From Actinomycetospora chibensis (GTDB lineage: Bacteria > Actinomycetota > Actinomycetes > Mycobacteriales > Pseudonocardiaceae): 64,000 nt of DNA. Position 1 is the stretch's first letter. Every line of letters begins with the position of its first letter. The position numbers were made by a program, and so were the translations under genes. The notes beneath the pieces are model-generated. The model saw nothing but the letters and a program-made list of their open reading frames with translations. It searched no databases and was not told the origin of the DNA. Positions 1 through 64,000 of the stretch are shown here, piece after piece. The stretch covers positions 16,447 through 80,446 of the forward strand of contig NZ_JAQZAM010000021.1 of assembly GCF_028737215.1 (NCBI RefSeq), in the 5' to 3' direction.

Positions 1-75
1 CCCGTCGAGGCCGCGCCGGGGCCGCCAGCCGAGCGGCGATCCGAGCAGCGGTCCGAGCAGCGGCCCGCGGCGTGA
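1..75 (+). CDS. C-terminal end of an upstream gene (partial)
   Basis: The frame beginning at base 1 is open for 24 codons and stops with TGA at 73-75. It ends in a hydrophilic tail rich in Pro, Glu, Gln and Arg. The stop overlaps the GTG start of crtI (GTGA), so the two genes are probably translationally coupled in one operon. In carotenoid clusters the gene before crtI is often crtE or crtB, but the 24 residues visible here do not identify it. Confidence 0.5.
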   Translation, partial: PVEAAPGPPAERRSEQRSEQRPAA

Positions 76-1320
76 CCGACCCGCGCGTCGTGGTCGTCGG
101 CGGCGGGCTCGGCGGGCTGGCGACGGCGGCGCGACTGGCCGCCGCGGGCTCCCCGGTGACGGTGCTCGAGCAGGCCGACCGGGTCGGCGGGAAGCTCGGC
201 ACCGTCGAGCTCGGCGGCTTCCGCTTCGACACCGGCCCGTCGTTGGTGACCATGCCCGCGGTGTTCGAGCGGCTCTTCGCCGACACCGGGGCGCCCCTGC
301 ACGACGTCCTCGACCTCCGGCGCCTCGACGTCGCCGCCCGCTACCGGTTCGGCGACGGCGTGGAGCTCGACCTGCCCGGCGAGCGCCCGGCGATCGGACC
401 GGCGATGGACGCCGCGCTCGGCGACGGCGCCGGCGCGCAGTGGGAGGCGTTCCTGCGCCACGCCGAGCGCGTGTGGGACGCGACCCACGAGCACTTCCTG
501 GAGTCGCCGGTCTCCCCCGGCGGGCTCGCGCGCCTGTCGCTGCGGGTCCGCGACCTGATCGCCGTCGCCCCCTGGCGCAGCCTGCGCGGGGTGGGCGCGC
601 GCCACCTCCACGACCCGCGCCTGGGCCTGCTGCTCGACCGTTACGCCACCTACTCCGGCTCCGACCCGCGTCGCGCCCCCGCCGCGCTGGCCGTCGTGCC
701 GTACGTGGAGCAGCAGTTCGGGTCCTGGTACGTGCCCGGCGGGCTGCGCCGTCTCGCGGAGGTGGTCGCGGACCGGTGCCGGGCGCTGGGGGTGACGCTG
801 CGGACCGGGGAGCGGGTGACGTCGATCGACACCTCCGATGGGCACGTGCGCGGGGTGCGGCTCGGGTCCGGGGAGGGTGTCCCGGCCGACGTCGTCGTCG
901 CGAACTCCGACGCGGCGACCGTGTACGGGCCCGGCGGGCTCCTCCCCCACGCGCCGTCGGCCCGCCGGCTGGCAGCACCACGCCGTCGTCGTCGGGGTTC
1001 GTGCTGCTGCTCGGGCTCGACGGCCGGGACCCGGCGACCCCGCACCACCGGGTGCTCTTCCCGCCATCGCGCGCGGCCTACGACGCGGAGTTCGACGCGT
1101 ACCGCGGCGCCGACCCGCCGGCCGCCCCGGCGGTGTACGTGCACGCCCCCGACGACCCCGCGCTGCGCCCCCACGACGGCTCCGAGGCGTGGTTCGTGCT
1201 GGTCACCGCCCCACGTCACGACCCGGGCGGCGGCGTGGACTGGGACGCGCCGGGGCTTGCGGAGCGGTACGCCGAGCGCATCCTGGCGCTGATGGCCGAG
1301 CGGGGCGTCGACGTCCGGCA
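72..1320 (+). pseudogene. crtI: Phytoene desaturase, 5' part (split by inversion, also frameshifted)
   Basis: CrtI-family desaturases are FAD enzymes that add double bonds to phytoene in carotenoid synthesis. The N-terminus shows the dinucleotide-binding motif VVVGGGLGGLATAARLAAAG at residues 7-26, then GGKLGTVELGGFRFDTGPSL. Two lesions are visible. First, near 971-974 the frame shifts by one: the DNA reads ctggcagcacc where ctggccagcacc would keep frame (RRLASTTPSSSGF), so one C appears to be missing. Second, the homology stops at 1320 (GVDVRH), where the sequence runs straight into an FtsK-type gene. The missing C-terminus lies on the minus strand at 12705-12981. With the inverted block restored and the lost base put back, the gene has 509 codons including the stop, a normal CrtI length. 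The 1-nt deletion could be a sequencing error. Confidence 0.85.
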
Positions 1321-2021
1321 CCGGTTCGGGCAAGACGCAGTTCGCGAACGGGCTGCTCACCCAGATCGCCGCCGCCTCCGACGTGCTGATCACCGGCTCG
1401 GACATCACCGGGCTGCTGCTCGGGCGCCCGTTCGAAGGCACGGTCCACCGCCCGCATCAGGTCGTGGGCACCGGCGACATCGGGGCCCACGCGGTGCTGC
1501 TGGAGGGCCTGGTCGCCGAGATGGACCGCCGGCTCGCGGCGATCCCGCCACGGGAGGACCGCATCGAGCCCACCCCGGCCACACCGACGGTGCTCGTCGT
1601 CCTGGAGGAGTTCCCCGGTCTGCTGCGCGCCGCCGACTCACTGCCCAAGCCCAAGCGCGGTGAGGGTGTCCCGGTCGGCGACCGCATCCGCACCGCGGTG
1701 CTCCGTCTCCTCTCCGAGGGCCGCAAGGCGGCGTTCCGGGTGCTGATGCTGGCCCAGCGTTTCGAGGCCACCGCTGTGGCTGGCGGCTACGCCCGCGACC
1801 AGTTCGCGCTGCGTCTGTCGTTCCGGGTGCCGGCGGATTCCCTTGAGATGCTCCACGGCACCGACGCCCGACCCCTGGGCCAGGAGCACGCCAACGCCGC
1901 TCCCGGCGTGGCCTACCTCTCGGGGCTCGGCCGCGACTGCGAACGCATCCGCGTCCCGTACCTCGGCGACTACGGCACCTACGTCGACCGCATCCAGGCC
2001 CACGGACGGCGGGCCGCGTGA
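1321..2021 (+). pseudogene. FtsK/SpoIIIE-type DNA translocase (TraB/TraSA), 3' part
   Basis: TraB/TraSA proteins are hexameric FtsK-like pumps that move double-stranded DNA between mycelial actinomycetes. This fragment opens inside the Walker A motif: TGSGKTQ reads in the frame of 1320-1322. It continues with the translocase core (LITGSDITG, TPTVLVVLEEFPGLL as a Walker B-like segment at about 1580-1625, VLMLAQRF) and ends with TGA at 2019-2021. It has no start of its own because its 5' part (12982-13546, minus) was separated by the inversion. Joined at 12982/1321 the gene is 422 codons including the stop, with an intact VQGQTGSGKT. As it stands, the gene should be non-functional. Confidence 0.85.
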
Positions 2022-2245
2022 TGAACCTCGTCGCCATCGTCATCATCGCCGGCCTGGTCACCGCGCTGCTGATCAAGAGCCGCCGTGCCGCGCCCGCGCT
2101 CGTCTCCGGCGTCGTGACCCTCGTGCTGCTGTTCGCCGCCTTCCCGACGCTCGGCCCGGCCGTCACGTCCTCGGCTGGCGAGTTCGCCCACCAGCTCGGC
2201 GCCGCCACCGACCGCGCCGCCGACGTCCCGGAGGACACCCGATGA
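2021..2245 (+). CDS. Small membrane protein of the AICE transfer module
   Basis: This 74-residue protein has two hydrophobic segments: VAIVIIAGLVTALLI near residues 3-18 and a second around 28-48. The ATG overlaps the TGA of the FtsK 3' part. The next gene starts inside its stop codon (ATGA at 2242-2245), so the genes form a tightly coupled transfer operon. Position and topology resemble the small spread (Spd) membrane proteins that help plasmid DNA cross septa in Streptomyces plasmids, but no specific Spd motif is seen, so this is inference from context. Confidence 0.6.
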   Translation: MNLVAIVIIAGLVTALLIKSRRAAPALVSGVVTLVLLFAAFPTLGPAVTSSAGEFAHQLGAATDRAADVPEDTR

Positions 2246-2601
2246 ACGATCAGCCCCTCAGCCTCGCCGGCTGCGTCGCCGAAGCCGCTGAGACCGTCCG
2301 CGAGGCCAACCACGCCGTCACGACAGCCCTCTTCGCGGCCACCGACGCCTACGACGTTGTCGGACACGTCAGCGTCCTGGTCCACCGTCACGGCCAGCTC
2401 CTCGACTTCCTGACCGATCAGCTCCGCCGGGCCGATCCCGCCGGCTACGTCGACGACCGCGGCCACGACCCGTCGACGGCGCTGCGTGACGCCCACGGCG
2501 CCCTCACCGATGCCCGCGGCCTGGTCGCCGATGTCGGCGCCTTCCTCGACCGCGCCCACAACCACCTCGGCCACCTCGGCCGGATTGCCCTGGAGGACTG
2601 A
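2242..2601 (+). CDS. Hypothetical AICE protein
   Basis: This is a 119-residue, largely helical, acidic protein with no membrane segment. It is rich in Ala, Asp, His and Leu and has heptad-like stretches (AEAAETVREANHAVTTALF; LLDFLTDQLRRADPAG). The ATG overlaps the previous stop, and it lies 3 bp before xis. The function is not recognised. Its place between the spread-like gene and xis suggests a conserved accessory gene of integrative elements. Confidence 0.6.
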   Translation: MNDQPLSLAGCVAEAAETVREANHAVTTALFAATDAYDVVGHVSVLVHRHGQLLDFLTDQLRRADPAGYVDDRGHDPSTALRDAHGALTDARGLVADVGAFLDRAHNHLGHLGRIALED

Positions 2602-2604
2602 CCT

Positions 2605-2853
2605 GTGAGCACTTACGACGTCGTCCGGCCCGTCGGCCAGCGCCCCACGCCCACCCCGCCGGCCGCCCGCCCGGAACGACGTTGGAGCGCCCAGGACGTT
2701 GCCGACTACCTCGGGATCGCGCTGAGCACCGTCTACCAGTGGCGCTGCTCGGGCTACGGGCCCCGCGGCCGCCGTGTCGGGCGTTACCTGCGCTACGACC
2801 CCGACGAGGTCCGGGCCTGGTTCGACGGCCTCGCCGACCCGCAGGCCGGCTGA
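2605..2853 (+). CDS. xis: Excisionase (Xis), helix-turn-helix protein
   Basis: This 82-residue protein has a MerR/HTH_17-type DNA-binding domain: WSAQDVADYLGIALSTVYQW at residues 28-47, then the wing GRRVGRYLRYDPDEVRAWFDGL. Small HTH proteins directly before a tyrosine integrase act as recombination directionality factors that bend attachment-site DNA and favour excision. The GTG start lies 3 bp after the previous stop, and int begins 6 bp after the xis stop. If the attL and attR sites are inverted relative to each other, Xis with Int would flip DNA rather than excise the element. Confidence 0.8.
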   Translation: MSTYDVVRPVGQRPTPTPPAARPERRWSAQDVADYLGIALSTVYQWRCSGYGPRGRRVGRYLRYDPDEVRAWFDGLADPQAG

Positions 2854-2859
2854 CCGGCG

Positions 2860-4026
2860 ATGCCTCGTCCACCCACCGCGGTCGGCACCTACGGAACGAT
2901 CAGGGTCAACGGCGAGCCCGGCCACTACGTCGCGCGGGCCTGGTTCCGCGACCTCGACGGCAAGGCCCGCCAGGTCGAGCGCAGCGGCCCGACCAAGGCC
3001 AAGGCCCGCGACGCGCTGAAGCTCGCCCTGCGCGACCGGGCCCGCACCGCCACCGGCATCGGCGGCGACACCCGCATCCGCGAGATCGCCCCGGAGTGGC
3101 TGGCCGGGATCGACGCCGCGGTGAACGCGGGGGAGCGGTCACCGAGTACCGCCGAGCAGTACCGCCGTCAGCTCGACGGGGTGGTCCTGCCCGGCGTGGG
3201 GGAGCTGCGGGTCCGGGAGGCGACGGTGCCGCTGCTCGACAGCTTCATCCAGACGGTGCAGGTCCACCGCGGCACCGCGTCGGCGAAGCTCGCCCGCTCG
3301 GTGCTCTCGGGCCTGCTCGGGGTCGCGGTGCGCCACGGTGCGATCCCGACCAACCCGGTCCGCGACCTCTCGCGCATCCACACCGGCCGGCGCAAGGCCA
3401 CCCGCTCACTGACCCCGCCCGAGTGCCGCGCGTGGCTGGCCCAGCTCGACGCCGACGAGGACGCTCGCGACAAGGACCTGCCCGACCTCTGCCGGTTCAT
3501 GATCGGCACCGGGGTGCGCATCGGGGAGGCGCTGGCCGTGGCGTGGCCGGAGGTCGACCTCGACGAGGCCACCGTGGACGTGTCCCGCACGCTGATCCGG
3601 CTCAGGGGCGTCGGCCTGATCCGGAAGTCGACCAAGACCGAGACCGGTGAGCGCATCCTGACCCTGCCGCGGTTCGTGGTCACGATGTTGCGTCGGCGCA
3701 ATCCCGACGGCGACGCCCTTGGGCCGGTGTTTCCCGACACCCTCGGCGGCTGGCGCGACCCGTCGAACACCCGCCGGGCGCTGCGCGATGCCCGCGGTAG
3801 CGAGGGCTTCGCGTGGGTCACCAGCCACGTGTTCCGCCGGACCTGCGCCACGATCCTCGACCAGTCCGGCCAGTCGTCGCGCTCGATCGCCGACCAGCTC
3901 GGGCACGCCCAGGTGTCGATGACCCAGAACCACTATTTCGGGCGGCGCATCGCCAACCCGGCTGCGGCCGCGGCGCTCGACGCGTGGCACGACCAGCACG
4001 ATCAGGAGGACGCAAATCGTGGGTAA
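2860..4026 (+). CDS. int: Tyrosine recombinase integrase of the AICE
   Basis: This 388-residue integrase starts at ATG 2860. It has an arm-binding N-terminus (GTYGTIRVNGEPGHYVARAWF), a SAM-like core-binding domain (about 65-165) and a C-terminal catalytic domain. Catalytic residues can be followed in order: Arg in GTGVRIGEALAV, Lys in KSTKTETGERIL, HxxR in SHVFRRTCATIL, His in QLGHAQVSM and the nucleophile Tyr in QNHYFGRRI. The gene ends 57 bp from the 38-bp repeat in the tRNA-Lys 3' end, the normal position for an integrase beside its attachment site. It catalyses site-specific integration and excision at tRNA-Lys(CTT). Confidence 0.93.
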   Translation: MPRPPTAVGTYGTIRVNGEPGHYVARAWFRDLDGKARQVERSGPTKAKARDALKLALRDRARTATGIGGDTRIREIAPEWLAGIDAAVNAGERSPSTAEQYRRQLDGVVLPGVGELRVREATVPLLDSFIQTVQVHRGTASAKLARSVLSGLLGVAVRHGAIPTNPVRDLSRIHTGRRKATRSLTPPECRAWLAQLDADEDARDKDLPDLCRFMIGTGVRIGEALAVAWPEVDLDEATVDVSRTLIRLRGVGLIRKSTKTETGERILTLPRFVVTMLRRRNPDGDALGPVFPDTLGGWRDPSNTRRALRDARGSEGFAWVTSHVFRRTCATILDQSGQSSRSIADQLGHAQVSMTQNHYFGRRIANPAAAAALDAWHDQHDQEDANRG

Positions 4027-4082
4027 ATCATGGACCCCGGCCCGGGCACGGAGGGTGGTCCGGCCTCTGAGCTGGAAAGACT

Positions 4083-4120
4083 GTGCGCCGTCAGGGACTC
4101 GAACCCCGAACCCAGTGATT
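4083..4120 (-). other. Attachment site attL (38-bp tRNA-Lys 3' end)
   Basis: The 38 bases covering the 3' part of tRNA-Lys (from the anticodon stem through the acceptor end plus one base) recur exactly at 20405-20442. Identity stops sharply on both sides. This is the classic att core of a tRNA-targeting integrative element next to its int gene. Here it reads on the minus strand while the other copy reads on the plus strand. A freshly integrated element would have direct repeats, which supports the inversion. Confidence 0.9.
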
Positions 4121-4156
4121 AAGAGTCACTTGCTCTGCCCATTGAGCTAACGGCGC
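4084..4156 (-). tRNA. tRNA-Lys (CTT anticodon)
   Basis: The reverse complement folds as a complete 73-nt tRNA. The acceptor stem GCGCCGT pairs with ACGGCGC, followed by discriminator A. The D-arm contains GCTCAATGGGCAGAGC. The anticodon stem AGTGA/TCACT encloses the loop CTCTTAA with anticodon CTT. The T-arm has GGTTCGAGTCC. CCA is not encoded. The 3' half is the integration target of the AICE; the element supplies an identical 3' end, so the tRNA stays functional after integration. Confidence 0.97.
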
Positions 4157-4218
4157 GTGATCGAAACCCTAGCAAAGCCAGCGTTCCGATCCGACAGCGG
4201 GTGGACCACTGCCGTCCG

Positions 4219-4292
4219 GGTGAGTGACGGGACTTGAACCCGCGACACCTGGGATCACAACCCAGTGCTCTGCCAACTGAGCTACACCCACC
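4219..4292 (-). tRNA. tRNA-His (GTG anticodon)
   Basis: The reverse complement folds as tRNA-His. The 7-bp acceptor stem GTGGGTG/CACTCAC has one G-T wobble, with the extra G at -1 facing C73, the identity element of histidine tRNAs. The anticodon stem CTGGG/CCCAG encloses TTGTGAT (anticodon GTG). The T-loop has GGTTCAAGTCC. It lies 62 bp upstream of tRNA-Lys in the same direction, so the two may be transcribed together. Confidence 0.97.
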
Positions 4293-4367
4293 ATTGGCCT
4301 CTCCGGGGAGGCCCCGGTGAGTCGTGTACGAGCCTACAAGCCGGGTGCGAGCGGCTTGCGACCGCCC

Positions 4368-5042
4368 TCAGGCCCCCGGCGGGGGCGCCTGGCCACCCGC
4401 CGGACCCGGCTCGGTGGCCTCGGCGGAAAGGACGCCGGAACGGTCGTCGGCCACCACTGAGGCGGCCGCAGCCTGGGCCTCGTCGGTGGTCGGCCCGGGC
4501 AGGGGTACGAAGGCCGTGCGGCGGTAGTACTCGAGCTCGCGGATCGACTCGCGGATGTCGGCGAGCGCGCGGTGGGCGAGCCCCTTCTCCGGCTGCGCGT
4601 AGTAGATGCGCGGGTACCAGCGCCGGCACAACTCCTTGATCGAGCTGACGTCGACCATCCGGTAGTGCAGGTAGCCGTCGAGCTCGGGCATGTCGCGGGC
4701 GAGGAAGCCGCGGTCGGTGGCGATCGAGTTGCCGCACAGGGGCGCCGAGCGGCCCTCGGGCACGTGCTCGCGGATGTAGTCGAGGACGAGCTTCTCGGCC
4801 TCGGCCATCGTCACCGTCGACTGCCGCACCTCGTCGGTCAGGCCCGACTTGGCGTGCATGTCGCGGACGACGTCCGGCATGGCCTCGAGGGCCTCGTCGG
4901 ACGCGTGGATGACGACGTCGACACCCTCACCGAACGGGACGAGGTCCGCGTCGGTCACCAGGGCCGCGATCTCGATGAGCGCGTCGTGGCCCAGGTCGAG
5001 TCCGGTCATCTCGCAGTCGATCCACACCAGCCGGGCACTCAC
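4368..5042 (-). CDS. orn: Oligoribonuclease
   Basis: This 224-residue DEDDh 3'-5' exoribonuclease degrades 2-5-nt RNAs, including pGpG-type dinucleotides, to mononucleotides in the cytoplasm. The acidic exonuclease motifs are clear: [10 protein letters not shown] near residue 10, [10 protein letters not shown] near 110 and [11 protein letters not shown] near 160, with the catalytic His in the last. The core ends around residue 185, followed by a 35-40-residue Pro/Ala/Gly-rich tail often seen in actinobacterial Orn. The gene lies immediately upstream of the tRNA pair on the same strand and 10 bp after the end of the PH-domain gene. Confidence 0.95.
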
Positions 5043-5052
5043 CCGGACGACC

Positions 5053-6537
5053 TTAACGGCGCACGAGCCGCCCGGCTCCCCGACCGTCGATCACGAAAGG
5101 TGCCAGCAGGCCGGGGGTGACGTCCTCGACCAGCTCGAGGGCGCGGTCGACGCCGACGTCGAGCACCTCGTAGCGACCGCGTCCGGCGGCGGTCACCGCA
5201 TGCAGGGTGACCAGCCCGGCGCGGCGCTGGGTCAGCGACTGGGTGAGCCGCCAGCCGATCACCCCGCCGCGGCGCAGGACGACGGTGCGCCGCACCCAGG
5301 CCCCGTGGCGGCTGACGAGGTGCGTGCCCGTGAGCGCGTGCCCCAGCGACCTGATCCGGTCGACGGCGAGCAGCACGGAGGCGCCGAGCAGGATCGGCAC
5401 GACAACGGGGTCGGCCGGGGCCTCGGGCCGGGCGAGCAGCACGGCGCACACGACCAGCACCGGGCCGACGCCGCGGGTCAGCCGACGGACGACGGCCGCG
5501 CGGGGGTGGCGGACGAGCGGGGCGCGCGTGCCCTCCTCCTCCCCGACGCCGAGCACGCCGGCGGCCACCTGGTGGGCCCTGCGCCGCGGCATCGCCGGGC
5601 CGACGGCGCCGACGTGCTCGCCCTGGCCGTCGGCCCGCAGGCCGGTGGTCAGGGCCAGCGGGCGCGCCCCACGGCCGAGGCGCACCAGCAGCGGTTCGTC
5701 GAGCTCGACGCCGCGCAGGCGCCGGCCCTCGAGGGACAGGGTCCGGCGGGTCAGCAGGCCGCGCCGCAGCACGAGCCCGCCGTCGTCGGCGCGCGTGAGC
5801 CGGTAGCCCCACCAGCCCTCGACGAACACGACGGCGGCCCCGAAGACCGCCGTGGCGAGCAGGGCCACCGCGCCGAGCCACACCGGCGCGCGCCCGGCGC
5901 CCTCGCGCAGGGTCTCGGTGACCGGCGCCCGCAGCGAGAACTCCTCGGCGAGGCGGAAGAGCCCGAGCCACACCACACCCACGACGGCGATCGCCGAGAA
6001 CGTCAGCGGGGCGAACCGCACCCAGGTCCAGCGCAGGCGGGCGAGCTCGGGCACCGGTGCGTCGGCGTCGACCGGGGCCTCGCCGAGCAGCAGGGCGCGG
6101 AGCCGCTCGGCCTCGACGCGGCGGACGGCGTCGAGGGTCAGCTCGGCGTCGTCGCCACCCTCACGCCGTCCCGTGCCCACGCGTACCACGGCGAGCCCGA
6201 ACAGGCGGTGCGCCGGGTTGGCCGTGAGGTCGGCGGTGCGGATGCGGTCGCGGTGCACGCTGCGGTGGTGGCGGCGCAGCAGGCCCGTGCGCAGCTCCAC
6301 GCGGTCGGTGCCGATCCGGTAGGACGTCGTGAACCAGCGCGAGATCCCGAACGCGAGCACCGCGACGGCGAGCGCGATGCCCCCGCCGAGACGCCATCGA
6401 TCGTCGCTGGTGCCGCCGGTGATCGCGATGACGAGCAGGACCGGGACGAGCTTGATCAGGTCGACGGCGGGGTGGACCACGAGCATCCGGCGGTCGAGGC
6501 GCTGCCAGCCGAGGCCGTCGGACGGGGAGGAGGTCAC
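5053..6537 (-). CDS. PH domain-containing membrane protein (YdbT-like, large subunit)
   Basis: This 494-residue protein has bacterial PH (bPH2/YdbT) domains between paired hydrophobic segments. Membrane pairs are visible near residues 22-60, 195-225 and 240-270, and again near 370-410. PH-like blocks have the typical pattern, for example [34 protein letters not shown] sequence around 75-100. The GTG start (6535-6537) overlaps the TGA of the upstream PH gene, so the two form an operon. YdbS/YdbT-type proteins are membrane-associated and of uncertain function; in Bacillus the pair has been linked to bacteriocin resistance. Confidence 0.85.
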
Positions 6538-7040
6538 GTCGCGTCGCCCCCGAGGGTCTCGGTGACCCTCGTCAGCCGGTCGGCGAGGTCGACCGCGGCG
6601 TCGGCGTCGAGCCCGTCGATCGTCAGTGCGCCGCTGGCGGAGGCCGTCGTGACCGTCACCGAGGACAGACCGAAGGCGCGCTGCAGCGGCCCGCGGTCGG
6701 TGTCGACGGTCTGGACCCGCGAGATCGGGGCGATGCGCCACTCGAGGCGCAGCCAGCCCGAGAGGGTGTGGACGGCGTCGTCGGTGATCTCCCAGCGGTG
6801 CAGGGCGTAGCGCCAGCGGGGGACGACGAGCATGTGTGCGACGCCGACGACGGCCGTCGCCACCCCCGTGACGATCATCAGCGAGGTGTAGGTCGGGAGG
6901 ACGACGGCGACGGCGACCTGGGGGACGAGCAGGCCGACGGTCGTGATCGCCGACCGCAGCGCCCACCACGACCGGGCGCGGGGGCTCACGCGGTGCGCGG
7001 GCGCGCGCAACCGCGAGGCGCCCGGCTCCGGCGTGGTCAC
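6534..7040 (-). CDS. PH domain-containing membrane protein (YdbS-like, small subunit)
   Basis: This 168-residue protein has two adjacent hydrophobic segments (about residues 30-75) followed by one bPH2 domain (RWEITDDAVHTLSGWLRLEW, then ISRVQTVDTDRGPLQRAFGL, and SASGALTIDGLD at the end). This is the standard layout of YdbS, which pairs with the larger YdbT-like partner encoded next with a 4-base overlap. A start at 7040 fits the size of the family. The 123-bp gap to the acyl-CoA synthetase gene holds no visible gene. Confidence 0.85.
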   Translation of the reverse strand: MTTPEPGASRLRAPAHRVSPRARSWWALRSAITTVGLLVPQVAVAVVLPTYTSLMIVTGVATAVVGVAHMLVVPRWRYALHRWEITDDAVHTLSGWLRLEWRIAPISRVQTVDTDRGPLQRAFGLSSVTVTTASASGALTIDGLDADAAVDLADRLTRVTETLGGDAT

Positions 7041-7163
7041 CGGGCCAGTCTGCCCAATCCCGGCATCCGTCTGCTCGCTCGCGAGCCGCCCCGGCCAGTG
7101 ATCGAAGTACCGTGACGGACACTGAACGTCTGCGACGGCACTTCGCTGACACTCACGAGGCCC

Positions 7164-8789
7164 TCACGAGTCCGAGGACCCGAGCTCCGACTTGAGCACC
7201 TTGCCGGTGTTGTTGCGCGGGAGCTCGTCGAGGAACTCGACGTCGCGGGGGGTCGCGAAGCGGGCGAGGTTGTTCTTGACGTGGTCACGCACGGCGTCCG
7301 CGTCGACCTTCGCCCCGGACTCGAGCACGAGGTAGGCCGCCAGGCGCTGGCCGTACTCGTCGTCGTCGACGCCGACGACCGCGGCCTCCTTGACGCCCTC
7401 CATGTCGGACAGCAGGCCCTCGACCTCCCCGGCGTGGATGTTCTCGCCCCCGGAGACGATCATGTCGTCGGCGCGGCCGGAGATGAACAGCAGGCCGTGG
7501 CGGTCGTAGTGCCCGAGGTCGCCGGTGCCGAGCATGTCGTCGACGACCTCGGTCTCGCCGCGCCCGCCGGTGTAGCCGGTGAACAGCATGTCGTTGCCGA
7601 CGAAGATGCGGCCGGTCTCGCCGGCGGGGAGCTCCTGGTCGTCGTCACCCAGGATCTTCACCGTGGTGCCGACGGGCGGGCGGCCGGCGGTACCGGGCTC
7701 GGAGCGCAGCTCCTCGGGGCGGGCGATCGACGCCCACGACACCTCGGTGGAGCCGTAGAGCATGTAGAGCTTGTCGCCGAAGGTCTCGAGGAACTCGGTG
7801 ACCTTCGCCGGCGGCATCGCCGAGCCGGTGGCGGTGACGGTCTTGAGCGCCGACACGTCGTAGCGGGCCTTGACCTCGTCGTCGAGCTCGAGGATGCGCT
7901 GGAGCATCACCGGCACCGCGAACATCGACGTGCAGCGGTGCTGGGCGAGCTGGGCCAGCGCGTCCTCGGGGTCGAACTTGCGCCGCAGCACCAGCGTCGA
8001 GCCCATCAGCGACCCGATCTGGAACGCCGCGAACCCCCATGTGTGGAACAGCGGCGCCGAGACCAGGGCGTGCTCGCGGGCCGTGAGCGGGATGCGGGAG
8101 AGGATCGCGTTGACGACGCCGATGCCGTTCGGCGACGGCCGCTCGGCGCCCTTGGGCGTGCCCGTGGTGCCCGAGGTCAGCACGATCGTCTTGCCGACCG
8201 GCGGCTTGGTGGCCAGCGGCTTGGAGCCGTCGGCGCCGATGAGGCCCTCGAGGGTGTCGTCGCCCCAGCACCCGGCGGCCTCGGTCCAGGCGAAGACGCG
8301 CTTCACGGTGTCGGGCACCTCGTCGAGGCGGTCGGTGAGGTCGGAGTCGACGACGATCGTGCCGATCTCCTGCTCCTCGGCGACGGCCTTCATCTGCGAC
8401 GGCGAGAGCCCGGTGTTGAGCAGGACGACGTCGGCGCCGAGCTTGGAGACGGCGAGGATCGTCTCGATGGGGCCGCGGTGGTTGCGGCACAGCACGGCGA
8501 CGCGGCTGCCGGGGCCGACGCGGCGGTCCGCGAGGGCGCGGGCGAGCCGGTCGGTGCGCTCGTGGATCTCCTTGAACGTCACCGTCCCGCGGTCGTCGAC
8601 GATCGCGACGCGGTCGGGGTGGCGCCAGCGGCCGACGACGAACGCCGTGGTGGGCGTGAAGCCGTAGCGGTACAGCGCGGTCGGGAACAACGCGGCCCGG
8701 TGCGGTGCCACCGGGGCGATGACGCCCGCGTCCGTCAGCAGCCGCAGCCCGGTCGCGAGCTCGGAGGGGGTGCCGAACGGGGTCTTCAC
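7164..8789 (-). CDS. Acyl-CoA synthetase (AMP-forming, FadD-like)
   Basis: This 541-residue member of the ANL superfamily activates a carboxylic acid with ATP to an acyl-adenylate and transfers it to CoA. It has the P-loop IVLTSGTTGTPKGAE near residue 200, the A5 motif MLYGSTEVSWAS, the hinge motif GDLGHYDRHGLLFISGRADD and the C-terminal catalytic lysine in NNTGKVLKSEL. The ATG overlaps the stop of the reductase gene (ATGA), so activation and reduction of the same acyl chain is likely. This fits synthesis or modification of wax- or mycolate-like lipids. The chain length cannot be read from the sequence. Confidence 0.92.
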   Translation of the reverse strand: MKTPFGTPSELATGLRLLTDAGVIAPVAPHRAALFPTALYRYGFTPTTAFVVGRWRHPDRVAIVDDRGTVTFKEIHERTDRLARALADRRVGPGSRVAVLCRNHRGPIETILAVSKLGADVVLLNTGLSPSQMKAVAEEQEIGTIVVDSDLTDRLDEVPDTVKRVFAWTEAAGCWGDDTLEGLIGADGSKPLATKPPVGKTIVLTSGTTGTPKGAERPSPNGIGVVNAILSRIPLTAREHALVSAPLFHTWGFAAFQIGSLMGSTLVLRRKFDPEDALAQLAQHRCTSMFAVPVMLQRILELDDEVKARYDVSALKTVTATGSAMPPAKVTEFLETFGDKLYMLYGSTEVSWASIARPEELRSEPGTAGRPPVGTTVKILGDDDQELPAGETGRIFVGNDMLFTGYTGGRGETEVVDDMLGTGDLGHYDRHGLLFISGRADDMIVSGGENIHAGEVEGLLSDMEGVKEAAVVGVDDDEYGQRLAAYLVLESGAKVDADAVRDHVKNNLARFATPRDVEFLDELPRNNTGKVLKSELGSSDS

Positions 8790-10807
8790 CAGTGCACTCC
8801 AGGGAGAAGTCGGGCCATGGCCTGGGCGCCGCGCGAGAGCGGGCCCGTGTCGAGCGTCCGGTCGTCGTCACGCCGTTCCTGCTCACTACCCTCACGGGCC
8901 GCGGCGGATTCGGGGAACACCCGATATGCGACGTGCATGACGGCGTCCTTCAACCGTGGTGTCAGTGCTCCGGACACCGCGCCGAGCGTCCCCAGCAGCG
9001 TGCCGACGTGCTTGGGACGGTCGATGAGCGCGTGCAGCACCTTGTCCGCCGCCTCCTCGGGGGAGTCGGTGGGGAAGGCGTCGTAGATGCGGGTCGGGGC
9101 GATCATCGGCGTGCGCACCAGCGGCATGTGCACGGTCGTGAACGTGACGCCCTCGCCGAGCACCTCGGTGGCGACGATGTCGGCCCAGGCGTCCATCGCG
9201 GCCTTGCTCGCGACGTACGCGGAGAACCGCGGCGGGCCCGTCTGCACCCCGATCGACGAGATGTCGACGACGTGCCCGAACCGCCGCTCGAGCATGTGCG
9301 GCAGCAGCGCGAGCGTCAGCCGGACGGCGCCGAAGTAGTTGATCGCCATCGTGCGCTCGAAGTCGTGGAAGCGGTCGACCTCGAGGCGCACGCCGCGGCG
9401 GATCGAGCGGCCGGCGTTGTTGACCAGCATGTCGATGCCCGTGTCGGGCCCGCTGTGATCGTTGATCATCGCCTTGACCAGGGCGTCGACCGACTCGCCG
9501 TCGGTGATGTCGCACGAGTACACCCAGGCCTGACCGCCGTCGCGCTCGATCTCGGTGCGGACCTCCTCGAGCTCCTCGGTACGGCGCGCCACGAGCAGCG
9601 GCACGCCGCCGGCGCGCGCGACCTTGAACGCGGTCTCGCGCCCGATGCCCGAGGAGGCGCCGGTGATGACCACGCGCCGGCCCTGCAGCGGCCCGCCGGG
9701 GCGGGGCCTGCGGTGGCGGTTGGGGTCGAGGTGCTCGCGCCACCAGTCGACGAGCACCCGGGCGTACTCGCCGATCTCCGGGCTCGCGATGCCGGTGCCC
9801 GCGAGGGCGCGGCGGGTCTCGTCGCTGCTGAAGGTGGCGCCGAACGTCAGGTGGGGGAGCACCTCGGGCGGGATGTCGAGCTCGGCGAGGGCGATGTCGC
9901 GGGCGGCGGCGAGCGCGGGGACCCGCGCGGCCTGCTCGGCCCCGCGCTTCACGAGGGAGCCCACGGCCGTCGGCATCGTGGCCTGCAGCTTCGGGGCGCC
10001 GAGCGCGTCGGCGAGGGCGTTGTAGACCTCGGAGAGCGGCTGCGGACGCGGGTGGACGAGGTGGAACGCGCGGTGGTCCATGCCCGGCTCGTGGACGAGG
10101 TGGACCATCGCGTCGGCGACGAAGTCGACCGGGACGACGTTGGTGGCGCCGAGCTCGGGCACGGCGAAGCGCAGGGCGCTCGGTAGCCGACCCAACAGCG
10201 AGATCGCGGTGAGCAGGTAGTACGGCCCGTCGATCTTGTCCATATCGCCGGTCTGCGAGTCGCCCACGACCACCGCGGGTCGGTAGACGCGCCACGGCAC
10301 CGTCGACTCCTCGCGGACGATGCGCTCGGCCCGGTACTTCGTCTCGTGGTACGGGTTGCCGAACTCCTGGCCGACGTCGAGGTCGTCCTCGGTGAAGGTG
10401 CCCTCGTACTCGCCGGCGACGGCCACCGAGGACACGTGGTGCAGGCAGGAGACGCCGAGGCGCGAGGCCAGCTCGACCACCCCGCGCGTGCCGTCGACGT
10501 TGGCCGCGCGGTTGGTGTCGTCGTCGGCGGTGATGTCGTAGATCGCGCCGAGGTGCAGGACGTGGTCGACCCGCCCGGACAGGCCGTCGATCTCGGCGTC
10601 GTGCAGGCCGAGCCGCGGCCGCGTCAGGTCGCCGACGACCGGGACGACCTTCTCGTGCCCCTCCACGTGGGTGAGCCGGCGCAGCAGCCGGTCACGTGAG
10701 CCCTCACGGACGAGCGCGTACACCGCATCGCAGTCGTCGCGCTGGAGCAGACGGGTGAGGACCGCTCGGCCCAGGAACCCGGTACCGCCGGTCACCAGAT
10801 ACCGCAT
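8786..10807 (-). CDS. Two-domain fatty acyl-CoA reductase / SDR protein
   Basis: This 673-residue fusion has an N-terminal extended-SDR thioester-reductase-like domain (MRYLVTGGTGFLGRAV at residue 1, active-site YHETK near 158) and a C-terminal classical SDR domain (VVITGASSGIGRETAF near residue 380, NNAG near 465, YVASK near 530). This is the domain plan of actinobacterial acyl-CoA reductases of the Acr type, which reduce fatty acyl-CoA to aldehyde or alcohol with NADPH. The ATG at 10805-10807 was preferred because the Rossmann motif begins at residue 1. The stop overlaps the start of the acyl-CoA synthetase gene. Confidence 0.88.
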   Translation of the reverse strand: MRYLVTGGTGFLGRAVLTRLLQRDDCDAVYALVREGSRDRLLRRLTHVEGHEKVVPVVGDLTRPRLGLHDAEIDGLSGRVDHVLHLGAIYDITADDDTNRAANVDGTRGVVELASRLGVSCLHHVSSVAVAGEYEGTFTEDDLDVGQEFGNPYHETKYRAERIVREESTVPWRVYRPAVVVGDSQTGDMDKIDGPYYLLTAISLLGRLPSALRFAVPELGATNVVPVDFVADAMVHLVHEPGMDHRAFHLVHPRPQPLSEVYNALADALGAPKLQATMPTAVGSLVKRGAEQAARVPALAAARDIALAELDIPPEVLPHLTFGATFSSDETRRALAGTGIASPEIGEYARVLVDWWREHLDPNRHRRPRPGGPLQGRRVVITGASSGIGRETAFKVARAGGVPLLVARRTEELEEVRTEIERDGGQAWVYSCDITDGESVDALVKAMINDHSGPDTGIDMLVNNAGRSIRRGVRLEVDRFHDFERTMAINYFGAVRLTLALLPHMLERRFGHVVDISSIGVQTGPPRFSAYVASKAAMDAWADIVATEVLGEGVTFTTVHMPLVRTPMIAPTRIYDAFPTDSPEEAADKVLHALIDRPKHVGTLLGTLGAVSGALTPRLKDAVMHVAYRVFPESAAAREGSEQERRDDDRTLDTGPLSRGAQAMARLLPGVHW

Positions 10808-10876
10808 GGCGGAGGATCGTGGCACAGCCCACGACGCTCCGCACGTGCCGGTTACCGACGGGTCACACCGGCGGCG

Positions 10877-11065
10877 TCACCGCTCGGGGTCGGTCATCTC
10901 GTCGACGTGCTCCTCGACGTCGTCGCCCGATGCGGCGACCGCGTCGGTGGTCTTCTGCTCGCGGGGCTTCGCGGGGTCGAGACCCTCGACCAGCGCCTCC
11001 TCGTCGTTCTGCTCGGCGACGTAGCGCTGCTCGATGTTCGCGGCCTCGTTGCGCTGCTCGCTCAT
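10877..11065 (-). CDS. Small acidic hypothetical protein
   Basis: This 62-residue, highly charged, Glu/Asp/Gln-rich protein has no hydrophobic segment. It starts at ATG 11065 (MSEQRNEAANIEQRYVAEQN) and is probably disordered. It is divergent from the ligase gene, with about 30 bp between starts, so the promoters would overlap. It is not a family I recognise beyond being a typical short actinobacterial conserved hypothetical. Confidence 0.6.
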   Translation of the reverse strand: MSEQRNEAANIEQRYVAEQNDEEALVEGLDPAKPREQKTTDAVAASGDDVEEHVDEMTDPER

Positions 11066-11094
11066 GGCGCGACCGTAGGCGGTAGGAAGGCGGG

Positions 11095-12093
11095 GTGCCG
11101 GACGACGTGTGGGATCTCCTGCCCGAGCAGCAGCGTGCGCTACGTCGGGCCGACGACGCGGGGTTCCGGGCACCGATGCTCGCGACGCTGTCGAAGGACC
11201 ATCCGCCGGGCGCGGGCTGGGTGTTCGAGCGCAAGCTCGACGGTGTCCGGATGATCGCGACGCGGGAGCGCGGGCAGTCGACGCGGCTGTGGTCGCGCAA
11301 CCAGAAGCCGATGGACGCGAGCTATCCCGAGATCGTCGAGGCCCTCGACGAGCACGGGCCGGCGCGCTTCGTGCTCGACGGGGAGATCACGGCGGCCGAC
11401 GGGACGTTCTCGAGCCTGCAGGCGCGCATGCACCTCCAGGACCCGAACCGGGCGCGGCGCACCGGGGTGGAGGTGCAGGCGCACCTGTTCGACCTGCTGG
11501 TGCTCGACGACGTCGACGTCACGCGGCTCCCGCAGTCGACGCGGCACCGGATCCTGGACGCGATCGTCGACGCGGCGGCGCCGCTGTTCCGCTCGCCCGC
11601 CCTCGAGGGCGACCCGTCCGCCCTGCTCGCCGAGGCGTGCGCCGGGGGCTGGGAGGGACTGATCGCCAAGCGCAGCGAGGCGCCGTACGTGGTCGGGGGG
11701 CGCAGCCGCGACTGGCTCAAGCTCAAGTGCGTCCGCGACCAGGAGTTCGTCATCGGCGGCTGGACCGATCCCTCGGGATCGCGGCGCGGGCTGGGGGCGC
11801 TGCTGGTGGGCTACCACGCTTCCGGGGTGGACGGGTTGCGCTACGCGGGCAAGGTCGGCACCGGCTATGACGCCGCGACGCTGACGATGCTGCGCGACCG
11901 CCTCGACCCGCTGGCGACCGACGAGTGCCCCTTCGTCGACGCCCCGCGGGAGAAGGGGCAGCACTGGGTACGGCCGGAGATGGTCTGCGCGGTCGGGTTC
12001 GGCGAGTGGACCACCGACGGTCGGCTGCGCCACCCGCGCTACCAGGGCCTGCGCCTCGACAAGGACCCGGCGGAGGTCGTGCGGGAGCAGTGA
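11095..12093 (+). CDS. ATP-dependent DNA ligase (LigD ligase-domain type)
   Basis: This 332-residue protein has a covalent nucleotidyltransferase fold. The adenylated lysine lies in ERKLDGVR (about residue 48, KxDG motif). Other motifs include FVLDGEI (III), the EGLIAKR region (IV) and DWLKLKC (V). An OB-fold follows (EFVIGGW … LRYAGKVGTG … ). It matches the stand-alone version of the LigD ligase module used in actinobacterial end-joining, without polymerase or nuclease domains. GTG start at 11095. The stop TGA overlaps the next gene's GTG. Confidence 0.93.
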   Translation: MPDDVWDLLPEQQRALRRADDAGFRAPMLATLSKDHPPGAGWVFERKLDGVRMIATRERGQSTRLWSRNQKPMDASYPEIVEALDEHGPARFVLDGEITAADGTFSSLQARMHLQDPNRARRTGVEVQAHLFDLLVLDDVDVTRLPQSTRHRILDAIVDAAAPLFRSPALEGDPSALLAEACAGGWEGLIAKRSEAPYVVGGRSRDWLKLKCVRDQEFVIGGWTDPSGSRRGLGALLVGYHASGVDGLRYAGKVGTGYDAATLTMLRDRLDPLATDECPFVDAPREKGQHWVRPEMVCAVGFGEWTTDGRLRHPRYQGLRLDKDPAEVVREQ

Positions 12094-12716
12094 ACGACTT
12101 CCTTGCACGGTGGTCGGCGGCGCACGGGGGGATCGAGCCGCGTGGGCTGGTCCTCGCGTGGCTGCGGGTCGTGTTCGTCGTCGTGCGGCCGCTGGCGCGC
12201 CGGCGCGTGCCGCCGTGGGTGCTGACGGGGGCGTCGGCGCTGTGCGGGGTGGCGGTGCCCCTCGCGGTCCTCACCGGCCGGTGGGGCCTGCTGGCCGGGG
12301 CGGTGCTGGCGGTGGTGTGCGCGCTGCTCGACGGACTGGACGGCGCCGTGGCCGTGCTCACCGACACCGCGACGGCGTGGGGGCGCGTGCTCGACCCGCT
12401 GGTCGACCGGATCGGGGACGTCGCGTTCCTCGTGGCGCTGGTGCTGGCGGGTGGGCCGGGGTGGCTCGCGGCCGGGGTGGGGGTGCTGACGCTGCTCCAG
12501 GAGTCGGTGCGGGCCTCGGCGCGGCTGCCCGACGTCGGCGTCGTGAGCGTGTGGGAGCGCCCGTCGCGCGTGATCGTCACGGCGCTCGGGCTGGTGGGGG
12601 CGTTCGTCAGCCCGGCCCTGCCGGTGGCGACGATCGCGCTGGCGATCGCGGCCGTCCTCGCCGTCGTCGGCTTCGCCCAGGTGGTCGTGACGGTCCGCCG
12701 CCGCCTACGTGCGTGA
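12090..12716 (+). CDS. CDP-alcohol phosphatidyltransferase family membrane protein
   Basis: This 208-residue membrane protein has about five or six hydrophobic segments and the signature D-x2-DG-x2-A-x9-G-x3-D-x3-D (LLDGLDGAVAV … WGRVLDPLVDR). Enzymes of this family transfer a phosphoalcohol from CDP-diacylglycerol or a CDP-alcohol to an acceptor in phospholipid synthesis. In the usual motif the residue after A is Arg; here it is Val, so activity or substrate may differ. GTG start overlapping the ligase TGA. The 3' end overlaps the convergent crtI tail by 12 bases. Confidence 0.82.
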   Translation: MNDFLARWSAAHGGIEPRGLVLAWLRVVFVVVRPLARRRVPPWVLTGASALCGVAVPLAVLTGRWGLLAGAVLAVVCALLDGLDGAVAVLTDTATAWGRVLDPLVDRIGDVAFLVALVLAGGPGWLAAGVGVLTLLQESVRASARLPDVGVVSVWERPSRVIVTALGLVGAFVSPALPVATIALAIAAVLAVVGFAQVVVTVRRRLRA

Positions 12717-12981
12717 TCCTCTGAGCTGTGGCTCAGAAGACCACGCACGTGAGGTGATCAGCCCGGCGGTGATCTCGGCGGACAGGGTGACGAGGGGGAG
12801 GCCGCCGCCGGGGTGGGCGGAGCCGCCGACGAGGTAGAGCCCGTCGACGGGTGAGCGGTTGGCCGGGCGCAGGAACGCCGCGAGGGCGCCGTCGGACGAG
12901 GTGCCGTAGATCGAGCCGCCGGGCGAGAGGGTCTCGCGCTCGAGGTCGGCGGGCGTGCGCACCGCGCAGTGGCGGATGCGT
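12705..12981 (-). pseudogene. crtI: Phytoene desaturase, 3' part (separated by inversion)
   Basis: The minus-strand frame from 12981 reads RIRHCAVRTPADLERE, GGSIYGTSSDGALAAFLRPA and GLYLVGGSAHPGGGLPLV. This is the conserved C-terminal FAD-binding end of CrtI, ending at TAG 12705-12707. It lacks a start and is fused in the DNA to the 5' part of the FtsK gene just upstream. Joined after base 1320 it continues the crtI frame exactly (…GVDVRQRIRHCAV…). Confidence 0.88.
12720..12737. terminator. Hairpin between convergent genes
   Basis: TCTGAGC-TGTG-GCTCAGA forms a perfect 7-bp stem with a 4-base loop. It lies a few bases after the stop of the phosphatidyltransferase gene and inside the last codons of crtI on the other strand. 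The position suits a bidirectional terminator, but there is no T-run, so intrinsic termination is uncertain. Confidence 0.4.
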
Positions 12982-13546
12982 TCTGGCCCTGCACCCCGAG
13001 GTGCCCGGCCTCGGACAGGGCGTGCCCGAGGGTCAGCCCGTTCTCGGTCCGGCCGATGATCACCGGGTCGTGGACCGAGGCGAGGGTGAGCGAGGGCAGC
13101 CCGTAGCCGTCGCGCAGGGGGTCGTGGTCGAGCAGGTGCAGACGCACCCACCGCCCGGCGATCGGCTCGACGCGCAGCCCGTGGGCGCCCAGGGTGTGGG
13201 CCAGTCGCGGCCCGCGGTCCTTGGCGGTGAAGTCGCCTGGCTCCTGGCCGGCCATCAGCTCCACGGTCAGCGAGGTCGGCGGCCCGAGGCGGACCTCCCC
13301 GACCCGCGGGGTGCGCACCGTGATCCCGGAGGCCACCGACACGTACTGGCACAGCCCGATCCCGGCGCAGGCCTCGCGGAACACCCCGCGCAGGGAGTTG
13401 GCGAACATGACCACCGAGGCCTCGTACTCGCGGCGGGCCCGCTTCTCACGCAGCCGGGCGAAAAGACCCGGCCGGTGAGCGCCGGGACCATGGCTGCGCC
13501 CGGACCGGTGCTCGAGGTGGCGGGTGTGCTCGACGGCGGGCATCAC
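12982..13546 (-). pseudogene. FtsK/SpoIIIE-type DNA translocase (TraB/TraSA), 5' part
   Basis: The fragment begins at ATG 13546 and runs 188 codons to the breakpoint. It contains the region before the ATPase core (YVSVASGITVRTPRVGEVRL, VELMAGQEPGDF) and HDPVIIGRTENGLTLGHAL, then EAGHLGVQGQ at the point where Walker A should follow. The Walker A and the rest of the ATPase lie at 1321-2021. The ATG overlaps the end of the whiB-like gene by 4 bases, so the intact gene would have followed WhiB in one operon. Confidence 0.85.
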
Positions 13547-13911
13547 GCGGCCCCCCGCTCAGTGCAGGCCGGGCACAGCGACCCGTCGACCGCGGGCATC
13601 GGGAACAGCAGCGAGCACGCCGGGCACATCGGCTCGGCGTCCGCGACCGGGTCCGGCACGCCGTGGGCGCGCAGGTAGCGCATCACCCGGCGCTCACCGG
13701 GCGTAGTGGCCGCCCAGATGCCGTGGTCCTGCCCGGAGTCCAGCGCCCACGCCAGGCACTCGCGCTGCACCGGGCAGAACCGGCACACCTGCCGGGCGGC
13801 GGCCACCTGGACCTGCACACCCTCGGTGTCGGCGAGGCCCTGGCCGTCGTCGGGCGGGAAGAACAGCTCCGGGTCGGTGTCGCGGCACGCGCCGCGGGTC
13901 TGCCAGCGCAT
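13543..13911 (-). CDS. WhiB-family iron-sulfur regulator with C-terminal zinc-ribbon-like tail
   Basis: This 122-residue protein has the WhiB cluster-binding cysteines (GACRDTDPELFFP; CRFCPVQREC, spaced C…CxxCx5C) and the following GIWAATTPGERR turn. WhiB proteins hold a 4Fe-4S cluster and bind the sigma factor to steer transcription. Beyond residue 95 it carries an extra CPAC-x15-CPAC arrangement, looking like a small zinc ribbon not present in ordinary WhiB proteins. ATG at 13911 overlaps the upstream stop. It lies just before the transfer gene and may control it. Confidence 0.88.
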   Translation of the reverse strand: MRWQTRGACRDTDPELFFPPDDGQGLADTEGVQVQVAAARQVCRFCPVQRECLAWALDSGQDHGIWAATTPGERRVMRYLRAHGVPDPVADAEPMCPACSLLFPMPAVDGSLCPACTERGAA

Positions 13912-14315
13912 CACGCCGCCTCGCCCTCGGCCGAGCGGCGGGCCGGACGCGGAGCCGAGCCGGCCGCGGGAGCGATGCCGTCGGCGGTGAACGACACGTC
14001 CACGCCCTTGCCGCCGTTGCGGGCCTGCCGGACCTTCGCCCGCAGGCCCGGCAGCTCCACCGCCGAGTACGGCGCCAGCGCCGGGACCTCGTGGGAGGCA
14101 ACCCGGATGCCGTGGAGCTCGTGGCGACCGTCCCGACCGGTCGGCAGCATCACGTCGTAGATGCGGACCGGCGCGTTGGTCTCCTCGTCGATCAGCGGCT
14201 GACCGGACGAGCGTCGGCCGTTCGGACCGTCCTCCCAGCGCTCCATCGTCTGCGCGTGACCTGTAGCTATGGCCGCCATCTGCCCGGTGTCGATCGGGGC
14301 ATTGAATTCGAACAT
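13911..14315 (-). CDS. Hypothetical AICE protein
   Basis: This is a 134-residue soluble protein starting at MFEFNAPIDTG; an earlier start at 14357 is possible. It has a central basic stretch and a low-complexity Ala/Pro/Arg C-terminus. The sequence MERWEDGPNGRRSSGQPLID then a beta-rich segment (VRIYDVMLP, VDVSFTADGI) suggests a small beta domain. Function not recognised. It is the first gene of the whiB-ftsK operon, and the 211 bp before it face the divergent HTH gene, so it may be co-regulated with transfer. Confidence 0.6.
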   Translation of the reverse strand: MFEFNAPIDTGQMAAIATGHAQTMERWEDGPNGRRSSGQPLIDEETNAPVRIYDVMLPTGRDGRHELHGIRVASHEVPALAPYSAVELPGLRAKVRQARNGGKGVDVSFTADGIAPAAGSAPRPARRSAEGEAA

Positions 14316-14526
14316 GTCTCTCGCGTCCCTTCTGCTCGTCACCGCCAATTGCGGCACGGAAACAGCTTGGGATGCGGGCCCTTAATCCGTCATCTACGCT
14401 TCCCTGCACGCCCGCCACTCGATTCGACGGGAGCCACTTGCGCGCACGCAAATGCCCTTGCCCTACACAGTTGACTTGTCTAGAGTGGTCGACAGTTGCT
14501 CGCCGTCGAATTCCGAGGTCACGGCT
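14316..14526. promoter_or_regulatory. Divergent intergenic control region
   Basis: About 210 bp separate the outward-facing transfer operon (minus) and the HTH/methyltransferase pair (plus). It is clearly less GC-rich than its surroundings. TTGACTTGTCTAGAGT at about 14471-14486 combines a -35-like TTGACT with a TNGTCTAGA-type half palindrome of the kind bound by actinobacterial GntR/HTH regulators. Promoter and operator assignments are tentative. Confidence 0.35.
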
Positions 14527-15609
14527 ATGGCTGTCGCTCCGAAATCTCTCGCACGAATCGCCGAGTCCTCGGGCTTCGGAATGGCCGATGTCGCATTCCT
14601 GACGGGTCTCGACGAGAGCACCGTGTGCCGGCTGTGGGACAACCCCGACTGGCTCGACCGCGTGAAGGGCAGCTCCCTCCAGGCGATCGTGGCGGTGGTG
14701 CCGGGCGTTGGTGAGTACGTCCTCGGCTACTCGTTGGCTGATCGGCGCAACCGGCTCGCGGACCGCCTGAGCGATCAGAACGTCGAAGTCGACACCGCCG
14801 CGTTCCGCCGGCTGGTCCAGGAGCGCCGTATCCCCGAGCAGTACCTCAGCAATGCCCTCGACACCGCAGCGTGCGTGCTCGATGGAGACGTCCGCCAGGC
14901 CGCCGCGCACCTGGCCCGCTTCTGGGGCCGAGAGCAGGACTACGCGCTCGGGTTCGTGTTCGGGACGAACGACAGCGACGCCCTACTAGTAGACGCCGTC
15001 CCGCTCGTGGCCGCTGCCTCCGCCATGGTCGATCAGCTGAGCAGCCGCTCGAACTCCTTCCACGCGATCGTGGCGCAGGCGAACCTCCTGCACCACATCT
15101 CGCGCAGCACGGGTCAGCCGGCGAGTGTCGACGCGGACGAGGTGAACCGGAACACCGCACTCGCGTTTCGCAGCTCGGTCATCGGACAGATCATGGCGAC
15201 CAACGATGCCGACCTGGCCAACGGCTACAGCCGATCGGTGAAGTCCTCCCCGCTACTGGCGATGGTGGAGGACTGGGCGTTCCCGACCTACACGCACGAC
15301 GCCAAGCCCACGCCCGACTTCTCTTTGCCGCGCTCGCTACTCCTCCGGCACACCGCGGACGAGGTGATCCGCGAAGTCGACGAGTACAACGACGCTTACC
15401 TGATCTACCTCGCCGAGACGTCGATCCCGACCATCATCGCTACCGACGAGACGTTCGGCCTCCGCCGCGACGACCTGCGGTCGAGGCTGCGAGCCCGTCG
15501 AGAGCGGGTGTTGCTGCCGCAGGCTGCCACCGCCTGCGACGCTATCCTCGGACAGCTAGACGGGACGGCGAGCGCAGTCGGAGGCAGTGGCTTTGACCAG
15601 CAGTGGTAG
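14527..15609 (+). CDS. Helix-turn-helix domain protein paired with a methyltransferase
   Basis: The call is a 360-residue protein from ATG 14527, preceded by GAGGTC; an ATG at 14452 would add 25 residues. Residues 5-35 look like an HTH (LARIAESSGFGMADVAFLTG, LDESTVCRLWD). The long remainder is helical with no motif I recognise. The following methyltransferase starts 23 bases inside it, so the two are coupled. Lower GC and codon use unlike the eCIS genes fit cargo of the element. Possible roles are element control or a modification/defence pair; neither is shown. Confidence 0.65.
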   Translation: MAVAPKSLARIAESSGFGMADVAFLTGLDESTVCRLWDNPDWLDRVKGSSLQAIVAVVPGVGEYVLGYSLADRRNRLADRLSDQNVEVDTAAFRRLVQERRIPEQYLSNALDTAACVLDGDVRQAAAHLARFWGREQDYALGFVFGTNDSDALLVDAVPLVAAASAMVDQLSSRSNSFHAIVAQANLLHHISRSTGQPASVDADEVNRNTALAFRSSVIGQIMATNDADLANGYSRSVKSSPLLAMVEDWAFPTYTHDAKPTPDFSLPRSLLLRHTADEVIREVDEYNDAYLIYLAETSIPTIIATDETFGLRRDDLRSRLRARRERVLLPQAATACDAILGQLDGTASAVGGSGFDQQW

Positions 15610-16342
15610 CGAGTCCGACACCTACGCGCGGAATGCCGACTTCTGGATCAAGATCATCCGCGAGGGGCTAGACCGCTACCGCACCGAGCTGACAGACGAT
15701 GCAGTACTGGATGCCGTCGGTCCGTGCGACGGCTTGGACGTGCTCGACGCTGGCTGCGGCGAGGGCTACATGGGACGGCTGCTCGCGGAGCGCGGCGCGC
15801 GAGTCGTCGGCGCGGACATCTCCGACTCGCTCGTCGATGCCGCCAGGGCGCACGAAGACGCCGAACGCCTGGGCCTCCGATACGAGGTCGCGAGTCTCGA
15901 AGACCTCACGGAGCCAGACGACAGTTTCGACCTCGTCGTCTGCAACCACGTCCTGAGCGATGTGGCAGACCCCGGACGAGCACTGGCCGAACTGGGCCGG
16001 GTTCTCCGGCCCGGCGGGAGGCTCGTGGCGCTGATGCTTCACCCGTGCTTCTACACAGCACACGCGGAACGAGACGCCTCGGGATCAATCCCCGTAACTA
16101 CGTACTTCACGGAGAGAACGATCTCGCAGCCGTTCAACGTGGCGGGGATCGAATCTCCGGATCAGGTACATATGAATTTCCGGCCGCTTGAGTTCTACGC
16201 GTCCGCACTAGCTAGTGCAGGATTCGCGATAACCATGCTTAGCGAACCGCACCCATCTCCGGAGTGTCTAAAGACCGACGATTGGTGGCGCAGCAACTTC
16301 AAGAGGCCCCTCTTTCTCCTTATTTCGGCTGCTCACGGTTAG
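15587..16342 (+). CDS. Class I SAM-dependent methyltransferase
   Basis: This 251-residue protein has the Rossmann methyltransferase motifs: I, VLDAGCGEGYMGRLLAERG near residue 52; II, ARVVGADISDSLVDAAR; post-I/IV, FDLVVCNHVLSDVADP near 125; and LRPGGRLVALMLHPCF. It transfers a methyl group from S-adenosylmethionine. The C-terminal region with HPCFYTAHAE and FNVAGIESPDQVHMNFRPLE resembles small-molecule methyltransferases. GTG start at 15587 inside the preceding HTH gene. The substrate is not evident; as AICE cargo it could modify an antibiotic, a signal or the host's own target. Confidence 0.85.
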   Translation: MALTSSGSESDTYARNADFWIKIIREGLDRYRTELTDDAVLDAVGPCDGLDVLDAGCGEGYMGRLLAERGARVVGADISDSLVDAARAHEDAERLGLRYEVASLEDLTEPDDSFDLVVCNHVLSDVADPGRALAELGRVLRPGGRLVALMLHPCFYTAHAERDASGSIPVTTYFTERTISQPFNVAGIESPDQVHMNFRPLEFYASALASAGFAITMLSEPHPSPECLKTDDWWRSNFKRPLFLLISAAHG

Positions 16343-16467
16343 GCGTAAGAGAATCGCAGCAGCAGCAGCAGCAGAGAATTTCGACGATCCCGGTCTCCCT
16401 CTCGTGCGCGTTGCCCAGTGGTCAGGGCCGGCGAACTTGACGCCGAGACCTCGCCAACCCCTCATGC

Positions 16468-16698
16468 ATGACCGAGCCGACAGCGCGACGGGGGCAAAGT
16501 AGATTGCCTAGCAACGCAGGCTCCTCAAATGCCGTGTTTACACTTCTCGGCGTGTTAGTAACAGGAGTTGTAACCCTGATTGCAATTCTAGTCAAGTACC
16601 GATTCGACAGACGGATCGAACAGGCCCGTCACGAGCGCCAGATGGAGATCGATCTCTTAGAGGCGCTCCGCGCTACCTTCACCACGTCAACGAAGTGA
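16468..16698 (+). CDS. Small single-pass membrane protein
   Basis: This 76-residue protein has one hydrophobic helix (VFTLLGVLVTGVVTLIAILV, about residues 23-42) followed by a charged amphipathic tail (KYRFDRRIEQARHERQMEID). The last 70 bases overlap the 3' end of the convergent gene on the other strand. GC content is low for this genome. Function unknown; the topology resembles small membrane proteins of defence or toxin-type pairs, but nothing specific supports that. Confidence 0.5.
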   Translation: MTEPTARRGQSRLPSNAGSSNAVFTLLGVLVTGVVTLIAILVKYRFDRRIEQARHERQMEIDLLEALRATFTTSTK

Positions 16699-17234
16699 GT
16701 AGTCAAGCGGGCCATCGCATGGGCTGTCACGCTTCCCTCGATGACTGTCAGATATGCGTACATGGTCTTTGCGGCATCCCGGAATGCGTTCCTCAATTGA
16801 CGCTCTCCGGTGTCAAAGCTCCGCTGCACATAATCCACAGCAGCGCTACGAAGCCCCGCTGCTGCCTGATGGAATTTAGAAGTCTCGTCGCTATGGTCGG
16901 TTCCGTCCGACTCGCCAAGGAGGGGCTCGACTAGCTCCCTACGCTGCGTTTCGCTCAAATAGATTTCGTTGTGCCCTGTCTGGTAGCGGAGTCTAGCCAA
17001 AGTCTCTGCGACATCGATCGGTGTCCTCTTGAACTGCTTGGGCCGGGTCTCGAAGGCCCTGGCCGCTCGTCCGCCGACTGACGGCACGATATCTAAAGTC
17101 CATAGCTCGTAAAGGTCCGCCGTACGACTGCGGCGCATTGGGACCGCAAAATCACGACCTTGATCGTCGGGTGCGGCCTGGCCCTCGGGCTCACTCTGGT
17201 CGGCGGGTCCGGCCTGGTCATCTGGTCCCGTCAT
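16629..17234 (-). CDS. Hypothetical helical protein, convergent with 16468-16698
   Basis: This 201-residue protein has a disordered Pro/Asp/Glu/Gln-rich N-terminus (about 30 residues) followed by helical sequence. Readable stretches include YELWTLDIVPSVGGRAARAF, VAETLARLRYQTGHNEIYLS, FHQAAAGLRSAAVDYVQRSF and FRDAAKTMYAYLTVIEG. There is no membrane segment or known motif. It starts at ATG 17234. It is part of the lower-GC cargo block of the element. Confidence 0.55.
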   Translation of the reverse strand: MTGPDDQAGPADQSEPEGQAAPDDQGRDFAVPMRRSRTADLYELWTLDIVPSVGGRAARAFETRPKQFKRTPIDVAETLARLRYQTGHNEIYLSETQRRELVEPLLGESDGTDHSDETSKFHQAAAGLRSAAVDYVQRSFDTGERQLRNAFRDAAKTMYAYLTVIEGSVTAHAMARLTTHFVDVVKVARSASKRSISIWRS

Positions 17235-17714
17235 CGTGAGGTCCTTCCCCTTTTCCGGCTCTCATTTTCGGTAGGGGTACTATCTATCCCTAGGCATGCA
17301 TCGCCGCATTTATCGTCACGATCACATCGGTGGCGGCCCGCTATTGTTGCTGGACAGCGCGAGCCGAGCCCAAGATCGTTATCCCCCTCGGCCTGCCTCC
17401 TTATGAGAGCTGTCGCGCACGCCCCGTTCCCCCATGTGCCACAGCGTAGAAGCGGCGGCTTGTGTTGGATATAGGCGAAGCGGGCGACTCGCGGGCACGA
17501 CTGATTCCCCTGTTGGTCAGCACGGGTCGCGATGCATACGGGATGTGACAGTCCGGGCGCTCTACGTATCCCCGAAACTCTCCCTACAAGCGCGTGCGCG
17601 CGCCCTGAATTGCTCGGGTCGATCACTGCGACTTCGCTGGAGAAGCCCGACGTTGTGATCGGACGCGTTGGGCGCGCCTTCACCTCGCGGCAGCGCGCCC
17701 CGCGCACGCGCGGT
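17235..17714. other. Gene-free stretch beside repSA; candidate replication origin
   Basis: These 480 bp contain no convincing gene on either strand and are less GC-rich than the flanks. They follow the 3' end of the RepSA gene. Near 17590-17600 and 17690-17715 there are short GCGC-rich runs that could pair. pSAM2-like elements keep their double-strand origin in or beside repSA, so an origin here is possible, but no nick site can be identified by eye. Confidence 0.3.
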
Positions 17715-19064
17715 TCAGCCGACTGGGTCTCGTGGCCTGGCGGGGTGCTCGTCTGGGGTGTAGTGCCATCGCAGGTCCCGGATCGTGAGCCAGGCCCGTG
17801 CGGCATCGAGGCCGCCGTTCTCGGCCACGGCCAGCAACTCCGGCCCGAGCTGGGCGCGTTCGACGTAGTCCCATGCGTCCACGCTGAGTCCGAGCCGGAC
17901 GTCGGCGTCCAGGTCGTCGGCCGCGATGTCCTCGTCTGTGGCCTCGGCTCCGAGACCGGCGAGCTTGCGGAGGTCCCGCCGACCGGTGGACCAGGTGAGC
18001 TGACGGCGGCCCTCGCTGGCCTGCTCCCACTCCCACCAACGGGCCACGGCTGACTCCTCGTAGGTGTCGACGGCGTCGGCGAGGAGCTGCATCGAAGTGC
18101 GGCCCCCGCGGCGACGGCCCTCTTTGCGGTGCGAGCCGGTGACCTCGTGGGCGATCTTGGTGAAGTAGTCGGCCAAGTCCCCGTCACCGAGCTGCACCCG
18201 GCGCAGGTCGCATCCGTGTTCCTCGCTGGCGTGGAAGCCCTTGCGCTTCAACGCGGCGCGCCACCGAAAGAACATGCGGGCACCGACCGAGCCGGCGACC
18301 AGCTCGGCGGAGACCTGCTGGCCGAAGCAGAGCAGGGCGTGGATGTGGACGTGCCAGCCGTTCTCGCCGTCGGTGACCTCCACGACGCGTGCCCACCCGA
18401 GCAGCCCGCCGAACAGTTCTTGATCGGCCTGCCATGCCCCGCCGGAGGTGACGCGGGCCCACGCGTCGGATAGCACGTCCCAGCAGCCGCGGGCCTGCCG
18501 AAGCGTGTGTTCCTCGATGGCGTCGGCCTCGGCCTCGCGCTCGTCGAACTCCCACAAGTTCGAGTTCGCCGCCTCGTAGCGCGACCGGTTCTCCTCGAGG
18601 CGCCGCAACCGGGCGCGCTCGTCCTTGGTCAACCCGAGCCGGTCACCGCGACCGTGGCGCATCGTCAGAGTCAGCAGGAACGCCGACCCGCCGGCCTCCT
18701 CAACCGCACGCATCACCGTCGACAGCTCGTCCGCTCGCCGTGTGGCGATCTTGGCCGCGCATTGCGGGCACGCCCACACCGACCCGCACGACGCCAGACC
18801 TGAGTAGCCCGCCGAGCGGGAGCCATCCACCCCGGTCGTGAGCGCGAGCGTGACCCCGGCGTCGGGGTCGAGTGGCGCACCGCAGTTCCGAACCCGGCGC
18901 AAGCTGGTGATCAGACGTAGCTGCGACCGGCGCGCCCAGCGGGTCTCGCGTCGGTGCTGGGCCTTGGCCACCCGCTCATCCGGGGTCAGTCGCTCGTTGG
19001 CTCCCCGGCGCTGCCTGGTCCGGTGAAGACCTGTTCGCCCATTACCGAGAGCCGGCCCGCTCAC
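17715..19064 (-). CDS. repSA: RepSA-type rolling-circle replication initiator
   Basis: This 449-residue initiator of pSAM2-like elements nicks and replicates the excised circle before transfer. Visible features are a zinc-binding stretch with CGSVWACPQCAAKI near residue 95, the metal-binding HUH motif in GWHVHIHALL near residue 240 and the likely nucleophilic tyrosine in DYFTKIAHEV near 310. The N-terminus is basic. The gene overlaps the upstream gene by 4 bases. With int, xis and an FtsK-type pump it defines an actinomycete integrative and conjugative element (AICE). Confidence 0.9.
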   Translation of the reverse strand: MSGPALGNGRTGLHRTRQRRGANERLTPDERVAKAQHRRETRWARRSQLRLITSLRRVRNCGAPLDPDAGVTLALTTGVDGSRSAGYSGLASCGSVWACPQCAAKIATRRADELSTVMRAVEEAGGSAFLLTLTMRHGRGDRLGLTKDERARLRRLEENRSRYEAANSNLWEFDEREAEADAIEEHTLRQARGCWDVLSDAWARVTSGGAWQADQELFGGLLGWARVVEVTDGENGWHVHIHALLCFGQQVSAELVAGSVGARMFFRWRAALKRKGFHASEEHGCDLRRVQLGDGDLADYFTKIAHEVTGSHRKEGRRRGGRTSMQLLADAVDTYEESAVARWWEWEQASEGRRQLTWSTGRRDLRKLAGLGAEATDEDIAADDLDADVRLGLSVDAWDYVERAQLGPELLAVAENGGLDAARAWLTIRDLRWHYTPDEHPARPRDPVG

Positions 19065-19420
19065 TGGGCACCACCAGCGGTCAGGGCCGGCGCTGGCGCG
19101 CCGGCGGTGGCCGGCCCTTCCGGGCCGGCCACGCTCTCACTCCTGACTTCGTCCCGTGCCGCGCGGCCGGCCCCCGGGCCGGCCATCCACCGGGCAGCGA
19201 CAACGACGACCTGGACCACGGCGGCGACCAGGAGCAAGACGAGACTCGGCCTCCGGCGGCCAGGCGCTCCGCCCTGGACCAGGGCACCGACCTCAGGAGA
19301 GCCCACCCATGCGACGAGCTCGGGACAGAGGTGGTGGTCGAGGCGGGGCCTCACCCACGACGACGCGCCCGAGGGCTGCCAGGCCGCCCGCACAGCCGCA
19401 AGCGCCATCCGGCAGCACAT
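19061..19420 (-). CDS. Small protein coupled to RepSA, one membrane segment
   Basis: The frame ends with TGA overlapping the RepSA start. The ATG at 19420 gives 119 residues, starting MCCRMALAAVRAAWQ; a GTG at 19306 would give 81. An N-terminal Cys/His-containing part (RPRLDHHLCPELVAWVG) is followed by one hydrophobic helix (LVLLLVAAVVQVVVVAARWM) and an Ala/Gly/Pro-rich tail. Small membrane proteins in front of rep are usual in these elements (Spd/mobile-element transfer proteins). Exact start and function are uncertain. Confidence 0.5.
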   Translation of the reverse strand: MCCRMALAAVRAAWQPSGASSWVRPRLDHHLCPELVAWVGSPEVGALVQGGAPGRRRPSLVLLLVAAVVQVVVVAARWMAGPGAGRAARDEVRSESVAGPEGPATAGAPAPALTAGGAQ

Positions 19421-19630
19421 GCGCCGGTCATCGACGACAGGGGCGCTTGCACCTGCGCGAGCGGCCAGGCAGGACAGAGCCCGCGCCGCCGAGGGAGAGA
19501 CCCCGAGGGCCGGCCGCGAGCTGAGACGCGTGACCGTGAGCAGGCCGCAGTATGAAGTACGGTCCGTCGGGGGATCATCGAGGCCCCCCTTCTCCGCAAC
19601 GAACCGAGTGCCACAGTTGAAAGGACCCAG

Positions 19631-20209
19631 GTGGACGGTGGAGACATCGCCTCGCTGTTGAGCGCGATCTTTGCCGGCGGCGCTCTCGTAGTCGCCAGCT
19701 GGGCAGCGTGGCTGAGTCTCCGGTCCGCACGCGCGGCTGAATCGTCGGCCTCTGCCTCGGAAGCAAGCGCCCAAGCGACTGAGACTCAGGCAAACATCAC
19801 CGTTCGCTCGTTCGCGGCTGAACACGCACCAAAATTCGACTTCACGTTCGCCACCAGGGATGGTCGCTGTCGCCGAGACTGGCAGATCAGGGTTGAATAC
19901 CTGGCCGGCCCTTCGATGCTCTATGTGCGTCCGAAGTTCTTCTCGATCGCTTCTCCTGGTGACAACGGGAAGAAGAGGGAGCGCTACGACGAGCAGCGGA
20001 ACGACTGGCGACTGATCCAGCTCGGCGAGACGTTTCCGATCTTCCAGCCGGACGGCTGGCCCCTTAGCTCTACCGCAATCATCGCCGAGGTCTCGATCGA
20101 GAGCACTGACGACCCTGGTGATGAGAGGGTCCGATGGCGGTCGGGCCGCCGTTTCCTGTGGCACGAGCACCTGGACGGCGCGCACGAGACCGCGCCGTTT
20201 GAGGTCTGA
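19631..20209 (+). CDS. Hypothetical protein with N-terminal membrane anchor (AICE cargo)
   Basis: This 192-residue protein has a hydrophobic N-terminal segment (SLLSAIFAGGALVVASWAAW), a short Ala/Ser/Glu-rich coiled stretch (residues 33-55) and then a beta-rich cytosolic domain (KFDFTFATRDGRC, WQIRVEYLAGPSMLYVRPKFF, FPIFQPDGWPLSSTAI, RRFLWHEHLDG). GTG start at 19631. It is the last gene before attR, the usual place for cargo. Its composition differs from chromosomal neighbours. No function recognised; 19421-19630 before it holds nothing I can support. Confidence 0.6.
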   Translation: MDGGDIASLLSAIFAGGALVVASWAAWLSLRSARAAESSASASEASAQATETQANITVRSFAAEHAPKFDFTFATRDGRCRRDWQIRVEYLAGPSMLYVRPKFFSIASPGDNGKKRERYDEQRNDWRLIQLGETFPIFQPDGWPLSSTAIIAEVSIESTDDPGDERVRWRSGRRFLWHEHLDGAHETAPFEV

Positions 20210-20404
20210 CCGCACGGGGCCGTCGGACGGCAGCCCGAGCGGGCTGTTGGCGGCTGCGCAAGATCGTCCCATGAGGTACCCATGAGATTCATCGGGCAAC
20301 GGTCCTCTGACGATCGCAACTAAAGCCAGACCCGGTGAGCCGTCTTCGCAGGTCATCCGGGGTAGACACGAATCGTCGATGACTCCGAAAAATTCGCCGT
20401 CGGG

Positions 20405-20442
20405 AATCACTGGGTTCGGGGTTCGAGTCCCTGACGGCGCAC
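20405..20442 (+). other. Attachment site attR (second 38-bp copy)
   Basis: This is an exact copy of the tRNA-Lys 3' end found at 4083-4120, without the 5' half of the tRNA, as expected for the distal end of an element that integrated into that gene. Its orientation is opposite to the copy beside int, which is only expected if one end has been inverted. Confidence 0.9.
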
Positions 20443-20532
20443 CCATCGTTGCAGGTGTCGGGCCTGCGGTGCTTTCCTCCGGTAGATCGACGGTCCGTTT
20501 ACGGGCCGGAAACTCCTCCGGAGGCGCTCCAC

Positions 20533-21759
20533 ATGGCCCGTCCACCCCTCCCGCTCGGCACCCCCGGGACCATCTCCGTCGCCGAGGAAGAGCCCGGCTC
20601 CTGGGTCGCTCGCTGCCGCTTCCGCGACCACGACGGTGTCACCCGTCGGCTCCGCAAGCACGGTGCGTCGAAGACGGCCGCGAAGGCGGCCCTGCACGAG
20701 CTCATCCAGCAGCGACAGCGAGGGAAGACGGGGCACAGCGCTGTGCTGACGCCGGCGTCGCGCTTCCGCGAGGCGACCGTGCTCTACCTCGCGAAGGTGG
20801 ACCGCAAGCGCGAGGACTCGACGCACGCGCTGTACACCTACCACCTCGAACGCACAGTTCTCCCCGCCCTCGGCGCGCTCCAGCTGCGTGAGTGCACCGT
20901 CGCGCGCCTCGATGCCTTCCTCGAGGCCCTCGAGCCGCGCTATGCGCCGTCGACCCGCCGCACGCTGCGATCGATCGTGAGCGGCGTCCTCCAGATTGGG
21001 GTGCTCCACGAGGCGCTGCCGGCCAACCCGGTCCGCGAGCTCGACCGCATCGAGCAGCCCAGGGGCCAGGCCAAGAAGAAGCCGCGGGGCTTGACCGTCG
21101 ACGAGCGCCAGGCCCTACTTGACTGGTTCGACCAGGGCTCGGACGACGATCGAGTCCGGCGTCTGCAGCGGGTTGCTCGGGCGGCGGAGCTGCCGGACCT
21201 GGTGCGCTTCTCCCTCGGCACAGGCCTCCGCATCGGCGAGGCACTGGCGGTCCGCCGACTCGATGTGAACCTGGACGGAGTACCGGTCCGCAACAAGAAC
21301 GGGCTGCTGCGGGTCCCGGTGGTCACCATCGCCGGCAACGTCACATGGGTGAGGGGCAAGGGCCTCGTACGCCACGACGGGAAGAGCGAAGCAGCCCTCC
21401 GCGTCATCCCGCTCCCTCGGTTCACCGCCGAACTCCTCCGTGAGCGACTCGCGCTGCCTGGCGAGGACAGCTGGCCGCTGTTTCCTGCTGCTGGCCGAGA
21501 CGGCCGCATCACCTATCGCTGGCCGTCGAATGTCAGGCGGACCCTGCGGTCCGTTCGCCAGGAAGTCGGCCTCGAGTGGATGACCCCGCACACCTGGCGC
21601 CGCACCTACGCCGCCATCCTCGACGATGAGATCACCTTCACCGACCGCATGAAGGCAGACCTCATGGGCCAGGCTCAGTTCCTCAAGGACACCTACGTGA
21701 GTCGCGGCGAACTTCATGTCGGCGCAGCCGTCCTCCTAGATGCGGCCATCGCCGCTTAA
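20533..21759 (+). CDS. Second tyrosine recombinase integrase, outside attR
   Basis: This 408-residue integrase starts at ATG 20533, preceded by the ribosome site CCGGAGG. It is distantly similar to int at 2860 (both open M-R-P-P…GT-GTI). Catalytic positions are Arg in GTGLRIGEALAV, Lys probably in HDGKSEAALRVIPL, HTWRR (HxxR) and Tyr in LKDTYVSR. The residue normally His before the tyrosine is Gln (LMGQAQF). It begins about 90 bp after the att copy and lies outside the first element, so it marks a second, perhaps tandemly inserted and degraded, element. Confidence 0.88.
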   Translation: MARPPLPLGTPGTISVAEEEPGSWVARCRFRDHDGVTRRLRKHGASKTAAKAALHELIQQRQRGKTGHSAVLTPASRFREATVLYLAKVDRKREDSTHALYTYHLERTVLPALGALQLRECTVARLDAFLEALEPRYAPSTRRTLRSIVSGVLQIGVLHEALPANPVRELDRIEQPRGQAKKKPRGLTVDERQALLDWFDQGSDDDRVRRLQRVARAAELPDLVRFSLGTGLRIGEALAVRRLDVNLDGVPVRNKNGLLRVPVVTIAGNVTWVRGKGLVRHDGKSEAALRVIPLPRFTAELLRERLALPGEDSWPLFPAAGRDGRITYRWPSNVRRTLRSVRQEVGLEWMTPHTWRRTYAAILDDEITFTDRMKADLMGQAQFLKDTYVSRGELHVGAAVLLDAAIAA

Positions 21760-22407
21760 CGTCGCGCAAGGCAACAGATCCGGCAAGAGCGCCCTCCGAC
21801 CGACGGCTTGTCAGCACAATTCGCCTCCAGACTGTGCTCGCCAGCCTCTACGCAGGTAAAGCGAGAGCGCTGTGCCCCTTGTTCTCCAGGCGCTGAACGA
21901 TCACCTTCGATTCTGCTTGCGGCGAGGAGGCGCTCAGGCGGACGCCGAGAGCCTGTCGCGCGCCGCGGTAGGAGTCTATGTCCGCCGACACAGCCCCTTT
22001 CCGGCCCTCGGGGTGCGCCGCACGCTCTCTATAGCCGGGGTGGGCCACGTTCGGTAACGATGCGAAGTGCTCTGCCGAGGGGAATCACCCCAGGTAGACA
22101 GCGACTCCCGCTGCGGCAAATCCAGGGCCCCGTGCGCTGAACTACGAAGACAATCGAATGCGGTACCAAGGCAGGCTCTTCACCTCCCTGCCGGCACCGA
22201 AGTTCGCATGTGAGCGGAGGCCGCAACCCCATCCCGTCAGGTCGGTGCGCAGCTCTGATCTGCGCCCGGGCCCGCGCCCTCTCAGGTGACAGGCCAGTGC
22301 ATGGAACGCACCTCGTCGGACCACTCCTGCTGCTCTCTGAGCAACGACGTGACGAGCAGGAGGGCTCGAGCGAAGTTTGATTCGCTGAACTGGTTAGGCC
22401 CGGGACC
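21760..22407. other. Gene-poor stretch after the second integrase
   Basis: No reading frame with convincing codon use is visible on either strand, and composition is more AT-rich than the chromosome. No third copy of the 38-bp att sequence was found here or up to 23700. It looks like decayed mobile DNA. Confidence 0.5.
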
Positions 22408-22719
22408 GTGGGCAAGAGCGTGGCGAGAGAGGAGGATTGGTTGCGGTTGCCCCGAGTCGGGGAACCAGTTCGTAAAATACTGTGGAATTGGCGCGATGAG
22501 CAGCCGGTAGAGATATGGGTGCCGGCCCCGCCCCTCTTCGAACGAGGCCCGCCGGTACCGCGACCGGAGGTCCTTAAGGTCCTTGCTGTAGCGACCTTCG
22601 TCCTGCCGAGGTTGAACGAACCGAAAGTCGCGCGCGTCATCACCGCGGCGCCCATTCAGTTTCTTCTTGTCGGTGCATCAGGTATCATGGCGTCCTTATC
22701 ACTACTTAGCGCTTCGTAG
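22408..22719 (+). CDS. Small hypothetical protein
   Basis: This 103-residue frame from GTG 22408 has plausible composition (WLRLPRVGEPVRKILWNW, PAPPLFERGPPVPRPEVLKV) and a C-terminal hydrophobic stretch (FLLVGASGIMASLSLL). No known motif. It lies in the decayed region between the second integrase and the eCIS locus and may be a leftover gene of that element. It could be spurious. Confidence 0.35.
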   Translation: MGKSVAREEDWLRLPRVGEPVRKILWNWRDEQPVEIWVPAPPLFERGPPVPRPEVLKVLAVATFVLPRLNEPKVARVITAAPIQFLLVGASGIMASLSLLSAS

Positions 22720-22794
22720 ATGGCGAACCGCAGCGAGGAAGGTGAGCCGCGATGGGCCGCGTGAACTTTCTGCGAGACGGCGGGGTGGTCGCCG

Positions 22795-23064
22795 GTGCCT
22801 CTTCCTGGCGAGAAGCGTGAGTTAGAGAAGGCCACAGCAGAGGTTGATGCTCTGCTTTCGCTCTCGGAACCGAGCCCGCCTGCGACGTCGACGGAAAAAG
22901 AGGAACAAGACGACCCGCCCACACAGTCTAAGCGCGGCGAGTATCGTGAGGAAAGATTCGATGGAGTGTATGGGTCAACTCCTATTCGAACCTTCGATTT
23001 GGACCAAATCTTTGAAGGGGCAATCGGCTCCCCTGGAGCGGTTGCCGAAGTGTTGACGAGATAG
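22795..23064 (+). CDS. Small acidic hypothetical protein
   Basis: This 89-residue frame from GTG 22795 is rich in Glu, Lys and Pro (KRELEKATAEVDALLSLSEP; STEKEEQDDPP) and probably disordered. It is in the same orientation as the preceding small frame, 75 bp downstream. No function recognised. Its lower GC fits horizontally acquired DNA. Confidence 0.35.
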   Translation: MPLPGEKRELEKATAEVDALLSLSEPSPPATSTEKEEQDDPPTQSKRGEYREERFDGVYGSTPIRTFDLDQIFEGAIGSPGAVAEVLTR

Positions 23065-23084
23065 CTCGTTATGCGCGGCTGGAG

Positions 23085-23345
23085 AAGGTTCAAGTAAGCT
23101 ACAGTCCTGCGCACCCCAGCGCCAAATCCTTCGAGCTGTCCATTCTCGGCGAGCCATCGCCGAGCCAGCGACCGCAGCACGTGGCGCATCGCCGCGTCGG
23201 GATTGACCGGGTCGTGGTCGGCCCACTGGGCAGCGTAGAACGCCTGCTCGTACTCGGCGCAGCTCGTCGAGCGCGGTAACCAGGGTGGCCTTGAGGGTGA
23301 TCATGGCGCTGGTGCGGGCCTTGACCGCGGTGTCTCGGCCGCAAC
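23085..23345 (-). pseudogene. IS110-family transposase remnant
   Basis: Two minus-strand stretches in different frames match the middle of IS110-type transposases: GRDTAVKARTSAMITLKATL followed by VTALDELR, then AAMRHVLRSLARRWLAENGQ. In the family these follow each other as a VKART…LKALxVTAPxELR block and a basic …LRSLARRWLAL helix. The frames are broken, and neither the DEDD catalytic domain nor the C-terminal Ser domain is present, so it is a fragment. The 340 bp up to 23683 hold no gene I can support. Confidence 0.5.
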
Positions 23346-23683
23346 GCGGCCACCCGCGGCGGCCAGCTGAACTACCGGGCCCCCGAGCTGCTGGGCCCGC
23401 AGCAGCGCGATCTCCTCACGCTCGCGACTGCATCGGAGCCCGTCCCGCCCGCTCCGAGACTCGAGTTCGCAGAGTGTCGGGCATGCCTTGTACCGGTCTC
23501 GCCCGTCAACGGGCCTACAGATGTACTACGAGATGACGGCGAGCATCACGACACCGCCACGGCGCTCGACCGAGTGCCGCGCCACTCGCCACTTGCGTCA
23601 TCGATACACCGGCGCTCAGCCAGGCAGCCTCCTGCGGAGGCACGCTGTGATGTCGCGGGCGGCGCACGCTGCCGGGCCCACGC

Positions 23684-25393
23684 TCACCGGCTGTACAGGC
23701 TCGGTGGCTTCTTCAGCTCGAAGTGCATGAAGTCCCGCGTATCGCCCATGTGGTCCGCGCTGCCGAGCCACTTCAGGTCTCCGCCTGCCGGGTCGCGCAA
23801 AGCGAGCACCAGGTCCCGCGGCAGGTTCAGGAAGCCGGAGCCTGCGATCTGCTGCAGCGCGTCCGCACCCGGGTTGGCCGAGGGCTTGACCCGCAGCGGG
23901 GCCGGCACGGGGCCCGCCTTCGCCAACTTCGGCTGCGGAAGGAAGGACCGGCGGTAGACCCCGGCCATCTGCACGAGCAGTTCGACGACGGGCCTACGCA
24001 CGACGGCGAGCCGAGGGTCCTCCGGCAGCGGGGCACCGTGCGTGGGCAGCGGGAACACCAGGGCCGCGAGCGTGTCCTGGGCAGGCCCGTCCTTGGCCGC
24101 CCGCCGCCGCCAGACGGTCGGATCGGCGAAGCGCCACCGCAGGGGTTGGCCGAGGCTCCGCCGCTCCTCTTCCGCGTCCTGCGCCGCAGCGAGCAGCCTG
24201 GCCGGGTCCGGTTGCGACCCGGTCTGCCGTACGACGACCGCAGCCATCCCCGCTCCGAGCCGCTCCTCCGAGGAGAACGCCTCCACCAGCGCGGCGTCGG
24301 CGGCGATCAGACGGTCGATCTCGCGCTCCGCCGGGGCCTTCTGCGTGAACCAGTCCGCCACGCCGCGCGCGTCGAAGACCTGCACGTCCGTTCCGCCACG
24401 CGCCTTCGTGAGCAGGGTGATGCCGGTGATCTGTTCGATGAACTCGACGGGGAACCCCGTGATGTTGGGGTTCGTGTTGGCGTCGATGTCCACGGCGAAC
24501 CCGAACGAGTGCTCGGACAGGCGCATCTTGTTGTTCGCGTTGGGCCGGATCTTCGCGCCGTTGACCACGATCCCCGCAGCGGCCAGTGCCGCACGTCGCG
24601 CGGGGGCCAGCGTTCGCAGGGCCCTGTCGATCGCCGCACCCAGGTCGGGGTGCACCGGGACGTCCGGGTAGCCGAGCACCGTGCGTTTCTTGATCGTCGT
24701 GCCGTAGTAGGCGTTGATCCGTTCGATGGCCTTGGCGCTGCCGTCGGCGAGGGCACCGAAGTGGGCGAGCAGGTCGGCCCGGATCACCTGGTAGCCCGCG
24801 CGGCCATCGAGGACGTAGCGCTGCGTCGTTCCTGAGAGCGTCTCCCACTCCTGCAAGGCGTCCGCGGGACCGCCTCCCGGCGTCGTCTGCTGCACGCCGG
24901 AAAGCAGTTCCGCGAAGACGTGGTCGACGACCTGACGGCGCCGCCAGAGCGTCAGGTCGTGGTCCTCCTTCGCCTGCTGCTTGCGGTCGGCGGGGGTGGT
25001 CCGCACCGGGGTCAGCGCGAGGAGGGCGGCCACCACGTCAGGCTCGTAGAGCTCGGGGGTGGCTCCCTTGCGCCTCGTGGACCTCGGTTCGTCGACCTGC
25101 CTGAGGAGGTGCAGCCACGCCCCGTCCGCCGCAGGCGTGCCGCGATAGCTGCTCAGAGCCCGCTCCACGACACGGATCGCCGTCTCCACGACATCCGGCG
25201 GATCCAGCAGCCGCAGCCCGAACGGCGCGTCGCCCGCAGGCACTCGGCTGAGGTCCAGGTCGGTGTCCAGGACCGGCACCGGTGGCGCTGCCTCAGAGTC
25301 GATCTTCGGCGCCGCCAGCGGCGGCGCTCCCAGCGAAAAGTTGCGGAACCGCCGTGGCGTCGGTTCGGCCACGTCGCGTTGGGGAGGCGCCAT
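23684..25393 (-). CDS. M15-like zinc peptidase (peptidoglycan peptidase) of the eCIS operon
   Basis: This 569-residue protein has a D-Ala-D-Ala/L-Ala-D-Glu carboxypeptidase-like centre: SEHSFGFAVDID near residues 292-303 (SxHxxGxAxD zinc-binding motif) and DFMHFEL near residue 556 (the final His ligand with its Glu-containing HFE signature). The long N-terminal part (1-230) is helical and unfamiliar. It is the last gene of the eCIS operon, 6 bp after the DUF6519-type gene. It could cut the producer's wall to let particles out, or be a delivered effector; the sequence does not decide. Confidence 0.75.
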   Translation of the reverse strand: MAPPQRDVAEPTPRRFRNFSLGAPPLAAPKIDSEAAPPVPVLDTDLDLSRVPAGDAPFGLRLLDPPDVVETAIRVVERALSSYRGTPAADGAWLHLLRQVDEPRSTRRKGATPELYEPDVVAALLALTPVRTTPADRKQQAKEDHDLTLWRRRQVVDHVFAELLSGVQQTTPGGGPADALQEWETLSGTTQRYVLDGRAGYQVIRADLLAHFGALADGSAKAIERINAYYGTTIKKRTVLGYPDVPVHPDLGAAIDRALRTLAPARRAALAAAGIVVNGAKIRPNANNKMRLSEHSFGFAVDIDANTNPNITGFPVEFIEQITGITLLTKARGGTDVQVFDARGVADWFTQKAPAEREIDRLIAADAALVEAFSSEERLGAGMAAVVVRQTGSQPDPARLLAAAQDAEEERRSLGQPLRWRFADPTVWRRRAAKDGPAQDTLAALVFPLPTHGAPLPEDPRLAVVRRPVVELLVQMAGVYRRSFLPQPKLAKAGPVPAPLRVKPSANPGADALQQIAGSGFLNLPRDLVLALRDPAGGDLKWLGSADHMGDTRDFMHFELKKPPSLYSR

Positions 25394-25399
25394 CGAGGC

Positions 25400-26761
25400 T
25401 CAGCCGCAGGCGACGGGAGGGTTGACGTGCCGCACGAACGACTGCTCGACCTTCACCGCGCCGTTGGCGGCGACCGTCGCCCAGGCGAGCGGCGCGTAGT
25501 GGTGCTCGATCCCGCGCGGGGGGAGCGCGGCGGGCACGACGTGCCCCGCCGTGTCCTGGGTCTGGGGCCAGATCACGTCGCCGATGGCCGTGCGGGCCTC
25601 GATCAACCAGAAGTCCCCGCTGCGGTACTCGGTGCCCGCGACCTGCTGGAACTGCACCTGGACGCCATGGGCCAGGTCGATGTAGGGGCCGTCGGCGTTG
25701 GCGGACTCGGCGATGGCGACCGTGCCCTTGTCGGTGAGCGGGGTCAAGGTGCTGTTCTTCTGGTCCCAGCGCCGCAGCCGCGGGTGCTGGTCGGGTGGGA
25801 TCACCGGGGGCGCGGGCGTCACCTTCACGGTCAGCGCCGGACGGTCGACCTCGGTGACCCTGTACAGGCACTCGGCGGGCTCGTGCTGCAGGACGTAGTC
25901 GTCGGACTCCAACTCGACGAAGTCGCCGACGTCGAGGGTGAGGCGCGGGTCTCGACCCAGCGTGGCCAGGTGCAGGGTCTCGCCGCGGAACTCGGTGACC
26001 GCTAGGGCGACGGAGCCGTTGTCCAGCGACCACTTGAACGTCGCCGTCCCGGCGGGTCCGCCCTGGTGCACCTCGACGCGGATGAGCGCGTTCTCGTCGA
26101 ATCGGTACGACGCTCGCGGGTCGATGGCGCACGGTTGGTCGATGTACTCGTCCCGCACCCGTGCGCGGGCTCGCAGCTCGCCGCGCTGCGGCTTCGCGAT
26201 GAGGTCCTGCAGCGTGGTCGCCCACAGGTCCGGCATCTTCTCGCAGGTCGCCCCGGAGAGCGCCGTCTCGGTGAGGCGGGCGGTGCGCACCTGCCACACC
26301 GGCTGGGTGCGGGCGGCGGTGTCGAGTCCGCCGAGCGCGACGTCGAGCAGGGACGCGTCCTCGTCCGCCGTGACCAGCCTCTCGAACACGTCGAGGTAGA
26401 GCAGGTGGTTGTCGGTGCCGCTCGTGGGGGCGGTCAGCTTGTCGCGATCGGGCACCCGATAGTAGGGCTGGTTCAGGTAGCGCACCCCGGGGTCGTTCTC
26501 CACGCGGATGCCGTCGACGTAGTAGACGCCTGCGCCGAGCTCGAGGTCAGCGGACGCGTCGGTGCTGACGGCGAGCGCGAACGCGCCCTGGGTGCCACCC
26601 CAGGGGCCGATCAGGTCGGCCGCAAGCGTGCGCACCGCGTGCAGCAGGATCGCGACCTGCTCGTTCCAGTCGGACTCGACCTGCACCCGGCCCTGCTGCA
26701 GCACCACCTGGGCGAACCGCTTCGCCGGGTCGAAGGTCAGGCGCCCGATGTCGGCCTTCAT
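25400..26761 (-). CDS. DUF6519-like protein of the eCIS baseplate region
   Basis: This 453-residue protein from ATG 26761 begins MKADIGRLTFDPAKRFAQVV and LQQGRVQVESDWNEQ, an opening typical of DUF6519 proteins found at the end of actinobacterial and cyanobacterial eCIS loci. The rest is beta-rich (GVYYVDGIRVENDP, ETLHLATLGRDPRLTLDVGD, HVVPAALPPRGIEHHYAPL). It sits directly after the tail-I-like gene (8 bp). A structural or receptor-facing role at the baseplate is likely from context; family function is not established. Confidence 0.75.
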   Translation of the reverse strand: MKADIGRLTFDPAKRFAQVVLQQGRVQVESDWNEQVAILLHAVRTLAADLIGPWGGTQGAFALAVSTDASADLELGAGVYYVDGIRVENDPGVRYLNQPYYRVPDRDKLTAPTSGTDNHLLYLDVFERLVTADEDASLLDVALGGLDTAARTQPVWQVRTARLTETALSGATCEKMPDLWATTLQDLIAKPQRGELRARARVRDEYIDQPCAIDPRASYRFDENALIRVEVHQGGPAGTATFKWSLDNGSVALAVTEFRGETLHLATLGRDPRLTLDVGDFVELESDDYVLQHEPAECLYRVTEVDRPALTVKVTPAPPVIPPDQHPRLRRWDQKNSTLTPLTDKGTVAIAESANADGPYIDLAHGVQVQFQQVAGTEYRSGDFWLIEARTAIGDVIWPQTQDTAGHVVPAALPPRGIEHHYAPLAWATVAANGAVKVEQSFVRHVNPPVACG

Positions 26762-26769
26762 GGCTCTCC

Positions 26770-28869
26770 CTAGTTCACCAGGATGACCGCGGAATAGACC
26801 CCGGCCGGAGTCTGGTCCCGCAGTCGGTTGCGGACGTTCGCCAGCCGTTGCGGCTGGAAGAGGTCGTGGTAGACACCCATCTCGGCGCCGTCTTCGGCAC
26901 CGGTGCGGATCTCGTCGGCACACGTCAGGTCGAGCTGGGCGTAGTTCGGCGTGCCGTAGCGGGTGCTCACGAAATCCGGGGACAGCCGCAGGCGTTCGCT
27001 GCGCGCGAGATCGGCCGCCGCGGTCGCTAGAGCCGTGTCCGGTTGGCAGCGGAAGCGCCGCGGCGTGCGCGATCCCTCGGGCACCGACGAGAACCGGACG
27101 CAACCGAGCTGGCGGCGCGCCACCCGCAGCGGACCGGTGAAGATGCAGTTCTCGGCCAGCTCCACCGCGTGCGTGCGGATCGACCCGAACACGGTGACCC
27201 GGCGCAGCAGCAGCTCGGCGTGGGCGGTGTCGCCGTTGGCGGCGGAGACGGCCAGCGCGTGGGGGTCGGAGGCGTCGAGCACGCTGTCAGTGACGGTGAG
27301 GCGCTCCGGCTCGCTCCGCACCTCGTCGTGCACGACCCGGATCGGTCCGAGGATGCTGTGCGCGATGGTGACGACGGCGTCGACGTCGTCCAGCTCGAGG
27401 CTGGCCTCACCCGGCCGTCGCGGCCTGCAGTCCGGCCGGAGCCCCCATCCGGGCACCAGCGTGCAGTGACCGATCTCCAGGTGGGCCAGCTCCCCCGCGA
27501 CACGCATGCCGCGGCCGGTGACCAGGAACCCGTCGATGGTGAAGCAGCTGCCTTCCTCGCCGGTGACCGTGAGCGCGTCAGGCTGGTCGGTCTGCCAGTC
27601 CAACAGCCGCAGCACGGGCGCTGTGCCGGATGCGGCGCGCAGCTCCAGCGACTGGCCCTCCCCCAGCTCCACCGAGATCGGTTCCGTGTACGTGCTGGAG
27701 TCCACCACTTCGATCACCGCCGCGTCGGGCCGATCGAGGTACCAGTGCCGCAGCGCTTGACCCAGCCGTGCAAACGGGGCACCCGCACCGACCCTGTACA
27801 GGCGGCTGTGCGCGGCAGGCGTTGGGAGCGCCCGCTCGTACTCGCCGCCACCGAGCTGGGCCGGGAACCCGTACCGGTAGCTCACCCAGATGCCGCGTCG
27901 GGGCTGCTCGGTGGTCGCGCTGGGGAACGCGATCCGGCCGAGCACGGGGTCGACGGCGACCTTGCCGCGCGGCGTGCGATAGGTCCAGTCGGTGAGGTCG
28001 GCGACGACGATCCGCTCGCGCGAGATCAGCTCCCGCGGCGGCGGGTCGGCCGGGGTGCCGCCGGGCGGCACCCACCAGATCTGGACGTCGCGATCGGCGC
28101 CGTAAAGCTCGTCGAGCCTGCGGACGAACGTGTGCCTCCGCAGCGGAGCCGGGACGGCCAGCTCGCCCGCGCCACCACCCCGGCCGAAAAGCGTCGTGTC
28201 CACCCCCAGCACACTGAAGGTGTACGCCTGCGGCCCGACGGACTCCTGGGCGTAGGGCTGGCGCAGGGTCACCGGCACGGCCGCGAGCCGCCACGCGAAC
28301 AGGCCCACCGCGCTGGGCGCGTGCCTACCCAACGCGCTGCGGGCGCTGAGCTGCCGCGTGTCGACCACGGGCGCCGTCGACTCGAACGGCCCGTCGAGGC
28401 GGTCGAGCGCGTCGGCGTCGCGCAGGTCGACGATCCGCCCACGCTCGACGTTCGGGTGCACGAGCGACTGCAGGCCCGCGGTCAGCCGGGAGAACTCCAC
28501 CGCTGTGGCGGGCCAGCCGCCCGCGTTGCGGGCGAGCTTCTCCAGCACCGCCAGCGTGCCGCGACGGCGGCGGTCCCCGATCGTGTTCGCGACCTGCGCG
28601 CGCGGGAACAGCACGCGGGCCAGCTCCCCCGAGGTGGCGACGGGTACGTCGGAATCGGGCGTGAACCCGACCAGCTCACCGATGTAGGGCAGCACCCATT
28701 CGCTGCAGGTCTCGACGAACCAGTCGTCGTAGAGGCGCTCGATGTCCTGTTCGACGACGTCCAACTGCTCGGCCACGATGGCCAACAACGCTCGCAGTGG
28801 CTGCTTGACGTCGGCGTCGCGGCGCCGGTGCACGGCGGGCAGCAGGTCGTAGAGCCGGTCCGTGGTCAT
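26770..28869 (-). CDS. Phage tail protein I-like baseplate protein with beta-helix C-terminus
   Basis: This is a 699-residue protein. The N-terminal 100 residues (LYDLLPAVHRRRDADVKQPL, YDDWFVETCSEWVLPYIGEL) match the P2 gpI-like tail proteins of eCIS, which join baseplate wedges. From about residue 430 the sequence becomes a series of short beta strands (HLEIGHCTLVPGWG, VVTIAHSILGPIRVVHD, LTVTDSVLDASD, RRVTVFGSI), as in right-handed beta-helix proteins such as tail spikes. This may be the surface-binding part in a locus with no separate tail-fibre gene. ATG overlaps the upstream stop. Confidence 0.82.
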   Translation of the reverse strand: MTTDRLYDLLPAVHRRRDADVKQPLRALLAIVAEQLDVVEQDIERLYDDWFVETCSEWVLPYIGELVGFTPDSDVPVATSGELARVLFPRAQVANTIGDRRRRGTLAVLEKLARNAGGWPATAVEFSRLTAGLQSLVHPNVERGRIVDLRDADALDRLDGPFESTAPVVDTRQLSARSALGRHAPSAVGLFAWRLAAVPVTLRQPYAQESVGPQAYTFSVLGVDTTLFGRGGGAGELAVPAPLRRHTFVRRLDELYGADRDVQIWWVPPGGTPADPPPRELISRERIVVADLTDWTYRTPRGKVAVDPVLGRIAFPSATTEQPRRGIWVSYRYGFPAQLGGGEYERALPTPAAHSRLYRVGAGAPFARLGQALRHWYLDRPDAAVIEVVDSSTYTEPISVELGEGQSLELRAASGTAPVLRLLDWQTDQPDALTVTGEEGSCFTIDGFLVTGRGMRVAGELAHLEIGHCTLVPGWGLRPDCRPRRPGEASLELDDVDAVVTIAHSILGPIRVVHDEVRSEPERLTVTDSVLDASDPHALAVSAANGDTAHAELLLRRVTVFGSIRTHAVELAENCIFTGPLRVARRQLGCVRFSSVPEGSRTPRRFRCQPDTALATAAADLARSERLRLSPDFVSTRYGTPNYAQLDLTCADEIRTGAEDGAEMGVYHDLFQPQRLANVRNRLRDQTPAGVYSAVILVN

Positions 28870-31800
28870 GGGGGCATCTCCGTGAGCGAGAGGAGGGCGG
28901 GCACGCCGGGCCGCAGCAACGCGAGCTCGGCCGGGACGATCTCGGCGCCCACGCGCCGCGCGGGGCGGACGAACACCCGCTTCCGCAGTCCGGGATCGAG
29001 TCCCCCGGCCTTCGGATCGGTCAACAACGCGGCCACCGTCGCCTCGCTGATCGTGTCCAGCTTGTCGAGGTCGACGAAGTCGACGCCGGGTACCGCCTGG
29101 ATCGCCGCGGTCACCTCACCCGCAGTCACGTCCTGGGCGAGGTCGCGGCGGGCGAAGCCGAAGCAATCTATTAGCGCGGTGCGGATCGCGGGCTGCACGT
29201 CGTCCCAGCGCCGGTCCGGGAGTACCGCGACCTTCGCCGCGACGACCAGCGCGAGCAGCTGCCGCACCTCGATCAGGAACGGCTGGTCGGGGTCGCCGAA
29301 GCGGATCAGCGCGGCCCGCAGATTGGCCACGACGTCGGAGCCCTCCAGGGGCGCGTCGTCCACCCCCGCCACGGTGAGGTGCACGATCCGGCTGCGGCCT
29401 TGCGCAAGCTCCGCGACGGCGGCCTTCCCGATCCCCGCGAACGTGACGGCGAAGTCGCGGTAGTCGTCCACCGACACCACGCGGTCGAGCGCGGTCACCC
29501 CGAGGGGGATCCGCCTGCGAGTCTCCGCACCGGGCTCGGGATCGGCGCCGCCGGTGGCCCGCAGCGGATTGACCACCTCCAGCACCCCCTGCGGACGGGT
29601 GCTCGCCACCGTGATCGTGCCTGCGGCCACGTTGCCCGCTGCGCCCATGCCGAAGCGGTAGTCGGCCGCGACGTTCTCGCTCCCCGTCGGCAGCCGGGCA
29701 CCCTCGCGGCCGTCCCCGAAGACGACGTCGGTCTGCTCGCCGGTCGCCGTGACGAAGGCGCGCGCGGTCGGCCCTGCGTCGATGAAGTCGGGGAGCTCAC
29801 GCCACCGCACGCCGTCGACCCGCACCGAAAGCGTGCTCTCCACGCCGCTGTCGGTGGGCGCCGAGACGAACGTCAGCGGGTGGTGCACCAACGTGAAGAC
29901 CTGGTGGGACGCGGTGCCGTCGCCGCTGCCCAGCATCTCCGTGGTGCTCTCCCCCTGTGTCGCCTTGACGACGTTGCCGAGCAGCGTGATCGTGTCGCGG
30001 CGGTAGCAGTAGGCCAACTCTTCAGCGAGCAGCAGCGTCGTGCGGGTGCGCGCACCCGGCTCTTCCTGGTGGAACTCCTGTCGGACCCCGCCGAGCATCA
30101 CCAGCTCCGTGGCGGGCACGCCGGGAACGGCAACGCCTGCGTCACCGGTAATGTCGGTGCGCTCGCCGCTCACCACGAGCCAGCGGCCGGGGCGAAGGCC
30201 GTCGTAGAGGTCGTCCAGCTCGATCTCAGCGCCGCAGACGGCCTCGGTCACCGGGTCGAGCGGCGTCTCGGCCAACGTCAGCAGCTCACTGTCGGCGTAC
30301 ACGGCCGTGCCGCGGATCACCGCGAACGTGTCGTCCTCCAGGTCCAGCCAGGGCGCGTCGATGCCGACGAAGGTGCTCTTGCCGGTGATGCCGTAGTCGG
30401 ACCGGCTCGCCTCCCGGACGGCCCTGATGCGCCGGAGAAGTACGGCGTCGGGCCGGTCGAGCACGATCCAGCCGCCGGGGGTGAGGGTCGGGTAGGTGGT
30501 GTCGAGCGACACGACAGAGGGCTCCTCGGAGGCGGTCCGCCCCGCCCCGGTGTGCCTGCCTGCGACGGTGAACCGCAGCTCGGAGGCCCGACTGCCGAAG
30601 AATTCCAAGCCACCTTCGCCGAACCCCAGCGCATAGGTGAGGTCGACCGGGTCGCTGCCGAGGCTCGACGCGGTGACCGCCACCTCCGGTGGATCGACGC
30701 CGAAGTCCAGTGTGGTCTCGACGGTGATCCGACGATTGGCGAACTCGATGGTGAGCCGGGCGGTGGGCCCGTCCGGTGGCCGCAACAGCTGGACGAGCAC
30801 CGTCTCCTTCGCGGCCGGCACGGCGACCGGCACGCCCGCGAGCAGCTCCGCCGGGGTGACCGAACGCGGATCGGCCGTGACCTCCCCGATCGTGATCTCG
30901 ATCTGTGCGGGGTCCTGAGGCGGGACTTCGCCTTCGGGTATGCCGCCGCCGCCCACCAGCGTCCCGGTGAGCGGGAGGGCGACGGTCACGGTGAACAGTT
31001 CCGGCGGCCCACCCGATGCGCGGAACAGCGCCCACTCGCGCTCCTCGACGATCTTGCCGTTCTCGTCGTCCGTGATCACCTCGGGGCGCGCGGCGTGCCC
31101 GAACGCCGAGGCTCGCTTGCGCAGCGCGTAGCAGCGCAGCGTCCCGGCCGGCGTGGCGGGAACGCCCTGCCACGCCGAGTAGAGCGTCGACGCCAGGTCG
31201 GGGCGGAGGGACAGGAGCAGGTCGGGCAGCGCGTCGGAGGTGGGAGCGAGGTCGGTGGCTAGATCCGGCGGCCGGTTCTGGGCGCTGCTGGGCGGCACCG
31301 AGGCGGGCTTGGCCAAGCCGCCGAGGGCCGCCCCGATCGTCGTGGTGCCGGGCGATTCGCCGCCCTGCTGGAGCAGGCTGGTGGCTTCGCGTGCCGCCAC
31401 CACCGGGTCGGTCAGCTCCCGCATCCGGGCGATCATCGTGGTGAGCCACGCCCGCAGCGGTCCGGTCGGCGCGCGCAGCGCCGCGAGCTCGGCCCGCAGC
31501 GACGGCAGCACCTCGTCGGCGATCACCGTGGTGAGCGCTTCCGGTGTCGCTCCGCCCGTTGCCGTCCCCCGCAGTGTCGCCAACACGGCGAGCACGTTCT
31601 TCGCGGTGATCCGGGTGGGGTCCACACCGGCCGCGACGAGGTCGCTGAACCGTTCGACCGCCGCCAGCACGATGGCCGGGCTCAGGCCGTTCGGCCCGGG
31701 GGGTGTCCAGGGCAGCACCGCGACCCGGGTGCGGTCGGCGGCCGCGTCCGACTCGACCTCGATCACGCGGAAGAGCACCTGGGTCTCACCGAAGTCGGCC

Positions 31801-32426
31801 AGCAGCGGGTCGCCTGGGTTCAGCCCGGTCGAGGTGCCCGCCAGCGCGATCGACGGCGGCGGCCCAGTCGGGGTCGAGAGCTTCGCCGCGTCGTCGAGGA
31901 TCGCGGCGTTGCGGTCGCGCGTCGTGCGGACGGGCAGCGTGTTCCACTCACCGCGCGCGTCCAGCTCCTCCACCGTCTCGAACGTCTGCGCCTGTTCCCC
32001 CGGACCGGGCACGCTCTGCACCCGGCTGCCACGGGGCAACAGAGCCCGAACGTCGTCATCCAGGGTGTAGGAAAGAAACGTCGTCGCGGCGACGCCGGGG
32101 CGGGGCGCGTAGCCCACCAGCCTGCCCAGCTCCCGGATCGAGCCGTCCTCCGTGGCTGTGCGCAGGTAGCCCTCGTTGGCGATACGCTCCTGGTAGAACG
32201 TGAGGACGTCGGCGAGGCTCGCGGCCGCGTCCAGCAGCGCGAGCGCGGGGTCGTCGGGCTGCCGCGTGGTGAGCGCGGGCAGGCCATCGGTCGCCGAGAG
32301 CCGAGCCGTCATCGCGTCCAGGAACTGCCGGTGTGTGCCGACGCGGTACGCGATCGCGTCGAGGCCCGGCCGATTCTGCACCGCCGCGGGCGTGGCTCCG
32401 CTAGTGCATCCGCAGTCGCAGCTCAT
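28866..32426 (-). CDS. Large baseplate protein (gpJ-like, Afp11/12 type)
   Basis: This 1186-residue, largest protein of the locus has an N-terminus (VQNRPGLDAIAYRVGTHRQF, YQERIANEGYLRTATEDGSI) that matches putative baseplate assembly proteins of contractile injection systems. The C-terminal third contains gpJ-like wedge sequence (DRVVSVDDYRDFAVTFAGIG, SRIVHLTVAGVDDAP). It builds the six-fold baseplate wedge together with the 835-residue paralogue. The start and stop overlap both neighbours by 4 bases. The N-terminus carries a Cys-rich MSCDCGC, unusual but common in this family. Confidence 0.88.
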   Translation of the reverse strand: MSCDCGCTSGATPAAVQNRPGLDAIAYRVGTHRQFLDAMTARLSATDGLPALTTRQPDDPALALLDAAASLADVLTFYQERIANEGYLRTATEDGSIRELGRLVGYAPRPGVAATTFLSYTLDDDVRALLPRGSRVQSVPGPGEQAQTFETVEELDARGEWNTLPVRTTRDRNAAILDDAAKLSTPTGPPPSIALAGTSTGLNPGDPLLADFGETQVLFRVIEVESDAAADRTRVAVLPWTPPGPNGLSPAIVLAAVERFSDLVAAGVDPTRITAKNVLAVLATLRGTATGGATPEALTTVIADEVLPSLRAELAALRAPTGPLRAWLTTMIARMRELTDPVVAAREATSLLQQGGESPGTTTIGAALGGLAKPASVPPSSAQNRPPDLATDLAPTSDALPDLLLSLRPDLASTLYSAWQGVPATPAGTLRCYALRKRASAFGHAARPEVITDDENGKIVEEREWALFRASGGPPELFTVTVALPLTGTLVGGGGIPEGEVPPQDPAQIEITIGEVTADPRSVTPAELLAGVPVAVPAAKETVLVQLLRPPDGPTARLTIEFANRRITVETTLDFGVDPPEVAVTASSLGSDPVDLTYALGFGEGGLEFFGSRASELRFTVAGRHTGAGRTASEEPSVVSLDTTYPTLTPGGWIVLDRPDAVLLRRIRAVREASRSDYGITGKSTFVGIDAPWLDLEDDTFAVIRGTAVYADSELLTLAETPLDPVTEAVCGAEIELDDLYDGLRPGRWLVVSGERTDITGDAGVAVPGVPATELVMLGGVRQEFHQEEPGARTRTTLLLAEELAYCYRRDTITLLGNVVKATQGESTTEMLGSGDGTASHQVFTLVHHPLTFVSAPTDSGVESTLSVRVDGVRWRELPDFIDAGPTARAFVTATGEQTDVVFGDGREGARLPTGSENVAADYRFGMGAAGNVAAGTITVASTRPQGVLEVVNPLRATGGADPEPGAETRRRIPLGVTALDRVVSVDDYRDFAVTFAGIGKAAVAELAQGRSRIVHLTVAGVDDAPLEGSDVVANLRAALIRFGDPDQPFLIEVRQLLALVVAAKVAVLPDRRWDDVQPAIRTALIDCFGFARRDLAQDVTAGEVTAAIQAVPGVDFVDLDKLDTISEATVAALLTDPKAGGLDPGLRKRVFVRPARRVGAEIVPAELALLRPGVPALLSLTEMPP

Positions 32427-34930
32427 CGGCCCCCCTCCACCTTCACCGTGAGCCGACCGTTCTCCGGGGCGTCCGGGTCGCGGTCGAGGCGGGCCACCTC
32501 GAGCGGCCCGATCCGCAGCACGCCGTCGTCGACGACGTTGTCCCCGCCTTCAAGCCGCCGCAGGCAGGTGACCTGGGCGTTATCCACCCCGGCCACCGCG
32601 AGCACGGCCACGACGAGCCTGCTGACTCGCACGTCGTCGCCGAACGTGAGCCGGTCGGGGTCGAAGAAGGCGGCGAGGACGTCGAGCACCGCGGCGCGCA
32701 CGTGTCCGGCGATCCGGTCCGGCCGCACGCAGACGGTGATCGCGACGTCCAGCGGCACGGTGGTCGCGGGCAAGACCACGATCTCGTGGCCGATGCGGCG
32801 GAACGGCTCCAGCGCCGCCGCCACCCGAGCGACCAGCGCCGGGTCCGCCACTCCGCCATAGGCGTCGATCGCGACGTGCACCTCGATGCGGCTTCCGGTG
32901 AACCGCCGCACGCCCGCGGCCCGCTGGACGTGCGGGTCGCGCTCGGCGAGGCGCGCGTAGTCCTCGGCCACGACGGCGCGCACCATCTCGCGCCGGAACG
33001 CCGAGGGAGCGCGCAGCTTGACGCTCTGGACCGGCTCGCGGTCGGTGCCGCCCCAGGCGGGCAGTGGGTTGCGCGCGGTCAGCACCGCCATGTCCGAGCC
33101 CGGTGTGCGGCGGCCGACGCACACGATCGTGTCCGCCCCGACGTTGCCCGCGCTGCCGCCGCCCACGCGGTAGTCGGCGGAGAACCGCTCGTGGGCTTCG
33201 GGACGGCGGCCCAAGCGCCCGTCCCCGAGGCGCAGGTGGGCGCGGCCGTTGTTGTCGACCTCGACGACGACGTGCCGGTCGGTCGGCGCGCTGGTGAGCA
33301 GGTCGTACACCGGCGCCCACCGCTGCAGCAGCGCCCGCAACTCCGAGCGCAGCGCCTCGGCCTCGTCCCGCGCGGCCGCGGACACCATCGCGAAGAGCGC
33401 GTGGTCGGCGGGCGTGGCCGGATCTTGCAATCGGGCGGCCACGGCGACGACGTCCAGCAGGTCGGCCCGGTCGAACAGGTCGTCGACCTGGCCCGGTGCG
33501 GACGGCAGGCTGGTCAGGTCCAGCGCGGGCAACGCCGCCCGCGGGTCCGGCGGCGCCATGAGCGCGGCGGCGGACGTGGTCGCGGGCGGCGGCGCTCGGA
33601 ACGTGACGGGCGACTGGGCGAGCACCGGCGCGAACCGGCCCGGCGTGAACGTGGCCGACCGCCCGCAGGCGGCCTCGGCGCACGGCATCACGGCCGACAG
33701 CTGCGGCACCGCACCGAGGTCCTCGTCGCTCACCAGGCGGCCGTGGTCGACCAGCACGACGTTGCCGCGCGCGACGCTGACGTCGGTGAGCTCGGCGCAC
33801 GCGGGCGGCGGCCCGACCGCCGACAGGTACAGCGGGAACGGCAACGCGTCCTCGGGCGCCCAGCAGATCTCGACGAGCAGAGCGCCGTTGAGCGGATCGC
33901 GAGCCCGGTCGACCGCGATGAGCATCACCGCGTGCCGCCGCCGCGGATCCCGATCGGCCGCCGCGCCCGTCTTCGGGCTCAGCACCTCTTCGAAGATCAA
34001 CACTTGGCCTGCGCGCAGGTGCAACGCGTCGTGCTCGTCGAGCAGGGTGGCGCTCGTAGCGCCCTTTGGGAGCACGCACTCGCCGTCGCCCCAGGTGTAG
34101 AAGCAGATGCGACTGTGCGCCGCACGGATCGTCCGAGCGCGCGGCCACATCGGCTCGAACACCTCGCGGTCGCCGCGTGTGGCGAAGAAGGCGTCCTCGG
34201 GCAGGGTGACGTCGGTGTCGGTGGCGAGGCAGACGAACGCGCGGGCGTTGGCGCCCTCGTGCATCCGGTAGTCGACCAGGCGGGCGTGTCGGCGCACCGA
34301 GATCCGCTGCCGGGCGGTGCCGAGGTAGGCCTCGGTGGCGACGGCGTCCTGGTGGTAGCTGAGCTGGTCGCCGACGAAGGCCAGCAGCTCGACGAGCGTG
34401 ATCCCGAGATCGGGGACGTGGTCCTCGTGCCACTGCGGCATCACCACCGCCAGCCGGTCGAGCAGCATCTGTCGGAAGCTCGCGTAGTCCTTGGCCAGGT
34501 AGCTGATCTCCGGGCCGTACGTCGGGGGCGGCGGCGGGGGCGGCTCCGCCACGCAATCCAGCTCGGCCGGGCAGTTGACCTTGAAGGAGAAGGGCAGCAC
34601 CGAGTAGCGGGGGTCGAGGTCGGCCGAGTTCACGCGCAGCTCGTAGGTCGAGAAGTCGCCCGCCTTATCGAGGGTGACGACCATGCAGTCGTCGCGATCG
34701 GGGTCCTCGGCGCGGCCCATCCGGACGTCGACGACGCAGATGTCGCGCACCCGCCTGCCGCCGACGACGGCCACGTCCGCTGCCGTGATCCGCGCGGGCC
34801 CCTTGACCAGGAAGAACGCGGTGAGGGTGCGCTGGTCGTCGCCGACCTCGAGGTAGTCGAGCCCGTTGTGGCCGGACGCCCGGAGCGCGGCACGGCGGCG
34901 GTTGTCTCGACAGATCAGCTCGGACATCAC
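32423..34930 (-). CDS. Baseplate protein (gpJ-like, Afp11 type)
   Basis: This 835-residue putative baseplate assembly protein has an N-terminal beta domain, a proline-only linker (PPPPPPPTYGPEISYLAKDY, residues 131-150), then the conserved MLLDRLAVVMPQWHEDHVPD and LGITLVELLAFVGDQLSYHQ. The gpJ-like wedge domain follows in the C-terminal half (YRVGGGSAGNVGADTIVCVG; MVRAVVAEDYARLAERDPHV). It pairs with the larger protein encoded next and with gp25 upstream. Overlaps of 4 bases on both sides indicate coupled translation. Confidence 0.88.
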   Translation of the reverse strand: MMSELICRDNRRRAALRASGHNGLDYLEVGDDQRTLTAFFLVKGPARITAADVAVVGGRRVRDICVVDVRMGRAEDPDRDDCMVVTLDKAGDFSTYELRVNSADLDPRYSVLPFSFKVNCPAELDCVAEPPPPPPPTYGPEISYLAKDYASFRQMLLDRLAVVMPQWHEDHVPDLGITLVELLAFVGDQLSYHQDAVATEAYLGTARQRISVRRHARLVDYRMHEGANARAFVCLATDTDVTLPEDAFFATRGDREVFEPMWPRARTIRAAHSRICFYTWGDGECVLPKGATSATLLDEHDALHLRAGQVLIFEEVLSPKTGAAADRDPRRRHAVMLIAVDRARDPLNGALLVEICWAPEDALPFPLYLSAVGPPPACAELTDVSVARGNVVLVDHGRLVSDEDLGAVPQLSAVMPCAEAACGRSATFTPGRFAPVLAQSPVTFRAPPPATTSAAALMAPPDPRAALPALDLTSLPSAPGQVDDLFDRADLLDVVAVAARLQDPATPADHALFAMVSAAARDEAEALRSELRALLQRWAPVYDLLTSAPTDRHVVVEVDNNGRAHLRLGDGRLGRRPEAHERFSADYRVGGGSAGNVGADTIVCVGRRTPGSDMAVLTARNPLPAWGGTDREPVQSVKLRAPSAFRREMVRAVVAEDYARLAERDPHVQRAAGVRRFTGSRIEVHVAIDAYGGVADPALVARVAAALEPFRRIGHEIVVLPATTVPLDVAITVCVRPDRIAGHVRAAVLDVLAAFFDPDRLTFGDDVRVSRLVVAVLAVAGVDNAQVTCLRRLEGGDNVVDDGVLRIGPLEVARLDRDPDAPENGRLTVKVEGGR

Positions 34931-35283
34931 ACCGTCCCGACGAACGTGTCTTCGCGCGGCGCCCCGGTGGCCTTTACGACATGACGCACCGTGATCTGGA
35001 TGATCGACTCGTCGCTCTCGACGTCGACGTCCTGCAGCTCGATCACGTCGCCGAGCCAGCGCTGCAGTGCGGCCTGGATGGTGAACTGGAGCGCCGTGGC
35101 GAGCTCGGGGCTGTTCGGGGCATGGACGAGCTGGATCAGCCCGCAGCCGAAGTCGGGGCGGTTCACCCGCTCACCCGGCGCGGTGAACAGCACCTGCTCA
35201 ATCATGTCCCGGACGTGGCCGTCGTCCGCAACCGTGGCAGTCCGGCCGCGGACGTCGACCGTGAAGGGGAAATCGATGTTCAC
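34927..35283 (-). CDS. GPW/gp25-family baseplate wedge protein
   Basis: This 118-residue protein from GTG 35283 overlaps the PAAR-like gene stop (GTGA). It has the gp25 pattern VDVRGRTATVADDGHVRDMI, EQVLFTAPGERVNRPDFGCG, LIQLVHAP and TIQAALQRWLGDVIELQDVD. In T4 and eCIS gp25 contacts the first sheath ring and triggers contraction. The acidic residue of the EPR-type core loop appears as GERVNRPDFG. Confidence 0.92.
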   Translation of the reverse strand: MNIDFPFTVDVRGRTATVADDGHVRDMIEQVLFTAPGERVNRPDFGCGLIQLVHAPNSPELATALQFTIQAALQRWLGDVIELQDVDVESDESIIQITVRHVVKATGAPREDTFVGTV

Positions 35284-35633
35284 AGCGCACTCACCTTGTT
35301 CTGCACGGCGGTCAGACTCGGTGCGCCCTGCGGGATTTTCTCGGCGCTCTGGCAGACGCCCGGCACCGTCCCCGGCGCTCCGAGCAAGAGGGCCTTGCCG
35401 CCCGCGGTGACCTTCGTGCTCGTCGAGCCCCAGGTGATCGTCACGCACGGCTGCGGCTTGGCTGGGGTCGCGGGGACAGTGAACGGGCAGGGGCCGGTCA
35501 CGTTGATCGCGTTTTCCGTCGTCGCCGCGGGCTGCCCACCGAGCAGCACCTTGGTCTGGCCCGCGCCGATCGCGGCCGTCGCGGCGTGAAAGCACAGCAC
35601 ACCCGCGTTCAGCGGGACCACCGAGCCGGGCAT
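35280..35633 (-). CDS. PAAR-like spike-tip protein
   Basis: This 117-residue protein is rich in Gly, Ala, Thr and Pro with repeated short beta turns (KVLLGGQPAATTENAINVTG, VTITWGSTSTKVTAGGKALL). It contains paired Cys/His positions (LCFHAA, GPCPF, QPCVTI, GVCQS) that could bind the metal at the tip. PAAR-like proteins sharpen the VgrG/gp5 spike that pierces membranes and can carry effectors. Its position between the spike gene and gp25 is the standard eCIS order. Confidence 0.82.
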   Translation of the reverse strand: MPGSVVPLNAGVLCFHAATAAIGAGQTKVLLGGQPAATTENAINVTGPCPFTVPATPAKPQPCVTITWGSTSTKVTAGGKALLLGAPGTVPGVCQSAEKIPQGAPSLTAVQNKVSAL

Positions 35634-35642
35634 GTCACGCTC

Positions 35643-36140
35643 CTACTTCTGCACCGTCAGCGCGCCGTCGTTGATGGTCGTCAGACCCTTGATGTTGATC
35701 TTCTCGGCACTGATCGTGATTCCGTCCGGGCGGATGACGACCGTTGACGACCCGCTCTTGAGCACGATCCCGCCCGAACCGGTGAGCGGCTTGGCCGCGC
35801 CGTCACAGAGGTGGATGCTGTTCTTTCCGGTGGTCAGGAGGATGTGCGGGGTCGGAGGCGCCGGGTCCAACGCCTCGGACGGCACGGTCTTCTTCTCCCA
35901 GAAGCCGCCGCACCAGATCGGCTTGGCCCGATCGCCTTCCTCGAACTCGACCCAGACCCGCGCCTTCTCCGGTGGCACCACGTACACGCCCGCCTGCGGG
36001 CCGGTGAACGGCACCGACGGCATCGCCCATTGCGGCTTGTCGAACAGCGGGTTGTCGAGGGTGACCCGGACGCGTCCGATCTTGTCGGGATCCTTGTTGT
36101 CGACCACCGTCGCGCGGTACTTGCCGAAGTAGCACGTCAT
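35643..36140 (-). CDS. Baseplate spike protein (gp5/VgrG OB-fold type)
   Basis: This 165-residue protein has an N-terminal OB-fold (YFGKYRATVVDNKDPDKIGR, VRVTLDNPLF, PPEKARVWVEFEEGDRAKPI, WCGGFWE) followed by a short stretch of repeated strands (GIVLKSGSSTVVIRPDGITI, INIKGLTTINDG) that forms the triangular beta-helix needle. It is shorter than phage gp5 and lacks a lysozyme domain. It sits under the hub and carries the PAAR tip. The ATG overlaps the hub gene's stop. Confidence 0.9.
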   Translation of the reverse strand: MTCYFGKYRATVVDNKDPDKIGRVRVTLDNPLFDKPQWAMPSVPFTGPQAGVYVVPPEKARVWVEFEEGDRAKPIWCGGFWEKKTVPSEALDPAPPTPHILLTTGKNSIHLCDGAAKPLTGSGGIVLKSGSSTVVIRPDGITISAEKINIKGLTTINDGALTVQK

Positions 36141-37321
36141 CCGAACACCCCCACGCGGGCGACGGTCGAGCCGACGCCCTCCCGGCTGAGGGTGAACCGC
36201 TGCTTGTAGGAGCCCGCGCGGATCGTGTGGGTGACGCTGTTGACGAGGTACTTGCCGTCGAAGGTGAAACCCGCGCCGCGCAGTCCGACCAGTGCGTGGG
36301 GGCGCAGCAGACCGCCGTAGCGCAACGCGTCCAGCTCGCCGGACACCGACACCGTCTGCTCTGCCGCGGCGTCCACCTTGGCCTGGGCGAACTGCTGAGC
36401 CTCCGGGACGGTCATGCTGCCACGGCGTGCAGGACCGTGGTCGGAGGCGTCGGGCCTCTGGTAGAGGAGGGCGGTGCGGCGGCGGGCCAGCGCGGTGGGT
36501 GCCTGCTGCACGGCTAGCGCAGGCGTGCGGGAGGTGCGCTCCGCCGTGATCGTCTGGGTCTTGTCCGAGTCGGCGTCGCGGATCGTGCCCGTCACCACAG
36601 TGGCGGCCAGCGCGTTGAACGTGAAGTTGATGGAGTCGACGTTGCTCTCAGGTCCCATGTTGACGGTCAGGGCGGACTGGCCGCTGGTGCGCTCCGGAGG
36701 ACCCCAGTACGCTCTGTTCTGCCCGATCTCGGGTCCGGGCGTCACGTAGAAGACGTGCCCGACCTGCTGGGCCAGCTCGTTGAGGTAGGCTAGGTCGGTC
36801 TGTGATCCCTGGGCGGGGGTCGGGTCGTTCAGCGACGGGCTTCGCGGGTTGCGCGGCGGCTTGACGTCCGGTTTGGACGCCAGGTAGCGCTGGTACGTGG
36901 GGGTGAGGATGGCCTCGGCGATCTTGTCCTCGGAGCCTTGGTACGTCGCGTTCCGCTCCTCCAGGTCCATGATCACACTGACGTCCTCACCGGTGACGGT
37001 GAACGTCGAGGCGCCCGGCTGCTCGCTCGGCGCGAGCTGCGTGGTGGTGATGAAGCCGTCCATGAGCACGCTCTCGGCCCCGTTGAACGTGACCACGAGG
37101 ATGACCCGGTTGAACGGGCGCAACAGCGGGTTGGCCAACAGCGTGTAGTCCGTGAGGTCGGCGGCGCCGCTGCGGCCCGTCTGGAACGATAGTTGGAAGC
37201 CGCTGCGTCCGGTGTCGGCGAGCGTCACCTCAACACCGACCAGCGCCTCGGCGAGCGTCCCCGGCACCGGTACGGGCTTCACCTGGCCGATCAGCAGTCG
37301 CAGCTTGATCCCGAGCAGCAT
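36137..37321 (-). CDS. Baseplate hub protein (gp27/late control D type)
   Basis: This 394-residue hub protein shows the conserved blocks GVEVTLADTGRSGFQLSFQT, PLLRPFNRVILVVTFNG, VLMDGFITTTQLAPSE, VTGEDVSVIMDLEERN and SQTDLAYLNELAQQVGHVFY found in phage late control D proteins of eCIS. Trimeric hubs connect the tube with the spike. The C-terminus contains VGLRGAGFTFDGKYLVNSVT. It is adjacent to the LysM protein with 10 bp between and overlaps the spike gene by 4 bases. Confidence 0.9.
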   Translation of the reverse strand: MLLGIKLRLLIGQVKPVPVPGTLAEALVGVEVTLADTGRSGFQLSFQTGRSGAADLTDYTLLANPLLRPFNRVILVVTFNGAESVLMDGFITTTQLAPSEQPGASTFTVTGEDVSVIMDLEERNATYQGSEDKIAEAILTPTYQRYLASKPDVKPPRNPRSPSLNDPTPAQGSQTDLAYLNELAQQVGHVFYVTPGPEIGQNRAYWGPPERTSGQSALTVNMGPESNVDSINFTFNALAATVVTGTIRDADSDKTQTITAERTSRTPALAVQQAPTALARRRTALLYQRPDASDHGPARRGSMTVPEAQQFAQAKVDAAAEQTVSVSGELDALRYGGLLRPHALVGLRGAGFTFDGKYLVNSVTHTIRAGSYKQRFTLSREGVGSTVARVGVFG

Positions 37322-37331
37322 GGCGGGCCCG

Positions 37332-37622
37332 CTACGGCTGCGGGGCGGGCACCCGCAGGCGCCTGCCCGGCTCGGCGGCGAGCGCGGCGGGATCGAGGGC
37401 GTCGTTGGCGTCGGCGATGCGCCAGAACACCTCCGGCACCCCCAGCGTCCGCGCGGCGATGAGGTCGATCCGGTCCCCCTGGTTCACCCGCACCTCGGCG
37501 AGCACCGGCAGCGTCGACCCGTCGGGGACGAAGCGGCGGCGCACGTAAGCGAGCTCGCGTCCGTCGGCGCCGACGAAGACGGTCGTCGGCAGGCTCGCGT
37601 AGCGGCTGGTGAAGTCGAACAC
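37332..37622 (-). CDS. Small LysM-type baseplate protein
   Basis: This is a 96-residue protein. The C-terminal half has a LysM-like fold pattern (VRVNQGDRIDLIAARTLGVP, EVFWRIADANDALDP, GRRLRVPAP), and the N-terminal half is beta-rich (TVFVGADGRELAYVRRRFVP). In eCIS a separate LysM protein lies between the tube-initiator (Afp7-like) and hub genes and acts as part of the baseplate core, like gp53 in T4, rather than binding peptidoglycan. Confidence 0.85.
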   Translation of the reverse strand: MFDFTSRYASLPTTVFVGADGRELAYVRRRFVPDGSTLPVLAEVRVNQGDRIDLIAARTLGVPEVFWRIADANDALDPAALAAEPGRRLRVPAPQP

Positions 37623-37631
37623 CCGGGCTCC

Positions 37632-38276
37632 TCAGATGACCTTGACGTCGGCGCCGATGACGGCGGCCAGGTTGATCCCGCTGCCGACCTTGGCCAGCGC
37701 CTCTTTGACGATCTGGTGGGAAAGGAAGACGTAGTAACCGGGGTGGGTGATCGACAGGTCGGTGTAGCTGAGCACCCGCAGGCCGAGCGACACCTTGGCG
37801 CGCAATGGATTCAGGTCCGCGTCGTGCAACTCCTCGGTGATGCTGAACTCGGTGAGCCGCACCGGCAGCACCCGCTTGGGCCCCCACACCAGCAGCGTGA
37901 ACGGCCCGACCGGCGGCATCACCTCGATCGTGCCCGTGGCCAGCGCTTTGGTGTTCGCCACCGCCAGCGCGCTGGCCGGGTAGAGAAGCATCTCCAGGGC
38001 GGCGAGCTGCGGGTAGATGCCCAGGTCGGGATCGCCCACCCCCGACTCCTCGGCCAGCCGGTCGATCTCGACGTCGATTTTGATCGTCTCGATCGGCGGC
38101 CCTTTGAGCCGCGTGGCCTCCGACCGAGCCCCGCCATCACCCGACGCCTGCCCCTGCAGCGTCCGGGTGACCGTCTCCGGGTTGTACTGGAAGACGATCA
38201 CCGAGGTGAGGGGGCTGAACAGATCCAGCCCGACGAGCGCACCCTTGACCACGCGCGGTGAGAAGGGGGTGCTCAT
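37632..38276 (-). CDS. Tube-initiator protein (Afp7-like, CIS_tube domain)
   Basis: This 214-residue protein belongs to the CIS tube-initiator family. Seen are VVKGALVGLDLFSPLTSVIV, FQYNPETVTRTLQGQ, IETIKIDVEIDRLAEESG, LLVWGPKRVLPVRLTEFSIT and ELHDADLNPLRAKVSLGLRV. It forms the first ring between hub and tube. It is followed after 9 bp by the LysM protein. An 88-bp gap separates it from the DUF4157 effector gene upstream, the largest gap inside the operon. Confidence 0.9.
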   Translation of the reverse strand: MSTPFSPRVVKGALVGLDLFSPLTSVIVFQYNPETVTRTLQGQASGDGGARSEATRLKGPPIETIKIDVEIDRLAEESGVGDPDLGIYPQLAALEMLLYPASALAVANTKALATGTIEVMPPVGPFTLLVWGPKRVLPVRLTEFSITEELHDADLNPLRAKVSLGLRVLSYTDLSITHPGYYVFLSHQIVKEALAKVGSGINLAAVIGADVKVI

Positions 38277-38364
38277 CGCGCCGGACCTCCTCTGGCCACT
38301 ACGGATCGGTGACCGTTAGAGCGTGCGGGGAGCCCGTCACCACGTCGTCACGCGCGAGATCCCG

Positions 38365-40002
38365 TCACCGGCTGCGGCGCTCCGGGACGGCCATCGAGCC
38401 GTAGAACATCGCCCAGATCCGTCTCCGGTGGGTGAAGAGCCAGGCTCGGCTGCGGTCGCTGTCCAGCGCCTCCCAGAACCACCAACCGCTGGTGGGCACG
38501 GCCTCCTCGGCTCCGGCCTCGAGCTTGTCTCGGTGGTCGTAGAGGTATTCCGCCACCCGGTCCCGAATAGGGGGCACCTCAGACGCCGTGCTCGCACGCA
38601 TGACCGCGACCATCACATCAAACATCTCCTGCCCGCCCGGCTCGGCGCCGGGGTACATCAGGTTGCCGGTGACCTCGACGCTGATCCGGTTGACCTCGCC
38701 GAGCTGCTCGACCAGCACACCGATCTGCTTGGAGATCACCTTCAATGCCGGCTTGATCCACAGCGTGGACATCAGCGACATGTGCGGCGGCAGCGAAACG
38801 GGCGACAGCGTCGCCAGGTCGGTCGCAATGCCCACGACGTCTTCCAGGTCTTTCATGCCCTGCTCGACGTCGGTTGCGCGCTTGCGCCGGTCGGCGATCG
38901 TGAGTGCGATGTTGATCACAGCCAGGCCGCGGTTCAGCTTGGTGAGCATGTCGGTGTACTTGCCGACGTTGACGATCGTGACTTTGACCCGACCAATCTG
39001 CGACGACCACCTGTCGATGGACATCGTGGTGCCCTTCGGCAACGGCAGCTTAAAGATGTCGGTCGTGATGTCCCGGGCGAGCGTGTTGAGGTTGCGCGCG
39101 GCGCTCAACCCGGTCTTCACCGTACTGACGGCGGTCTTGACTGCGCTCGAGTCGCCCATGCGGTACGCCACCCGGAGCGCGTCGTCCAGCCTCGGTTGCA
39201 GCGCCTCGGCCGCCGCGGCCGCCTTCTCCGCAGCGCGCTGCTCCGCTACCAGTGCGGCCCGCAGACGCTCGACCTGCTCCTCGCGAATCGCCTCCCGGAT
39301 CGCGACGAGCTGCTCGGCCTGATGATTGATCAGCGGCACCATGGCGTCGTCGATGGGCTCCGCCGCGTGCTGCTCGAAGTACGGGAGAGCCTTGGCGGTC
39401 GTGTCCAGCCAGTTGCGCGCTCGAGCCCGCAGCTCGACGGATTCGACGTCGTCCAGGTCCGACTCAAGGGTCCCGGCGACGAAGCGGGCGAACGCCACCA
39501 GATTGGCGTTGGTCTGCGGAGTGCCCTCGATGCCGAAGACGTTCAGCTCGAACGTCAGCTTCGGACGCTCCTTGGGTTGGCGATGGATGGCAGGCGGGGA
39601 GACGACCGTCGGGGCACCGGGAACGGCGACGGCGTGGTCGGCCGCCCGCTCGGCAGCGGCGTGCGGCATGGCCACCGGCATCCGCTCGACGGCGGTCGGG
39701 TCGACCGCGGGCTGCTGCGCGACGTGCGCCAGCTCGTGCATGAGCAGCCGCCGACCGCCCGGCGACACGGGCGTGTACTTGCCGTCGCCGAACGCGATGT
39801 GGTGGCCGACCGTGTAGGCGTCGGCGCCCAGTGCGTCGGCGGACTTCGCCGCGAGAGCGTCGGTGTGGACCCGGACGGCGTCGAAGTCGGCTCCGAAATG
39901 CGCTTCGGCCACGCGCCGGACCGACTCTTCGAGCGGTCGGCCTGGCGTAGCCACCATCTTGCGCGCGCCGGCGCGTGGCTCACCCGGCTCCGCAACGGTC
40001 AT
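38365..40002 (-). CDS. DUF4157-containing candidate eCIS effector
   Basis: This 545-residue protein from ATG 40002 overlaps the upstream stop. The N-terminal DUF4157 domain (about 25-85: [56 protein letters not shown]) has an intact HELAH zinc-type motif. A Pro/Ala-rich linker leads to a long helical C-terminus with coiled-coil character (residues 230-300, [20 protein letters not shown]). DUF4157 is a known N-terminal module of eCIS-associated toxins, thought to mark or mature cargo. The C-terminal part matches no toxin I recognise, so effector status is inference from domain and place. Confidence 0.72.
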
Positions 40003-40664
40003 GGGTGCTCCTCGGGGTCGCGGGCGAGCTCGTGGGCCAGGAGCCGTCGGCCCCCGGCGGATTGCGGGGCGTAGCGGCCGGGGGCGAAGAACACGTCCGG
40101 ACCGCGGGCGAACGCCGCGGCGCCCAGGTCGTGGGCCAGCGTGCCCGCTGCCGGATCCGTGTGCACACGAACGTTCGCCAGGTCCGCGCCGAAGCGCGGC
40201 TCGAAGTACGCGCGCTCCGAAGGGGCGAGCGGGCACGCCACCGCCACGGGCGAGGTCGAGCCGGTGCTCGATGCCGCCGGATCGGCGGCCCGAGGAGGTG
40301 GGGTCGGAGATGGGGTCGGATGCGGGGTCGGCGGCCGGTTCGGCCCGCCGGATTTGGTCGCGGAGAGCGGGGGGCGGCCGGTCCGTCGGCGACGACGGGG
40401 GTCCGGCATGTGCAGGACCTCGTCGGCCGCCCGGTCGGCTTCAATCTCCGCCGGATCGCCGGGGGTGGAGACCTCCAGCTGCGGGAAGATGCGCACGGTG
40501 GTGTCCGCCCCGACACGGCCGACGTCCAGCGTCCGCAGCACGGCGCCGGGGGCGGGCGGCTCGGCGTGGCACGAGCACTCCCTCGCGCCGTGCGCGCACC
40601 CGCGAGAGCGCCGCACCGGGGCCGAGCGGGCCGGTGCGGCTTCAACGGCGGCGGCCTTACCCAT
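39999..40664 (-). CDS. Short DUF4157 protein with altered HExxH motif
   Basis: This 221-residue protein has a Cys/His-rich N-terminus ([16 protein letters not shown]), a middle disordered Pro/Arg region, and a C-terminal DUF4157 domain ([60 protein letters not shown]). The motif reads HELARDP rather than HELxH, so the second zinc-binding His is missing. The protein then ends, where its neighbour continues with a large C-terminal region. It could be a partner, adaptor or inactive copy of the next gene's DUF4157. It overlaps both neighbours. Confidence 0.72.
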
Positions 40665-40896
40665 CTCCGCCCAGCCCTCGATACACCGCGCCGGCGATGC
40701 CGACGCCCAAGGCCGCGCCGCTGGTCGCCGTGCTCACCGGCGGCGCGGCGAGTACGGAGGCGGGGCGGGCGGGCGGCGGCCCGCCCACCGTGAGGAGCCG
40801 GGTGAGTTCGGCGGCGACGGCCGCGCCGAGCGCGCGCTCGTCCTCGGGCCCCAATCGGGCGCCGTAAACGACGATCCGCTCGATGTGCAGGTTCAT
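40657..40896 (-). CDS. Small eCIS-operon hypothetical protein
   Basis: This 79-residue protein has an N-terminal alpha/beta stretch ([35 protein letters not shown]) and an Ala/Pro/Gly-rich tail. Its ATG overlaps the stop of the AAA+ ATPase gene and its end overlaps the DUF4157 gene, so it is part of the same transcript. A small protein after the ATPase is common in actinobacterial eCIS loci; function unknown. Confidence 0.7.
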
Positions 40897-42902
40897 CCGC
40901 CCACCGCGAGCAGCTCGAAGTCCCGCTCGCTGAACGGCCGCTCCAGCTTGTGCGCCTCGGTGCGGGCCGCGTCGAGCACGTGCGGCATCCCGATCGGGAC
41001 GCCCTGCGCGGCGGCGAGGAACGCGGCGTTCACGGCGATCGTGACGATGTTGCCGCCGGTGAAGTTGAGCCGTCCGAGCCGTTCGGCGTCGATGCCATCG
41101 GTTTCGGCCTCGGCCGGGAAGGCCCTGCGCCAGATCTGCGTGCGCTCCCGGGGCCCCGGCGACGGGAAGTCGACCACACAGCGGAGCCTGCGGATGAAGG
41201 CGGGGTCGAGCGCGCTCTTCATGTTGGTGGCGAGGATCGCCAGGCCACCGAAGGCCTCCAGCCGTTGCAGCAGGTAGCTACTCTCGATGTTGGCGTAGCG
41301 GTCGTGGCTGTCGCGCACCTCGGTGCGCTTGCCGAACAGCGCGTCGCACTCGTCGAAGAAGAGCACTACGCCGCGGTGCTCGGCCTGGTCGAACACCCGG
41401 GCCAGGTTCTTCTCGGTCTCCCCAATGTATTTGTCGACTATTTTGGACAGATCGATGCAGTACAGGCTGAGCCGCAGGTGGTTGGCGATGACCGCGGCCA
41501 TCATGGTCTTGCCGCAGCCGGGCGGCCCGGTGAAGAGCGCGTTGATGCCGAGGCCACGGGAGCTCTTCGCGCCGAACCCCCACGTCTCGTAGACCTGACG
41601 ACGCTGCGCCACCTGGTCGGCCAACGTCCGTAGGAGGCGCAGCTCCCGATCGGGAAGCACGATGTCGTCCCAGCCCGCGCTCGACTCGACCCGCTCGGCC
41701 AGCGCGTCCATCCCGCGGCGGGTCTCGGCCAGGCACATCGACCAGGCCCGGTCCGCGACGCTCCCGCCCACCCCGCGCCGCGCTGTCTGCGCGATGCGGC
41801 GGATGGTCGGCGTCGGGAGGTGGAACTGATTGGCGAGCCCGGGAGCCGCGGCCTGCCCTTCGGTGTCCAGCTCCGTGCACCACACCGCTTCCTGTTCGGC
41901 TGTCGACGGTCCGACGACCTCGCTCACCACCACCGTGCGTCCGGGCGCGGACGGCACGTCGTGGGTGTCGACGAAGACCGTGCCCGACGTTCGGGCGACC
42001 AGCCGGTCCAGCGCCGGGCCCGCGCCCGTCAGGTAGAGCGCTACGGGCGAGAGCATGCTCTCCCGCTCCCACCGCCGGGCCAGCAGCTCCAGCTCGCCGG
42101 GGTCGGCGGGCAGAAGCGCTGACGGCAGTTGGTACAGCGTCAGCTCCAGCCGTCGACAGGCGGCCTGCGCCACGAGCAGCTTGCTCGTCGACTCCGCCCC
42201 GAGCAGCGCCACCACCGGCTCGTAGCCCGGTCGGACGGCGTTCACTTCGGCAAGCATCCGGTCGACGACGGCCACGACGCTGCCCGGCTCTCCGTCGGAC
42301 TCGTCCGGCGGCCGGGTGAGCAGAAGCGCCAGCCGGTCGTCGAGGTAGCTGATGCCCTTGGCGAACGCCACGGTGCGCTCGCCCGCGCGGAGGGCGGCCG
42401 CGGTGAGGACGGTGGGCTGCGGCTGGTGGACCTCGACGAGCTGGTAGCGGCGCAGTGGCCGGTCGGGCAGCAGGGGTTCCCACGTCGGGTCGTCGAAGAG
42501 GGTGAACGCGAGCGCGAACGTCGGGTAGGACAGGCGCGGGTCGCCCTGCGCATCGCCGCAGAGCGCGGCGAGGCCGGGCTGCAGCTCGATCGCGACGCAC
42601 AGCAGCAGCACGTTGCGCTCGAACGGGGTCAGGCTGAAGCGGTCGCCGAGCAGCACGAGGGCGGGCGGCGGCTCGACGGCGGCTTCCACCTCGGGGACGG
42701 GGACCTCCGACGCGGTGGCGAGCGCGGGCCGCTCGTCCGGAGTGCGGAATAGCCAACGGCGGGGCGGCTCGGGCGAGGTGATTACCTGTCGTTCGGCGGG
42801 CCTCTGGCGGGCGACCGCCTGTTCGAGCAGGAGTCGGGTCCTGGCGACCGATGCGGCCAGGTAGTCCTCGTTGCGCTGGTCCCAGGAGGCCAGATCGGTC
42901 AC
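40893..42902 (-). CDS. AAA+ ATPase of the eCIS (Afp15-like)
   Basis: This 669-residue protein has a long N-terminal winged-helix/helical region and a C-terminal AAA+ module. Walker A is [20 protein letters not shown] near residue 458, Walker B is [16 protein letters not shown] near 515, sensor 1 is [17 protein letters not shown] and the arginine finger region is [20 protein letters not shown]. Afp15/PVC15 ATPases are required for assembly or loading of the particle in the producer's cytoplasm and are a hallmark of eCIS. Overlaps of 4 bases with both neighbours. Confidence 0.93.
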
Positions 42903-44107
42903 GGAACGGTCACCTCCAGCGTGGAGTCGAACCGAGGCGGGTCCGAACCGGGCGCGACGACCCGGCTGACGAAGCCGTCGACCGACAGCCGCGCGAGGTA
43001 CTTGCCCGCCGGAACCCCGGTGCCGGTGAACACCGCAGTACCCGGGGGCAACGGCGGATCGAGGGGTTCCGGCGGTGGCGCGAGCAACAGTTCGCGGTCG
43101 GCGAGGAGCAGCCGAACCCGCTGCTCGACGCGAACACGCGGGACGGTGCTCACGGTCACGGTCAAACCGCCCGCCGCGGCGCTCGGCGTGACGGTCAGTA
43201 TCCGCGGCCCCAGGGCGAGCGCGATGCTGTTGGACGTCTGTTCGAGCGTGCCCGGCACGACCAACTGCACGGTGTACGCCCCTGACGGCAACGCGGCTGC
43301 CGCTGTCTCCGGCAACAGGACCGATACCTCACGGTCCGTCCCGCCTCCCTGCACGTCCAACTCGTGCGGGGCAGCGAGCAGCGGATGGCTGAGCCGCAGC
43401 TTGGTGGCGCCGCCGAGGCGGTGCCCGGTGAGCCGGACGACGTCGCCGAGAGCCGCAGCGCCGCTCGGGTCGGGCACAGCGACGGCGTCGATCGTCGGGA
43501 ACGGGCTCTCGAGGCCGCCGAGCACGTCTGCGCCGCGGTCGTCGGGTCCACGGGTGAGGACGGGCAGCGACGTCGCCGAGGGCAGCGTGCTGTCGATCAG
43601 CACGACGGACACCTCGTAAGCGGCCGAGATCCGGTAGTCGCCGGGGAAGGTCGTCCACAGGTTGGACATCTCGTCGAGCGTGAGGGGCTGGAACGTGATG
43701 CGCAGCCGTTCCCGCTGGTTGCGGACGTCGTCGGTAGCGGCGAAGTCGGCCGGGCCGAGCACGGGGTGGTCGTGCAGGGAGCTCATCGCGCGGCCGAGCA
43801 CCTCGTGACCGAGGACCTCGTTGTCGTCCCGGCCGTAGGCGGTGATCATGTAGTAGAGGCACAGCGGCAGCGGCGGGCGGGCATCTATGCCGGTGCGTAC
43901 CGGACCGGGAACCGCCATGTTGCGCCAGCTCGCGTCGGGTGCGATGTGGTAGAGGAACACGTTGAGCTGGTTGCCGAGCTGGGTGTCGCGCGCCTTGTCG
44001 GGCGGCAGTGTGGTGACCGAGGTGCCGGGCGGCGAGTCGTGGATCGCCCGGTCGAGCAGGTCCCGCAGGGCCGCCGTCACCGCGGACACCGACAGCGCGT
44101 TGCTCAC
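42899..44107 (-). CDS. DUF4255 tail cap/terminator protein (Afp16/Pvc16-like)
   Basis: This is a 402-residue protein. The N-terminal Pvc16_N/DUF4255 domain (ALSVSAVTAALRDLLDRAIH, LGNQLNVFLYHIAPDASWRN, PPLPLCLYYMITAYGRDDNE, LHDHPVLGPADF) caps the tube and sheath and fixes length. The C-terminal 200 residues form immunoglobulin-like repeats (LGDVVRLTGHRLGGATKLRL; PAGKYLARLSVDGFVSRV). In other eCIS the cap lacks this extension or has a shorter one. The start overlaps the preceding gene's stop. Confidence 0.92.
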   Translation of the reverse strand: MSNALSVSAVTAALRDLLDRAIHDSPPGTSVTTLPPDKARDTQLGNQLNVFLYHIAPDASWRNMAVPGPVRTGIDARPPLPLCLYYMITAYGRDDNEVLGHEVLGRAMSSLHDHPVLGPADFAATDDVRNQRERLRITFQPLTLDEMSNLWTTFPGDYRISAAYEVSVVLIDSTLPSATSLPVLTRGPDDRGADVLGGLESPFPTIDAVAVPDPSGAAALGDVVRLTGHRLGGATKLRLSHPLLAAPHELDVQGGGTDREVSVLLPETAAAALPSGAYTVQLVVPGTLEQTSNSIALALGPRILTVTPSAAAGGLTVTVSTVPRVRVEQRVRLLLADRELLLAPPPEPLDPPLPPGTAVFTGTGVPAGKYLARLSVDGFVSRVVAPGSDPPRFDSTLEVTVP

Positions 44108-45285
44108 GTCCGACCTCCTCGGGTGCGTTGCCGCAGGTACTCCTGCAGGTTGACGGCCCGCTGCTCCGCCCGCTGCTCGGGGGTCACAGCGGTTGTGGTC
44201 GTCGGCGGCCGCCCGCCGGTGGCTCGCACCTCGATGCGTCCGATCGTCACGGTCACGGAGGGCGCGGGCGGGACGGGTTGCTCAGCGGCGGCGAGGGCGC
44301 TCGCCCGTCGGGGGACGGGACCGGGGCGCAGTATCGGGACGGGTGGATCCGGCGGCGCCCCGCGCACGGCGGGTGCCGGGTCGGGCGTCAGTGCCCGGCG
44401 GCGCGCGGCCTGCGGTGGGTCCGGCAGCTGTAGGATGGACCCTGCGGCGGGGCGAACGGTGCTCGGCGGCGCCGACAGTTCGCCGGTTGGCGTGAGCGCG
44501 TTCTGGTGGGACGGCCCTAACGGCGGGGGGACTGCGGTCGGCTGGCGCTCGGACACGGGCGTGGCGGGGCCGCGCGAAGTCGCCCGGCGAACAGCGGGCC
44601 GGGTCGCCACCTCTTGGCTGGCTGTGGGTGGTCCTGCCTGCGGTGAACTGGCAGTGGGTGCTCCCGCCCGGGGTGCAGCGGTCGTCACGATGGGCTGCGC
44701 GACGTTCACGGTCTCGGCCGTCGGCTGCGGGCCTGCCGCCGCGCGCCGGATCTCGTCGGCCCCCGACCACCCCGTCACATGGGCGTGGTCGGATGCCCGA
44801 CGGGCCGCACTCGACGCCAGGAGGATCTGCTCTGGAGCCCGTGAAGGCCGGTCGGCCGCGTCCGACCACGCACGGTCGGCCCCTCGGGCCACGTCGTCCG
44901 CTCGCGGCGCGTGGTCGACCGCCGCCTGGGTCGCCTCGGCCGCCAGCGGGGACTCGTCGGACGCCGCCCGCTGTGGGGACGCGTCGGACGCCGCCCACGG
45001 CGCGACGGCCGCCGATGCTGGATCACCCGATGCTGGATCACCCGATGCTGGATCACCCGCGCAGGCCCGCACTCGGGCGAGATCGTCGACCGCTGCCCGC
45101 GGAGCCACCGCCTCCAGCCCGAGGTGTGTGGGCGGTGGCGCTGCGCGTGTGCGGTCTTCCACACCGGCCGCGACCTCCGCCCACGGCGCTACGGCGTCGG
45201 GCTCGAAAAGCGACCGGAGGCGCGGCTGCACCGGCGCGGGCTCGCCGAGCGCCCGTCGGGCGAGGGTGTGCAGGTAGCCGTTCAC
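44104..45285 (-). CDS. Pro/Ala-rich eCIS protein with short repeats
   Basis: This 393-residue protein starts at GTG 45285 (overlap GTGA). A conserved head (VNGYLHTLARRALGEP, QPRLRSLFEP) and tail (SVTVTIGRIEVRATGG, LQEYLRQRTRGG) flank a long low-complexity middle rich in Pro, Ala, Thr and Ser. A GDPAS repeat lies at about residues 75-90. The head and tail look like docking segments at the ends of a flexible linker. It lies between the Zn-finger protein and the cap. It is a possible tether or length-related protein, but it is not a recognisable tape measure. Confidence 0.65.
   Translation of the reverse strand: MNGYLHTLARRALGEPAPVQPRLRSLFEPDAVAPWAEVAAGVEDRTRAAPPPTHLGLEAVAPRAAVDDLARVRACAGDPASGDPASGDPASAAVAPWAASDASPQRAASDESPLAAEATQAAVDHAPRADDVARGADRAWSDAADRPSRAPEQILLASSAARRASDHAHVTGWSGADEIRRAAAGPQPTAETVNVAQPIVTTAAPRAGAPTASSPQAGPPTASQEVATRPAVRRATSRGPATPVSERQPTAVPPPLGPSHQNALTPTGELSAPPSTVRPAAGSILQLPDPPQAARRRALTPDPAPAVRGAPPDPPVPILRPGPVPRRASALAAAEQPVPPAPSVTVTIGRIEVRATGGRPPTTTTAVTPEQRAEQRAVNLQEYLRQRTRGGRT
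45016..45060 (+). repeat. Three 15-bp in-frame repeats
   Basis: The unit gatgctggatcacccg/gatgctggatcacc is repeated three times head to tail. On the minus strand it encodes GDPAS units in the low-complexity middle of the Pro/Ala-rich eCIS protein. Perfect copies in multiples of three suggest recent slippage that kept the frame. Confidence 0.85.
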
Positions 45286-45974
45286 CCGGCCACCAGCTGC
45301 AGGTAGATCGCGCGGCGCTGCGGGCTGAGCGCCAGCACCTCCGGCTCGCTCCAGCCGTAGGCGGAGGCGAGTCGGTGGACGTCGGCCAGCAGCCGCCAGG
45401 CCCAGGCGTCGAGCTCGGCCCAGAGGAAGGCGGCGACGTCGAACGGAGCCGACCACGCCGTGCCGCACGCGTCGCACCGTAGGGCGAAGGTGACGTCGGC
45501 TTGGGGGTCCGCCCGCGCCATCCGCTCCTCGACCAACGCCAGCGCAGCGGCGGGCGCCCCCGGCGCGCAAGCGCGCAGGAGCTCCGCCACCGCTTGCTCG
45601 ACGTCGCCGGTGGCAGCGGCTCGTTCGACATCCGCGCTGGTCGGCAGGCGCAGGGTGAGCTCGACCCCGTCGACGCCGAGGTGGAGTTGACCGCCATCGG
45701 GCACTGCCCGGATCTCCCCCACGCGGAACGCGAGTTCCTGGCGCTCGGCGCATCCGGGGCACGCAACGACCGCGGCCAGGAGCGGCCCGAACAGCCGCTC
45801 CCTCAGGTCGAGCAGGGCGGCGTCGCGTTCCCCGACGCCGCGCTCGGCCCAGTCCGTTTCGTCGACGACCGAGAGCAGCGCGAGCGCCCGCCGGGTGGAG
45901 GACAAGCGCCCGCCGTGCTCCCAGACGTCGAGAAGCGCGGCGGGCGTCGGGTCACGCCAGTCCGCCGACGGCAT
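45282..45974 (-). CDS. eCIS baseplate-associated protein with zinc-finger pair (T4 hub-chaperone-like)
   Basis: This is a 230-residue protein from ATG 45974, 2 bp after the tube stop. It shows two CxxC pairs (VACPGCAERQELAFRV near residue 75; LRCDACGTAWSAPFDV near 172) enclosing an alpha/beta domain, then WRLLADVHRLASAYGWSEPE and LSPQRRAIYLQLV. Such proteins, annotated as T4-family baseplate hub assembly chaperones, follow the tube gene in actinobacterial eCIS. The name is by context and overall pattern, less certain than that of the core genes. Confidence 0.7.
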   Translation of the reverse strand: MPSADWRDPTPAALLDVWEHGGRLSSTRRALALLSVVDETDWAERGVGERDAALLDLRERLFGPLLAAVVACPGCAERQELAFRVGEIRAVPDGGQLHLGVDGVELTLRLPTSADVERAAATGDVEQAVAELLRACAPGAPAAALALVEERMARADPQADVTFALRCDACGTAWSAPFDVAAFLWAELDAWAWRLLADVHRLASAYGWSEPEVLALSPQRRAIYLQLVAG

Positions 45975-45976
45975 GG

Positions 45977-46513
45977 TCAGACGCCGGGGTTGGTGAAGGT
46001 GGGCTCGGTCGGCTCGACGACGGTCTGGTCGCGCTCCCAGCCCTCGTTCTCCAGCTTGATGTGCTGGATCGCGACGGCGTTGGCGTTGGCGTCCAGGTCG
46101 GGCAGCGCTTGGAACTCCGAGACCCAGCAGCGGAGGAGGTTGTAGGCGATCGCGAGCTGCCCGGCCTCGTTGTAGACCTCGAGGATGACGTCTTTGCGGA
46201 AATCGGCCAGCGAGACCTCGGCCCCGGAGCCCGCGCCGCCCACGCCCACCTGGAACGCTTTGTTCGCCCACTTCTCGAACTCGGTGTCGTGGGTGACCCC
46301 GCGTTCGAGCGTGATCGCCTCGAACTCGGTGCGACCAGGGGACTTGCGGCTGGTCGACGGGTCGCCGCCTTCGCGGTGCTTGACCACCTCGGTGGTGCGC
46401 TTCATAGCGCCGACCTTGGAGATGCCCGCGACGTAGCGCCCGTCCCACTTCACGCGGAACTTGAAGTTCTTGTACGGGTCGAACCGGTTCTGGTTGACGG
46501 TGAACTGAGCCAC
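45977..46513 (-). CDS. Tail tube protein (gp19-like, Afp1/5 type)
   Basis: This 178-residue tube protein has the conserved opening NQNRFDPYKNFKFRVKWDGR, then SKVGAMKRTTEVVKHREGGD, KSPGRTEFEAITLERGVTHD and FRKDVILEVYNEAGQLAIAY. These are the strands of the gp19/Hcp-like beta-barrel. Hexamers stack to make the inner tube that is driven into the target and holds cargo. Only one tube gene of this class is present besides the Afp7-like initiator. The gene follows the sheath by 10 bp. Confidence 0.94.
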   Translation of the reverse strand: MAQFTVNQNRFDPYKNFKFRVKWDGRYVAGISKVGAMKRTTEVVKHREGGDPSTSRKSPGRTEFEAITLERGVTHDTEFEKWANKAFQVGVGGAGSGAEVSLADFRKDVILEVYNEAGQLAIAYNLLRCWVSEFQALPDLDANANAVAIQHIKLENEGWERDQTVVEPTEPTFTNPGV

Positions 46514-46523
46514 GATGGCCTCC

Positions 46524-48275
46524 CTAGACCTGGACCTGGCCGGCCATCTGCTGGATCTTGAGCACCACGAACTCGGCGGGTTTCAGCGGCGCGAACCCGA
46601 CCACCACGTTGACGATGCCGTTGTCGATGTCATTCTGCGTGGTCGTGTCCTTGTCGACCTTGACGAAGTACGCGTCGCGCGACGTGCGGCCCTGGAAGGC
46701 GCCCTGGCGGAACAGGTTGTTCATGAACGCGCCGACGTTGAGCCGGATCTGCGCCCACAACCCCTCGTCGTTGGGCTCGAACACCACCCACTTGAGCGCC
46801 TGGAACAAGCTCTCCTCGATGAAGAGCGCCGTCCGGCGGACGGGGATGTACTTCCACTCGCTGGCCTTGGTGTCGGCGCCATCGAGCGTCCGGGCGCCCC
46901 AGACGATGTTCCCGAAGATCGGGAAGTTGCGGAGGACGTTGACGCCCAGCGGGTTCAGCTGGCCGCTCTGGTCGTCGGAGATCACGGTGGCCAGGTCGGC
47001 GCCGACGATAACGGCCTCGGTGCCCGCCGGGGCCTTCCAGGCGCCGCGGGCCACGTCGGTGCGTCCGTAGATCCCGGCGATCGTGCCGCTGGCCGCGACG
47101 TCGCGGGGCTGGCCGCCGTCCAGCGGGTCGGGCATGGACAGCCGGGGGAAGTAGACCGCGGAGTGGTTGTCGGTGGTGATGTTGTTCAGCGCCCGCCGCA
47201 TACCTGCCGGGGTCGTCACGGAACCCGGGATGTCCACGAGCAGGAATGCGCGCTTCGTGATGCAGTACCTGAGTGCCTTGTCGTAAATGTCCTTGCGTGC
47301 CGTGTCCTCGACCCCCTTCCGCGCGGCGGCCGGGAGGCAAAGGATGTTGAACACCTCGGGGGCGATCGTGTCGAGCGTGCGGAGGTGCTCTTCCGATGCA
47401 CCGAGCAGATCGGTGGCCGACGCCGGGACCGTGCCGTTCGACCCGTTGCCCAGCGGGAACCACGAATCCCTGGTCGGGTTGCCGGTCGGTCCACCATTAG
47501 TGGTCGTGGGTGGAGGCGCAGGCACCGGAGGCTGGTTTTCCACCTGCTTGGGGTCGGCGACCCGCACCGTGACCAGCTCGGAGCCGCGCAGTGCCGAGGC
47601 GACGAAGTTGGGGGAGTTCGCCTCCATCGACAGGCCGCGAAATGCCTCGAACCGGAGCACGACCTTCGCGCCGGTGCCGTCGACGACGGGCTGGCCGTTC
47701 GCGTCCAGGGCGAGCTCGCGGACGAAGATGTTGAAAGGCTCGTCCCTGGCGGGCGACGGGTCGGCCGGTGGCGGGTCGGCCGGTGGCGGGTCGGCCGGTG
47801 GCGGGTCGGCCGGTGGCGGGTCGGCGGGTGGCGGGTCGGCGGGCGGCTCCTCGTCGGGGTCCGGGGTCACATGCATCGCCGCGACCTCGATGGCCTTGTT
47901 GGCCCACGTGCCCTCGGACGCCGCCGAGAAGACCAGGCTGTCCTGCGTATCATCGCCCGTCTTGCCCGTGAACGTCAGCGTGGCTTTCTTCGGGGCGTTA
48001 TCGCCCGTGCCGCCCGCCACCCGGAGCACCCAGGCCACCGAACCGCCGTTGAGGTAGTACTGCGCGATGCCGTAGCTCGCCTCGCTCTGCGCGTCGATCC
48101 CACCGAAGGTCCGATCGAAATCGGCGAGGCTGGTGATGCGGGTGGGGACGTTCATCGGGCCGCGGCGGAAGTAGTCGACGAACGCCGTGTTCGCCGTGCT
48201 CACCCCCGTGATCGGCCGCACCCCGCTGGGGATCTCTTCGACGTAGACCCCGGGAAACGTCAACGCAGACGGCAT
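46524..48275 (-). CDS. Contractile sheath protein with proline-rich insertion
   Basis: This 583-residue sheath protein is the first gene of the eCIS operon. The N-terminal handshake arm (LTFPGVYVEEIPSGVRPITG) and C-terminal domain (FEPNDEGLWAQIRLNVGAFM; TRDAYF-type strand SRDAYFVKVDKDTTTQNDID; VVGFAPLKPAEFVVLKIQQM) match Phage_sheath proteins. Two insertions stand out: a PPADP-repeat block at residues 141-173 and a second Pro/Thr/Gly block around 250-272. Both are in the middle domain, which faces outward in known sheaths. A single sheath gene is present, while Afp/PVC have three. Confidence 0.94.
   Translation of the reverse strand: MPSALTFPGVYVEEIPSGVRPITGVSTANTAFVDYFRRGPMNVPTRITSLADFDRTFGGIDAQSEASYGIAQYYLNGGSVAWVLRVAGGTGDNAPKKATLTFTGKTGDDTQDSLVFSAASEGTWANKAIEVAAMHVTPDPDEEPPADPPPADPPPADPPPADPPPADPPPADPSPARDEPFNIFVRELALDANGQPVVDGTGAKVVLRFEAFRGLSMEANSPNFVASALRGSELVTVRVADPKQVENQPPVPAPPPTTTNGGPTGNPTRDSWFPLGNGSNGTVPASATDLLGASEEHLRTLDTIAPEVFNILCLPAAARKGVEDTARKDIYDKALRYCITKRAFLLVDIPGSVTTPAGMRRALNNITTDNHSAVYFPRLSMPDPLDGGQPRDVAASGTIAGIYGRTDVARGAWKAPAGTEAVIVGADLATVISDDQSGQLNPLGVNVLRNFPIFGNIVWGARTLDGADTKASEWKYIPVRRTALFIEESLFQALKWVVFEPNDEGLWAQIRLNVGAFMNNLFRQGAFQGRTSRDAYFVKVDKDTTTQNDIDNGIVNVVVGFAPLKPAEFVVLKIQQMAGQVQV
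47757..47850 (+). repeat. 15-bp tandem repeat in the sheath gene
   Basis: About six near-perfect copies of gccggtggcgggtcg stand head to tail. On the minus strand they encode PPADP units in the sheath protein. Copy number is likely variable between strains because perfect copies can slip during replication without breaking the frame. Confidence 0.9.
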
Positions 48276-48375
48276 CGGCTCTTCCTCATTCCCACAGGTA
48301 GCTCACGTTGAGGCCAATGTCCGGGCCACCCGTCACGAGTGCGTCACAGCGACGCGGCGGGCAGGCGGTGGGCCG

Positions 48376-48590
48376 TCACGGCCCCCGGCCGCGCGCCCGC
48401 GGGATCTCTTGCGCGAACTCGACAAACAAGCCCATCGGGGTCGGCGACGTGGACGATCCGGTGCCCCCAGGGCCGGTCGGTGGGCGCCGCACAGCAACGC
48501 CCCGAGCGCGGCCGGGGTCCCGGACGGACAGCACGGCCGGCTCGACCTGCGCGGCGAGATTATCGGCTGGCTGTGCAATCCTCGCCATAG
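48376..48590 (-). pseudogene. Glyoxalase/VOC-family fragment (broken frames)
   Basis: Adjacent minus-strand frames give GHRIVHVADPD followed, after a one-base shift, by GLFVEFAQEIPRARG. This is the pattern of the last strand of a VOC/glyoxalase-like domain. Upstream pieces lie in other frames and no start is visible. It is best read as the remnant of a small dioxygenase-superfamily gene just upstream of the eCIS operon. Confidence 0.35.
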
Positions 48591-48714
48591 TCCCGCTCCA
48601 GGTGTCTGCGGCTTAGGGCTGGCTGGCGTTCCTGCGGGAACCGCAGATGTTCGGGGTCCGACCTTGCAGGGCCTGCGTGAGCAGCCGGCGCCGGACGCCC
48701 GCGAGACCGCGACA

Positions 48715-49067
48715 ATGGGCATTTACGTGCTGGAGGCATCGGTGCCGCGTGGCCGCTATCAGCAGAAGGTGGACGCCGCTGCCGCGCAGCCGCCCACGGC
48801 CGAGGTCCAGTTCGACTGCTGGGAACCCGCGGACGACGCAAACGCCACCCGGCTGCTCCGCTCGGCGACCGAGTCGGTTGGCTCCTTCTCATCGGTCGAC
48901 GTCGTGGCGACCGCGGCGACGCGGCCGGCGAGCCGCTGGCGGCGGCACGGGGCCGGGCGCTGATGGCACGGCTGGACCTGGGCGACACGGACACGCCGGG
49001 CGGCGTCTACCCCGTCCGGCACGACGATCCCGACGCCGTCTTCCTCATGGTGCGACGCACGAGGTGA
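48715..49067 (+). pseudogene. Small hypothetical gene, apparently frameshifted
   Basis: From ATG 48715 the frame reads MGIYVLEASVPRGRYQQKVD and FDCWEPADDANATRLLRSAT up to SSVDVVA, then turns to Arg-rich nonsense and stops at 48963. From about 48905 the neighbouring frame continues with natural composition (GEPLAAARGRALMARLDLGD, YPVRHDDPDAVFLMVRRTR) to a TGA at 49065-49067. A single missing base would join them into about 117 residues. No family recognised. It may be a sequencing indel or a true pseudogene. Confidence 0.4.
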
Positions 49068-49239
49068 GGCGGAGACGTTGCCGCGACCGACCGTACAGAC
49101 CTAAGTCATCGCGGCGGTCCCGACCGAGCGCGTCCGACGACGGGGTGACGATGCCGTGCCGGCTCCGTGACGAGACCGATCGATGCTGTCCAGCCAGATG
49201 GACGGAGCGGGACGAATTCGCGAACCGGGGGTGGCGGCC

Positions 49240-50100
49240 ATGCCCTACGCGCTCATCAAGGGTCAGTCACGGATCGTTGGCACCGCGCCCGACGGTGATT
49301 CGTTCCGCTTCTATCCCGACGACGAGGACGCCTTCGATAAGGCAGGGCTTCGCGTCCGGGTCAACGCGGGCGGTGGTGCCCAGCTCCGGCTCGAGGGCAT
49401 CGACACCCCCGAGACGCACTACACGCCGCCCGTCGGCGGCACAGGCCCGCTCCACCAGCCGCCGCCGTCGGCAAAGGGCGCCGCGAGCCGCGCTCTGGAA
49501 CTGCTCGGGTTCACCCGCGTCGAGCGCCGACCGGGCGAGACCGTCACGGAGTCCGAGCCGGAGACCGTCCCGTGCCACATCGCCACCAGGTCCACCGACG
49601 ACTACGGGCGGTGCATCGCGTTCGCGTTCTCCGACGAGACTGCACAGGACGATCCCGCGTTCTTCCTCACCGGGGAGAAGGTTCGCGAGAGCATCAACCA
49701 CCACCTCGTGGACGAGGGCTGGGCGTACGTGACCTTCTACTCGTCGCTCTTCGCCGACCTGCGTGGCACGTTGGCCGATGCGGCGTCGAAGGCTCAAGCC
49801 GCAAAGCATGGGGTGTGGCGGGACGACGCCACGCTCACGGGCCTGACCCTCACCTCGATCGACACCATCACTGAAGAGCGACTCGTCCTCCCGAAGCTCT
49901 TCCGCCGCCTCGTCGACTACCTGGCGGTCAACGACGGCAATCCCGACCTCTCGGGGTTCCTGGCCTACGTCGACACCCACGGCGGCCGCGTCATCAGGAC
50001 CGACACCACAGCGGTGACGGGATTCGACAACGTCCTGCACGTGCATGGACAGACGGTCAAGCTCGTCCTCCACCCGAGCGAGCTGATCTTCCTCGAGTAG
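49240..50100 (+). CDS. Thermonuclease-like (SNase/TNc) protein
   Basis: The call is a 286-residue protein from ATG 49240; an ATG at 49183 would add 19 residues. It shows the staphylococcal-nuclease core: DGDSFRFYP, LRLEGIDTPETHY (first catalytic Arg/Asp region), DDYGRCIAFAF (second Arg), VRESINHHLVDEGWAYVTFY and AAKHGVW. These enzymes cut DNA and RNA with Ca2+. There is no signal peptide, so it is not an ordinary secreted nuclease. It is about 1 kb upstream of the eCIS operon on the other strand and may be cargo. The last 90 residues are an extra domain of unknown fold. Confidence 0.8.
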   Translation: MPYALIKGQSRIVGTAPDGDSFRFYPDDEDAFDKAGLRVRVNAGGGAQLRLEGIDTPETHYTPPVGGTGPLHQPPPSAKGAASRALELLGFTRVERRPGETVTESEPETVPCHIATRSTDDYGRCIAFAFSDETAQDDPAFFLTGEKVRESINHHLVDEGWAYVTFYSSLFADLRGTLADAASKAQAAKHGVWRDDATLTGLTLTSIDTITEERLVLPKLFRRLVDYLAVNDGNPDLSGFLAYVDTHGGRVIRTDTTAVTGFDNVLHVHGQTVKLVLHPSELIFLE

Positions 50101-50393
50101 ACCGAGGGGCGTCGAGCGCGGGGCGGCCCACCGGACGCGCCGGTCCGGAGCGGCCTCGCGGCGACGTTCGCCTGATGTCACCCGGCGCACTCCTCCCCGT
50201 AGCAGGGGGCTCGGTGTCAGCCGCACCCCCTCGTCGGGTGGCCCGCTGAGCACGCCCGACTGGTGATGCAGCGTGACCGAGCTGCGTGGCACGGGGGATC
50301 CACCCTTAAGGCGCAGCGACCTCGGACGTCTGTGACAGCTCAGTGACGGCTGCGGCCTACCGTCGACCGCGCCGTTGGGACGGGGAGGCTGCC
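50101..50393. other. Intergenic region before the BTAD regulator genes
   Basis: No gene is supported in these 293 bp. They must carry the promoter for the first BTAD regulator, but no clear -10/-35 pair or operator repeat could be picked out. Confidence 0.4.
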
Positions 50394-51173
50394 ATGGTCG
50401 AGGCGACGGAGGGAGCCACGGGCGACGCCGAGGGCGCCTCGGGACGCACCGTGCTGCACCTGTTCACGGGTCCGACGGTGACCGTCGACGGCCGTCGGCG
50501 CGCGGTACCCGAGGGCAGCAAGCGGCTGCTTGGCTACGTCGCCCTCCACCGTCGGCGCATCGACCGTCGCCAGGTGGCCGGCGCCCTCTGGCCGGACGGT
50601 GGCGACGACCGCGCCGGCGGAAACCTGCGGTCTGCCCTGTGGCGACTACGCTGCGCCGACATCGATGTGCTCGACGCCGACAAGTGGACCCTCGGCCTGC
50701 ACGAGGGCGTGGCAGTGGACATCCGCGACGTCCACGCGTGGGCCGAACGCCTGATCAACGGAGTACCGGGCATCGACGACCTCGCCGTCCGGCCGTCCTG
50801 GATCGACGCCCTCGACCTGCTGCCAGGGTGGTGCGAGGACTGGGTGCTCTACGAACGCGAGCGTCTGCGGCAGCGCACGCTGCACGCCCTCGAGTCACTG
50901 AGCCGCCGGCTCGCGGAGGCCGGCCGCGCCGCCGACGCCGTCGACGCAGCGCTCCTCGCGGTCTCCGCCGAGCCGTTGCGGGAGAGCGCCCAGCGCGCCC
51001 TCATTGAGGCGCACATCGCCGAAGGGAACCGGGCCGAGGCGCTCCGCACGTATGAGACCTATCGACGGCTGCTGCGACGCGAGCTCCACGTCGACCCTTC
51101 GCCCGCGTTGCTGGCGCCGCTCAGAATGGGTTCGCGAGAGCATTGGCGGCCATCCCCATTGGCGCGCGCCTGA
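50394..51173 (+). CDS. BTAD-domain (SARP-like) transcriptional regulator 1
   Basis: This is a 259-residue protein from ATG 50394. An N-terminal OmpR/SARP-type winged helix (LHLFTGPTVTVDGRRRAVPE, KRLLGYVALHRRRIDRRQVA, GALWPDGGDDRAGGNLRSAL) is followed by the bacterial transcriptional activator domain (DWVLYERERLRQRTLHALES; AEGNRAEALRTYETYRRLLR). It lacks the ATPase and TPR parts of large AfsR proteins. A paralogue follows 184 bp downstream. Their closeness to the eCIS locus suggests they may control it, but no target site is visible. Confidence 0.88.
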   Translation: MVEATEGATGDAEGASGRTVLHLFTGPTVTVDGRRRAVPEGSKRLLGYVALHRRRIDRRQVAGALWPDGGDDRAGGNLRSALWRLRCADIDVLDADKWTLGLHEGVAVDIRDVHAWAERLINGVPGIDDLAVRPSWIDALDLLPGWCEDWVLYERERLRQRTLHALESLSRRLAEAGRAADAVDAALLAVSAEPLRESAQRALIEAHIAEGNRAEALRTYETYRRLLRRELHVDPSPALLAPLRMGSREHWRPSPLARA

Positions 51174-51357
51174 ACGAAACCTCCGCGGAGAAACGGTTCT
51201 CGCGATCAACAGGCAGTGACGTCCCGTCGACGCTGCGATTCTCGTCGGACGGCGCCGGCAATCGTCACCCGTCTGCGCCATTCTCGTCGTCCCCACGGGC
51301 GTTGATTTCCCCCACGGTTCCTCTGCACGATAACGCGGCAGTCCGTCTCGCGGGGGG

Positions 51358-52134
51358 GTGGCCGGTGTGAGCGTCTCGTCCTCTCACGTGCCCGCCACGG
51401 CGAGTGTCGGGCGACCGGAGGAGCGCCGGTGTGCCCTCCGCCTGCTCGGCGGCTTCCACCTCGTCGACCACGGGCGCCCCGCGACGCTGTCCGAGACGGC
51501 CCGGCGCCTCGTCGCCCTTCTCGCCCTCCGAGGACCCATGACGAGGAGACGGATCGCCGGATACCTGTGGCCGGAGGCGACCGAGCGGCGCGCCCAGGGG
51601 TGCTTGCGCACGGCGATGTGGCGGCTGGGCCGGGACACCGACGTCCTGTGTGCCCGCACCGACGTCGTGCGCCTCGCCCCGGACGTGTGGGTCGACGTCG
51701 ACGTGTTCTTGAGCGAGATTCGGTCGCTGACGCGGGGGGACCGATCGGTCGGAGCCGCGCTCTGCACCCACGGTGAGCATGTCCTCGAACGCCGAGACCT
51801 GCTCCCCGAGTGGGACGACGATTGGGTCGTCCTCGAGCGGGAGCGGTTGCGCCAGCTCCACATGCACGCACTCGAGGAATTGGCGACGCTCTGGGCGGAT
51901 GAGGGCCGCTGGCGCGAGGCGCTGGACGCCGCACTCCAGGCCGTGGGTCTCGAGCCCCTCCGCGAGAGCGCGCGCCGGGTGGTGATTGGGATACACCTGC
52001 GCGAGGGCAATGTCGTCGAGGCTCTGCGCCATTTCGACGAGTACCGGGTGCTGGTCCGTCGGGAGCTGGGAATCGAACCGAGCGGGCACCTCACAAAGAT
52101 CATCTCGGCGGCGTGCTCGATGACGGACCGGTGA
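51358..52134 (+). CDS. BTAD-domain (SARP-like) transcriptional regulator 2
   Basis: This is a 258-residue protein with the same two-domain plan as the previous gene: winged helix (LRLLGGFHLVDHGRPATLSE, RLVALLALRGPMTRRRIAGY, LWPEATERRAQGCLRTAM) and BTAD (DDWVVLERERLRQLHMHALE; REGNVVEALRHFDEYRVLVR). GTG start at 51358 or 51367. The two proteins are clearly related and probably arose by duplication. The 184-bp spacer between them is more AT-rich and could carry a separate promoter, so the paralogue may answer to a different signal. Confidence 0.88.
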   Translation: MAGVSVSSSHVPATASVGRPEERRCALRLLGGFHLVDHGRPATLSETARRLVALLALRGPMTRRRIAGYLWPEATERRAQGCLRTAMWRLGRDTDVLCARTDVVRLAPDVWVDVDVFLSEIRSLTRGDRSVGAALCTHGEHVLERRDLLPEWDDDWVVLERERLRQLHMHALEELATLWADEGRWREALDAALQAVGLEPLRESARRVVIGIHLREGNVVEALRHFDEYRVLVRRELGIEPSGHLTKIISAACSMTDR

Positions 52135-52188
52135 CACCTTCGTGCTCCACTGGCGTCGTCAACATCATGACCGCGTTACGGTGGCCAC

Positions 52189-52389
52189 GTGGAAGTGTCA
52201 GGAGACCGGCAGGACGCCGTGCTCGTTATCTCCGTGTGGCGTGAGCCCGACTGCCACCCGAGCTTCCGCGGACGCGTCCTCGCGGGCTCGTCCGACGAAG
52301 AGCTCCCCGAGGCAGGACCGGTGACGAGCCACGCCGAGATCCTCGACGCCGTGGCCGCGTGGCTGCGCCGGCGGATGCCGGAGGACTGA
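52189..52389 (+). CDS. Small conserved hypothetical protein
   Basis: This is a 66-residue protein starting at GTG 52189. A beta strand with WREPDCHPSFRGRVLAG is followed by a C-terminal amphipathic helix (TSHAEILDAVAAWLRRRMPE). This compact pattern is common among short actinobacterial proteins downstream of regulators, but the function is unknown. It lies 54 bp after regulator 2 on the same strand and converges with the sortase gene. Confidence 0.5.
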   Translation: MEVSGDRQDAVLVISVWREPDCHPSFRGRVLAGSSDEELPEAGPVTSHAEILDAVAAWLRRRMPED

Positions 52390-52419
52390 TCTCGCGGTCG
52401 GCCGCCCGTTGCCCGGGGC

Positions 52420-53061
52420 TCAGGCCGGGGTCGCGAAGACCACGACGTTGTCGAGATAGGTGCGGCGCACGCGGTCGAACGGGCCGCCGCAGCTCACGAT
52501 CACGAGGCGGGCCGGTCCGGCGGCGCTCGCGAGGTCGCCGGGAAGTTCCGGCTTCGCGTAGTGCCGCACGGCGGCGACGACGTAGCGGACCTCCCCCCAG
52601 GTCGTCAGGACCGACACCGCGTCGCCGGGGCCCAGGCGGTCGAGAAGGAAGAGGGCGCCGGGCCCGTCGGCGGCAGTGTCGACGTGGCCGGCCAGGAGAG
52701 TTGAGCCCGACCCGCCATCCGGGGACGCGCCTGCGCGCCACCACCCGACCCTCGCGGGGTCGTCGGGCACCTGCAGATCGGCGCCGGGGGCGTCGACAGG
52801 ATCCACCGGGGCGTCGACGTCGAGCGCGGGGATGAGCAGCCGCGTCGGTGGACCCGGTGGGGTCTCCGCCGCCGTGGCCCGGGCCGACGTGACCAGCGCG
52901 GGGAGCGAGGGTGGTGTCGACGCGATGGAGGCCGTCGGCGGGACGACGCCGAGGTCGATGTCGGCGTCGACCGCTCGGGGCGCCAGGTCGAAGCCCCAGA
53001 CGGCGAGGGCAACGCCGGTGACCACCGCGACGAGGGGCAGGGCCGCGCCGCCGCGGGTCAT
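52420..53061 (-). CDS. Class F sortase
   Basis: This 213-residue protein has an N-terminal membrane anchor (ALPLVAVVTGVALAVWGF), a disordered stretch and the sortase domain (about 90-213). Catalytic residues are His in STLLAGHVDTA near 118, Cys in ARLVIVSCGGPFDRVRRTY near 192 and the Arg six to nine residues after it. Class F sortases of actinobacteria link surface proteins to the cell wall or housekeep. It overlaps the next gene (repeat membrane protein) by 4 bases, so the pair is co-expressed. Confidence 0.9.
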   Translation of the reverse strand: MTRGGAALPLVAVVTGVALAVWGFDLAPRAVDADIDLGVVPPTASIASTPPSLPALVTSARATAAETPPGPPTRLLIPALDVDAPVDPVDAPGADLQVPDDPARVGWWRAGASPDGGSGSTLLAGHVDTAADGPGALFLLDRLGPGDAVSVLTTWGEVRYVVAAVRHYAKPELPGDLASAAGPARLVIVSCGGPFDRVRRTYLDNVVVFATPA

Positions 53062-53513
53062 TGGTCGCGGCGACGCCGCATGAACGCCACGACCCCCGTG
53101 CCCGCGAGGACGAACCCCAGCACGCCGACGGCGATCGACCCCGCTGCATCGCCGGCGGCACCGGCGGCGTCACGGTCCCCGCCGCTGCCCGCGTCCACGC
53201 GTGTCGGCGGTCGGGCGCTGGTGCTCGTGGTGGTCGTCGTCGGGTAGGTGTACGGCTCTTCCGGATACGGCTGCTGCGGATACGGCTGCTGCGGATACGG
53301 CTGCTGCGGATACGGCTGCTGCGGTGGCTGGCCGTAGGTCGTGGGCGTGGGCCGCGAGCAAGAGAAGACAGCGATCAAGATCCCGATCACCACGACGGCC
53401 AGGACGATCAACGTCAGCCACAGCGGCCGCCGCGACCGGGTCGGCGGGGTCGGGGGTGCCCCGTACGACCCTCCCGACGAGCCGCCGCTCGGGGAATCGG
53501 GTCCGTAGGTCAT
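53058..53513 (-). CDS. Repeat-containing membrane protein paired with sortase F
   Basis: This is a 151-residue protein from ATG 53513. It has a cytoplasmic Gly/Ser/Pro head, a membrane helix (PLWLTLIVLAVVVIGILIAV near 30-50), extracellular QQPYP repeats (residues 64-84), a Thr/Ser-rich stalk and a second C-terminal hydrophobic segment followed by FMRRRRDQ. The C-terminal layout (hydrophobic helix plus Arg tail) is that of a cell-wall sorting signal, but no LPXTG-like motif is seen. It is likely a partner or substrate of the adjacent sortase. Confidence 0.7.
   Translation of the reverse strand: MTYGPDSPSGGSSGGSYGAPPTPPTRSRRPLWLTLIVLAVVVIGILIAVFSCSRPTPTTYGQPPQQPYPQQPYPQQPYPQQPYPEEPYTYPTTTTTSTSARPPTRVDAGSGGDRDAAGAAGDAAGSIAVGVLGFVLAGTGVVAFMRRRRDQ
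53260..53322 (+). repeat. 15-bp tandem repeat encoding QQPYP
   Basis: Four to five copies of ggatacggctgctgc lie in tandem in the sortase-linked membrane protein gene. On the minus strand they encode QQPYP. The copies differ little and keep frame. Confidence 0.85.
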
Positions 53514-53837
53514 CGCCGGCCTCCTCGAGTCGCCGACCAGGACATGCTGTGGCCCAGAGTCGAGGCCCCGCGTCACCCGGTCGTCACGCACGGAGGTGTG
53601 CGCTTGAAGCGCGGCGGACCTGCGCACCTTCCGTGGTTATGGACGCCACGACCGCCACCCTTTCGGAGGCTCCGGGAGAGCGGCGACCAGGAGCACACTA
53701 CGCAGAGTCGCGATATCTGGGATCAGGAGCTGTCGCCGGGCCGCCCCGGCCCTCCTTCGAGCAGACCCGCGTCCGCCCAGGGACATCGCGGGCGCGACAG
53801 CGACGCCGCATCCGGCCCGACGACAGGGGGGAAAGCC
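53514..53837. other. Intergenic region before the tyrosinase gene
   Basis: These 324 bp separate the divergent sortase-pair and tyrosinase genes. No further gene is supported. GGGGGAAAG at 53827-53835 is a plausible ribosome site for the GTG start of the tyrosinase. Confidence 0.5.
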
Positions 53838-55289
53838 GTGACCATTGTCCGACGCGAGGTGTGGTCGCTCGAGAACGAGCAGGCCTGGCACCCGATCCTG
53901 CACGCCTACGCGCTCGCGGTGCAGGAGATGCGGGCACGCCCGGCCCACGACCCGACCAGCTGGCGCTACCAGGCGGCGGTCCACGCCACCACCGACCGCC
54001 CCGACAAGTTCCGCAACCAGTGCCAGCACAACAGCTGGTTCTTCCTGTCCTGGCACCGCGCCTACCTGCACTACTTCGAGCTCATCGTCCGCGACATCGT
54101 CAAGAAGCTGCCCGACGGCGAGGTGGACGACGAGACCCGCGAGGGCTGGGCCCTGCCCTACTGGGGCTACGACCGCGGCGACGCACAACGGGTGCTGCCG
54201 CCGTCGTTCCGCCAGCCGACTCTGCGCGACGGCGTGACGCCCAACCCCCTGCGCATCGCCCAGCGCGACGCCGGCATCAACGCCGGCACTACGCGACTCA
54301 CCGTCGGCGACGCCTCGTCGGTCGCCGCACTCGCCGAGACCGTCTTCACGTCCCCGCCCGACGGGGCCTCCACCGCTTTCGGCGGCGCGAAGACGCCCCC
54401 GAACCATTTCCGGGAGTCCCAGCTCGCGGTGCCGGGCACGCTCGAGATCGTCCCCCACGGGCAGGTACACAACCGGGTCGGCCCGTTCATGCGGTCGTTC
54501 GACACGGCACCCCTCGACCCGATCTTCTGGTTGCACCACGCGAACATCGACAACATCTGGACACGCTGGGGTGGGCCCGATCCGACCGACACCGCCTGGC
54601 TTGACCAGACTTTCGATTTTCACGACGCGAACGGCACGCCCACGACGTCGACCGCGGAAGAGGTGCGTGAGACCACGTCGCTGGGCTACCTCTACGACGA
54701 CGCCGGGCCCGTCCCCGGCCCCCTGGAGGCCGACATGTCCCCGCACGAGCGCGACGTCCCCGACCGGCCCGCCGAGCTCATCGGGGAGACCGCCGATGAC
54801 ATCACCCTCGCCGGGAACGCGACCCGGGCGGCCGTAGCGGTGGGCACGCCGTCCGGACCCCTGTCGACCGCGGAGGAAGCCGCACCGACCCGGGTCTACC
54901 TCACTGTCGACGACGTGCGTGGTCCCGTCGCCCCGAGCATCACCTACAACGTCTACCTACACGCCCCGGACCAGGACCCGACCACCGAGGATGACTTCTT
55001 CGTCGGCCCGATCAACTTCTTCGGGGTGGAGCAGACGGCGCGGGCCGACACCGACCACGGCGGACTGCGTTTTGCCTTCGACATCACTGATCTCTACCAG
55101 AGGCTCCGTGATGCCGGCCGGTGGGGTGACGAGATGACCGTGTCGTTCCTCCCTGTCGAGGCCGAGACGGTGCCCCCCGACCAGCGCGACGACATCGGTG
55201 CCGACCAGGCCGAGGTTGCCGAGGCCGCCACCGAGGACCTGGCGTCGGCCCCGGTCGACGTCGGTCGCGTGGGCGTTTACGTCCAATGA
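53838..55289 (+). CDS. Tyrosinase-family copper oxidase
   Basis: This 483-residue protein starts at GTG 53838. CuA histidines lie in AAVHATTDRP, RNQCQHNSWFFLSWHRAYLH (CxH and WHR). CuB histidines lie in VPHGQVHNRVGPFM and DPIFWLHHANIDNIW. Such enzymes oxidise phenols to quinones with O2. It is longer than Streptomyces MelC2 and has a C-terminal beta domain (about 350-470: VYLTVDDVRGPVAPSITYNV) like plant-type polyphenol oxidases. No signal peptide. The stop overlaps the next gene (ATGA), which encodes a likely metal-handling membrane protein. Confidence 0.93.
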   Translation: MTIVRREVWSLENEQAWHPILHAYALAVQEMRARPAHDPTSWRYQAAVHATTDRPDKFRNQCQHNSWFFLSWHRAYLHYFELIVRDIVKKLPDGEVDDETREGWALPYWGYDRGDAQRVLPPSFRQPTLRDGVTPNPLRIAQRDAGINAGTTRLTVGDASSVAALAETVFTSPPDGASTAFGGAKTPPNHFRESQLAVPGTLEIVPHGQVHNRVGPFMRSFDTAPLDPIFWLHHANIDNIWTRWGGPDPTDTAWLDQTFDFHDANGTPTTSTAEEVRETTSLGYLYDDAGPVPGPLEADMSPHERDVPDRPAELIGETADDITLAGNATRAAVAVGTPSGPLSTAEEAAPTRVYLTVDDVRGPVAPSITYNVYLHAPDQDPTTEDDFFVGPINFFGVEQTARADTDHGGLRFAFDITDLYQRLRDAGRWGDEMTVSFLPVEAETVPPDQRDDIGADQAEVAEAATEDLASAPVDVGRVGVYVQ

Positions 55290-56065
55290 GTGCGGCCCCG
55301 GTCGCGCCCGAGCGACCGGCCTGGTGGGTGCGCCTCGACTGGTACCACCCAGAGTGGACGCTCGGGGTGGTCACGGTGCTCGCATGGGCGATCCTCGTGC
55401 TCGCGCACGGCGCCACGTCGAGCGGCGTTGTGCCCGTCGACGGCATGCCGGCGATGCCGGGGATGGACCACGGGGACGCCGCAGCGAGTACGGCGCCGAC
55501 CGTCTCGGCGTGGGCGACTGGGGTGGGCCTGTGGCTGGTGATGGCCGCCGCGATGATGCTGCCGTCGCTCCGAACGGCGATGCGAACGACCAGCCTGACC
55601 AGCCGGTGGAACCGACGGCATCGTGCCGCGTGGCTCCTCGCGGCCGGCTACCTCACCGTCTGGGCGATCCCGGGTCTCGCCGTCGTGACCGTGCTGTCCG
55701 TCGTGCCGTGGACACCACCGGTGTGGGTCACCGGCGTCCTCCTGCTCGTCGCGGCCGCCTGGGTGGCGACGCCGGTACGGCGAGACTCCCTGGCTGCCTG
55801 CCATCGAACCCGCCGAGTCCCCGGTCAGGGTCGACGTGCAGACGCGGCCTGCGCGCGGGAAGGCGTCCGCCTCGGGCTCGCCTGCGTCGGTACGTGCTGG
55901 CTGATCATGCTGGCGGCGACCCTCGCGACGCACGACGTGCTCCTGATGGCCGTCCTGACCGTCGTGGTCGTCGCGGAGAAGGTTGTCGAGGACCGGCGTC
56001 GGCGCCTGCCTGCGTGGACGGCAGGCACGCTTGTCGTCCTCGCTTTCGGGGTGTTCTTCCTCTAA
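55286..56065 (+). CDS. DUF2182 integral membrane protein, probable copper handling
   Basis: This 259-residue protein has about six hydrophobic segments, the DUF2182 hallmark AAAMMLPSLRTAM near 85 and GTCWLIMLA near 205 (conserved Cys and Met in membrane helices). It also has a periplasmic His/Met-rich loop (VDGMPAMPGMDHGDAA near 50-66). The Met/His pattern suits copper binding. Translational coupling to the tyrosinase suggests it supplies or moves copper for that enzyme, as inference. Confidence 0.85.
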   Translation: MSAAPVAPERPAWWVRLDWYHPEWTLGVVTVLAWAILVLAHGATSSGVVPVDGMPAMPGMDHGDAAASTAPTVSAWATGVGLWLVMAAAMMLPSLRTAMRTTSLTSRWNRRHRAAWLLAAGYLTVWAIPGLAVVTVLSVVPWTPPVWVTGVLLLVAAAWVATPVRRDSLAACHRTRRVPGQGRRADAACAREGVRLGLACVGTCWLIMLAATLATHDVLLMAVLTVVVVAEKVVEDRRRRLPAWTAGTLVVLAFGVFFL

Positions 56066-56313
56066 TGGAGGCGGTCGTCGCCCCGGACCACAGTCACCGT
56101 TGTCGTCCGGACTCCTCCGCCACGCGTGCACGGTCCGGTCGGGCTCGACGGCTGGGACACGGGCAGCGCCGCCACCGCGGTCGCCTGGGTCGGGGAGGCC
56201 GTACCGGTGACCACCCCGACCGTGCCGAGGACCGCATCGACAGTCATCCCCGCCTCACGCATCTGGTCGGCGAGCTCGGCGGTGTCGAGACGCCGATTGC
56301 CAGCGATGGTCAC
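56062..56313 (-). CDS. Small I9-inhibitor-like protein
   Basis: This is an 83-residue protein from GTG 56313. The pattern RRLDTAELADQMREAGMTVD followed by AVLGTVGVVTGTASPTQATA, then a beta strand, resembles the beta-alpha-beta small proteins often annotated as ketohydroxyglutarate aldolase-like or inhibitor-I9-like in actinobacteria. It converges with the DUF2182 gene. Enzyme function is unlikely at this size; a protease-inhibitor or assembly role is only a guess. Confidence 0.45.
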   Translation of the reverse strand: MTIAGNRRLDTAELADQMREAGMTVDAVLGTVGVVTGTASPTQATAVAALPVSQPSSPTGPCTRGGGVRTTTVTVVRGDDRLH

Positions 56314-56400
56314 GACGACGACACCTGATGGTGTTCTCGCTCCCGGGTACGGGCGTCTCCTCGCTCGCGTGGGCGCGGGTGGGCGGCCACGCGCGTCGAC

Positions 56401-56532
56401 TCACAGCGGAGCCTGGACGAGTCCTGCGCCGACGTCCACCGACGGCAGCGCGAGCTGGCGCGCATCGCGGACCTGTCGTCCCCAGTCCAGCAGCTCGTTG
56501 GTCGAGCCAGAGCCGTCGACCCGGACGAGCAC
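56401..56532 (-). pseudogene. Possible C-terminal gene remnant
   Basis: A 43-codon minus-strand frame has natural composition (VLVRVDGSGSTNELLDWGRQ, RDARQLALPSVDVGAGLV) ending in QAPL-stop. Upstream the frame meets a TGA, and no good start is present. It looks like the tail of a decayed gene. The rest of 56314-56734 holds nothing supportable. Confidence 0.25.
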
Positions 56533-56734
56533 GCATCGGCCACCGAGCTCCCGGTCCGGTCACACCCTCAGCTGGACTCGATTCCGGAAGAGTCGGTTCA
56601 AGGGGCGGTGAGAGGACTTGTGCACGAACAGCGGCGCTTGTCATCGCTCCTGCGGCAGAGGGTCGGCCGGCAACTGAAGCCGCCGGCCGGCCCCTGCTCG
56701 AGGCGGTGCACCAGCTTCGCGCAGCGGCTCTCGA

Positions 56735-58846
56735 CTACGACGTGGGCAGGGCGGCGCGGGCGTCCTCGACGCCGCGGGTGAGGCCCTGTAGCACCGGCTC
56801 ACCTACCCCGCGGCCGCGCAACGTCGGCACGATGTCATCGAGCACCTCGTGGGCCCGCCCGGTGTGCCCTCTCCTCGCCTCTGCTTCGGCCAGCGCCCGC
56901 ATGGTCTGGTTCAGCGAGACGTTGTCTAGCCCGGGGCCGGCGACACCGGCCGCCTTCGTGGTCTGGACGACCTCGCCGAGCAGGGCCGCGCTCTCATCGG
57001 GACGCGCCGGGTGGACACGGATCTCCTTCTCGGCGGTCAGCTCCTTGAACGGCCGCCGGCCGGGGAAGCCGCGGGCTAGGCGGGCGTAGAGGGCCAGTGG
57101 ATGCCGGCCGTGCTCGGCGATGACCTCGCCGAAGGCGTCGTTGCCGGTCTGCAGCGCGGGTGACTCCGACCCGAGCACCTGGAGGAGCTGGCCCTGCTCT
57201 GGGCCGCTCAGCAGCTCACCGACTCGCTCGTCCTCCTCGGTCAGTGGCGGACGGATCCGCAGGCGGATCGGCGGCGAGACCACGTGGGAGCCGTCCGGGG
57301 CGATGTAGCGAGCCCGGAGCTGGTACTCGCCAGGTGCGTCGAAGTAGGTACCGGTCGCTCCGGCCCCGATATAGGCGCTGTCGTAAGCGGCCCGTCCCGG
57401 GACCAGCCCTCGGGGCGGAGCGTCCTCTGCGCACCGTCTCAGCATCGGTCGGTAGGGCACAACGCGCCCCGATGGGCGGCGGATTGCGATGCTGACCAGG
57501 CCGTGTTGGGGGTGCAGAGTTGGCACCGCCTCGGCGCCGCGGGTGTCGGTCGTGCCGAGCTTGATCTCGACCACCACGGGCTCGCCGTAGGCGTACACCG
57601 CGCGCGTCCGTAGCTCCAAGGTGAAGCCGGAGTGGTCGTCGATCGGGGCGTTGAACACCACCGGGTCGAGCTCGGCGGCGCCCGTGCCGAACGGGTTCCC
57701 GCCCATGATCACGTCTTCGCGGAAGCCGTGACGCAGGTGGACCAGCTCGGCGGCGGTGAAGGAGAACCGGAAGTCGTTCCAGTACGCAGCGGTGCCACCC
57801 GGGGCGGGGGGCGGCGGCTGGTAGTTCTGCGCGTAGTTCATCCACGATCGGTCGCCCCGGCCGTTATTGGGTCCGAGCGGAGCCGGCGGATTCCCCACGT
57901 GCTTCTCCCAGGAATGGAGCAGGTTGAAGCAGTGCCCGAGTTCGTGGACGTAGGTACGCAGGGCCGCGCGCTGAGTCGAGGCGTCGGTCCCTGCGACTTG
58001 GTCGTTGAACACCGCGCAGCCCTGTCGCTGGAAGCCGTCGCCGGTGGCAAAATCAAACATGATCCCGCGCACGGGATCAGGGTCGTCGAAGGCGGTGGCC
58101 ACCAGCAGCCAGACGTTCCATTGCGGGGCATCGGCGAAGCGACTGAAGTTGTTGACCATCGCCGCGTGGAGTTCCCTTGCGCTCCATCGAGCGTTCGAGC
58201 CGGCGTCGGAGCTCGCGACGGCGTTGGTGGTGCCCGCCGGCCGCAGGTCGATCCCGGCCTCAGCAAAGGCGCCCGACACAGTCAGAACCCGCCGCAGCTC
58301 GCCTGGCGGGAGAGGCAGAGAGCCGAGGTCGTAGGAGGCGAACGGGACCTGGCCCGCTACCGAGTCCAGCTCGATGGCGACCGTACGGAAGTGGGTGGAG
58401 ACGAAAGCACATGTCCACGATGCTCCGTCCGGTGCCTGCGCCGAGCTCCACCGCACCACGGCGGGGCCGGGGGCCCCCGTCGCGGAGCGAGCCACGTCCA
58501 CCTCGAGATGCTCCGGGCTCGTGGACCAGGTCGAGGTAATCTCGCCTTCGATCCGGACGCCGGACGCCCGGGCCGTCATACTGGGCGAGGACATCAGGAA
58601 GCTACCGATGTAGTTCGTGGTTCCGCCCGCCGCGCCGAAGATGTCGCCGCTGACTCGAGGGGCGCTGACGGCACCGCCAATGTCGATCCGCAATTCCATG
58701 AGGCCCGGCGAACTGTCACGATTTCCGCGATAGCTGCCGTCTAGTTCGCCCACGGCGCTGGGCTCGTCCTCGACGCGGTGCGCGGCCCCTGCCTCGATGC
58801 GACCGTCGCCCACTCTGTCGGCGTCGATTCGTGTTTGGGTGCGCAT
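56735..58846 (-). CDS. Large zinc metallopeptidase (metzincin-type)
   Basis: This 703-residue protein starts at ATG 58846, preceded by GGGGGTTT; an earlier start at 58945 is possible. The active site is HELGHCFNLLHS (HExxHxxxxxH) near residue 333, with a Met-turn-like MNYAQNY about 30 residues later. The N-terminal domain is beta-rich, and the C-terminal 200 residues are helical repeats. No signal peptide or membrane helix is seen, so export by the usual route is not evident. It may be released by lysis or by another system; cargo of the eCIS is conceivable but unproven. Confidence 0.78.
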   Translation of the reverse strand: MRTQTRIDADRVGDGRIEAGAAHRVEDEPSAVGELDGSYRGNRDSSPGLMELRIDIGGAVSAPRVSGDIFGAAGGTTNYIGSFLMSSPSMTARASGVRIEGEITSTWSTSPEHLEVDVARSATGAPGPAVVRWSSAQAPDGASWTCAFVSTHFRTVAIELDSVAGQVPFASYDLGSLPLPPGELRRVLTVSGAFAEAGIDLRPAGTTNAVASSDAGSNARWSARELHAAMVNNFSRFADAPQWNVWLLVATAFDDPDPVRGIMFDFATGDGFQRQGCAVFNDQVAGTDASTQRAALRTYVHELGHCFNLLHSWEKHVGNPPAPLGPNNGRGDRSWMNYAQNYQPPPPAPGGTAAYWNDFRFSFTAAELVHLRHGFREDVIMGGNPFGTGAAELDPVVFNAPIDDHSGFTLELRTRAVYAYGEPVVVEIKLGTTDTRGAEAVPTLHPQHGLVSIAIRRPSGRVVPYRPMLRRCAEDAPPRGLVPGRAAYDSAYIGAGATGTYFDAPGEYQLRARYIAPDGSHVVSPPIRLRIRPPLTEEDERVGELLSGPEQGQLLQVLGSESPALQTGNDAFGEVIAEHGRHPLALYARLARGFPGRRPFKELTAEKEIRVHPARPDESAALLGEVVQTTKAAGVAGPGLDNVSLNQTMRALAEAEARRGHTGRAHEVLDDIVPTLRGRGVGEPVLQGLTRGVEDARAALPTS

Positions 58847-59109
58847 CAAACCCCCAATGGACGTCTGGCCAACCCCGGAGGTGATGGTACTGAGCGTCGT
58901 CACGCCCGGGAACAACGCAGGCAAATGGTGGCAGGCCTCCGTCACCCGGGCGTCACAGTCCGCTTCGCACGCATACTCAGTACGTCAGCATCTATACCTC
59001 TCTTCTGCGAGCTCGATTGGGAGGTTGACCCTGGCACCGGACACGTCAGCCGAGGTGGACCCGGTCCGCCAGTGAGGATGTTGTCCGTGCCCGCACCTCA
59101 CCCGGTGGT

Positions 59110-59220
59110 TACCGGCGTAGCGCCGTCGAGCTGGCTCGCTTGGGCGAGCAGCCCGTCGCCGCGATCGCCAAAGACCTCGGAATATTCGAGTCGCGTCTGC
59201 GGGAAGCCAAGCTCTTGTTG
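59110..59220 (+). pseudogene. IS3-family OrfA remnant
   Basis: The plus-strand frame reads YRRSAVELARLGEQPVAAIA then KDLGIFESRLREAK. This matches the helix-turn-helix of IS3-type OrfA transposases (RRxAVELARxGxxPVAxIAKDLGIxES). No OrfB follows and no inverted repeats were found, so it is a fragment in the 265 bp upstream of the unknown gene at 59269. Confidence 0.5.
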
Positions 59221-59268
59221 AGTGGCACCTGGCTGCGCCCGCCACCATGCGCCATTTGCCATCACCAG

Positions 59269-60093
59269 CTATTCGACAGACGTGTCACTCGTCTGAGCCC
59301 CCGGCCACCGAGATGGATACGGCGCCGTCGACCGGTGATTCAACGCCCATGGGCTCTGGTCACTCGACGTCGGTTTAACGTGCGGGTGTGCACTCTCGGT
59401 GGCACGCTCGATGGCCGACCGGCGTGTCGCGTCTAGGTTTCGGAGTAATACTGGCTGTCCGAGCGCGATACACGCCGCCGCTTTGAGGACGGTAGCGTCG
59501 GCAGGTTTAACAGACGCGTCGCTGTCCGTCGTCGCCAGTGCTCTCGCCCAATTCACGGTGACCGCGGGCTCTGACGCGCCTGGTACGGGCACCAGGACGT
59601 CCACGATTGCCGGGTGGCTGACCAAGCTCGTTTGTTCGAGGAGCAGATATATCGCCGCCCGCTGGGCAGGGTCGGTCGTGCGCGCGCCGTTCATCAGCAG
59701 GTCCGCAACGCGTCTTGGAGTGGGCTCGCCACCTGGCCGCCTTGCCGGGGAGGCGGGCGCAGAGCTTCCTTGTGGGGCCTTGGTGCGGACGTCAACGAAG
59801 GGCGGCGCCGCCGTTCTGGGCCAACCAACGATGTCGTTCTTCTGCGACCGTCGGCCAGGAGAGGTTCCCGGCTCTTCATGGTGCGGCACTCCCACGTTGC
59901 ACACCTCCAAGCATGTAACAGATGGCGACAAGCGATGCGAGCCGCACAGGATTGGCGGACTTCCGGACAGATGATTGCTGAACATCATCCCACGTGGGGT
60001 GGCAGCACGAGACTCGTCTGACTCACCGAACGAACATGCGTTTCTGGCACGAGGTCTCACGTCCACGTACGAGCATATCGGGCACGTCTCCAT
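59269..60093 (-). CDS. Hypothetical protein (operon with 60106-61902)
   Basis: The call is 274 residues from ATG 60093, 12 bp after the stop of the upstream gene. A CPIC motif stands at the start. The middle (ADLLMNGARTTDPAQRAAIY, LLLEQTSLVSHPAIVDVLVP, NWARALATTDSDASVKPADA, TVLKAAACIALGQPVLLRNL) looks like a helical repeat domain. The N-terminal 100 residues have odd composition, so the real start may be later. Function unknown. Confidence 0.45.
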   Translation of the reverse strand: METCPICSYVDVRPRARNACSFGESDESRAATPRGMMFSNHLSGSPPILCGSHRLSPSVTCLEVCNVGVPHHEEPGTSPGRRSQKNDIVGWPRTAAPPFVDVRTKAPQGSSAPASPARRPGGEPTPRRVADLLMNGARTTDPAQRAAIYLLLEQTSLVSHPAIVDVLVPVPGASEPAVTVNWARALATTDSDASVKPADATVLKAAACIALGQPVLLRNLDATRRSAIERATESAHPHVKPTSSDQSPWALNHRSTAPYPSRWPGAQTSDTSVE

Positions 60094-60105
60094 CTTGGCC
60101 GATGG

Positions 60106-61902
60106 TCAGTTCCTGGCGGGCGGTGGGCGCAACACCGTCCAGACTCGCCCGTTGGCCGCTCGGCGCTTTACGGTCGATCGGCTGGCCGAGCGCGGTGCCG
60201 GCACGACCACGGGGGGCGGTGGGGGTGCACACAGCCGCCTGAGAAGCTCCTCCTCGACCGCTTCGGTCCAGGTGAATGCTTCGCGGTGATCCCCTTCGGA
60301 CGATTCGACCTTGACCGCGGGACGGTCGATGGCAAAGCTGCTTCGCGCCTCATCGAGCGTCGAGACCCCCGCAGAGCTCGGCTGTGCCAGGTCCGCGACC
60401 CCGAGGCCCTGCTCCCACGGGGAAATCGAACTTGTGGACGGCTTCGCCCTCTTCCACGCCAACCCGATGAGTAGGGAGCACGCCGCCCCGGCTACAGCCG
60501 CGACGAGCACAAGCCACGGCCAGCGCCCCGGGCTGAACAGCACGACCGCCCCAATTCCCAGCAGGAGTACCACTGAGATCACCGCTGCGCGGCGTACGCT
60601 CGTCACGAGCCGGCTCGCCATCTGGTGCTCCGCTGGCTTTGCTACAAATACTAGGATTGCGGCCATGATCGAAAGCAGTGCGGCGGCGACCTGGTTTTGC
60701 GTCACGCTCGGCACCTGGCCCGTCGTGCCGCCCGAGCTGACCCACCATGTGGCGCCCAGCAGTACTGTGCTCAGTAGCGATGCGAGAAGGCTCGCGGTCA
60801 GCCAGCCCCGGCGGTGCACACCCAGATGCACCTGCGCTCTAGATAACGAGCCATTAGGAACATCGAGGGCATGCAGGCCGACTACCGGGAATCCGCCTGC
60901 CACGTGGTCCCATGATGGGCGCTCCGATGCCTCGTTTGGCCGACCCGCCACGAGCGAGGCGCAGTCAATCGAGACACCCGCCGGAGCCTCCACCTCGAAG
61001 TGGTAACCGCGTGCGAGCTCTGCGGAGGGAATGGGGAAGCGGATGATCGTTGGGGTCCAGCCGATCGCGGCGAGAAATCGAGACGGTGACAACGGCCCGA
61101 GGCGCTCGCCCGGCCTATCGTATCGTTTGGTATCAGTGTTGTATCCACTACGCTTGTAGGTCAGCGAGAGGGGTTCGTCGAAGCGGTAGCGGGCGATCCG
61201 CCGGTGCGGCCCGTTGTCATCAACCGTGACCAGTAGGATGAAGTTGTTAGCTAGGCGCTGTATAAGGTTGCCAGCCGCCGGGTCGTTCATGAGGGCCTGG
61301 GCATCCGGTCCACTTTGCCCGTTCTTCGCCCGTGTAATGGCCTCAAACATCTCCTCCTGCGTCCCGAAAGACACATCGTGCGCGAGAGCAAGGACGTGTG
61401 TCGAGGTCTCCGAAACATTCGGGGTGATCTCGGCGAGGACCAGGATCATCTGCTCGGTCAAAGCCTGATTATGCCGCAGTGTGATCATCGACAACGGCTG
61501 CCCGTCCATATCTTCGACCCCGAAGTTCACTAGCGTCTTGCGCCTCATGATCGTGAGTGGAACGAGGCGCACCGTGCGGCCCATGCCGCATCTATAGCGG
61601 GGCGCTTCACCAGGGACGATATAGTCCAAGCTGACCCGACGAACTGCGGTGCGATCGTCATGGAAGCACACGCGCTCCACCCGACGGTTCACCCAGCCTT
61701 TGCTGTCCATCAGCATCACGAGGATCGCTCGTGCACATGTGGGGCAAGACAGAGCCGCGCTCCAGAGATCGTCGGGACGAAGGGCGGCCGGCTCGACGTC
61801 GTGGTAGTGACCGGACACGGCGACGATGTAGTCGCGACGTCTCGGGTCGTCACTATGGTTCGCCGTGTGCCGACAGCGTGCGACGCCGATGCGAGTTGTC
61901 AT
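60106..61902 (-). CDS. Unknown membrane protein with large N-terminal domain
   Basis: This is a 598-residue protein from ATG 61902 with a strong ribosome site (GGGGGGAAC). Residues 1-360 form a soluble, mixed domain with a CPTC pair near 56 (AALSCPTCARAILVMLM). Residues 370-510 contain four membrane helices (LTASLLASLLSTVLLGATWW; AAALLSIMAAILVFV; AVISVVLLLGIGAVVLF; LVLVAAVAGAACSLLIGLAW). The tail is Pro/Arg-rich. It belongs to no family I can name. Codon use is less GC-biased than the eCIS genes, suggesting acquisition. Confidence 0.7.
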   Translation of the reverse strand: MTTRIGVARCRHTANHSDDPRRRDYIVAVSGHYHDVEPAALRPDDLWSAALSCPTCARAILVMLMDSKGWVNRRVERVCFHDDRTAVRRVSLDYIVPGEAPRYRCGMGRTVRLVPLTIMRRKTLVNFGVEDMDGQPLSMITLRHNQALTEQMILVLAEITPNVSETSTHVLALAHDVSFGTQEEMFEAITRAKNGQSGPDAQALMNDPAAGNLIQRLANNFILLVTVDDNGPHRRIARYRFDEPLSLTYKRSGYNTDTKRYDRPGERLGPLSPSRFLAAIGWTPTIIRFPIPSAELARGYHFEVEAPAGVSIDCASLVAGRPNEASERPSWDHVAGGFPVVGLHALDVPNGSLSRAQVHLGVHRRGWLTASLLASLLSTVLLGATWWVSSGGTTGQVPSVTQNQVAAALLSIMAAILVFVAKPAEHQMASRLVTSVRRAAVISVVLLLGIGAVVLFSPGRWPWLVLVAAVAGAACSLLIGLAWKRAKPSTSSISPWEQGLGVADLAQPSSAGVSTLDEARSSFAIDRPAVKVESSEGDHREAFTWTEAVEEELLRRLCAPPPPPVVVPAPRSASRSTVKRRAANGRVWTVLRPPPARN

Positions 61903-62380
61903 CGTTCCCCCCGATGTTCTTTCCTTGCAAAGGCTTGCGAGAGCCCTGGTTCTCACCGAGCGTGACAGGGCACGGGACGTGATCGGCAGGTCCGACACCC
62001 GATAGTCGCAACGAGGCCTTCATCGTGAGCCGTTAGCAGTCGTGCCGGGGTGCAGGGCGGACGGAGGTGGCGGCGGTGGCAACTTCGGAGCCCCGGGAGG
62101 GTGTGCAGCGTCCCAGCGCGCCGAGTGTCGTCCAGCAGGGGGTATGTGACCTGACTATGTAGGGCCCACAGCATCCACTGATCCCGATGCGCCTCAAGAC
62201 GCTGCTGGCGCACCCACCCGAAGTTCCCAGCACACCGAGCCAACTGGAGCGGAACTGCGTATCGCCGTCGGGCCGATCGTCTTCCACGACCCGACCGTGG
62301 CCGCAGGAGCCTTCTTCTCACGCGGTCTTGGGGCGCTGCCCGGCCGATGGGACGGTCACAGGCGCTCGTCGACGGCCGCC
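61903..62380. other. Gene-free stretch
   Basis: No convincing gene on either strand in about 480 bp. A minus-strand frame around 62033-62287 has odd composition and no ribosome site, so it was not called. The promoter for 60106-61902 should lie near its right start at 61903-61990. Confidence 0.4.
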
Positions 62381-63658
62381 TCAGCGCGCACGGTTCGAGC
62401 TGACCCACGACCACAGGCGACGCCTCACACCGAGAGGCGGAGGCGTCGGGCTATTCAGCGTCGCTCGGGGCGGTCCCGGGCTGGTGGTTGGCGCAACTAC
62501 CGCCGGCCTGCTGGTGGTGGATGCGGGCTGCGCAACAGCCGCCTGGGGCCGCTTCTGCTCCGGGTCCTTCGGCCCTGCCAAGTTATCCATGATACTTCTC
62601 GCTCGCCTGTCGATCGACCCGGTGAGAAGCTGCTGAGCGTAACCGAATACTAGCGCGTACGCGAGTATCTGCTCTTGCGAATCGAGTGCACTAAGGCCCG
62701 GAATGAACTCTCCACGAATTGCAATGAGAGCACCCACGGCCGTGAGGGCACCAGTAGGCACCTTGAGGAGCGCGAGACAAACTGGGATGTCATACGGAGT
62801 GGCAGTGCCACGCATATCTCGGATTGACACCGCCGCGGCGAGTGCACCTCCGAGTAGGCCGAGCAATACAACCGCCACCATATCCCACTGACTTGGCTGA
62901 CGAAAGTCGCCATCCCCCGTTGGGCAAGCCACATATTCCGGCGGCGCACCCGGAGCATTGGGCCCGAAGCACAACGGCAGAAGGGAGGGGTTGAGGGACG
63001 CAACCACACCGAAGACGCCGCCGAGTACGGCGATGAGGAGGGTGGAAATTAGAAGGACGTTGCGAAGATTGCGGATGCGTGCAAGCTGACGATCCGACGC
63101 GTCGTAGCCAGCTTCCACCACCTTCTTGAGCAAAGTTCGCAGTCCCCTCCCGTTCGGCTCCAACAGCTTCCGCGCCTCGATGCGCACCGGGTCGTCTCGT
63201 TGAAGTGCAACTTCGACCCGAGAGATGGCAGCCGGGATCTCAGCCTCGACCTCGTCCTCGTCGTACAGCCTGACGGCCTCCGCCTCGGCCTTATGCAAGT
63301 AGCCGAAAGCGGCCTCGACGTCGGCTCCCCTCCACCAGCTGAGAAAGAAGCGGCGAGGAGGGTTTCCCCCACGGGCAGCACAGCAGGCTCGCTCGAGCAA
63401 ATCGAAGATGTTCTCAACAGTAACGTGAGCAGACCTGTAGTCATCCGAGTCGTCGATCTCCACGAGCCTCGTCTGCACGCGGGCCCTGAGAGCAGCGGCC
63501 GCCACTTCGATCTGCTGAGTCCATGCACGCCCGACCTTACCCTTCCGCGAAGGCACCGAACTGGTACCGGGGAGTTCGCGACCGTTGTCCGCGACCCTCC
63601 AGGAAGTCGCCGAGCTGCCAATCGGGGCGGCGTGGCCGTCCTTCACAAACTGAGTCAT
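62381..63658 (-). CDS. Unknown membrane protein with helical N-terminus
   Basis: This is a 425-residue protein from ATG 63658, preceded by AGGAGGTGGCAG. Residues 45-210 are soluble and helical (KVGRAWTQQIEVAAAALRAR; VENIFDLLERACCAARGG; AFGYLHKAEAEAVRLYDEDE). Four membrane segments follow at about 215-345 (VLLISTLLIAVLGGVFGVVA; MVAVVLLGLLGGALAAAVSI; PTGALTAVGALIAI; ILAYALVFGYAQQLLTG), then a Pro/Thr tail. The C-terminal region resembles membrane parts of bacterial proteins of unknown role. It lies 478 bp upstream of the other unknown membrane protein, same strand. Confidence 0.7.
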   Translation of the reverse strand: MTQFVKDGHAAPIGSSATSWRVADNGRELPGTSSVPSRKGKVGRAWTQQIEVAAAALRARVQTRLVEIDDSDDYRSAHVTVENIFDLLERACCAARGGNPPRRFFLSWWRGADVEAAFGYLHKAEAEAVRLYDEDEVEAEIPAAISRVEVALQRDDPVRIEARKLLEPNGRGLRTLLKKVVEAGYDASDRQLARIRNLRNVLLISTLLIAVLGGVFGVVASLNPSLLPLCFGPNAPGAPPEYVACPTGDGDFRQPSQWDMVAVVLLGLLGGALAAAVSIRDMRGTATPYDIPVCLALLKVPTGALTAVGALIAIRGEFIPGLSALDSQEQILAYALVFGYAQQLLTGSIDRRARSIMDNLAGPKDPEQKRPQAAVAQPASTTSRPAVVAPTTSPGPPRATLNSPTPPPLGVRRRLWSWVSSNRAR

Positions 63659-63949
63659 CTGCCACCTCCTCTGTTGAATCGGCCAGCCGCCGACGCCTTC
63701 GAGGTGCAGGAAGACCTCAAGCCAACCGAAGATAGCTATCGGTCGACAGATCCCACCCGTGGAGCGAGGCCCAGGCCGCCGGACGTTCGGCGGCAAGCTT
63801 CGGCGGTGCTGCGTCACCCGGCTGTCACCGGGCCAGTCATTGCGACGCTGTGGTGACGCCCGGCCTTCCAGAATGCGCGCACGCAGCCCAGTGAGGACCT
63901 ATGACGGACACGACCCCAAAAGCCTCAGAGGGAAGCGGAGGCGCCGCCT
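63659..63949. other. Upstream region of 62381-63658, no gene
   Basis: About 290 bp with no supported gene. A 16-codon plus-strand frame at 63901-63951 is too short to call. Confidence 0.4.
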
Positions 63950-63966
63950 AGAGCCTGTCTGGTGGT

Positions 63967-64000
63967 TCATGAGATCCAGGCCAGGGTGGCGCGGAAGGTG
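63967..64000 (-). mobile_element. Possible 3' end of a transposase at the window edge (partial)
   Basis: On the minus strand the last bases read TFRATLAWIS followed by TGA at 63967-63969. The DNA just outside (gagcctgtctggtgg at about 63952-63966) resembles the terminal inverted repeats of actinobacterial IS5-like elements. Only the edge is visible, so the assignment is weak. Confidence 0.22.

Follow-up and report, generated by a model that had tools for sequence, protein, structure and literature searches.

Within the window (the whole analyzed stretch of DNA, 64,000 nt), the segment 1322..12978, delimited by blastn against relatives and by alignment of the junctions, is inverted, with one end in a crtI-family gene and the other in an ftsK-like gene of an AICE. 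The inversion is present in the assembly and derived with respect to every comparable relative examined. It is probably a real and recent two-break event, formed by Ku/LigD-type end joining. In this view, double-strand breaks arose at two places, in the crtI-family gene and in the neighbouring AICE within its ftsK-like gene, and the broken ends were rejoined crosswise by Ku/LigD-type end joining. Both genes are cut by the rearrangement, which would strand the element in the chromosome.

Extent and direction of the inversion

Depending on the placement of a CG dinucleotide shared at both junctions, the inverted segment is 1324-12976 or 1322-12978 (11,653-11,657 bp). In the nearest relative, window positions 1-1323 and the reversed 12980-4368 abut (L021 7409-8732 and 8731-17412). 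Nucleotide-level alignment (blastn) covers 8 of the 17 relatives. In all seven aligned same-genus genomes with the crtI-family gene beside the ligase gene, the segment has the opposite orientation and the gene is whole; the eighth, G004 (L028), where the gene is not beside the ligase gene, is outside this count. Two more genomes (G011 and G014), scored by gene position, have a near-full-length copy at most 0.8 kb from the ligase gene, so that nine relatives support the reversal. The crt gene is uncut in 16 of the 17 same-genus genomes (G005 has no second copy), and the reversed order is private to this genome among those compared.

These data, which include the comparison with the crtI locus of related strains suggested as a check by the sequence-only reading, partly uphold the gap-free inversion through crtI-family and ftsK genes proposed there. 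The break at 1320/1321 and the segment 1321-12981 given there are displaced by 2-3 bp: according to the relatives, the breaks are at 1323|1324 (left) and 12977|12976 (right). Both junctions are free of N, and the pre-inversion joins, searched with up to three mismatches, occur on none of the 55 contigs of the draft assembly. The base-exact, reciprocal rebuilding of two genes is not a matter of chance.

The crtI-family gene

The 5' part of the cut gene is located at 72..1323 (plus strand; alignment with relatives and profile match), and the 3' part at 12705..12976 (minus strand; alignment with relatives). The earlier name crtI is correct at the family level, but this is an additional member of the family, situated behind a GT2 glycosyltransferase gene and most similar to CrtD models; the main crtI is intact in contig C2, being open from start to stop (its two TGA are the stops at the gene end). 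The models used were NF045637 and TIGR02734. The intact gene of the G001 relative reaches 319.4 bits with TIGR02734 (cut-off 238.1) and aligns to nearly the whole CrtD model with 348.9 bits, but it misses the equivalog cut-offs of CrtD, 1-hydroxycarotenoid 3,4-desaturase (348.9 and 226.6 versus 580 and 500). The cut gene is assigned to the crtI family as CrtD-like only.

The 5' part follows frame 3 to about position 974 and frame 2 from about 977, which corresponds to a -1 frameshift near 975, absent from the seven aligned relatives; the copy in G003 (L027) is open. This frameshift could be a base-calling error. None of 36 control genes from a 100-kb control region has a frameshift, and the neighbouring genes are intact, unlike the cut one. 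The rebuilt crtI frame of the sequence-only reading is corrected by the relatives: the 5' part does not keep to one frame, and the ancestral codon at the break is His (CAC), not Gln. The dN/dS ratio of the gene (0.21) is within the range of seven neighbours (0.09-0.26); since it keeps their purifying ratio, we infer that the inversion is recent.

The strain is predicted to lack the late carotenoid step of the CrtD-like enzyme, with the main crtI unaffected. Loss of all carotenoids was considered and ruled out, given the open main crtI. Upstream of BrkB there is a 2.35-kb difference; it was considered as a second lesion but is unrelated, the same block being absent also in G003, G006, G007 and G015.

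The ftsK-like gene

The 3' part of the ftsK-like transfer gene (1324..2021, plus strand) was identified by homologue searches, and the 5' part (12977..13546, minus strand), ending in the P-loop, is collinear with it in homologues. When searched apart, the two halves are contiguous on one strand, 3-6 nt apart, in 27 distinct homologues, three of them in the same genome; the gap corresponds to the one or two codons interrupted by the break. Of 39 matches in the homologue search, 30 loci and additionally C51 (L046) were examined and eight left out. The resulting set of 33 loci, including L045-L047, was reduced to 27 by removal of two duplicates, the window itself, and L075, L083 and L084, which have no contiguous pair of halves.

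Each half has matches among P-loop-containing FtsK-like homologues. The residue at the break, read previously as Thr (VQGQTGSGKT), is Asn in all 28 contexts fitting the search pattern, encoded by AAC or AAT in each of the 27 contiguous homologues, and the ancestral P-loop was QGQNGSGKT. The PF01580 profile has nine matches in the genome, none of them in C13, and 1383-2021 has no Pfam match; of the paralogues, the C51 one reaches 24.3 and the C20 one 22.6 (cut-off 24), while that of C5 is absent from the listed matches.

Sequence of the junctions

The ancestral sequences, reconstructed from relatives for crtI (..CACCG|CATCC) and from homologues for ftsK (..CAGAACG|GTTCG), share CG at the break. 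It is found at 1322..1323 in the left junction (crtI 5' / ftsK 3') and at 12977..12978 in the right one (ftsK 5' / crtI 3', minus strand), in place of the single ambiguous A suggested before. Compared with these sequences, no base has been lost or gained at either join. A 4-bp ACCG microhomology with one substitution, derived from crtI relatives alone, was dropped: the FtsK-like homologues have Asn (AAC or AAT) before the GSGK-type motif, and therefore the overlap is CG, with no substitution. As an overlap of at least 2 bp is reached by 21% of inverted breakpoint pairs drawn at random from the window, the CG overlap by itself is unremarkable and does not identify the pathway.

The absence of homology at the breakpoints, also claimed earlier, holds for sequences in register, apart from the CG: upstream (CG included), 3/10 and 7/20 bases of the two flanks are identical, and downstream, 1/10 and 5/20. 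For flanks of 100 bp and 30 bp, the observed score is reached by 31/200 and 84/200 controls. Out-of-register likenesses do exist. Within 300 bp, a local alignment scores 51, a value reached by 0/200 and 0/979 controls; this gapped alignment (1288-1443 with 13166-13005) is about 155 bp off register and stops before the right breakpoint. Of 556 inverted repeats, the longest 25 were listed, and they include an imperfect one (74% over 38 nt; 1357-1394 with 12753-12790) positioned 34 bp inside the left breakpoint and 187 bp inside the right one.

Among 40/817 and 40/698 first-look candidates scored, the junction regions match three kinds of sequence elsewhere in the genome: the ftsK paralogues, a dispersed palindrome situated some 215 bp away from the right breakpoint, and short stretches of 28-98 bp. 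One of these stretches (12911-12965, 78%) comes within 12 bp of the right breakpoint, where it ends. A weak likeness to the palindrome within 500 bp on either side of the left breakpoint (score 31, reached by 6/297 control stretches) is out of register.

The AICE and its att sites

The AICE of about 10.3 kb is integrated at tRNA-Lys (ctt; 4083..4156, minus strand; tRNA search), and the right breakpoint falls inside it. On the plus strand, the 3' part of the ftsK-like gene is followed by a gene of 75 aa (2018..2245), which also comes immediately behind ftsK in the three paralogous elements, a gene of 115 aa (2254..2601), next in line in two of the three (C51, C20), an excisionase-like helix-turn-helix gene (2605..2853), and the tyrosine integrase gene (2860..4026; PF00589, 59.2 bits) beside the 3' end of the tRNA. 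The match of the excisionase-like gene (phrog_66, excisionase and transcriptional regulator; E 6.6e-11) is at the family level only. Beyond the right breakpoint, on the minus strand, there are genes for a WhiB-family regulator (13543..13911; PF02467) and a protein of 148 aa (13911..14357), and a Rep-like replication gene (17715..19064; PF01446, 31.0 bits, cut-off 33.2). Each of the three paralogous elements has a WhiB match upstream of its ftsK, separated from it in C5 by the 148-aa gene; the latter is matched in two (C5, C20). The Rep-like gene is 62% identical to a gene of the C20 element and matches phrog_11698 (function not known). Searched against plasmids, the right-hand half of this AICE yielded 13 records with the best coverage of 3% (WhiB and Rep matches).

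The element is bounded by two identical 38-bp att copies, the only ones found in the window (sequence match), at 4083..4120 (minus strand, integrase end, inside tRNA-Lys) and 20405..20442 (plus strand, far end). In G003, G006, G007, G012 and G015, tRNA-Lys runs straight into the sequence beyond the far copy. The copies are now inverted and face each other, their inferred original order being direct. This reversal of the att sites is absent from the sequence-only reading.

The element is predicted to be unable to transfer, as its FtsK-like pump is split. It is also predicted to be unable to excise: the att copies face each other, and therefore Int/Xis acting on them would flip the 16.4 kb in between. 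That region carries tRNA-Lys and, inside the inverted segment, tRNA-His (4218..4291, minus strand; tRNA search), the oligoribonuclease gene orn (4368..5042, minus strand; NF003765, 278.6 bits) and an NHEJ-type DNA ligase domain gene (11095..12093, plus strand; TIGR02779, 253.9 bits, cut-off 227.75). It is an improbable but conceivable reading that the mobile element has become a chromosomal switch, with Int and Xis flipping the 16.4 kb and the population possibly mixed for orientation; expression of Int/Xis would then flip this cargo segment instead of releasing the element.

Origin of the inversion

We infer that the order in the assembly is the order in the cell and that end joining is the cause. 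Both joins are without homology beyond the 2-bp CG. The genome encodes Ku (PF02735, 174.3 bits, C51:338890), with a ligase-domain match some 170 bp away; there are several such matches in the genome, including C51:338158 and the NHEJ-type ligase 11095-12093, and the assignment of a LigD-type partner relies on them. The role of Ku here is putative, suggested by the presence of its gene. Against end joining, bases are often trimmed or added in this process and neither is seen here, and the data are a draft of 55 contigs from one strain. NHEJ is reported to take part in large Streptomyces rearrangements, with single-base additions or fill-in at 40% of the scars (PMC5869714). Among the titles and abstract openings examined in the Actinomycetospora literature (part of the matches), no paper on this inversion was found.

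A tentative view, compatible with end joining rather than opposed to it, is that the gene had already been killed by the frameshift and the inversion was merely tolerated, loss of the carotenoid step being the selected event. The frameshift next to intact neighbours and unshifted control genes speaks for this order, but the dN/dS is like that of the neighbours, so that inversion and frameshift alike look recent and give no reading of which came first.

An assembly artefact, with an 11.65-kb piece joined to its flanking sequences in reversed orientation, is unlikely. The assembly is indeed a draft, with an order private to this genome, but the junctions are exact, reciprocal and N-free, they have only CG in common (far below the overlap that an assembler would be expected to use), the candidates scored include no long repeat at them, the alternative joins are on no contig, the same gene has a second lesion, and the 100-kb control region shows no inversion among matches longer than 400 bp. 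Of the two options left by the sequence-only reading, rare near-blunt joining or chimeric assembly, the former is favoured by the reciprocal, base-conserving CG-only joins, the absence of the old joins, the second lesion in the gene and the Ku gene, and the latter is less likely.

Even less probable is an exchange driven by an enzyme, i.e. a serine recombinase, a topoisomerase or the AICE integrase acting at secondary sites. Serine recombinases perform a base-conserving exchange with a 2-bp overlap. The joins have this form, a mobile element with an integrase is located at one end of the inversion, and there is one resolvase-family match in the genome (PF00239, 80.8 bits, C55), but the flanks of the two sites are barely alike, and neither site is symmetrical about CG (4/12 and 3/12 arm bases pair; control mean 3.6). 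Moreover, the att copies found in the window are not at the breakpoints, and nearly all same-genus genomes have the gene uncut. Close to the left breakpoint, a brief likeness to a T-loop was noticed by eye; it was set aside, since the att copies found in the window lie elsewhere.

That inverted copies of an IS, a REP-like palindrome or a paralogous AICE gave rise to the inversion by homologous recombination is hardly credible: the palindrome likeness, the imperfect inverted repeat and the gapped alignment lend it some colour, but no repeat among those listed puts both breakpoints in register, therefore a crossover in the gapped alignment or the inverted repeat would not give these joins, and the junction sequences contradict this origin.

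Comparison with known systems

The event, most probably produced by end joining, is a clean example of an already known kind. In our judgement, it is seldom that the sequences before the break can be reconstructed base by base on both sides of an inversion joined without homology. In this case the exact position of the break follows from relatives and from paralogues in the same genome, making the event readable as a repair scar. An integrative element could be immobilized in one step, its transfer gene cut and its att sites turned against each other. For users of the assembly, the annotated crtI is a second copy that is both split and frameshifted, the ftsK fragments together make up a single gene, and the gene order is unsafe for synteny unless checked with reads.

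As in the NHEJ rearrangements described for Streptomyces ambofaciens after I-SceI breaks (PMC5869714), the joins require no homologous template, the genome has Ku and ATP-dependent ligases, and microhomologies occur at some of the scars reported there. The breaks in S. ambofaciens were induced, whereas here two presumably natural breaks gave a base-exact inversion; the word "inversion" does not occur in the main text of that paper. Compared with crtI-family and CrtD desaturases, to which the intact G001 relative is similar, the gene considered here is cut and frameshifted. The element resembles AICEs as described in PMC3218068 in having a tyrosine integrase beside a tRNA 3' end and excisionase-like, Rep-like and FtsK-like genes, and their direct att copies correspond to the inferred original order. 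Unlike them, it has a split transfer gene and inverted att copies, and is predicted to be immobile.

Derived gene order and the split genes

The window (contig C13:16447-80446 of a 6.18-Mb draft assembly of 55 contigs) was compared at the nucleotide level with 8 of 17 same-genus genomes. In locus L021 of the relative G001 (~94.5% identity), window positions 1-1323 correspond to 7409-8732, and 4368-12980 to 17412-8731, reversed and directly abutting. The same reversed, abutting arrangement is observed in all seven aligned relatives whose crtI-family gene adjoins the ligase gene; in the eighth, G004, copies of gene and ligase lie far apart. Beyond the aligned relatives, G011 and G014 have a near-full-length crtI-family copy at most 0.8 kb from the ligase. 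In 16 of the 17 other genomes of the genus there is a second crtI-family gene that covers positions 1-489 or more of the model (504 positions), and none was found in G005. No internal stop is reported in 14 of these 16 copies and one each in G015 and G014, the one in G015 being terminal, with the reading frame open. The gene order of the window is therefore derived and private among the genomes compared.

The other split gene is ftsK-like. Its 5' piece (12982-13546, minus strand) and 3' piece (from 1323) were searched separately; in 27 distinct homologues both match one gene, on the same strand and separated by 3-6 nt. Three of these homologues belong to the window's own genome (contigs C5, C51 and C20), where DNA-level matches likewise show contiguous halves. 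Together with the seven aligned relatives, this bears out the sequence-only reading that the inversion swaps halves of crtI and ftsK; the crtI pieces lie at 72-1323 (plus) and 12705-12976 (minus). As none of the nine PF01580 matches in the genome lies on C13, and two ftsK-like paralogues score at the PF01580 cut-off, the basis for the putative label "FtsK-like" is the P-loop together with the homologues.

In G001, G016 and G012, a 2.35-kb DUF1206 and MFS block (L021 2223-4574) is present, which is missing from the window's genome, G003, G006, G007 and G015.

Exact breakpoints

ACCG occupies the break site in all seven aligned crtI-family relatives, and Asn precedes the GSGK-type motif in 28 of 28 distinct P-loop contexts fitting the pattern used (e.g. 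CAGAACGG in the C5 paralogue). Hence the single ambiguous A, the P-loop with Thr (VQGQTGSGKT) and the Gln codon in the rebuilt crtI, all proposed earlier, had to be corrected: from an ancestral crtI ..CACCG|CATCC and an ancestral ftsK ..CAGAACG|GTTCG, both observed joins would follow with CG in common and no base lost, added or changed. At least 2 bp are shared by 21% of random inverted breakpoint pairs (20,000 draws).

Origin of the inversion

The flanks of the two joins share little in register. Of 556 inverted repeats, the 25 longest include none that aligns both breakpoints in register; a gapped alignment within 300 bp scores above every control, but is ~155 bp out of register. The simplest account is that two breaks were rejoined crosswise. 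The genome encodes Ku, with a ligase-domain match ~170 bp from it, and Ku/LigD-type end joining of two breaks is probably the mechanism; NHEJ is reported to contribute to large rearrangements in Streptomyces (PMC5869714). A base-exact exchange with a 2-bp overlap would also be expected of a serine recombinase, and the genome has one resolvase-family gene, but neither breakpoint is symmetrical about its CG (4/12 and 3/12 arm bases, against a control mean of 3.6). A contig placed the wrong way round in assembly is unlikely, since both of its ends would have to fall precisely on these bases and join gaplessly, overlapping by 2 bp. The pre-inversion joins were found on none of the assembly's contigs (at most 3 mismatches). 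Judged from the assembled sequence, a real DNA rearrangement is likely.

The inverted segment itself carries an NHEJ-type ligase gene (TIGR02779, 11095-12093), located two genes away from the right breakpoint. A dispersed palindromic (REP-like) repeat with many genome matches on both strands is located at 12691-12763, flanked by the 3' end of crtI and the CDP-alcohol phosphatidyltransferase gene.

Second lesion and loss of the crtI-family gene

At the protein level, the crtI-family gene is matched in frame 3 between 72 and 974, then in frame 2 from position 977 onward. The corresponding alignment gap is absent from relatives, six being open in the junction alignment and the seventh (G003) in the genus-wide survey. 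In a 100-kb control region compared with G001, a scan of 36 genes, 17,372 codons in all, gave no such frame change; this kind of protein match does reveal the change in the crtI-family gene. The control region also shows no inversion among matches >400 bp. The GT2 and BrkB neighbours are intact (ungapped match to G001), and all seven genes within the inverted segment are open. Loss of the gene may be recent, as suggested by its dN/dS against G001 of 0.21, compared with 0.09-0.26 in seven neighbours.

The intact relative of the split gene scores above the cut-off of the crtI family model and highest with the CrtD model, yet below the CrtD cut-off; the upstream GT2 gene matches the HpnB and CruG models, both below cut-off. 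Since the main crtI, in C2, is open from start to stop, loss of the second copy is predicted to alter a late carotenoid step without abolishing pigment.

The interrupted integrative element

In each of the three paralogous elements, ftsK has a WhiB match upstream and is followed immediately by the 75-aa gene; next comes the 115-aa gene in two of them (C51, C20). The 148-aa gene likewise occurs in two: in C20, and in C5 between whiB and ftsK. The C20 element has the complete inferred order: 115-aa gene, 75-aa gene, ftsK, whiB, 148-aa gene, rep. In the window this run is divided between 1324-2601 and 12977-14357.

The tRNA-Lys gene is followed by an integrase gene, and its end recurs as a 38-bp copy at 20405-20442; the sequence beyond this far att copy is the one that immediately follows tRNA-Lys in five relatives. 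Before the inversion, as inferred, the 38-bp copies would have been direct repeats around ~10.3 kb (2,797 + 7,466 bp). In the present order they face each other across 16.4 kb, at 4083-4120 on the minus strand and 20405-20442 on the plus strand. Tyrosine integrases acting on inverted att sites invert the intervening DNA and do not excise it. The element is thus predicted to be stranded on two counts, by the orientation of its att sites and by the cut in ftsK.

After the far att copy there is a second tyrosine integrase gene (20449-21759), found directly behind tRNA-Lys in G003, G006, G007, G012 and G015 (81-88% nucleotide identity), while G004 gives a weaker match of 288 bp; it is retained at one location across species. 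In G001 (L021 18141 to L030 9241), the same tRNA-Lys holds a different ~11-kb insert, bounded by a tRNA-end copy, so integration here has happened on more than one occasion.

Published AICEs have the architecture att-tra-rep-int-att and integrate at tRNA 3' ends, tRNA-Lys being among their integration sites in Frankia (PMC3218068).
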